Shown here piece after piece: positions 1-25,309 of a stretch of DNA of 25,309 bases. The DNA lies in IMG/VR virus record IMGVR_UViG_3300044470_000018, positions 1 to 25,309 of that record. One strand, written 5' to 3'. Origin of the DNA: a virus. Every line of letters starts with the position of its first letter. Position 1 is the stretch's first letter. Made by a program: the position numbers and the translations under genes. The notes under the pieces were generated by a model that did not search any database, was not told the origin of the DNA, and saw nothing but the letters and a program-made list of their open reading frames with translations.

Positions 1-213
1 CATATTAGAAAGTATATGCATTGGAGTCCAGGTTCCCGGAGTTCCGCCAGCGGTGCAAAACCAAGCGTAAGGAACACCAACAGCAGCAGCTTCATTGACT
101 ACAACGGAGTTCTGCTCCCACTGTCCACTAGTCGGCGCAGCGGTTCCAAAACTGGCAGTTGCCGTTCGACCTAAGATGAGGGGTTTGTACCCCTCCCAAG
201 TATTTTGTGCCAT
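1..213 (-). CDS. Virion-type protein, 5' part only (runs off left edge)
   Basis: An ATG-started frame gives 71 residues (MAQNTWEGYKPLILGRTATA at the N-terminus) and is still open at the left edge. An AAGG lies about 7 bases upstream of the ATG, and the stop of the preceding gene sits in the same 20 bases, which fits an operon. The visible part ends in a Gly/Thr/Pro/Trp-rich stretch with 'AGGTPGTWTP', a motif I associate with phage fibre and structural proteins where a short beta segment precedes a variable domain. No enzyme motif is visible. Its place after the capsid gene and the duplicated pair suggests a virion component. The specific function is unknown. Confidence 0.75.
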   Translation of the reverse strand, partial: MAQNTWEGYKPLILGRTATASFGTAAPTSGQWEQNSVVVNEAAAVGVPYAWFCTAGGTPGTWTPMHILSNM

Positions 214-222
214 TGTTTTACC

Positions 223-630
223 TTAGTACATCCTGATCCATTGGGCGTTATCCGGATCTGCCACTAAGTACGCAACGCCATGGGTCGCGCCTAAAGCAGT
301 TGGAGAAGCAATCCCAATGAAAGTATTCGAGCCCGTCGCCCCTGAAAGTGTAATCGCAGATCCCAAGTTAATCAGGGTCAGTGCCATGTTTTTTCCTACA
401 GCTAGCCCGTCGCCAGTTGTGGGATAAGACAATGGGCCAACCGGAGAAAGTTTCAGGGTTGCCGCGCCAGTTGAGTTAAATACCATAACATCCGATGGAT
501 ATATGGTTGTGTCCGTTGCGGACTGGGCCATAGCGCCGCCGACAGGAGCACTAAATGATAGTGTCCACGCGACGCTAGTTCCCGTAAACGAAGTCGTCCC
601 CCTAATAGAGGCTAGAATTGGATTAATCAT
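223..630 (-). CDS. Small virion-type protein, tandem paralog A
   Basis: This 135-residue protein has no recognised enzyme motif. It is rich in Ser, Thr, Gly and Ala with alternating hydrophobic residues, as in small beta-sandwich virion proteins. It is clearly paralogous to the next upstream gene (649-1041): both share NP(I/V)L, GTT, ATDTT/VTDTT, YPSD, MVFNST, LSYPTTGDGL, LINLG, SGAT, GIASP and a WIR(M/V)(Y/F) C-terminus. TAGGA precedes the ATG by about 7 bases. Its position just after the major capsid gene suggests a head decoration, head-completion or tail role, which is inference from location only. Relative to its partner it has a short insertion near residues 30-35 (VGGAMAQ). Confidence 0.85.
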   Translation of the reverse strand: MINPILASIRGTTSFTGTSVAWTLSFSAPVGGAMAQSATDTTIYPSDVMVFNSTGAATLKLSPVGPLSYPTTGDGLAVGKNMALTLINLGSAITLSGATGSNTFIGIASPTALGATHGVAYLVADPDNAQWIRMY

Positions 631-648
631 TTTACTGTCCTACGGTTC

Positions 649-1041
649 TTAGAATACCCGAATCCAGCGCATATTCGCTCTGTCAGAGATAAACTTAGCC
701 GTTCCGTTAGTTGCAGCCAATGTGCCAGGAGATGCAATTCCAACCAATGTATTAGAGTCTGTGGCTCCAGATACCGTGATCGTGTTGCCGAGATTAATCA
801 AGTTAATCTCCGTCTCATGACTAACGCCCAAACCGTCACCAGTTGTGGGATAGGATAGCGTCATCGGAGGAAGCGTTAGTGTAGCAGCGTTTGTGGAATT
901 GAAAACCATATAGTCGGACGGATACACGGTTGTATCCGTAACCGACTGTGGCAGTTTTCCAGAATAAGAAAGAACCCATGCGCCCGTTGTGGCGGTGTAG
1001 GTCGTTGTACCCTTATTCGATACTAAAACTGGATTGTACAT
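649..1041 (-). CDS. Small virion-type protein, tandem paralog B
   Basis: This 130-residue protein is the upstream member of a tandem duplicated pair with 223-630. By eye about half the residues match along the whole length, including YPSDxMVFNST, LSYPTTGDGL and the C-terminal WIRVF. AGGAA lies about 9 bases before the ATG. It follows the major capsid gene by 30 bases, so the two are probably co-transcribed and made late in infection. No signal peptide, membrane segment or catalytic motif is visible. The likely role is in the capsid or head-tail region, inferred from position and beta-rich composition. The family is not recognised. Confidence 0.85.
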   Translation of the reverse strand: MYNPVLVSNKGTTTYTATTGAWVLSYSGKLPQSVTDTTVYPSDYMVFNSTNAATLTLPPMTLSYPTTGDGLGVSHETEINLINLGNTITVSGATDSNTLVGIASPGTLAATNGTAKFISDRANMRWIRVF

Positions 1042-1071
1042 GTTGTTTGTTTCCTATGTCTCTGTTAACCC

Positions 1072-2142
1072 TTAGCTAACTAGACCAGTGCCGACCATCT
1101 TGAAACAGGTACGCGGAGATGCAACAATAAGGTTTCCGCCGAAAATGAACTGACCAGAAACATCCAAGGTGTTCTGCGCTTCTTTGAAGCCAGTGAATCC
1201 AAACTGAAATTTCTTGTTATCGCTAACATAGAGTTCCAAATACTTGGTATTCAAGCCGAGGATTGCGCCCAAAGTCGAGCCAGCACCGTAGCCAGTGACA
1301 ACATCCTGGAAATACTTGCTAATAACCACATCAGCAGAGTTGAACCGGAAAGAGTCAAAGCCAACCTTAGCCAAGTCGGTATCGTTGTTGGTGTAGCGCT
1401 GCAACGGAGTTGTGGCGTTCCAAATACGGTTCCATGCGCCCAGAGTGACGATCAGCATATCGGGCCGATCATTCGAGAAGCTAGCATAGTTATATGCGCG
1501 ATTCAGATCATTCAGCGAGAAGGTGCTAACTGCGCGGCTTGTATAGGAGTTGATTCCGTTTACGTTTGCGTAGGTAGTATCGTCACCAGCGCTATTGCAG
1601 GTCCACACATCGGCGCGAGCAATCCCGCCAACTGTTGCAAAGGATTGAACATAGGTGGTTCCACCAGTGTAAGTACTATTGCTAGTGCCATCGTCAATCC
1701 ACGCCATCAGTCCGTCCAGATGTCGAGTCGAAGATGCAGAACCAGAGCCGTCACGATAGAGATTGAGCGCCAGTGCTTGTGCCATCGAGAGAGAAGCATT
1801 GTTCATCTTGCTCTCAACAATAGAGAAGGCTGCGTTTTCGCCACGGTTCAAAACATCGTCTGTACCGAATAGAGACACGTTAGCATAGTAGAACTTTGCG
1901 TTAACTACAAATGCGGTGTCGGTCTTGCGATACGAAATATCGAACATATCGCCACGGGTGAATGCATCGGCAACCAATGAGTTGTAAGTCAAAGGCCGCT
2001 GAATCTGTAAGCCACCGGGCCACACGTTCTTGCGGGAGAGAATACGGGTTAACAGAGGATCGTTTTTGAAGATAACCTCTGTCGCTTTGGGCACGATATG
2101 ATTCGTGGTGAAAGCGTTAATATCTTGATACGTTAATGCCAT
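1072..2142 (-). CDS. Major capsid protein
   Basis: At 356 residues this has the size and feel of HK97-fold coat proteins. The N-terminal part 'ILSRKNVWPGGLQIQRPLTY' resembles phage major capsid proteins, followed by an alpha/beta body with 'GENAAFSIVESKMNNAS', a long helix as in the spine of coat proteins, and a beta-rich C-terminal half. It lies directly downstream of a scaffold-like gene, the usual order in tailed phages. AGAGG stands about 6 bases before the ATG, a strong ribosome site fitting a highly expressed protein. It would form the icosahedral shell. I see no clear N-terminal prodomain or protease cleavage motif, in keeping with a separate scaffold. Confident in role, not in subfamily. 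Confidence 0.85.
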   Translation of the reverse strand: MALTYQDINAFTTNHIVPKATEVIFKNDPLLTRILSRKNVWPGGLQIQRPLTYNSLVADAFTRGDMFDISYRKTDTAFVVNAKFYYANVSLFGTDDVLNRGENAAFSIVESKMNNASLSMAQALALNLYRDGSGSASSTRHLDGLMAWIDDGTSNSTYTGGTTYVQSFATVGGIARADVWTCNSAGDDTTYANVNGINSYTSRAVSTFSLNDLNRAYNYASFSNDRPDMLIVTLGAWNRIWNATTPLQRYTNNDTDLAKVGFDSFRFNSADVVISKYFQDVVTGYGAGSTLGAILGLNTKYLELYVSDNKKFQFGFTGFKEAQNTLDVSGQFIFGGNLIVASPRTCFKMVGTGLVS

Positions 2143-2166
2143 GCTTTTCCTCTGCTAAGGATCGAA

Positions 2167-2184
2167 AGCATGGACTTACATGCT
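2167..2184 (-). repeat. Short hairpin between scaffold and capsid genes
   Basis: AGCATG and CATGCT form a perfect 6 bp inverted repeat with a 6-base loop, in the 45-base gap between the scaffold stop and the capsid ribosome site. It has only two T residues after it, so it is weak as a terminator. It may stabilise or process the mRNA and help set the unequal scaffold and capsid levels. The role is inference. Confidence 0.4.
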
Positions 2185-2187
2185 AAA

Positions 2188-3066
2188 CTAACCCTGTGTC
2201 TTCCTAAACTCGTCCGCGTATTTACTGGCAATTGCCCCGCGTCCAAGTACCATGCCCTCATAACCAGAGTCAGTACCCTCTTGACTAACCGCCTTCTGTA
2301 AGAAGCCGGATAATCCCGATCCCTGATCTGTCGGAATCAGCCCTTGACCATCTTTTGATCCAGCGGCCTTTTCCTTTAATTCCTTCTGCGCCTCATCATA
2401 GCCAGCCTTTTTGGCTTCAGCCTTGATTATGTCTAACTCTGCCTGTTTCCTAGTAGCGCTCTTGTCTTTATAGATAGCGTCGTAGACCTTATCCAGATCC
2501 CACTCTTTCATTTCAGCAGACTTATTAAACAACTCGGTTCCGTCTAAAACATCTCCATATTCCTTGTATGCACGCATAACCAAGGTCGGAACTTTCAAAC
2601 TAACGTAAGTGTGCCCCTGCAATGAGGTATCCAATTGTGCGGCTCTGCCCGTCACATCGGTTGTTAACTTGTCTACATCAGCTTTCGATGCGATACCGCG
2701 AGTAGTAATCTCTTTGTCGAGATACTGCTTCATTTGTTCAAAATCCATATCATCACCCTTGCCTACTACTACAGCCAACAGTCGCTCTGCTTCATCTCTC
2801 GCTGCCTTTTCCCCTTTGGTCATTTCAGCAGCATCGTCCCAATGCTCCGTGCGCCATTGTTCCCACTGCATTACATGCGGCTTCAATCTTTGCGCCCACT
2901 CGGCATCTTTCTTAATCCCAGATACTTCATCCATCTTTCGGCTATAGTCATCATTTCTGAGCCAGCCGTTTTTTAGCTCTGGATATTGGTCTGCTATCTG
3001 AGCAACTGTTTTGCGGTGATTTTCATCCGGCACAATTTTAGCCAAGATGTCATCGAAAATTGCCAT
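2188..3066 (-). CDS. Probable capsid scaffolding protein
   Basis: This 292-residue, highly charged, helix-rich protein lies immediately upstream of the major capsid gene, the classic scaffold position. Residues 30-100 alternate acidic and basic residues (for example MTKGEKAARDEAERL), and residues 200-235 form a Lys/Glu/Ala-rich coiled-coil-like helix (DIIKAEAKKAGYDEAQKELK). A Gly-rich linker follows and the C-terminal 40 residues contain a basic helix, where scaffold proteins usually bind coat. GGGAG lies 5 bases before the ATG. Scaffolds diverge fast, so the call rests on position, composition and length. It could instead be another head-assembly protein. Confidence 0.7.
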   Translation of the reverse strand: MAIFDDILAKIVPDENHRKTVAQIADQYPELKNGWLRNDDYSRKMDEVSGIKKDAEWAQRLKPHVMQWEQWRTEHWDDAAEMTKGEKAARDEAERLLAVVVGKGDDMDFEQMKQYLDKEITTRGIASKADVDKLTTDVTGRAAQLDTSLQGHTYVSLKVPTLVMRAYKEYGDVLDGTELFNKSAEMKEWDLDKVYDAIYKDKSATRKQAELDIIKAEAKKAGYDEAQKELKEKAAGSKDGQGLIPTDQGSGLSGFLQKAVSQEGTDSGYEGMVLGRGAIASKYADEFRKTQG

Positions 3067-3133
3067 CTATTCTCCCAGTCAAAGCCAGCTATCAGTTAGT
3101 TAATCCTGCTGTTTCCAGCGCCAAATTACTAAG

Positions 3134-3154
3134 CGATGCCTTTTGGCTGCATCG
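3134..3154 (-). repeat. Hairpin in gap upstream of nothing coding, downstream of scaffold-operon gene
   Basis: CGATGC and GCATCG make a perfect 6 bp stem around a 9-base loop, which can alternatively fold with an inner GCC/AAAA/GGC hairpin. It sits in the 116-base untranslated gap between the 123-residue gene (3183-3554) and the scaffold gene. No T-run follows on the minus strand, so an mRNA-processing or stability element is likelier than a terminator. Confidence 0.4.
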
Positions 3155-3182
3155 TTATCTTTGCGTTAAGGTTCGTCTGCTA

Positions 3183-3554
3183 CTACTGCCCGAGGGGCAT
3201 TTGCTGTGGAGATTGCGCCCCACTTTGCGATCCAGCACCCGGCCCAGGACCAGCCCCAGGACTACCGGAATTTTGGAGTTCACTCATAATCATCTGCCCA
3301 GCTTCCGCAATCTTGCGGAGCAGTGGCATAATACTTGGTTTACTTTGCGAAGCAACCTGGACAACTTGATCCAAAACGGTTGCTAATTGCTGCATTTGCT
3401 GCTTGAGGAAATCTCCACTAGGGTCTTGCGATTGCCCAGAAGCCCCTGGAGCCCCTTGTCCCCCGCCCAATCCGCTAGCATACTGGCTCATATCGGGAGC
3501 CTGTTGTGCCTGAACGCCTGGACTCATTGGAGGATTTTGACTAACTGGCCCCAC
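3183..3554 (-). CDS. Low-complexity Pro/Gly/Gln-rich protein with central helix
   Basis: This 123-residue protein starts at a GTG directly after the TAA of the preceding gene. AAAGG lies about 10 bases upstream, and no better ATG with a ribosome site exists. Residues 1-45 and 95-123 are Pro, Gly, Gln and Ser rich (for example SPGAGPGPGAGSQSG) and probably disordered. Residues 48-92 form an amphipathic helix (LKQQMQQLATVLDQVVQVAS) that could oligomerise. It lies between the head-operon promoter and the scaffold gene, which suggests an assembly or minor virion protein. The family is not recognised. Confidence 0.75.
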   Translation of the reverse strand: MGPVSQNPPMSPGVQAQQAPDMSQYASGLGGGQGAPGASGQSQDPSGDFLKQQMQQLATVLDQVVQVASQSKPSIMPLLRKIAEAGQMIMSELQNSGSPGAGPGPGAGSQSGAQSPQQMPLGQ

Positions 3555-3845
3555 TTAGTACTTGCCTTTATGGGCCTTGCTCGCCCGAGTAGAAAGATCA
3601 ATCGAGTTAGCGCCTTCAAAACCACGATCCGCAGTTCTACTCAGCGAAACCTCAAGAGAGTCGCACTGTCGCTCGCCATCCTTAGCTTCATTGTACGGAG
3701 TTGTATAAATTCTAGCTTCGCCCAATGGGAGTTTAAGCGCCCCAGTGTCATCAAATACGCCAGAAGGATGCTTCGCCGGAACGAAATCTCCCTGTGAACC
3801 TTTAAGATCGACCTTCAGGCCGGTCGTGTCGTAACTACCCTTCAT
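3555..3845 (-). CDS. Unknown small protein, first gene of the capsid operon
   Basis: I start this at the ATG at 3845 (MKGSYDTTGLKVDLKGSQGD, 96 residues). AGAGGG stands 6 bases before it and a strong promoter lies just upstream. A longer in-frame start near 3893 would sit inside the promoter's -35 box and lacks a ribosome site. The protein is polar, with no membrane segment and no recognised motif; it ends in a basic tail (STRASKAHKGKY). It is the first gene after the promoter that drives the scaffold and capsid genes, so a head or assembly role is plausible but unproven. Confidence 0.75.
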   Translation of the reverse strand: MKGSYDTTGLKVDLKGSQGDFVPAKHPSGVFDDTGALKLPLGEARIYTTPYNEAKDGERQCDSLEVSLSRTADRGFEGANSIDLSTRASKAHKGKY

Positions 3846-3863
3846 CAGTATCCCTCTATTTCT

Positions 3864-3893
3864 ATAATATAGCATGTTGCTACTAGTTGTCAA
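3864..3893 (-). promoter_or_regulatory. Strong sigma70-type promoter for the capsid operon
   Basis: A perfect -35 box TTGACA (3888-3893) is followed after 16 bases by TATATT (3866-3871), or after 18 bases by TATTAT (3864-3869). Transcription would start near 3857-3860, only about 12-15 bases before the ATG at 3845 and right at its AGAGGG. It points into the head genes. It looks like a host housekeeping promoter rather than a phage-polymerase promoter. Confidence 0.75.
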
Positions 3894-3920
3894 ATAACGG
3901 GAAACTTTATTTTCCGTTAT
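3894..3920 (-). terminator. Inverted repeat between 907-residue gene and capsid promoter (possible terminator or operator)
   Basis: ATAACGG-AAA and TTT-CCGTTAT pair as a 10 bp stem with one bulged base and a 6-base loop. It starts 1 base after the stop of the gene ending at 3922 and abuts the -35 box. Only a short T-tract follows on the minus strand (TTTG), so termination may be partial. The same repeat could instead be a regulator's binding site next to the promoter. Confidence 0.5.
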
Positions 3921-3921
3921 G

Positions 3922-6645
3922 CTACTTTATTATTGTCTTTCCGGCAGAAAACACATTTCCACCGTAGAAAGAAGACGGCGGATTAAATGCACTCACCATT
4001 GCGTTTACTAAACTTAATGCCGAATCTGTCAGCGCCACCGTGTAGGTATTACCCGTAGCCCAATAAGTCGTAAAAGTCGTTCCCGTGCCCGTCGTTGTTG
4101 TTGCTCCCAACGCACTCCATGTATATGGCGGAACTCCACCAGATGCAGTAAACATTACGTTAGTCAACCGTGCTACAAGAACCGAAGCGGGAGTTACGGA
4201 AAGTGGAAGAGGATTTGACACATAGAATGTCGGATAAACGGTCGTAGTGCCATCCGCCACCGTGAGTGTATAATTCCCCTGTGTTCCGCATGAAGACGCT
4301 ACGGTAGACCCATCACCACTGCCCGATCCGCTGTTTGGGGAACAAGTAGACGGACCGTTCAGCGACCAAGTATAGCTAGCGGCAGGGTTATGAACCGTCC
4401 AAGAAACCACTCCCCCCGCAACAGTTTGAGATAGTGGCGTAACGGTCATAGAGGCTGTTCCAAGATTCACGGAAAATACCGAAGTCTGCCCGCACTCTTT
4501 TAACCATGACGATGTGAAGAGAATCTTAGAGAAATCGGGTGAAGCCGTCGCATGGGGCTCTTGCCAGTAGTCCTGACCTTGACTACACTGAGTTTGGCTG
4601 CCCTCTTCGCGGTACGCCATCATGTTAGCAACACGCCTGAATGTGGCGTTGCTAACAACGGGCTGCGTCGTATCAATCCGAACGGCAATCGCTTCATTTC
4701 TACCCCATCCGGGTGCTTGTGGAATAAGTCCAGGACTGGAAAAGATGGAGTACAAAAACCAACCCTGAGAAGTCCCTGAACCAGCCCCACGACCGCTCAT
4801 ATGTTGTGTCATTGAACCAATAACAGAACTAGCGCAGCCCGTATAGGGATCTCCAATAAATGAAATCTGCGCTCCGCTGGCCACTCCAGACCCAGTAACA
4901 GATGCGGATAAAAGAACGCTCACGTTGGCGACATAGGATAGAACAGTAGTGCCATCTGGAATACCTGTGCCTGCCGCCGTCTGCCCTACGACAACTCCGA
5001 CTGTACTTGTAAAAGAGAGAGTAGCTCCCGCCGTAGTTGCAGCGGCTGTGGTTAGCAACGCAGCCGGTTGATTATACACCGTACATGGTAAATATAGCCT
5101 ACGGACATAGCTTGCGTTGAGTAGTTGCCGAAAGGCTATAACATCGCCGCTGATGACGCCTGTTGCCGCATGGTTCATGACAATAGTATTCGCTGTCACG
5201 CAACCGCTACCTGTCGTCTTACATATTCCGTTAATGACCGTTGATCCTGGAAGCCCACCGGAGGACACGTTTGTGGCTACCGGACTTCCCGCTGTTGTTT
5301 TGTCAGACATATAAGCGCCAATCGCCAACTTGGAGAAATCAACGCTAGAACCAAATTGGAGGATGGTGTTCGTGCTGCCCGCCGTCACTGCGATATCTAC
5401 TTCGCCGTAGGAGTCCCACGTACCGCCCTGCTGTGGTACATGTACATCAGCCAACTTGACTGCATTAAACGACTTATATCTAGTCGTGCTCTCGTAAGAA
5501 AAGGAATTGCCCACCGGGAATGCCGCCACCTCGATGCCGTTCACATCCCGTCCCACGTCCATGTGGCCTTCGTCAATGGAGCCAATCATGCCTTGGCTGG
5601 TTAAGGTGGCCCGATCAAATAGCTCAATCCCGTGGCAGGTCGTCCAAGTGTCTTCGTAAGGTTGGGGAGTTTGCTCCCACGACACGATCACGTAGTCACC
5701 ATCGGGCGACATTGTGACAATATCAATTGGTTCGCTTGCCCCGCAGATTGCCGAGATATCCCGACTGGAAGAAACAGAGTGCGTGGTGTAGTCATAAACT
5801 ATTAACCTAGTGGGCGTTGCACCACTTCCTGACGCACACCAGAGTACACGGTAACGATCATCTTCCGATAAATTGCTGTCACCTCCGCTCATCACGTAAG
5901 TAGTTCCAGATGGGCATTCTCCTGAAGCGCCAATCGTCCAGGAGTGCTCCGTAGTGATCGCAGCCGTCGAAGGCGTTCCGGGCGTAATCGTGATATTTTC
6001 AAGACAAGGCGTGCTTCCAGGACATACATCTCCACTGCTATAGCCAGCCCTGTTGGCATATGTCATCAGATTAGGATTCGTGTGCGACCATGATTCATCA
6101 CCATTCGAAGTGGATGCTGAAGTATTTAGCAAAGCAAAGTCATAAGTTGGACTTCCGCCGTTCCACTTGTAAAAGTAGGCCGCATCCCCGTCATTCGCCG
6201 CGATGACATAGAATTCGGTTTGCGTTGAGTTGAATGCCTGTCGCCCAGAGTACGAGGTCACAACGCTGCGTGCCGCGCAGACATCCGATTGCCCCACCAC
6301 ATTCCACGGCGGGTTTGATGGTGTCACTCCGGTCGTTCCACCCACACTGGAAGAGTACGGGATCATCCAATACTGACTATTATAGAAGACGCCTTGAAGC
6401 ACCGGATAGGGGTAGCTAGTCCAATTTCCTACATAGCACGTACTGGGTATTGCTGGAACCCTGGTTACCGCCAAGGGAAGACCAGCCGATGTATGATGAC
6501 CATCAAAGTACGATCCGCCCCAGCCCGGCATAGACGTGACAGGGTATGGTGACCAAATATAAGTAGAATTGCTTAAATTCGTAAGCCACGTCGGGTCTGA
6601 TGCCGCCGCCGTTAAACAGATTAGAAAAACAGCAAGTTTTCTCAT
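3922..6645 (-). CDS. Exported beta-propeller/Ig-like protein, probable adhesin or spike
   Basis: This 907-residue protein starts with a Sec signal peptide (MRKLAVFLICLTAAASD, cleavage near 15-16). Residues about 130-400 and 615-730 look like blades of a beta-propeller: 'VTMSPDGDYVIVSW' near 311 and 'EPHATASPDFSKILFTSSW' near 697 are typical blade motifs. Two phage-fibre-like modules interrupt it, about 417-505 and 533-598 (the latter with 'GTGIPDGTTVLSYV' and 'VTGSGVASG'). Two Ig-like domains follow at about 733-811 and 812-886, the second with 'SGGVPPYTWS'. Paired cysteines suggest a disulphide-bearing extracytoplasmic protein. Its place after two other signal-peptide genes in the late region suggests a host-binding spike, but a secreted protein borrowed from the host is equally compatible. 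No ribosome site is clear; the start follows the previous stop by 4 bases. Confidence 0.75.
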   Translation of the reverse strand: MRKLAVFLICLTAAASDPTWLTNLSNSTYIWSPYPVTSMPGWGGSYFDGHHTSAGLPLAVTRVPAIPSTCYVGNWTSYPYPVLQGVFYNSQYWMIPYSSSVGGTTGVTPSNPPWNVVGQSDVCAARSVVTSYSGRQAFNSTQTEFYVIAANDGDAAYFYKWNGGSPTYDFALLNTSASTSNGDESWSHTNPNLMTYANRAGYSSGDVCPGSTPCLENITITPGTPSTAAITTEHSWTIGASGECPSGTTYVMSGGDSNLSEDDRYRVLWCASGSGATPTRLIVYDYTTHSVSSSRDISAICGASEPIDIVTMSPDGDYVIVSWEQTPQPYEDTWTTCHGIELFDRATLTSQGMIGSIDEGHMDVGRDVNGIEVAAFPVGNSFSYESTTRYKSFNAVKLADVHVPQQGGTWDSYGEVDIAVTAGSTNTILQFGSSVDFSKLAIGAYMSDKTTAGSPVATNVSSGGLPGSTVINGICKTTGSGCVTANTIVMNHAATGVISGDVIAFRQLLNASYVRRLYLPCTVYNQPAALLTTAAATTAGATLSFTSTVGVVVGQTAAGTGIPDGTTVLSYVANVSVLLSASVTGSGVASGAQISFIGDPYTGCASSVIGSMTQHMSGRGAGSGTSQGWFLYSIFSSPGLIPQAPGWGRNEAIAVRIDTTQPVVSNATFRRVANMMAYREEGSQTQCSQGQDYWQEPHATASPDFSKILFTSSWLKECGQTSVFSVNLGTASMTVTPLSQTVAGGVVSWTVHNPAASYTWSLNGPSTCSPNSGSGSGDGSTVASSCGTQGNYTLTVADGTTTVYPTFYVSNPLPLSVTPASVLVARLTNVMFTASGGVPPYTWSALGATTTTGTGTTFTTYWATGNTYTVALTDSALSLVNAMVSAFNPPSSFYGGNVFSAGKTIIK

Positions 6646-6649
6646 AAAT

Positions 6650-8017
6650 CTATTTATAAATCAAAAACCAATGCGTATTGGAAATTGATGTCCAAGATGT
6701 AGTTGCTGTAATAGAACCATTAAGCGCCCCACCCGTAGTCGCGTTACCCGACGCAGTTGAGTAGGGTGTGCCTAATGCAGAAACGATTGTCGTAAACGTA
6801 GCACAACTACCCGAACAATTTGTTGTGACAGCCCAGTAATAAGTGCCAGACGGGAGTGTGGTCGCAACCGTGAATGGCATATTGACAAGTCCAGCAGAAC
6901 TTCCAAATAAAGTGGACCCCGCAACTGCGCCAGTGCTGGCAACCAGAGTTCCACCCGAATTATATAGTCCAATATCATATAGGTTGGCCGTATTATCAAC
7001 CGCAACAGTTTTCACTAAAATCCCGACAGCCGACGTAATTTGAGCGGGAAGAGTGAAGCCAAAAACGTAAGTTCGATTCGCCGTAAAAGTCTGGCCAGCA
7101 GATGAGGAGAATGAGGAAATCTGCCAAAAATTAATAGTGCCCACCGTGGCCCCCGCATCGGCTGTGCAGGATGGGACGCCAGATGTTGAAATTGCAACAA
7201 TATGCCCCACCACCGAGGTGCAGTCTATGGACTCCACTCCTCCCAGGGTGGCAGAGGTTGGATTAGGAATAGCGGTAAGCGCCGCTGCACCCACTAGCTG
7301 ATGGCAAGTTGTAGGGAAGCCAGCCGCAAATGTAGGGCAAGTAACCGTCCCAGAATCCCTAAAAAATTGGTTAGCCGTAGTATTCGTAGATGGCAGTAAA
7401 TACATAATGGCAGTGCCAGCCACATCATTAACCCCGATTCCAGCCGCCCCAGAGGTCACCCCAGACCACACTGAGCCGCCAGTATTTGTTGTCCCGCCTT
7501 TGTATCCATTGGGTGAATTAAGAACGCTAGAACTATCGAAAAATCCAGGGCTAACCCCAGAATCATTACCGCCATTTCCCATCATGAGGTAATTTGCTGT
7601 TAATGGCCCTAATATGTTTGTGACAGTACCCCCAGTAGAAGCCGTAGAGCTCAACACCCCAGAACCGTCAATACTCAGATTTGCCCCAACCTTAATTCCT
7701 CCTAAAATCGTAAGGCTTGCCATTGGTGGCGTCCACGTTGAAGGGTACCCAGACAATCCAGAAATAGTGGAATAATTCGTAATCGGGGATTGATACAGTC
7801 CAGACATCGCGGAAATTGCCCTGGCTCCAGTGAAGTACAAGTTCCCGCTCTCTGTAATCTGAGATGTATTCGTAGGGATGGCACTCCCCAAGGCATTAAA
7901 GTTGTTGTTGATCTTGCCCCTTGCCGCTGGAAACAAATCCGTACCGTTGATTGGCTGAAGCGTGACTTGCGCGAAGCAAGACGCACAAAACAGAATTGCT
8001 AAAATAGTATACTTCAT
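6650..8017 (-). CDS. Tail-fibre-like protein with signal peptide
   Basis: This 455-residue protein begins MKYTILAILFCASCFAQ, a signal peptide ending at FAQ; the LFCAS/CFAQ cysteines leave a lipoprotein form conceivable. Residues 20-125 carry fibre-type text: 'GKINNNFNAL', 'TESGNLYFTGARA', 'LTILGGIKVGANLSIDGSG', as in collar and fibre repeats that trimerise. The middle (140-285) is Gly/Ser/Thr-rich, and residues about 290-455 form a compact beta-rich C-terminal domain (FWQISSFSSSAGQTFTANRT...), probably the binding head. It lies between the SGNH spike and the propeller/Ig gene and likely works with them. The start has no strong SD sequence. Fibre is a family-style inference, not a firm homology. 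Confidence 0.75.
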   Translation of the reverse strand: MKYTILAILFCASCFAQVTLQPINGTDLFPAARGKINNNFNALGSAIPTNTSQITESGNLYFTGARAISAMSGLYQSPITNYSTISGLSGYPSTWTPPMASLTILGGIKVGANLSIDGSGVLSSTASTGGTVTNILGPLTANYLMMGNGGNDSGVSPGFFDSSSVLNSPNGYKGGTTNTGGSVWSGVTSGAAGIGVNDVAGTAIMYLLPSTNTTANQFFRDSGTVTCPTFAAGFPTTCHQLVGAAALTAIPNPTSATLGGVESIDCTSVVGHIVAISTSGVPSCTADAGATVGTINFWQISSFSSSAGQTFTANRTYVFGFTLPAQITSAVGILVKTVAVDNTANLYDIGLYNSGGTLVASTGAVAGSTLFGSSAGLVNMPFTVATTLPSGTYYWAVTTNCSGSCATFTTIVSALGTPYSTASGNATTGGALNGSITATTSWTSISNTHWFLIYK

Positions 8018-8054
8018 GGTATTTTCAGGTAACGGATTTACACAAAAACGTTGC

Positions 8055-10184
8055 CTACTGCGCCGTCTGCGTGAGCCACTTGTACAGGTTATTGGCGATC
8101 ACTCCGCCACCCTTGGCGTTGACGTGTGAAGTGTTCACCCATTCGCTACGGGCACTCGATTGAGCGTAGGTTCCCAATGAATAGCCGCTGTCGAAATAGC
8201 CTGCGCCCAGCGATGCCGCCAGTGCCATCTGGGAGTTGGCGTATTGCGCCATCACGTAAGTGCCAGTTAGCCCTATATCTACGGGCGGATGGAACATCAC
8301 GTCCGCGTTCGGCATTGCCGTTTTCACCCAGCCATTCAGGGTTGAGAGCGCAGTGGCTTGCGATGCTGGAGTAGCATTCGCGATAATCTCATTCACTCCA
8401 AACTCAAAGAGCACCGTATTCGGAGTTAGTTCCGCAAGGGCGGCTTGCCAGTTGGCGGCATTCACGGCTGCATAGTTTGCGGCCAAAGTGCCGCCGTTCG
8501 AGATTCGATGCACGCGAGCACCTACTGTTCCATTTAGGCAATTCACTCCAAATAGCATCACGCCGCCCCCGGCTGACTTCAGGTAACTGGGCATGGACGA
8601 TCCGGTAACAATCATGAATCCAGTGACTCTAAAACCGCGCCCGCCTTGCCCCGTGTAGCGGTTGATTCCGCACTGACTGTTTAGTAGCGATCCTGCTGTC
8701 GTTTTGTTAGCATTGATCCGATAGAGCGAGCCTGAAATCTGCGTAACGGTTGGCGCCGAGGTGAACCCGTTGTCAATGACCACTGCGAAGTCTCCGGAGG
8801 ACGTACCCTCTGCGGGATTAGGCGCGTTGCCATCATCCATCACGATATAAAAGCTGATGTTGTAGGCTGTTCCGGTCTGAAGTGCCGTCACTGTGTACTT
8901 GGCTAACTCAGTGATCCCCGACGTTGCTACGACATGCGCCCCATTGCTTAATCCGTTTTCTGTGAAGTTGGCATTGGTCACGCCAGCAGAACAGATTCCC
9001 ATCTGATTGCCTTGGCAAAGCGGCTCAGACCAGTTAATGAGGCTTGGGCCGGTCGCCGTTTTGATTTTCAGGACGAGCGAATGCGATGCCGCTGACAATC
9101 CCGTAATTGCTACTTTTCCACGCGCCAGAGTGGGATTGTTCGTGTTGATAGTAGTCTCTCCGCCACTGTCCACCGCCCATGAGAATGATGCACCATTTGG
9201 CTGCTTGGAATACAATACATCCATTTCTGTCGCCGTCGAAACAACTGTTTTGGTAGCAGGAATTGTGACATCAACGGACATCGTATCCGCATCGTTTACG
9301 CCCAGGGATGTCGGCAAGCCATGAGTGTCGGTCCATGTCCCAACGGTCGTTCTAGTCGCGCAATTGGGAGACTGTGACCACTCGTCAAGGTTGACATAGC
9401 CGCATCCGGCGTTGCCGTACAGAGCCTGTATTTTCGTGCGAAGTGGTCCGGTAATGTATTCGTTATTAGCCCAGGAGTCACCCACGAAAACGAAATCAAG
9501 CGCACCCGATGCAATACCGCTCGCCGCCCCATCAAAATCGCGTAGCAGGTAACGAGAGCCAGAGATCGAATTCCATCCTCCAGGAGTTGTGCTGGATGCA
9601 AGCAACGGTTGCCCCACCGAAAGGTTTCTTCCAATAACATTCAAGTTTGTTCCGTCATCGGTTAGCGTAGACGACGCTACTAGTTGGTGAGCGCTATTCG
9701 TTCCTACAAATGCAGCAGAAGTGGGGGGTACGCCGCCGTCGTAGCTGAGGGGAACCCACGCCGTTCCATTCGAGATGCACAGCGCCTTTGCCGTTCCGCT
9801 CCCTACCGTACAATCAGAAGCCGAAGCCGCGTCTGTAACGGTAGTCATCCAGTTCGTGTTGCCCGATGCCGCAGCCGGAAGCTGACTAGCACCCGCACCA
9901 ATGGTTTTTGGTCCAATCACTACTGCGCTAAACAAGGTCCCATTAGCTGAGAATACTTTAGTCCATGTATTTGTGGCTGTACAGTAATATACATCGCCAA
10001 GTGCGGTATTGCTCCACCAGTCCTTTCCAGCCGTACAATTTCCGCTAGCCGCCAAGACACTCACCTGAACAGCGGGCTTCGCGTTTAAGACCGACTCTAA
10101 CGCGGGATAAGCCGTACCGGGAACATTCTGAAACTGCGCAAACGCAGCAGCAGAGAAAAGTAAAAGTCCAATTAGTTGTTTCAT
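8055..10184 (-). CDS. Spike protein with SGNH (GDSL-type) hydrolase domain and signal peptide
   Basis: This 709-residue protein opens with MKQLIGLLLFSAAAFAQ, a Sec signal peptide. Residues 20-200 are fibre-like (TSAAFVGTNSAHQLVASSTL, LNVIGRNLSVGQ). An SGNH hydrolase domain begins at about 228: block I FVFVGDSW with nucleophile Ser237, block III FGVNE (Asn598) and block V with His687 in NTSHVNAKG. A large beta-rich insert at about 390-560, resembling a carbohydrate-binding jelly roll, separates the blocks. The residue three before His687 is Asn, where Asp is usual. SGNH enzymes on phage spikes remove acetyl or other ester groups from surface glycans, so deacetylation of host polysaccharide is likely. 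Its ATG is one base after the previous stop with no clear SD sequence, suggesting translational coupling. Confidence 0.8.
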   Translation of the reverse strand: MKQLIGLLLFSAAAFAQFQNVPGTAYPALESVLNAKPAVQVSVLAASGNCTAGKDWWSNTALGDVYYCTATNTWTKVFSANGTLFSAVVIGPKTIGAGASQLPAAASGNTNWMTTVTDAASASDCTVGSGTAKALCISNGTAWVPLSYDGGVPPTSAAFVGTNSAHQLVASSTLTDDGTNLNVIGRNLSVGQPLLASSTTPGGWNSISGSRYLLRDFDGAASGIASGALDFVFVGDSWANNEYITGPLRTKIQALYGNAGCGYVNLDEWSQSPNCATRTTVGTWTDTHGLPTSLGVNDADTMSVDVTIPATKTVVSTATEMDVLYSKQPNGASFSWAVDSGGETTINTNNPTLARGKVAITGLSAASHSLVLKIKTATGPSLINWSEPLCQGNQMGICSAGVTNANFTENGLSNGAHVVATSGITELAKYTVTALQTGTAYNISFYIVMDDGNAPNPAEGTSSGDFAVVIDNGFTSAPTVTQISGSLYRINANKTTAGSLLNSQCGINRYTGQGGRGFRVTGFMIVTGSSMPSYLKSAGGGVMLFGVNCLNGTVGARVHRISNGGTLAANYAAVNAANWQAALAELTPNTVLFEFGVNEIIANATPASQATALSTLNGWVKTAMPNADVMFHPPVDIGLTGTYVMAQYANSQMALAASLGAGYFDSGYSLGTYAQSSARSEWVNTSHVNAKGGGVIANNLYKWLTQTAQ

Positions 10185-10185
10185 A

Positions 10186-10632
10186 CTATGATGTCAATAC
10201 CCCAAATTCAGGCCCAGTCAATCCCGACCACTGCGTAGCCGTCAACGATCCCCAACTCAAAACGGAAGGAGTCTGCCCTCCAGAAATTGGTGTATCGTGC
10301 CAATCTTGCGTCCACCTAGCCGAGAATATCAGCCCAGCAGAAGCACCCAAAACAGTAAATCCGCCATACAGGTATTGCCCATACGGAACATTAACAAAAA
10401 GAGTATTCCCGGCAGGTATGCTAGTGTTTATAATGGTTTGCGGAGTAATTTGTCCATCAGCCATAGTAAACAAAATAGCCGCTCCGGTAGGATTGCTTAC
10501 CCCAAGGCACAGTAAATCTATGTCTCCCGCAACTACATAAGCCGCAGTCGTGGGAACTGGTTCTAGCGGAGTCTTAACCTGATATGATAGACTCGGAGCA
10601 TTGCAGTTTACCGCAGTGTATACATTGGGCAC
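10186..10632 (-). CDS. Unknown small beta-rich protein upstream of spike gene
   Basis: This 148-residue protein starts at GTG, with AGGTGG 6 bases upstream deciding the start. It is rich in Ala, Thr, Gly and Val with predicted beta strands (AAILFTMADGQI, TLFVNVPYGQYLYGGFTVL), and aromatic residues cluster near the C-terminus (WTQDWHD, LSWGSLTATQWSGL). It lacks a signal peptide, unlike its three downstream neighbours, and no enzyme motif is seen. It ends one base before the SGNH spike gene, so the two are probably translated together; a spike adaptor or virion protein is a reasonable guess. Not recognised. Confidence 0.75.
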   Translation of the reverse strand: MPNVYTAVNCNAPSLSYQVKTPLEPVPTTAAYVVAGDIDLLCLGVSNPTGAAILFTMADGQITPQTIINTSIPAGNTLFVNVPYGQYLYGGFTVLGASAGLIFSARWTQDWHDTPISGGQTPSVLSWGSLTATQWSGLTGPEFGVLTS

Positions 10633-10663
10633 GATTTACCACCTACATTCATTTTAGCAAGAA

Positions 10664-11167
10664 CTATTGATTCTGCCTAATCTTCTTGATCTTGTTCCTA
10701 ATAATCTCTCGTTTCAGCGAGCTAATATGGTCTAGAAATAATACACCATTCATATGGTCAATCTCGTGTTGTATCACCCGCGCTAGCATCCCTTTAGCCT
10801 GAATGCACCGTATGACAAATTTTTCATCTTCAAACACCACGTCAATGTCTTTTGGACGTTCTACGAACTCAGAAAATCCAGGAACAGATAAACATCCCTC
10901 TTTACATACATACCTTCCGGTTCCACTCGGGACTGTGGGATTTATGAGGACGTACCGCTGGTTAGGATCTTCACCAAGGGATATATCCACAACGGCCACT
11001 CGTTTGGGCACCCCAATCTGTATAGCCGACAGTCCAAATCCGCCATACTCATAAACAACTTTCCACAACCTGGAAACCAAGTCTGGAATAGATGCCCGAT
11101 CTTCACTCAATACCTGAGTAGATTCAGAAAGCAGAGCATCTTCGCCGTAAATCAGCAAATTGTCCAT
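10664..11167 (-). CDS. def: Peptide deformylase
   Basis: This 167-residue protein carries all three peptide deformylase motifs: GFGLSAIQ (43-50, classical GxGLAAxQ), EGCLS (90-94) with the metal-binding Cys92, and HEIDH (134-138) with two metal ligands and the catalytic Glu. The enzyme removes the formyl group from N-terminal Met of new proteins in the cytoplasm. It keeps a C-terminal Lys/Arg-rich helix, so unlike some trimmed phage versions it is about full bacterial length. GGAGG is 5 bases before the ATG, which directly follows the lysozyme stop. Sitting in the lysis/late cluster, it may sustain protein maturation late in infection. Family call is firm; the benefit to the phage is inference. 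Confidence 0.95.
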   Translation of the reverse strand: MDNLLIYGEDALLSESTQVLSEDRASIPDLVSRLWKVVYEYGGFGLSAIQIGVPKRVAVVDISLGEDPNQRYVLINPTVPSGTGRYVCKEGCLSVPGFSEFVERPKDIDVVFEDEKFVIRCIQAKGMLARVIQHEIDHMNGVLFLDHISSLKREIIRNKIKKIRQNQ

Positions 11168-11614
11168 TTAAGCCTCCATAAAGTCCGGATTTCCAGAAAA
11201 TAATGCACTCTCGCGCTTCCGCCGTATCACTAGCCCCGGTTCTACCTTTTTCCCAACATGACACCATTTTAACATCTCAGTCGCCGCCGCTGGATAATAC
11301 CCAGCATTGAGCAGACTTATGAGTGTCGTTCCTACTAGTGAAGAAGCCCCAAGATTAAACACAAAAGAGCATAAAGCGTCGAACTCGTCTTGAGATAGCG
11401 GAACTTTCACGTATTTATGAACAGACTGCTCTGCATTGTGTAAATCCTCCGCAAGCCAAGCAGACGCCTGGACTGGAGAGCAGGTCATGCCCAAAGCTAC
11501 CCCATGTGTATGACCGTATCCAATAGTCGGGATTCCCCGAGGGCATAAGTAAGCCGCCAGGATGCACCCTTCACTGGCCTGAACTATCTGATAGCACTTT
11601 TCGGAGGCCGTCAT
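11168..11614 (-). CDS. Endolysin, GH24 lysozyme (T4/P22 type)
   Basis: I start this at the ATG overlapping the lipase stop (TAATG), giving 148 residues; a TTG six codons earlier is possible but has no better ribosome site. The GH24 core is plain: Glu15 in ASEGC, 'IPTIGYGHT' with Thr30, and RRKRESALF near the C-terminus. The catalytic triad of T4 lysozyme is Glu-8 residues-Asp-5 residues-Thr; here the spacing is exact but Cys24 replaces the Asp, a variant also known in some phage lysozymes. It cleaves the glycan strands of peptidoglycan for lysis. There is no signal anchor, so a holin is expected but is not identified nearby. Confidence 0.93.
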   Translation of the reverse strand: MTASEKCYQIVQASEGCILAAYLCPRGIPTIGYGHTHGVALGMTCSPVQASAWLAEDLHNAEQSVHKYVKVPLSQDEFDALCSFVFNLGASSLVGTTLISLLNAGYYPAAATEMLKWCHVGKKVEPGLVIRRKRESALFSGNPDFMEA

Positions 11615-12273
11615 TAAACCGTTAACTCCCAACTCATGCCTTTGTCATAAAGCGCCATATTATGAAAGCCGATTACTGGTAGTTTATGCCAATCGTGAGA
11701 CTTCAAATCGACAACATAAGCGACGTGTATATCAATCAATGGTGTAGCACGAACATAATCTGCCAACGGAATGGTAAGCGGAACGTCCGTAACCGGGTCA
11801 TGAAAGAATTTATCTCCATTGCGATAAGACCGGCCAGGGACTTGCCTAACCAGTTTTGCCAGTTTAATAGTTCCTGATTTTGGCTCCCCCCACACAACTC
11901 TAGCCAGTGGAGGATGCCCGTCAAGCACCATCAGACCCGTCAGGATAGTCGCACGTGCGGCCCCCAGTGAATGCCCAATGACCACCCTTGGACCGTCCGT
12001 ATGCTGCTTAATATCGTTCCATACGCCTTCCATGCCATCCATGAATCCAGAATGAACGGGTCCAAGCGCGTCATGGTCAAACGGGTCTACACACGCATCC
12101 AGATCCCGTAAAAAGTCAACGGGAGTCATAGACCCCCGCATCGTTACCACGGTTATCCCTTTTGTCACCTTAGCGGCCCAGACAACATCTCCAGGGCTGA
12201 AATAGTTCCAGCCCACCATTTGTCCGTATATCCCAACGGCTAGTGCTGATAAATCCCTATCAGACAGGACCAT
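11614..12273 (-). CDS. Class-3 lipase-like alpha/beta hydrolase
   Basis: This 219-residue protein matches fungal-type (class 3) lipases: 'VVTMRGSMTPVDFLRDLD' (42-59) is the oxyanion-side segment, 'VHSGFMDGMEGVWNDI' (73-88) follows, and the nucleophile elbow is GHSLGAA (100-106, Ser102). HDPVTDVP (158-165) supplies the acid, probably Asp159, and His204 in FHNMALY completes the triad. The likely reaction is hydrolysis of acyl esters of lipids. No signal peptide or membrane segment is visible, so it would reach the envelope only through a holin or on the virion. Its stop overlaps the lysozyme start, which ties it to lysis: it could weaken the outer membrane. The start has a weak SD sequence. Confidence 0.85.
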   Translation of the reverse strand: MVLSDRDLSALAVGIYGQMVGWNYFSPGDVVWAAKVTKGITVVTMRGSMTPVDFLRDLDACVDPFDHDALGPVHSGFMDGMEGVWNDIKQHTDGPRVVIGHSLGAARATILTGLMVLDGHPPLARVVWGEPKSGTIKLAKLVRQVPGRSYRNGDKFFHDPVTDVPLTIPLADYVRATPLIDIHVAYVVDLKSHDWHKLPVIGFHNMALYDKGMSWELTV

Positions 12274-12275
12274 GA

Positions 12276-12770
12276 TTACACCACAATACTAAAGTGCGCA
12301 GCAAGAGCTTCCAGGAGTTTCGCGTCCCGATCTGTCCATGCTTGCTCTGCGGGTGCTGTCGTCTCATTATAGAGAGAAATCACGCCCATAAAATTGATAC
12401 AAAGTACGTCGCTAGTAGGCAGGAGCGCCATATTTAATGGCGTGAAACACTGTGGTAACACTTCACTCATCCCCTGCGGAAACACATAGTTTTGCGGAAT
12501 GGCGTTAAGCGATTGGGCAGTGGCAACATCCAAGTATTCCTTACCGAACACCGGATCGCCAGAGGTCAGATCAAGCGTAGCAATATCAAAAGAGACTAGT
12601 TTAATGCTGCCCATCACAAGAGTATGAGCTGCAATGTAAGCAGCGTCGGCTACCCAATGCTTACGAGCCACAAGCGGATTGAACGCCCCCGGCTGGCCAT
12701 ATTGGACCATTGGGAACTGCCACATGATAGACAGTGGTGTGGATTGGATTACACCTTTAGGTGCAGACAT
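12276..12770 (-). CDS. Unknown protein between exported protein and lipase
   Basis: This 164-residue protein starts MSAPKGVIQSTPLSIMWQFP with AGAAGG about 10 bases upstream. It has no signal peptide and no obvious membrane helix. It is rich in hydrophobic and aromatic residues through the middle (SIKLVSFDIATLDL, VLCINFMGVISLYN) and ends with an acidic helix (AWTDRDAKLLEALAAHF). The stop is two bases before the lipase ATG (TAATCATG), so it is tightly linked to the lysis cluster or may be a minor virion protein. I do not recognise the family. Confidence 0.75.
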   Translation of the reverse strand: MSAPKGVIQSTPLSIMWQFPMVQYGQPGAFNPLVARKHWVADAAYIAAHTLVMGSIKLVSFDIATLDLTSGDPVFGKEYLDVATAQSLNAIPQNYVFPQGMSEVLPQCFTPLNMALLPTSDVLCINFMGVISLYNETTAPAEQAWTDRDAKLLEALAAHFSIVV

Positions 12771-12807
12771 GAATAATATACCTTCTCGCCCTTTCGCAAG
12801 GCGTGCG

Positions 12808-13416
12808 CTACGGAAGAGTTACCTCTTCGTTAACTAAGGGTTTCGACGATGCCGCAACCAACAATCCCTCTTTGCAGGCCGCTGGCCCTAAATTAATATC
12901 GTTAGCCAACAACGACTGTCCGAGGGTCACCAAATCAGCATGACCGGGAATAGCTGGAATCCAAGCGTTCATAATCGGACTAAACAACTGTGCGCCCACG
13001 CCCCATGCAGTGCTAGCCGCAATTACTCTTGACGCAATTAGAAGAGATGCTGTAGCAGCGCCAGCAGAGCCAACTTTAATCAATCGTTGAGCTAACGTGT
13101 CACTTTGATATGATGCGAGAATTAAACTAACCAGCGAGTTAAGTACAACCCGTGGATGCTGTGAACTCTTCATTTCAATAGCAGCCCTAACTTGAGGTTC
13201 GCTAGTGGTGATCGACTGTCCCGTTGTGTTACAGATAGTCACCCCCAATATAGTGTACCCCTTCGGAGGCTTGTGCCCAGTCAGGGTTTTAATTGCAGTA
13301 GGGCCTTGATCGGAAAAAGCGACCTTGATAGAACCCATGGGTAACACAATGGCCGTCGTAGCAGTTTGGGCATTAAGTCCAATAGTTAGACACAATAGAA
13401 ACAATAACTTGCGCAT
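12808..13416 (-). CDS. Unknown exported protein with signal peptide
   Basis: The frame extends upstream into the portal gene, but the natural start is the ATG at 13416, one base after the portal stop. It gives MRKLLFLLCLTIGLNAQTAT, a textbook signal peptide. The mature part (about 185 residues) has two short segments resembling periplasmic beta domains (GYTILGVTICNTTGQSI) and a hydrophobic, Ala-rich stretch at about 120-150 (ATASLLIASRVIAASTAW) that might span a membrane. The family is not recognised. It could be a secreted or envelope protein, a virion protein, or, given the hydrophobic segment next to lipase and lysozyme, a lysis factor. All of these are inference. Confidence 0.75.
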   Translation of the reverse strand: MRKLLFLLCLTIGLNAQTATTAIVLPMGSIKVAFSDQGPTAIKTLTGHKPPKGYTILGVTICNTTGQSITTSEPQVRAAIEMKSSQHPRVVLNSLVSLILASYQSDTLAQRLIKVGSAGAATASLLIASRVIAASTAWGVGAQLFSPIMNAWIPAIPGHADLVTLGQSLLANDINLGPAACKEGLLVAASSKPLVNEEVTLP

Positions 13417-13417
13417 G

Positions 13418-15277
13418 CTATCCGTTCTTTTGTGATGCCGTTCTTGGGCCACGTCCTGTTGCGCCCTGACCAATGCCAGCCTGTGCTTGAGCCGCAAGCT
13501 CTTGCATGATATTGGCTATATCTCCAGGGTCTTTCCCCATTACCCGCAATAGTTCGGGAATACTGGTTAGGCCCATCTTAGCTAGCGAGCTTGCCTCGAT
13601 GATTTTGCTTTGCTTTGCATCTCCGCGTAATGACCCAGGAATCACCTTAAACGTGTAATTCTTCCAATAAGACTCGTCACGTTCTGATTCTGGGATTAGG
13701 TTATCGCCATTGAACTCAAAGTCCTGCATGGTGATTCCATCTTCACCCAATAGGTACATCCGTTGCCGGGTATTATAGAATTGGATCACATTGCTGACCG
13801 CTTGAATGCCCGCATCCCGTAAGAATGCCTCAAGGTAGCGCTCTTCTAACTTAATTGGCATCTGAAGAGAGTCACGCATCTGTTCTAATGTGTCGCCGCC
13901 AGGAACTTGATTCTTCCTAGACATTCCGGCCACATCCACAATACCGCTAATTCTGTCCATCTGCGGGCTAATATAGTTAGCCAACATCTCATATACATAC
14001 GGCTGCAATACGGGGGTCTGTGCATACTGAATGTCGCTAGCCGGATTACCAAGCGGACCCAATAGTAACTTCTCTCCAGGCTTGTCTTGCTGGAAGGCAT
14101 TCCAAGTAGAGGCCACTACCGCGCTAGTCTTAGAGATGAGCACGGGAAATAGATTCCTGCTTATCATATCCATGATGCCAGCGCCAATGTCGTTCATAGC
14201 CTGCTGCATGGGGAGAAGCGAGCGATAAGAAGACAACCCATAGAAAGACCATGGGACCGGATTTAACCGTAAACAGGCAAAGGGATACAATCCATGCCAG
14301 TAGGGGTTGGGTCCATCGTACATAATCTCATTATTGGCAAACACTACCAAGCGTTTGCGCGGATACAGCCGCTCTCTAGGCTTAACCTCATACCACCAAT
14401 TATGCTGATCCAATGGCAAATACGGATCTGCCACAATTACGGTCTTATTGGAATCGTTGATGGTTGTATCGTCAATGTAGTATTCTTCTAGTTCAATCCC
14501 GCCAAAGTTCCACCCATTAATAGACGGAGCTACTTTCCCTCCAAACAAGCGTTGCAGGTTGGGCGCTAGGGCATTCCAGGTGTGCCCGCTCATCTCTTCA
14601 GGTTGGCTATATTCCGCTGAGGAATCAGACACCTGCGGAATATGATCGTTGCCAAGCCGGATTTTATCGGCCCGCATGGGGAAAACCTTACGGAAATAGT
14701 TAATCGGCTTCCACGTTCGATACAGGATGGCAAAAGACTCTTGGATGTGGAATCCAGGCTGAATAGGTAAGACTTGATCTGGGCCACAAGGAATCAATTT
14801 CATGCTGCCAGGGGAGGCCGCGCCAATCTTCCAAAACGCCGTACCCCATAGCATCCCAATATCCACAGCAGACACCAGCGACAGATCCATGTCCTGCGTC
14901 AGCCACTCAGACTGCAAGACCTTCTCAATGACCCCCGCCGTCTCTTTCATTGCGTCTACGTTAGTTTGAACGCAAATAGAGGGCCTTGAGTCACTGAGGA
15001 GAGCTAACTTATCCCGCCGCGCAGCTTCAATTCGGTTATCTACAAATCGGCTACGATGCTTTTTCCGGCTACCACTCCACTGATTACCTTCCAGGTATGA
15101 GACATATTTATTAACATTGGAGAACTCAGGACTAGATCGAGCGGTACGAAACGCTTCTTCCCGAAGAACGCTCTTATACGAACGCATCTTACTCTCATAT
15201 TGTTCTCTAACCGAATCAGAGAGTAATGCTTCTTTATTAGATGCATCACGATAAGGCGCTCTTGGAATTTCCTGCAC
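13418..15277 (-). CDS. Portal protein
   Basis: This 619-residue protein reads as a tailed-phage portal. It has a charged helical N-terminus (SVREQYESKMRSYKSVLREE), then 'SYLEGNQWSGSRKKHRSRFVDNRIEAARRDKLALLSDSRP', a hallmark of portal proteins that open on a virion-scale wing domain. Next come a central fold and 'PWSFYGLSSYRSLLPMQQAMNDIGAGIMDMISRN', and a C-terminal helical stem ending in a Gly/Gln-rich disordered tail. Twelve copies form the ring at the capsid vertex through which DNA is pumped by the terminase encoded upstream. The start is GTG four bases after the preceding stop, without a clear SD sequence, so coupling is likely. The call is firm by length, text and position. Confidence 0.88.
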   Translation of the reverse strand: MQEIPRAPYRDASNKEALLSDSVREQYESKMRSYKSVLREEAFRTARSSPEFSNVNKYVSYLEGNQWSGSRKKHRSRFVDNRIEAARRDKLALLSDSRPSICVQTNVDAMKETAGVIEKVLQSEWLTQDMDLSLVSAVDIGMLWGTAFWKIGAASPGSMKLIPCGPDQVLPIQPGFHIQESFAILYRTWKPINYFRKVFPMRADKIRLGNDHIPQVSDSSAEYSQPEEMSGHTWNALAPNLQRLFGGKVAPSINGWNFGGIELEEYYIDDTTINDSNKTVIVADPYLPLDQHNWWYEVKPRERLYPRKRLVVFANNEIMYDGPNPYWHGLYPFACLRLNPVPWSFYGLSSYRSLLPMQQAMNDIGAGIMDMISRNLFPVLISKTSAVVASTWNAFQQDKPGEKLLLGPLGNPASDIQYAQTPVLQPYVYEMLANYISPQMDRISGIVDVAGMSRKNQVPGGDTLEQMRDSLQMPIKLEERYLEAFLRDAGIQAVSNVIQFYNTRQRMYLLGEDGITMQDFEFNGDNLIPESERDESYWKNYTFKVIPGSLRGDAKQSKIIEASSLAKMGLTSIPELLRVMGKDPGDIANIMQELAAQAQAGIGQGATGRGPRTASQKNG

Positions 15278-15280
15278 TGT

Positions 15281-15631
15281 CTATATCCATCCCAGATTAT
15301 CTGAAGACTTGAATTTGCTATCTACCCCTACCTTCAAGTCGGCTGGCAGGTCTACCGGATCGTTCAAGTGCTGATGCTGGCAAAACCTTATTTGTTCTTG
15401 TCGATCCTTAATGAGTATTTTGTCTGAAGTGCCATCGTCATTTCGTCTATACTGGTAATGTGGTTCAAACCCTTTTGTCCCGTCGCCAAAGATAGAAAGA
15501 CGGGCAGCACTTACCAGCCGCTCAACCACACACTTGCAACCGGGACACTTGGGATTTTCTTCATTCCATTTTGCAAGAAAAAATTCGTATTTCTTCTTGC
15601 ACTGCGGGCATTGACCGTCGTATGTAGGCAA
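15281..15631 (-). CDS. FmdB-like zinc-ribbon protein
   Basis: This 116-residue protein starts at TTG with AGAGGGG 5-6 bases upstream; the resulting MPTYDGQCPQC matches the N-terminus usual for FmdB-type zinc ribbons. Two CxxC knuckles (CPQC at 8-11, CPGC at 29-32) plus a following CxC should bind zinc. The rest is polar with a charged segment (DGTSDKILIKDRQEQIRF). Small proteins of this type are common in phage packaging regions; their function is not established and they may bind nucleic acid or partners. It lies directly before the portal gene and probably travels on the same mRNA. Confidence 0.8.
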   Translation of the reverse strand: MPTYDGQCPQCKKKYEFFLAKWNEENPKCPGCKCVVERLVSAARLSIFGDGTKGFEPHYQYRRNDDGTSDKILIKDRQEQIRFCQHQHLNDPVDLPADLKVGVDSKFKSSDNLGWI

Positions 15632-15633
15632 AC

Positions 15634-16161
15634 TTACCCCTCTGCTACTTGACCCCGAATCAAACCAACCACATCTGTCCCGGTAATACCGCGTTTATCT
15701 AGCAACTTCTCTAGGTATTCCTTATCTGAGTTACTAATAACTAGATTGTACTCAGAACGGCTGAGCCCGTAAATCCAACCAGCACCCAATACCTGATTAA
15801 CGGCCTCTACAATGAAGTCTTCTGGCTTTGAGCCATAGCAGGCCGCAATATCAGTGAATGAATCGACAATCGCCGGGTCCAGTGGAACCTTCAGAACGTT
15901 CATGCCATCCTTCTGCCCTGAAGATTCTTCGACTTTCTTAACGATTTCCTCTGAGTTTTCGACGTTCTTGCGCATAATTCGACCGATTCTCGCCACTTCG
16001 CCAGGAGAAAGCACGATCCCACCATTGATATAGTTGGAGATTAGCTTTTCTACTGCGGAGACTAGGCCATCGTTGCCCAACTGTGTCATGGACTTCTTAT
16101 AGTCCGATGGAGAAAGTTCGAATGTGATAACGATTGACTTCTTGTTTTGTTCTACTGGCAC
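15634..16161 (-). CDS. Unknown helical protein
   Basis: This 175-residue protein starts at GTG, chosen because AAGG lies about 6 bases before it and the ATG two bases upstream is in a dead frame. It is rich in helix formers and charged residues, with segments such as 'SPSDYKKSMTQLGNDGLVSAVEKLI' and 'PAIVDSFTDIAACYGSKPEDFIVEAV', the second resembling a small helix-turn-helix or ribbon-helix-helix core. No catalytic motif is visible. It sits between a small lysine-rich protein and the FmdB-like gene ahead of the portal. A packaging or regulatory role is possible but unsupported. Confidence 0.75.
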   Translation of the reverse strand: MPVEQNKKSIVITFELSPSDYKKSMTQLGNDGLVSAVEKLISNYINGGIVLSPGEVARIGRIMRKNVENSEEIVKKVEESSGQKDGMNVLKVPLDPAIVDSFTDIAACYGSKPEDFIVEAVNQVLGAGWIYGLSRSEYNLVISNSDKEYLEKLLDKRGITGTDVVGLIRGQVAEG

Positions 16162-16162
16162 A

Positions 16163-16321
16163 TTACCCCTTCACTTTCTTGAGATTCGGGTTCGCCTTCT
16201 TGGCACCCTTGGAAGCGTTACGAGCACCCGCCGCAATGATGGCACTAGCGCGCTCTTTGCTATAACCTTCTTTTTTCTCGACCGATTTCTCAGCCGCCTT
16301 GAAACCTTCGCCTTTGGCCAT
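16163..16321 (-). CDS. Small lysine-rich phage protein, 52 residues
   Basis: The ATG at 16321 has GAGAGG about 6 bases upstream and the frame ends at TAA 16163, with 52 residues (MAKGEGFKAAEKSVEKKEGY..., ending NPNLKKVKG). The sequence closely recalls a widespread tiny phage protein of unknown role that starts MAKGFKAAEKSVEKKEGYSK and ends NLKKVKG. It has about 13 Lys/Arg and should be basic and helical, so it may bind nucleic acid. Its stop overlaps the start region of the next gene by design (TAATGTG). It is too short for usual gene callers and is probably the first gene of the portal operon. Confidence 0.85.
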   Translation of the reverse strand: MAKGEGFKAAEKSVEKKEGYSKERASAIIAAGARNASKGAKKANPNLKKVKG

Positions 16322-16345
16322 TTTATTCCTCTCACTACTACTATT

Positions 16346-16359
16346 ATGTTAACATTATA
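16346..16359 (-). promoter_or_regulatory. Perfect -10 box beside a 10 bp palindrome
   Basis: A perfect TATAAT (16354-16359) lies in the 54-base gap between the large terminase stop and the 52-residue gene, overlapping the palindrome ATGTTAACAT (16346-16355). The -35 region is weak; only TTCTGA-like sequence lies 16 bases away. It could be a promoter needing an activator or an operator for a dimeric repressor, placing the portal operon under separate control. Confidence 0.45.
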
Positions 16360-16375
16360 GAGAACACTACGCAAC

Positions 16376-18568
16376 TCAGAAGTGATCCCACTGGAATCCG
16401 CGATCTTCGTCATCTTCCCAATTATCCGGGTCCGCATCTCGATTCATGATGCGTTCAACATACTTAACTCCACCGGGAGCGGGCGGATCGAAGTTCTTGT
16501 GTCCAACAATCCGAATACTGCCGCACTTAGGGCAACAATCTTCTTCGTTGGGTATCTCAGCACCCCATGTCTGATTGCACATGTCACAAGACATTACCCA
16601 TGGGGCAGACTCTACCGACGACTTCTTAATTGGAATAAATCCCAGGGAATCGTCCCAATCCGTCTCATGAGAACAATACAAACAGATCAGACCAGCCATG
16701 ACGGTATCGTCTTTGAATTTCTTGCTAGCTCCTACATTGTTTAGATTCTGAACCCTGTCGTCCTCACGTCGAAAAGTGCGCATCTCAGAAGCAAACTTAG
16801 GATCTCTCACAAACCAGCGTTTCGTCCGCAAAAACCTGATACCATTGATGATAATCTTGGGTTTGTTGACGTGATCGGTTTGGAATCCGCATACGTTAGA
16901 TTGCAACTTAGACGAGTCTATATTCAATTTCCGATATAGATTCGGGTATTGTAGTTGCAGCCTTAGATAATCGGCAGTAGTTCGCGGGCCTGTAATCTCA
17001 CAGGCTATCTGTGCTTCGTTATACCATGTCGCTATTTTGGCTCCCTGGATTGCCAGATCTACAGCGTCAATAGTATTAGAACGTAGGGTACAGCAGTGAA
17101 CATCGAAGCCGCCCTTTCGGTTAACCCGGTTCACCCAGATTACGGAGTTGTCCTGCCCAACACCGTTAGACGGGTCAATAGCGGCGTAGTATTCCGCATC
17201 GCGCTTCGGCGGCTCCCAAACTTGAATGATCTTCTGATCGTCTTCGTGGCTTGACTTGCAGCCCTCTACGCAGCATAGGCCCTCTTTATTGATCCCATGG
17301 AAGTTGTTCTCATTGTCGAAGAAGCCAACCATCGGCGCAGGAAACGATTTGGCATTTACAAAGTCTAGACACTCATCTGGAAATACAGAATTCCCAGATA
17401 CGATAAATGCTGATTTGGCAGATATGGCTAACTCTTGCTCAATCTTCCTTTTGTCGGTTGCATTATTGTGGGCGTCCTCCATATAGTACATTTGCCCATT
17501 AGATAGCTCATATACATGCAACGTCCCCTTCTCGCATACCAAGCATTCCAGACCGTCTCTGTCAATGTGTCCAAAGAACCTATCGTGGAATCTACTACAT
17601 AGCGGATTATCACACTTGACCCATTCGTTTTCTACGGTATCCTTGATATCTAGCGTTTTGACGGTAGGAATCCACCCTCGCGGTGGAGAAAGAAAATAAG
17701 ACTTTTCAAAGAAGAAGGGCAGGAATCGTGGTTGCCACTCTGCGCGCTCTGCAAGGTCCACCATGCGATCCCAGAGGTCATTGCCATACCCACCAGCACC
17801 CTTAGCCGTAGACTCCAATACGGCGATAGTTTCTGGAGAGTTAACAAGTGCATACTTTAGCTCCTCTTCTATTACTCGCTTAGGGTCCATATACGACTCG
17901 AATTCACTCATGTGGCAGAATCCAAGGCGCATTCCCATGCCAACGCCAGTTAGCTTATTGGCCCACTGAACATTCATGGTTGAGTTTATGCCGGGATGTT
18001 TTTTAGAGTCTTCACCGAATGGTGTATCAAAGATAATACCCTTCTTAATCTCGAAAGAGCGCACATCGGGTTTTAACCATACAGGAAGTTTCGAGTATAT
18101 AGAGTGCATGTATCGAAACAGATAAGCAGCATGCTCTTGCTCCCAAGAAACCACAAGACCAGACCGATTAGGAAAGAAGGCGATAGCCCACAAAGCCATA
18201 GCCTCCAAAAGCAAAGAACATCCCAATTGTCTTGCTTTTATCACTAATACCTTCTGAGGTTTTCCTTTCCTTTTCATATCCGCGAGGGATTCGCAAATCA
18301 GCTCTTGCGATTCCCAGAGGGTAAACAGCTTGTCTTTCCCGTCTTTATCTACAATCCAAAAGTAGTTCTTCGCCGCATAGCGGAAGTCTGAGCGTATCGC
18401 ATCTATTTCAGCCGTGATCGTATCTATCTCATTACGATTGCACAGCGCATAGAACTCCGCTAGATCGGTTACTCCTTCGAACTTACCGCTCTCAAAATAA
18501 TCAATCAGGTCGCGTACTTCTGGATCTTGACAGTCCCGGTACTCCGGACGATGGATAATAAAGGCCAT
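16376..18568 (-). CDS. Terminase large subunit
   Basis: This 730-residue protein is the packaging motor. ATPase motifs: Walker A-like KARQLGCS (111-118), Walker B RLGFCHMSE (214-222), coupling motif ESTAKG (252-257). The nuclease domain has AAIDPSNGVGQD (Asp465), CEITG (Glu524) and KFKDDTVMA (Asp620/621), the three metal ligands. It cuts and threads concatemeric DNA into the prohead through the portal. Three cysteine clusters are unusual: 319/324 with 342/345, 432/433/437, and 661/664 with 678-682, the last a typical zinc ribbon. The ATG overlaps the preceding stop (TAATG). It is longer than many terminases because of these inserts. Confidence 0.93.
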   Translation of the reverse strand: MAFIIHRPEYRDCQDPEVRDLIDYFESGKFEGVTDLAEFYALCNRNEIDTITAEIDAIRSDFRYAAKNYFWIVDKDGKDKLFTLWESQELICESLADMKRKGKPQKVLVIKARQLGCSLLLEAMALWAIAFFPNRSGLVVSWEQEHAAYLFRYMHSIYSKLPVWLKPDVRSFEIKKGIIFDTPFGEDSKKHPGINSTMNVQWANKLTGVGMGMRLGFCHMSEFESYMDPKRVIEEELKYALVNSPETIAVLESTAKGAGGYGNDLWDRMVDLAERAEWQPRFLPFFFEKSYFLSPPRGWIPTVKTLDIKDTVENEWVKCDNPLCSRFHDRFFGHIDRDGLECLVCEKGTLHVYELSNGQMYYMEDAHNNATDKRKIEQELAISAKSAFIVSGNSVFPDECLDFVNAKSFPAPMVGFFDNENNFHGINKEGLCCVEGCKSSHEDDQKIIQVWEPPKRDAEYYAAIDPSNGVGQDNSVIWVNRVNRKGGFDVHCCTLRSNTIDAVDLAIQGAKIATWYNEAQIACEITGPRTTADYLRLQLQYPNLYRKLNIDSSKLQSNVCGFQTDHVNKPKIIINGIRFLRTKRWFVRDPKFASEMRTFRREDDRVQNLNNVGASKKFKDDTVMAGLICLYCSHETDWDDSLGFIPIKKSSVESAPWVMSCDMCNQTWGAEIPNEEDCCPKCGSIRIVGHKNFDPPAPGGVKYVERIMNRDADPDNWEDDEDRGFQWDHF

Positions 18569-18951
18569 TAACCTACGATTTCTGCGTCAATTATCGTATC
18601 ATCGCTCCGGCTAGGCTTTCCTCGCACGTTATCTAAGTTTTTGACAATGCTTGCAAACGTCTCACCACGGTTCTTATCTACATTCAACGTATTATTGTAT
18701 GTATTAGACTGAATCGTTAAGCCGCCGCCAGTCTTAATAAAGTTTAAGACTTCAAGTCCCATTTTCAGCGCTTGCTTGTCACCACCCTTAATCTGCTCCT
18801 TCAGCTTACTGAAGGTAACTTCCATCAAGTCAGGGACTTCCTTAATAAACTGTTGCCGCTGATAATCCTCCAGGTTTTCCTTGGTGATTTCAGCGGCTTG
18901 TATTTCCGTAGCTTTGCTAGATTTGATTAGTTCTTTTCCGACTTCCGACAC
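18568..18951 (-). CDS. Candidate terminase small subunit
   Basis: This 127-residue protein starts at GTG with AAGGAG 5 bases upstream, and its stop overlaps the large terminase ATG. It is mostly helical and charged: 'VGKELIKSSKATEIQAAEITKENLEDYQRQQFIKEV' could form an N-terminal helical bundle, and the middle has 'GDKQALKMGLEVLNFIK'. The C-terminal part (TYNNTLNVDKNRGE) is polar. Small subunits recognise the phage DNA and sit immediately upstream of the large subunit in most tailed phages. I see no certain DNA-binding helix-turn-helix, so the call rests mainly on position and size. Confidence 0.55.
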   Translation of the reverse strand: MSEVGKELIKSSKATEIQAAEITKENLEDYQRQQFIKEVPDLMEVTFSKLKEQIKGGDKQALKMGLEVLNFIKTGGGLTIQSNTYNNTLNVDKNRGETFASIVKNLDNVRGKPSRSDDTIIDAEIVG

Positions 18952-19328
18952 TCAAGCTCCTTGACCGATGCGACCAATACGCCAAAACACTTATATACAT
19001 ACTTGTAGAAGTCTTCCCTAGAAATTAAAGGGATGTCTGGCTCAAGCAATGGCACCGCTAAACTATAGTCTAGGATATATCCACGCTGCGCTCCAACGCC
19101 TACACACCGTTTACTGCTTGGATGCCCAGCCATGACATAAACCATGTCATCACCAAAGTCACCACTGGAGTCTTTTCTAACGGCTACCCACTGCCCATAC
19201 ATATGCACATTATTAAACGGACACATATACCCAGTAAAAGCAATACTCCAGCCAGGGATGCACAACCCCCCCCTTTCAGCTATGTACTCTTCTATGTCGT
19301 TATTTAACCAGTTTACCGGCTTATTCAT
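18927..19328 (-). CDS. Unknown protein, tandem YGQxVAV family member 1
   Basis: This 133-residue protein has an ATG directly after the stop of the previous gene, with a G-run (GGGGGG) about 8 bases upstream. It shares F-x-TGY-x9-YGQ-x-VAV (FTGY at 31-34, YGQWVAV at 44-50) with the next gene upstream, with identical spacing, and a following 'DMVYVMAGHPSSKRCVGV' aligns loosely with the partner's 'KALYITIQGVDRKSRVNM'. The two are therefore likely diverged tandem paralogs. It overlaps the small terminase candidate by 25 bases. Cys and aromatic residues are frequent; no enzyme motif is visible. Function unknown. Confidence 0.75.
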   Translation of the reverse strand: MNKPVNWLNNDIEEYIAERGGLCIPGWSIAFTGYMCPFNNVHMYGQWVAVRKDSSGDFGDDMVYVMAGHPSSKRCVGVGAQRGYILDYSLAVPLLEPDIPLISREDFYKYVYKCFGVLVASVKELECRKSEKN

Positions 19329-19817
19329 TTAATGCGCACCCCCCGCAACGGGGTTATTCTCCCATTCGTCGTTATATCTGTCCCATTCCGCTTCCGCAGC
19401 CTCAAACAAACGATGAAGCGCTTGTCGAATCGTTTTCTGAAATTCCCAGGGATCAGAATTGATAGCGTCTAGTGCATCCATAATAGATAGTGGACTTTGC
19501 CCAGGATTCAGATCCAGACTAAAAGTATCACCCCTACGGAACTCAGCGGGCACACTCATATTAACCCTTGACTTTCTATCAACTCCTTGAATCGTGATAT
19601 AAAGCGCCTTCAGCCTTTTTTCCTTGCCGTCTATTGTTTTTAGCGGAACAGCCACGCACTGCCCATACAAATACGAACTTTCGGCTCTTTCTTTATATCC
19701 AGTCCACTTGAATCTGTATGCAGAAACTCTTTCATCGGCATACGCCCCTAAAATAGCAGAGATAGCCATGTTGAGACTATTTACGTCTTCTATTTTGATT
19801 TTTTTTGTGAGTTCCAT
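19329..19817 (-). CDS. Unknown protein, tandem YGQxVAV family member 2
   Basis: I choose the ATG at 19817 (MELTKKIKIEDVNSLNMAIS, 162 residues); a TTG three codons upstream is possible but both SD sequences are weak. The motif WTGY-x9-YGQCVAV (38-57) matches the downstream neighbour with the same spacing. The C-terminal third is charged and helical (IRQALHRLFEAAEAEWDRY). Its first codons overlap the end of the preceding gene, and an A8 run lies inside the overlap, so it may also be read as the extension of that gene by frameshift. Function unknown. Confidence 0.75.
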   Translation of the reverse strand: MELTKKIKIEDVNSLNMAISAILGAYADERVSAYRFKWTGYKERAESSYLYGQCVAVPLKTIDGKEKRLKALYITIQGVDRKSRVNMSVPAEFRRGDTFSLDLNPGQSPLSIMDALDAINSDPWEFQKTIRQALHRLFEAAEAEWDRYNDEWENNPVAGGAH

Positions 19818-20392
19818 ATTTTCCAATTCATTTCTTGCTCATCTTGCTCGCGAGGGACGACACCAAACATCGCATCAGAAAGGAATCCAGACAACCCCTT
19901 GTCCGTTTTAGCCTGAGCAACCATGTCAGCAATCCCCAGTTCCGCCGCCTCAATTGCTCTGAATATGCAATCCGCGATTACTATGTTTTCTACAACCTTA
20001 TACTTGCCATTAGCTAGAGCTTGCTGCATATCTCTAAACCAACCATCAAATAATAGGTCGTAGGTTTCCATAGTTCGGCGCGGAAGTGTAAATCCAGGCT
20101 CCGTGTTTCCGCTTAATGCAGTGAATCCGGGAAAGTAAGAATAGGCTAGCACTTCCGGGATTCCTAATCTCCGGTCTTCATCGCAAATTAAGAGCTTTGC
20201 GCTCCAACACACGTTCAAGCCGCCTTCTCGATCTCCAGGCAACTCTAAGTCAAGCCGTATTTTCTTACCAATGAGCTTCTCTAACGCCGCTATGCGGGCG
20301 TATGCTCTGTTCCACATTAGACCCCATATAGCCCAGTTATAGAACCGAAGTATGACGCCAACAGCCCAATCTTGAAGACTTTCATACCGCAT
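19790..20392 (-). CDS. Unknown 200-residue protein
   Basis: I start this at the ATG at 20392 (MRYESLQDWAVGVILRFYNW), which overlaps the upstream gene's end by 11 bases and has GGCGG just before it; a longer frame runs 27 codons further but lies deep inside that gene. The N-terminal third has aromatic-rich helices (ILRFYNWAIWGLMWNRAYARIAALE). The rest is mixed charged, with 'AIEAAELGIADMVAQAKTDKGLSGFLSD' near the C-terminus. No catalytic motif or membrane prediction is convincing. It may produce a longer fusion with the next gene by -1 frameshifting (see slippery site). Confidence 0.7.
   Translation of the reverse strand: MRYESLQDWAVGVILRFYNWAIWGLMWNRAYARIAALEKLIGKKIRLDLELPGDREGGLNVCWSAKLLICDEDRRLGIPEVLAYSYFPGFTALSGNTEPGFTLPRRTMETYDLLFDGWFRDMQQALANGKYKVVENIVIADCIFRAIEAAELGIADMVAQAKTDKGLSGFLSDAMFGVVPREQDEQEMNWKIWNSQKKSK
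19799..19806 (-). promoter_or_regulatory. Possible -1 frameshift site (A AAA AAA) in gene overlap
   Basis: An A8 run on the minus strand supplies the heptamer A-AAA-AAA in the correct phase: in the 200-residue gene the codons read CAA AAA AAA TCA, three codons before its stop. A -1 slip enters the frame of the next gene (19329-19817) exactly. An SD-like GGAA lies about 10 bases upstream. A fusion of about 360 residues would result. Confidence 0.35.
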
Positions 20393-21056
20393 TGCCGCCG
20401 CCCCAATTGTTGATGTTGTCTGGAACCCCATGAACTGCTGGAAGAACTCGCACCGGAATCTCTTTTCCACCACGAGACACTTGCTCCTTAATCATCTTGA
20501 TGGCTTCTTCTTTAACGTCCTTTGCTGAGATGTTTTCCTCGCAGAATATAAATCGGTCTGGAAAGAGAATCACGTCTTCACTGTCTGTGCGTTTCTTGAC
20601 AATGCGCAAGGTCACCCCAGACTTTCCCTTGCCGTCTTTGTCCAGATAAGTTTGTGAGTTTAGTAGCTTCCCGACATAGCAAGTAACTTCCATAGCTGGC
20701 TTTGTTGGGAAAACCTTCATTTCCATGACGGTAGGAAATTCCTGTTGAAACTCATCGAACATCTCGTCAAGATCGCGCGGCTCATCGAGAAATTGATTTA
20801 CAACTTCGGGCTCAGTTTTATTGGACTTTTTAACCACGACTGATCTAGAATCGGCGTCATCTCCTTGCTCTATGCCCTTATTGTCCAACTCTTGGACTTC
20901 CGGCTCCCACATCGGAGGATTTGTTTCAAATAAATCCTCAAATAGTTCAAGAGCGCCGACGATCTTTCCGGCTAGCATGTGTTTCGCCTCCACCGACAAA
21001 ACCGAGTTAGCCGAAGACTTGGAAAGTATCTTAACAATTAGGTCTTCTTTAGTCAT
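20382..21056 (-). CDS. Unknown acidic protein
   Basis: This 224-residue protein has an N-terminal helical part (MTKEDLIVKILSKSS...), a very acidic, probably disordered middle (residues about 45-105, with DEPRDLDEMFDEFQQE), and a C-terminal globular-looking part with strands (VTCYVGKLLNSQTY, SGVTLRIVKKRT) and a helix (VKEEAIKMIKEQVSRGG). GAGG lies about 10 bases before the ATG. The layout, a small fold plus acidic linker next to SSB and packaging genes, could suit a DNA-metabolism accessory factor, but no family is recognised and this is a guess. Confidence 0.75.
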   Translation of the reverse strand: MTKEDLIVKILSKSSANSVLSVEAKHMLAGKIVGALELFEDLFETNPPMWEPEVQELDNKGIEQGDDADSRSVVVKKSNKTEPEVVNQFLDEPRDLDEMFDEFQQEFPTVMEMKVFPTKPAMEVTCYVGKLLNSQTYLDKDGKGKSGVTLRIVKKRTDSEDVILFPDRFIFCEENISAKDVKEEAIKMIKEQVSRGGKEIPVRVLPAVHGVPDNINNWGGGNAV

Positions 21057-21058
21057 AG

Positions 21059-21589
21059 TTACATGGCCTCATTTCCAACGTCTTCCAGCCCGAATCCCTG
21101 TCCCATACTTCCGTATACCATACCGGCTGCAACCACTTCCGCCTCGTCAATGGACCTTCCGCCCTCTACCAGCTCTTTGACGACGCGCCTCCTGAAAGTA
21201 TTTAGGTCTTCCTCAATGGTTTCGTCCTCATGCCCGCGCTTCTCGTCCAAAGTGCGCTTCATTAGGCTAACGGCCTCTTTGAGTTGTTCTTTCTTTACCG
21301 TAGATCGTTCCAGATTAACCGTAGCCTTACTTAGTGCTTCGGTGTTCTTGCTAAGCTCAGCAACCGCTATGGTTAGATTGGTAGCAGCTTCAGCGGTACG
21401 ATTTAGCCGAATATCCTTAGCTAAGGCATCTACAGCGTCGATCATCCCAGTCGCAGATGTACTGATGAGATTAGACGCCTTAGCCATGGCCCGCGAGGAG
21501 CGATTAAAGGAGTTTGCGACCTTCTGCAATTGGAATACCACGATGACAACACAAACAACAAAAAAGCACGAAAGAAACAGCTCAAGCAT
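21059..21589 (-). CDS. Membrane-anchored coiled-coil protein
   Basis: The best start is the ATG at 21589 (MLELFLSCFFVVCVVIVVFQ, 176 residues): AGAGG lies 8 bases upstream and the longer frame overlaps the Acb2-like gene. Residues 2-20 form one strong transmembrane helix. Residues about 30-130 are a long heptad-like helix (AVDALAKDIRLNRTAEAATN...LSKATVNLERS) and the C-terminus is charged (KRTLDEKRGHEDETIEEDL) with a final Gly-rich tail. The arrangement resembles DUF948-type proteins: inner-membrane anchor plus cytoplasmic or periplasmic coiled coil. It could organise replication at the membrane or act in exclusion. Function unknown. Confidence 0.75.
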   Translation of the reverse strand: MLELFLSCFFVVCVVIVVFQLQKVANSFNRSSRAMAKASNLISTSATGMIDAVDALAKDIRLNRTAEAATNLTIAVAELSKNTEALSKATVNLERSTVKKEQLKEAVSLMKRTLDEKRGHEDETIEEDLNTFRRRVVKELVEGGRSIDEAEVVAAGMVYGSMGQGFGLEDVGNEAM

Positions 21590-21591
21590 CT

Positions 21592-21846
21592 CTATAGCCT
21601 CTCGCCAAATGCAATGGCGCAATTGCAGTCCATCCTGGCGTCACGTATCTTACGTATAGCCACCGCGCGGTCTGGCCCAGGAGGTACAAGTTCAACAATC
21701 CACTTTACGGCTGTTGCCAGGGCATCTCGAATGGTTTTTCCGTCTTTGATTTGTTTCGCATTCCACTCATGGTATTCAAAGGCGTAATCAACGGCCTCTT
21801 CTACTTCTGGAGTTAGCTCAGTCGCTCTTGTGAAATCTACTGCCAT
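21592..21846 (-). CDS. Acb2-family cyclic-nucleotide sponge (anti-CBASS), probable
   Basis: This 84-residue protein starts at the ATG at 21846, with GAGG 7 bases upstream; a TTG two codons earlier lacks support. Residues 22-80 fit the Acb2/Tad1 hairpin-domain pattern: an F-x-YH motif (FEYH, 23-26), 'IRDALATAVKWI' helix, then 'PPGPDRAVAIRKIRDARM' and 'CNCAIAF' near the end. Known Acb2 proteins are short, two-helix, hexameric cytoplasmic sponges that bind cyclic di- and trinucleotides made by CBASS and so block abortive infection. An N-terminal extension of about 20 residues precedes the core. It lies between SSB and a membrane-anchored coiled-coil gene. Family by eye only; ligand untested. Confidence 0.75.
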   Translation of the reverse strand: MAVDFTRATELTPEVEEAVDYAFEYHEWNAKQIKDGKTIRDALATAVKWIVELVPPGPDRAVAIRKIRDARMDCNCAIAFGERL

Positions 21847-21867
21847 ACTCAATCCTCAATTCCTAAT

Positions 21868-21907
21868 GCGGCCACTAAGCTAGTCCCTCTAATACCCATA
21901 TGGCCGC
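21868..21907 (-). repeat. Stem-loop in the leader of the Acb2-like gene
   Basis: GCGGCCA and TGGCCGC form a perfect 7 bp stem enclosing 26 bases, inside which ACTA/TAGT can pair over GCT. It ends about 22 bases before the Acb2-like ATG and close to its SD sequence, within a 173-base gap after SSB. It is not a classical terminator because no T-run follows. It may control translation of the gene downstream or be a protein-binding site. A GTG-started 19-codon frame overlaps it but is not convincing. Confidence 0.5.
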
Positions 21908-22019
21908 TGTCTGAGTATCTTCGTCGGAGGTCACCTAGCCCTTCATCAATCCCCAAAGGGCGCAAGCCAAGGAGAAAAAACGCTTACGCCCCACCATGAA
22001 GCTCGTTCCGAAGGAGGTA

Positions 22020-22406
22020 TTAGAACGGAGCTTCGTCCACAACGTCTTCGTCTTGGTGCGGCCTGCCGCCACCAGAGCCAGAACTAGAGCTTTTGCCCAA
22101 CAGTGTAATAACGTCGGCTGCAATCTTGAAAGAAATGTGGTCTTGCCCATCCTTGCCCTTATACTTTTCTGTCTTGATCCGGCCCTCAATGTAAACTTGA
22201 GTACCCTTGGTTAGGTAAGGAGCAACAGATTCCCCGCCCCACCTTTCAATAGTATGGAACTCTGTCTCTTCCTTGATCTGCCCGCGTGTCTTAAATTTCC
22301 GGTTCGTTGCTACCGCGAATTTGAGTACGGTGTATTCCCCAACGGAAACAACCTCCGCGTCTCTCACAACATTACCGATCAGTAAAACCTTATTCAGCCC
22401 ATTCAT
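22020..22406 (-). CDS. ssb: Single-stranded DNA-binding protein
   Basis: I start this at the ATG at 22406 (MNGLNKVLLIGNVVRDAEVV), with AAAGAGG 8 bases upstream; the frame runs on upstream but overlaps the next gene. The 128-residue protein has the OB-fold core of bacterial SSBs: 'NKVLLIGNVVRDAEV', 'LKFAVATNRKF', 'TEFHTIERWGGESVAPYLTKG', 'VYIEGRIKTEKYKGKDGQ'. A Gly/Ser linker follows and the C-terminal tip DEAPF resembles the DDIPF tail that recruits replication and repair proteins. It coats single-stranded DNA during phage replication. It opens the early DNA-metabolism block with dUTPase. Confidence 0.93.
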   Translation of the reverse strand: MNGLNKVLLIGNVVRDAEVVSVGEYTVLKFAVATNRKFKTRGQIKEETEFHTIERWGGESVAPYLTKGTQVYIEGRIKTEKYKGKDGQDHISFKIAADVITLLGKSSSSGSGGGRPHQDEDVVDEAPF

Positions 22407-22423
22407 GGTCGTTGCCTCTTTCG

Positions 22424-22651
22424 TTAGTCTACTTGAAATTCGCCAAATGGATAGCCAATAATTTGTTTCAGCCTGGAAAAGTCTTTGGCGTTCAGCGAAC
22501 ACTGTGTGCCATGTACAAATACAATGCTGAATAGTTCATTCTTGTGGTTATCTACAATAACGTCGATAACCACTCCCATTACTTGATTCGCATCAAAGCA
22601 CATTGAATTTCCGAGTACTGCGTCTTTTGCACTAAACCAATTTCGTTCCAT
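22424..22651 (-). CDS. Unknown small protein
   Basis: This 75-residue protein has GGGAG 6 bases before its ATG and overlaps the preceding gene by 20 bases. It begins MERNWFSAKDAVLGNSMCFD and is beta-rich in the middle (VMGVVIDVIVDNHKNELFSIVFVHG). The 'VVIDVIVDNHKNELFSIVF' strand pair resembles a small SH3-like barrel. It has no enzyme motif or membrane helix. It lies in the replication block just upstream of SSB. Not recognised. Confidence 0.7.
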   Translation of the reverse strand: MERNWFSAKDAVLGNSMCFDANQVMGVVIDVIVDNHKNELFSIVFVHGTQCSLNAKDFSRLKQIIGYPFGEFQVD

Positions 22652-22919
22652 CGTCGTCTCCCGCCTTTCTCCAAATGTACGTCCAAACGTCCGTTATCCT
22701 GACTCCGACCACCATTCCTCTACGGGTAGCCGCTTGCTTGATAATGCCATGCAAATTGCTACGCTTAGAATCAATCGTGTCAAAACGTACCGCTTCATCG
22801 TCTGGCAAACCATCCAAGCGAGCCAGGGCGTCGTAAACGTCAGTAGCGCGGTCAAACGCCCTCTTCCGCCCCGCATATTGTCCTGGAATGTTAGCAACTT
22901 TGACCGTTTCTACCGACAT
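22632..22919 (-). CDS. Unknown small protein
   Basis: This 95-residue protein starts at an ATG with AGAAGG 6 bases upstream. It contains 'QYAGRKRAFDRATDVYDALARL', an acidic segment (GLPDDEAVRF), and 'SNLHGIIKQAATRRGMVVGVRITDVWTYIWRK', which reads like a small winged or helix-strand fold able to bind nucleic acid. It overlaps the following 75-residue gene by 20 bases. Its role is unknown; its position among SSB and dUTPase suggests DNA metabolism or regulation. Confidence 0.7.
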   Translation of the reverse strand: MSVETVKVANIPGQYAGRKRAFDRATDVYDALARLDGLPDDEAVRFDTIDSKRSNLHGIIKQAATRRGMVVGVRITDVWTYIWRKAGDDDGTKLV

Positions 22920-22934
22920 GATTAACCTTCTTTT

Positions 22935-23300
22935 TTATTGCTTTACTAGATCCGTGGTGATCGGAGCAGGAGACTGCGGAAGACCCGCCAATAAAGCCTG
23001 AACAACGGCGTCAAGCGTTTGCAAAGACGTAACGTATGTCTGCAATAGACCAGTTTGGACGCTCAGATCGCTTGTAATAGTCGCTTGAAGCGCCGCAGCC
23101 TTGACCTGATCGCTGGCAGTTTGCGTACCTGCATTAACATACGCGGTTCCTGCATTTTCAGCAGCCGTGGTCGCATCACTGAGGGATGGAAGCGGAGTTA
23201 CTAGGACAGTGGACATAATATCTTCTTTCTCACCCTTTACGCTGGGCCGCGATTCAAACCAATTGCCAAGGAAACCGCCCACGGAAGAAATTAACCCCAT
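22935..23300 (-). CDS. Unknown Ala/Thr-rich helical protein
   Basis: This 121-residue protein starts at ATG 23300 with GAGGG 8 bases upstream. The first 18 residues (MGLISSVGGFLGNWFESR) form an amphipathic, membrane-touching helix. An internal ATG at residue 29 (MSTVLVTPLPSLSDAT) could be a second start. The body is rich in Ala, Thr, Gln and Leu (AAENAGTAYVNAGTQTASDQVKAAALQ) and reads as long helices. No enzyme motif is seen. It could be a structural or membrane-associated protein; I do not recognise it. Confidence 0.7.
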   Translation of the reverse strand: MGLISSVGGFLGNWFESRPSVKGEKEDIMSTVLVTPLPSLSDATTAAENAGTAYVNAGTQTASDQVKAAALQATITSDLSVQTGLLQTYVTSLQTLDAVVQALLAGLPQSPAPITTDLVKQ

Positions 23301-23357
23301 GATAGTTTCCCTCTACTCTCTAATGATACCACACCATGCAACAACGCGGTAGTATTA

Positions 23358-23516
23358 TTAACCAATCTTTAGCTTTTCACGCAAGATGTATATTTCTCGC
23401 AACAGCCGCTCAGTGTGCTCTTGAGCAAACGCGGCCAATAGCTGCGTACTGTAGTTTTTGTCTTCGATGATGGAGAAATACTCTTTTTCGATTCGCTGAA
23501 TCTCTTTTTTAGTCAT
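23358..23516 (-). CDS. Small helical protein, 52 residues
   Basis: From ATG 23516 to a double stop (TAATAA, 23355-23360) the frame gives 52 residues (MTKKEIQRIEKEYFSIIEDK..., ending REKLKIG), which look like a charged amphipathic two-helix or coiled-coil protein. It has no clear SD sequence, but its ATG lies 6 bases after the stop of the 17-residue micropeptide, so translation is probably coupled. Function unknown; the charge pattern is typical of real small phage genes. Confidence 0.65.
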   Translation of the reverse strand: MTKKEIQRIEKEYFSIIEDKNYSTQLLAAFAQEHTERLLREIYILREKLKIG

Positions 23517-23522
23517 GGCAGC

Positions 23523-23576
23523 TTATGCTTGCGACAACAGAATCAAAACAAGCAAAATTACGATGATAATCAACAT
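23523..23576 (-). CDS. 17-residue hydrophobic membrane micropeptide
   Basis: The ATG at 23576 encodes MLIIIVILLVLILLSQA and stops at TAA. The ribosome site GGGAGG is excellent, 6-7 bases upstream, and overlaps the dUTPase stop. All but the last three residues are hydrophobic, enough for one membrane-spanning helix. The next gene starts 6 bases after the stop. Either it is a genuine tiny membrane protein or a leader that couples translation of the 52-residue gene. Confidence 0.55.
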   Translation of the reverse strand: MLIIIVILLVLILLSQA

Positions 23577-23580
23577 AAAA

Positions 23581-24045
23581 CTACCTCCCTGAATCGCCTA
23601 GTCCGCTCTCGCCTCTAACTGTTTTGTCCAACTCTTGGACAATGCTATACGTCACTGGCTCATACTTACTAAACACCAATTGGGCAATGCGATCCCCAAT
23701 CTGCACGTCGTAAGGATTCCGCCCAACGTTAACCAATATAACACCAATCTCTCCACGATAACTTGGATCAATCGTTCCTGGACTGTTGGCTACGATAATA
23801 CCCTTGGCTGCCAGTCCACTCCTCGATCTGACCTGAGCCTCCAGCGGAACAGCAAACGTCAGACTCAAGCCCGTATGTACCACCACCACATCTGCCGGGT
23901 TCAGCCGTACTTGTTCTACGGAGTAGAGATCGCATCCTGCATCTTCGCCATTCCCATGTGCGTACACCGGAATCCTTGCGAATCGGTGGTTCAGCTTAAC
24001 GCCTACCGTCGTCGTTTCGTCTTGATCTGTTTTCTTAGTTGCCAT
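23581..24045 (-). CDS. dut: dUTP pyrophosphatase (trimeric dUTPase)
   Basis: This 154-residue protein has all five dUTPase motifs: I DAGCDLYS (35-42), II RSGLAAKG (74-81), III GTIDPSYRGE (90-99), with Asp93 and Tyr96 for base recognition, IV GDRIAQLVF (117-125) and V RGESGLGDSG (144-153). Motif V departs from the usual RGxGGFGSTG, with Leu where Phe usually stacks on uracil. It hydrolyses dUTP to dUMP, keeping uracil out of phage DNA and feeding dTMP synthesis. GGAGG lies 7 bases before the ATG. A trimeric cytoplasmic enzyme. No regulatory extension is visible. The call is firm. Confidence 0.95.
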   Translation of the reverse strand: MATKKTDQDETTTVGVKLNHRFARIPVYAHGNGEDAGCDLYSVEQVRLNPADVVVVHTGLSLTFAVPLEAQVRSRSGLAAKGIIVANSPGTIDPSYRGEIGVILVNVGRNPYDVQIGDRIAQLVFSKYEPVTYSIVQELDKTVRGESGLGDSGR

Positions 24046-24344
24046 CGTTCATCCTCCACTTCCTTATGTTACCACAGCTCATCGTCCCAGTGGCATACTT
24101 TCGCGGCTTTGTTTGACGTTGTTCTCGATCCGCACACTCATTATTTAATGTTGATCGCCGTTCAGTTAGATTATCTCATCACGACGGCTTTTGAAAATCG
24201 TTGAACGTTGCAACCAAGCAGGTAGAGAAACAATAAGCGCGGTGGGTAAGTCAACAACTCAGCGCAGTCCGCTACGCGGCCTCGCTAGAGACAGCTATGG
24301 ATTGGACCCTGTTCTGGGTACAAAACCTTATAGCCATAAGCTAT

Positions 24345-24368
24345 GTATAAGTATAAAAATGCTTATAC
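24345..24368 (-). repeat. AT-rich inverted repeat GTATAAG/CTTATAC
   Basis: A perfect 7 bp inverted repeat (24345-24351 and 24362-24368) with a 10-base AT loop. The adjacent ATAGC-TTATG-GCTAT (24332-24346) is a second short repeat. On the minus strand TATACT and TATACA fall inside, resembling -10 boxes. It could be an operator or promoter region; no strong -35 box was found. Confidence 0.4.
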
Positions 24369-24382
24369 GAGGGTAGTACGCT

Positions 24383-24413
24383 TCTCCAGGTTTGTCTCCA
24401 GACAGATAGACAA
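24383..24413 (-). repeat. Nested direct and inverted repeats
   Basis: TTGTCT (24392-24397) and AGACAA (24408-24413) form a 6 bp inverted repeat with a 10-base loop. TCTCCAG occurs twice, at 24383-24389 and 24395-24401, twelve bases apart, and GTCT/AGAC pair inside. The spacing of about one helical turn suggests a protein-binding site. Confidence 0.35.
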
Positions 24414-24582
24414 GGGTATCTTGCTACTTCTGGGAGATGCCCTGCTTTTATCATGCAAAGCAACGATCTCATATTAGGTCATTTCGGCCAGATACGCCAT
24501 ATTTAGCAATTACACTAAACAAGGTGGTTATCTCTCCACGGTGATCTCTAGCTTTTGACGGCCATCACGCCGTCCTTCTTGC

Positions 24583-24741
24583 CTAATACCCGCCCCCCAC
24601 CAGGAACTTGGTGCGACCCCTGGCCTTACCCAAGTCATAGCCCAACACGAATCGAAACGCGTGCGAATCAATGCGTGCGCGGCTCCCCTTTGATCCCTAA
24701 CGGTCAGTGGAGAAGCGACCCTCACGATTTTGGACTTGCAT
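24583..24741 (-). pseudogene. Possible small gene interrupted by one in-frame TAG
   Basis: An ATG at 24741, 12 bases after the 38-residue ORF, opens a frame of 14 codons (MQVQNREGRFSTDR), then TAG (24697-24699), then 37 more codons ending at TAG 24583-24585. The later part (GSKGSRARIDSHAFRFVLGY and on) reads like protein. No SD sequence precedes the ATG. It may be a gene broken by a nonsense change, an amber-readthrough gene, or chance; a competing 65-residue GTG frame (24528-24725) has odd Trp/Arg-rich composition and is less convincing. Confidence 0.25.
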
Positions 24742-24753
24742 TACAAAGTATCG

Positions 24754-24870
24754 TTAAGCGATCAAGTATAGTTCTGGAAGCGGGTAGTAGCAATGGGCTG
24801 CGCCGTCGCTTTCCTTCGTTGGTGTGCGGTGTTCGTTCAACATGAACCGCTTATCTGCTGCGTGTGCCAT
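24754..24870 (-). CDS. 38-residue ORF with strong ribosome site
   Basis: The ATG at 24870 has AAAGGA 5 bases upstream, inside the last codons of the zinc-ribbon gene, and the frame ends at TAA after 38 residues (MAHAADKRFMLNEHRTPTKE..., ending YLIA). It contains charged and aromatic residues but no domain. Its tight spacing (stop-to-start 2 bases) and good ribosome site support translation. Function unknown. Confidence 0.5.
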   Translation of the reverse strand: MAHAADKRFMLNEHRTPTKESDGAAHCYYPLPELYLIA

Positions 24871-24872
24871 CG

Positions 24873-25067
24873 TTATCCTTTATGGGCTTCTGCCAATCTA
24901 GGCTTATTCCACTTGATACACCTGCACTTGGGGCAACTTTGCGGTTCCGATAAGATATTCCTACGAAACCACTTATGACCACACTTCGTACAGGTTCTAT
25001 AAAATAGATCAACACCATCTCTATCTTTAGTATTGCATATCTGCTGTTCTGTGTCAAGCTGCTGCAT
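24873..25067 (-). CDS. Small zinc-ribbon protein
   Basis: This 64-residue protein starts at ATG 25067 with AGGA 8 bases upstream. It has a classic ribbon: C26-x2-C29 (CTKCGHKWFRR) and C45-x2-C48 (CPKCRCIKW), 15 residues between knuckles, then KWNKPR. Similar phage ribbons end in 'YWNKPR' and are thought to bind nucleic acid. It lies at the start of the region's visible early genes and follows a 42-residue membrane peptide by 2 bases. Role unknown; fold call good. Confidence 0.8.
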   Translation of the reverse strand: MQQLDTEQQICNTKDRDGVDLFYRTCTKCGHKWFRRNILSEPQSCPKCRCIKWNKPRLAEAHKG

Positions 25068-25069
25068 GA

Positions 25070-25198
25070 TTATTTTCCTATCGTCATTGTGAAGACTCGA
25101 TAAAACACAAGTCCAATTATTAGACAGAGATACAAACGCAACGTGATCAAGGAAACCTTGACGCCGCGCGTTATTTTCATCGGGCCAATCTCGTTCAT
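25070..25198 (-). CDS. 42-residue single-span membrane peptide
   Basis: The ATG at 25198 has GGAGG 6 bases upstream and overlaps the preceding stop (ATGA). The frame yields 42 residues: a short charged N-terminus (MNEIGPMKITRGVKVS), then one hydrophobic span (LITLRLYLCLIIGLVFYRVF) and a short tail. It ends 2 bases before the zinc-ribbon ATG. A small membrane protein of unknown role; positive charges before the span suggest N-in orientation. Confidence 0.65.
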   Translation of the reverse strand: MNEIGPMKITRGVKVSLITLRLYLCLIIGLVFYRVFTMTIGK

Positions 25199-25309
25199 GT
25201 CAATCCTCCAGGTTTGATACCACCGGCTTTAGCCGGTTGCTTTTCAAGAGACGAAGTTCTATACTTGAGACAGTGAAGCTCACCGCCAAAGTCAAGATCC
25301 TCGCCTCTG
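25195..25309 (-). CDS. Unknown gene, 3' end only (runs off right edge)
   Basis: A frame open at the right edge gives 37 residues ending EKQPAKAGGIKPGGLT and then TGA, which overlaps the next ATG (ATGA). This tight overlap supports it as a real gene end. The visible part is charged then Gly/Lys/Pro-rich and has no recognisable motif. Its bulk lies outside the window, so identity is unknown. Confidence 0.6.
   Translation of the reverse strand, partial: RGEDLDFGGELHCLKYRTSSLEKQPAKAGGIKPGGLT
25222..25237 (-). repeat. Hairpin ACCGGC/GCCGGT inside the end of the upstream gene
   Basis: A perfect 6 bp GC-rich stem with a 4-base loop (TAAA) lies within the last codons of the edge gene, encoding part of QPAKAGG. 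It is about 23 bases before the next ATG and could affect translation of the 42-residue peptide or pause RNA polymerase. No T-run follows on the minus strand. Confidence 0.45.

Follow-up and report, generated by a model that had tools for sequence, protein, structure and literature searches.

A candidate class of exported fibre- and spike-like proteins in tailed phages of Acidobacteriota

Results

Four signal-bearing genes in a structural operon

The window analysed here is a 25.3 kb contig from a soil phage (25,309 nucleotides; IMG/VR record IMGVR_UViG_3300044470_000018) in which all clear genes lie on the minus strand. Four genes whose products begin with signal peptides, A to D, sit between the portal gene and a pair encoding a scaffold-like protein and the probable capsid protein, that is, within the structural operon and adjoining portal and capsid genes, as is the case for the fibre and spike proteins of tailed phages. 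The features are as follows.

1072-2142, minus strand: probable major capsid protein, role assigned from gene order and size; downstream border of the cluster
2188-3066, minus strand: scaffold-like protein, role likewise assigned from order and size; downstream border
3922-6645, minus strand: gene D, 907 aa, Sec signal, no family match
6598-6645, minus strand: signal peptide of D, MRKLAVFLICLTAAAS with D after the cut; scanner score 5.59
6650-8017, minus strand: gene C, 455 aa, Sec signal, then FPAARGKINNNFNAL motif
7877-7969, minus strand: candidate virion-attachment segment of C, residues 17-47, so interpreted from the motif
7970-8017, minus strand: signal peptide of C, MKYTILAILFCASCFA with Q after the cut; scanner score 4.48
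8055-10184, minus strand: gene B, 709 aa, with a Sec signal and, at the C-terminus, an SGNH/GDSL hydrolase-like domain of the kind present in tail fibres
8091-8585, minus strand: SGNH/GDSL region of B, residues 534-698
10137-10184, minus strand: signal peptide of B, MKQLIGLLLFSAAAFA with Q after the cut; scanner score 5.23
10186-10632, minus strand: signal-less protein of 148 aa, immediately upstream of B
11168-11632, minus strand: endolysin (phage lysozyme) without signal peptide, an internal contrast to A-D
12808-13416, minus strand: gene A, 202 aa, function unassigned, Sec signal
13369-13416, minus strand: signal peptide of A, MRKLLFLLCLTIGLNA with Q after the cut; scanner score 5.15
13418-15277, minus strand: P22-like portal protein, which bounds the cluster upstream

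The four signal peptides that an earlier note had recognised in this stretch are borne out: the open reading frames are present at these positions on the minus strand, and the signals are of the Sec/signal peptidase I type. In the translations, lysine or arginine is followed by a core rich in leucine and then by a cleavage site of small residues, so that all four N-termini, each beginning at a genuine start codon, show the n-h-c organisation with small residues at -1/-3; for D, a mechanical rule places the cut one residue earlier, between AAA and S. Signals were called with a home-made, rule-based Sec scanner, which recovers genes known to encode exported or membrane proteins in 50 kb of E. 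coli sequence as well as the signal-bearing genes of lambda, and which by chance lets through 4 of 2400 segments (0.17%) taken from the interior of such proteins. Among the genes of at least 400 aa in seven control phages (T7, P22, lambda, N4, crAss001, B40-8 and phi14:2), 3 of 87 pass, all judged to be membrane proteins or weak matches, and the scanner found no large signal-bearing fibre in these phages.

Starts lying downstream of the signals, which the earlier note had named as fatal to its reading, were also considered, and the ATGs of A-D were judged correct from their spacing to the upstream stops. The ATG follows the preceding stop codon by 1 nt in A (where that stop is the portal's own), 1 nt in B, 37 nt in C and 4 nt in D, and across five phages 18 of 21 signal-gene starts fall -4 to +10 nt from the preceding stop. 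An in-frame stop lies 12 nt upstream of the start in B and 18 nt upstream in D, with the next in-frame start at codon 40 and codon 38, respectively; no Shine-Dalgarno sequence was found upstream of B, C or D. Judged by spacing and scanner statistics, the signals of A-D are neither chance matches nor products of wrong start codons.

Recurrence in phages of one host group

The portal matched Tunturi 1 and 2 only, out of 50,697 phage records, and the same two phages gave the terminase matches of widest coverage (22% identity). A profile search of genome contigs returned no relative of the terminase. Both phages infect the Acidobacteriota genus Tunturiibacter (PMC11924767). A Bacteroidota host, as might be surmised from the Q-rule, was dropped given these portal and best-covering terminase matches; furthermore, the +1 Gln is equally a feature of Acidobacteriota, and no signal-bearing fibres were found in crAss001, B40-8 or phi14:2.

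A search for other phages with the same arrangement, as proposed in the earlier note, was productive, with cases in Tunturi 1, 2, 4 and 5 and in two IMG/VR relatives, G001 and G006, the latter with four signal-bearing proteins. Clusters of large signal-bearing proteins are present in 4 of 5 cultured Acidobacteriota phages, comprising a podovirus, siphovirus and myovirus morphology: gp12, gp13, gp14, gp16 and gp17 in Tunturi 1, with the same cluster in Tunturi 2; gp113 and gp114 in Tunturi 4, joined by gp111 if its start is moved upstream to 80076; and gp337, gp338, gp341 and gp342 in the jumbo myovirus Tunturi 5. These clusters lie among head and tail genes, and their members are annotated as tail fibre, tail spike or virion structural protein (tail fibre or virion structural for the four of Tunturi 5). 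Judging from gene content, this signal-bearing class recurs in phages that share a host group without being related. The broader notion that all Acidobacteriota phages share the feature was rejected: no signal was detected among the structural genes of Tunturi 3 or in the tail regions of two HK97-portal prophages from Acidobacteriota genomes (G158 and G079), so that the feature is not required for infecting Acidobacteriota.

The nearest relative of the window is G001, a 94.9 kb contig with a portal 89% and a terminase 85% identical. Its slot downstream of the peptide deformylase gene and the homologue of the 10186-10632 gene holds mostly unrelated bodies, again signal-bearing, including beta-helix, NHL/lactonase-like propeller, Ig-like and other proteins; homologues of the 10186-10632 protein stand twice directly before signal genes. 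Seven late genes of G001 carry signals (304-10967, a span that also includes 810-1619, which is left out of the count), with three more elsewhere in the contig. No homologue of B was found in G001, and IMG/VR yielded no homologues of A, B, D or the capsid protein. C and the G001 protein at 8769-10967 have the signal and N-terminus in common (35% over 71 aa, a weak match with E 5e-4), after which the bodies diverge. As read from this comparison, the signal is kept in the slot while the protein body changes.

Traces of export in the mature proteins

For statistics, we used a hand-curated set of 30 class proteins, some of which share domains. Cysteine makes up 1.67% of mature class proteins compared with 0.97% (p=3e-6), and an even number of cysteines is known to mark exported proteins in which they pair as disulfides. 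In their mature forms, A, B, C and D contain 2, 10, 6 and 16 cysteines, respectively, all even numbers. The count is even in 23 of 24 mature class proteins with at least 4 Cys versus 109 of 202 proteins that these phages encode without a signal (Fisher p=2e-5); in the control phages, the figure is 62 of 119. Signal proteins of the Acidobacteriota hosts with at least 4 Cys have even counts in 18 of 22 cases, but when proteins with any number of Cys are included the excess is modest and not significant (p=0.11), which makes the host comparison a weak control. The disulfide-forming VKOR family is encoded in 4 of 4 Acidobacteriota genomes sampled.

The residue following the cut shows a second bias. 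Gln occupies +1 in 17 of the 30 proteins by the mechanical cut and in 25 by the curated one, a figure that depends on the choice of cut, against a background of 4.2% in the following residues; within the window, three of the four have it, with D as the exception. In the Acidobacteriota host genomes, 42 of 111 mechanically called signals have Gln at +1, and 3 of 4 genomes encode the PF05096 glutaminyl cyclase family; an E. coli control with 4 strict signals was too small a sample. The phage signals thus resemble the hosts' own, with alanine before and Gln after the cut, a likeness for which there would be no reason unless they are cleaved. The even-cysteine bias and the host-like +1 Gln, two independent marks, argue that the signals are used. 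A lipobox was not detected (Cys at +1 in 0 of 30 class proteins), so these do not appear to be signal peptidase II lipoproteins. Muralytic or spanin architecture (SAR endolysin, spanin) was not recognised either: A-D have no lytic family match, and the lysozyme at 11168-11632 carries no signal.

Families and domain architecture

Only B among the four has a named domain, the SGNH/GDSL region, with matches to tail fibre PHROG_38670 (E=1.4e-13) and to Pfam Lipase_GDSL_2 (2.4e-6, slightly below the curated cut-off). A, C and D match nothing in Pfam or PHROGs, so that 'fibre' as a label for A and C is not supported by these databases; nor is 'propeller' for D, for which PDB sequence searches gave no support either. 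PDB searches with B were equally unhelpful, and AlphaFold2 models of B and C computed without alignments (pLDDT 32) were set aside.

Some members of the class follow a recurring plan in which the signal is succeeded by a shared N-terminal domain and then a variable body. Such N-terminal similarity links Tunturi 5 gp337 and gp341 (61% over the 103 N-terminal residues), Tunturi 4 gp111 and gp113 (53% over 81 aa), a G006 protein and Tunturi 1 gp12 (49% over 93 aa) and, weakly, C and its G001 counterpart; among the window proteins, C is the one in which a shared domain is seen, none having been demonstrated for A, B or D. These domains look like attachment domains, given that fibres with one docking site behave likewise; searches with short N-terminal motifs gave weak or no matches (E 2-6 against known tail fibres). 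The bodies include GDSL and laminin-G-like domains in Tunturi 5 gp342 and an Ig-like domain in Tunturi 4 gp114. The latter, from a siphovirus, is 50% identical over 658 aa to gp17 of the podovirus Tunturi 1, by which measure bodies are moving between phages of different tail types. Bodies of this type are also chromosomally encoded in Acidobacteriota, at 57-63% identity, adjoining glycosyltransferase genes and in some cases with a recognisable signal; at least one class member thus looks captured from, or shared with, host polysaccharide loci. Tunturi 4 gp114 begins directly with the host-like domain, an extra anchor not being evident, and could be a plain secreted enzyme.

Discussion

Here, we explored a cluster of signal-bearing late genes in a phage contig and its counterparts in phages of Acidobacteriota. 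Among the readings offered by the earlier note, that of export is strengthened by the host-like +1 Gln, the even cysteine counts and the recurrence in three tail types, whereas the idea that the signals are ignored is disfavoured. A-D are very probably exported. The destination of such proteins is a more delicate matter, with roughly an even chance that the class joins virions: the shared N-terminal domains favour virion attachment, whereas the relatives that Tunturi 4 gp114 has at host exopolysaccharide loci speak for some free enzymes.

The reading that we prefer, with an assurance that stands about midway, is that A-D belong to an exported fibre- or spike-like class of Acidobacteriota phages, with Sec export, periplasmic oxidation and, for most members, docking at lysis. 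Under this scenario, class proteins would be translocated by SecYEG late in infection and cleaved by signal peptidase I, the N-terminal Gln probably being capped by cyclisation, and would then be oxidised in the periplasm to form disulfides, while heads and tails are assembled in the cytoplasm as usual. Once holin, endolysin and rupture of the outer membrane had mixed the compartments, most class proteins would dock on particles via the N-terminal domain behind the signal, in a final step of assembly, although some may remain unattached and cleave the exopolysaccharide of the host. We favour docking at lysis because the spikes of P22 and the long tail fibres of T4 attach last, also in vitro, and because attachment is the role that the shared N-terminal domains suggest; the window endolysin, without a signal, presumably waits for holin and is counted on the same side. 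The full proposition, namely, that Acidobacteriota tailed phages build receptor-binding spikes outside the cytoplasm, through Sec export, trimming, a pyroglutamate cap and periplasmic disulfides, with docking only at lysis and virion completion after it, is tentative and somewhat short of an even prospect.

Alternatively, the proteins could be exported and never enter the virion, acting as secreted enzymes (lyase, esterase) on exopolysaccharide or the cell surface that free the progeny by loosening the matrix around the cell, or as public goods. This scenario is consistent with the resemblance of the bodies of gp17 (Tunturi 1) and gp114 (Tunturi 4) to proteins encoded among Acidobacteriota glycosyltransferase genes, with the SGNH/GDSL-type domains of B and Tunturi 5 gp342, with the beta-helix and propeller-like proteins of G001, and with the precedent of Pantoea WceF, an enzyme with the tailspike fold that is encoded in an EPS cluster and exported (PMC7949094). 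However, the genes lie inside the structural operon, at 4-7 per phage, the combination of shared N-terminal domains with variable bodies resembles that of attachment-bearing fibres, and no convincing alternative large receptor-binding protein was noticed in Tunturi 1 outside the set. We therefore regard free secretion as a sizeable but distinctly lesser possibility. Docking and free secretion both predict cleaved, disulfide-bonded proteins and differ on presence in purified particles. A search of the open-access literature, including PMC11924767, located no published virion proteomics of these phages; the question is open to direct test, as Tunturi 1, 4 and 5 are in culture together with their hosts.

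Retention on the surface of the infected cell, masking receptors or blocking superinfection, would draw on the same evidence of export, and binding domains are plausible; but with no lipobox and no membrane anchor noticed, and with several costly proteins of 600-1400 aa per phage, we consider it improbable. Slightly more improbable still is that the hydrophobic N-terminus plays no part in export, being either ignored by Sec or a membrane-interacting virion segment: tailed-phage virion proteins are normally cytoplasmic, but selection for Gln after the cut and for even cysteine counts is sensible only after cleavage and oxidation, and the fibres of the control phages, which belong to other phyla, have no such stretches. 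Wrong starts or chance hydrophobic N-termini, for which the missing Shine-Dalgarno sequences might speak, are barely credible in view of the spacing of signal starts and the chance pass rate of the scanner.

Extracytoplasmic folding with disulfides would be a departure from how tailed phages are thought to make fibres and spikes, and these proteins look built for it. If the full proposition holds, part of a tailed virion would be made on the far side of a membrane, a step absent from textbook assembly pathways, which would explain the existence of disulfide-stabilised, soil-hardy spikes; Sec would be a late-infection dependency, and the receptor-binding proteins of a phage might be findable via export signals.

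Comparison with known systems

The earlier note knew of no standard model for this arrangement, and in the open-access literature we found no published model for exported fibres of tailed phages, although a subscription paper could have been missed. Phage tail fibres and tailspikes, such as P22 gp9, T7 gp17 and the Klebsiella depolymerases, fold in the cytoplasm. The class resembles them in its late structural position, in the succession, in some members, of a candidate N-terminal attachment domain and a variable enzymatic or binding body, and in the SGNH, beta-helix and Ig-like modules, but the fibres of T7, P22, lambda and N4, which we checked, have no signal peptide. Conversely, the coat proteins pIII and pVIII of filamentous phages are virion proteins exported with Sec-type signals, and inoviruses assemble at the inner membrane; A-D, as candidate virion proteins, share such signals, whereas the phages discussed here are Caudoviricetes with portal, terminase and lysozyme. 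Among host proteins, WceF of Pantoea stewartii, from an EPS cluster, is likewise an exported, glycan-cutting protein with the tailspike fold, but it is host-encoded, uses Tat rather than Sec and is no part of a phage (PMC7949094). The nearest published remark concerns Porphyromonas gingivalis, whose phages encode function-unassigned proteins with Q-rule signal peptides (PMC10367356); these, too, are phage proteins obeying the +1 Gln rule of the host phylum, although they are five genes in Bacteroidota prophages and are not connected to fibres or disulfides there. The Q-rule itself, whereby signal peptidase I substrates expose an N-terminal Gln (PMC5837995, PMC10653852), has been described as Bacteroidetes-specific, in a text that does not mention Acidobacteria (PMC5837995), whereas here the same preference is found in Acidobacteriota hosts and in their phages.

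Secretion signals and translation starts

Glutamine occupies the +1 position, after the signal peptidase I cut, in 42 of the 111 mechanically predicted signals from Acidobacteriota secretomes (host loci L155-L194, L264-L265, L271-L276 and L282-L283), an excess that constitutes a bias similar to the Q-rule of Bacteroidetes; the 2018 paper on that rule does not discuss Acidobacteriota for such a bias (PMC5837995). In the cultured phage Tunturi 4, the annotation of gp111 (L012/L013, record 80076-83171; annotated start 80433) is probably truncated, because a clear predicted signal peptide is gained from an earlier start. Within the window, Shine-Dalgarno motifs are absent for the signal-bearing genes B (8055-10184), C (6650-8017) and D (3922-6645) and present for the capsid, scaffold and deformylase genes. 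Short, similar C-terminal tails end D (window 3922) and the products of L002 18443-19444 and 16908-18446 (GKTIIK, HPGVIIK and ISGKATISGNTQ).

Neighboring genes

A small signal-less protein, possibly a partner or adaptor of the adjoining signal-bearing proteins, directly precedes their genes in all 3 known copies:

Window 10186-10632, minus strand
Locus L002, 13537-13962
Locus L006, 16954-17283

The late cluster also includes a peptide deformylase and a class-3 lipase (10664-11167 and 11614-12273). The capsid gene is followed downstream by two paralogues in tandem (223-630 and 649-1041), which are perhaps head decoration proteins. In the relative, contig G001, a glycosyltransferase-like ORF takes the place of gene A after the portal.

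Related loci in host genomes

In several Terriglobia genomes, a PF04860 portal-like ORF and an ORF of ~776 aa, a possible domesticated phage remnant, lie just upstream of apparent purE/purK genes (L271, L273 and L282, in G002, G161 and G100, respectively). Tunturi 1 gp17 and Tunturi 4 gp114 show 57-63% identity to proteins at host loci in G161 and G100, and 37-42% identity to those at the G055 locus, with glycosyltransferases present at all of these gp17/gp114-like loci:

L294, G161:C2, ~296-308 kb
L296, G100:C1, ~921-933 kb
L297, G055
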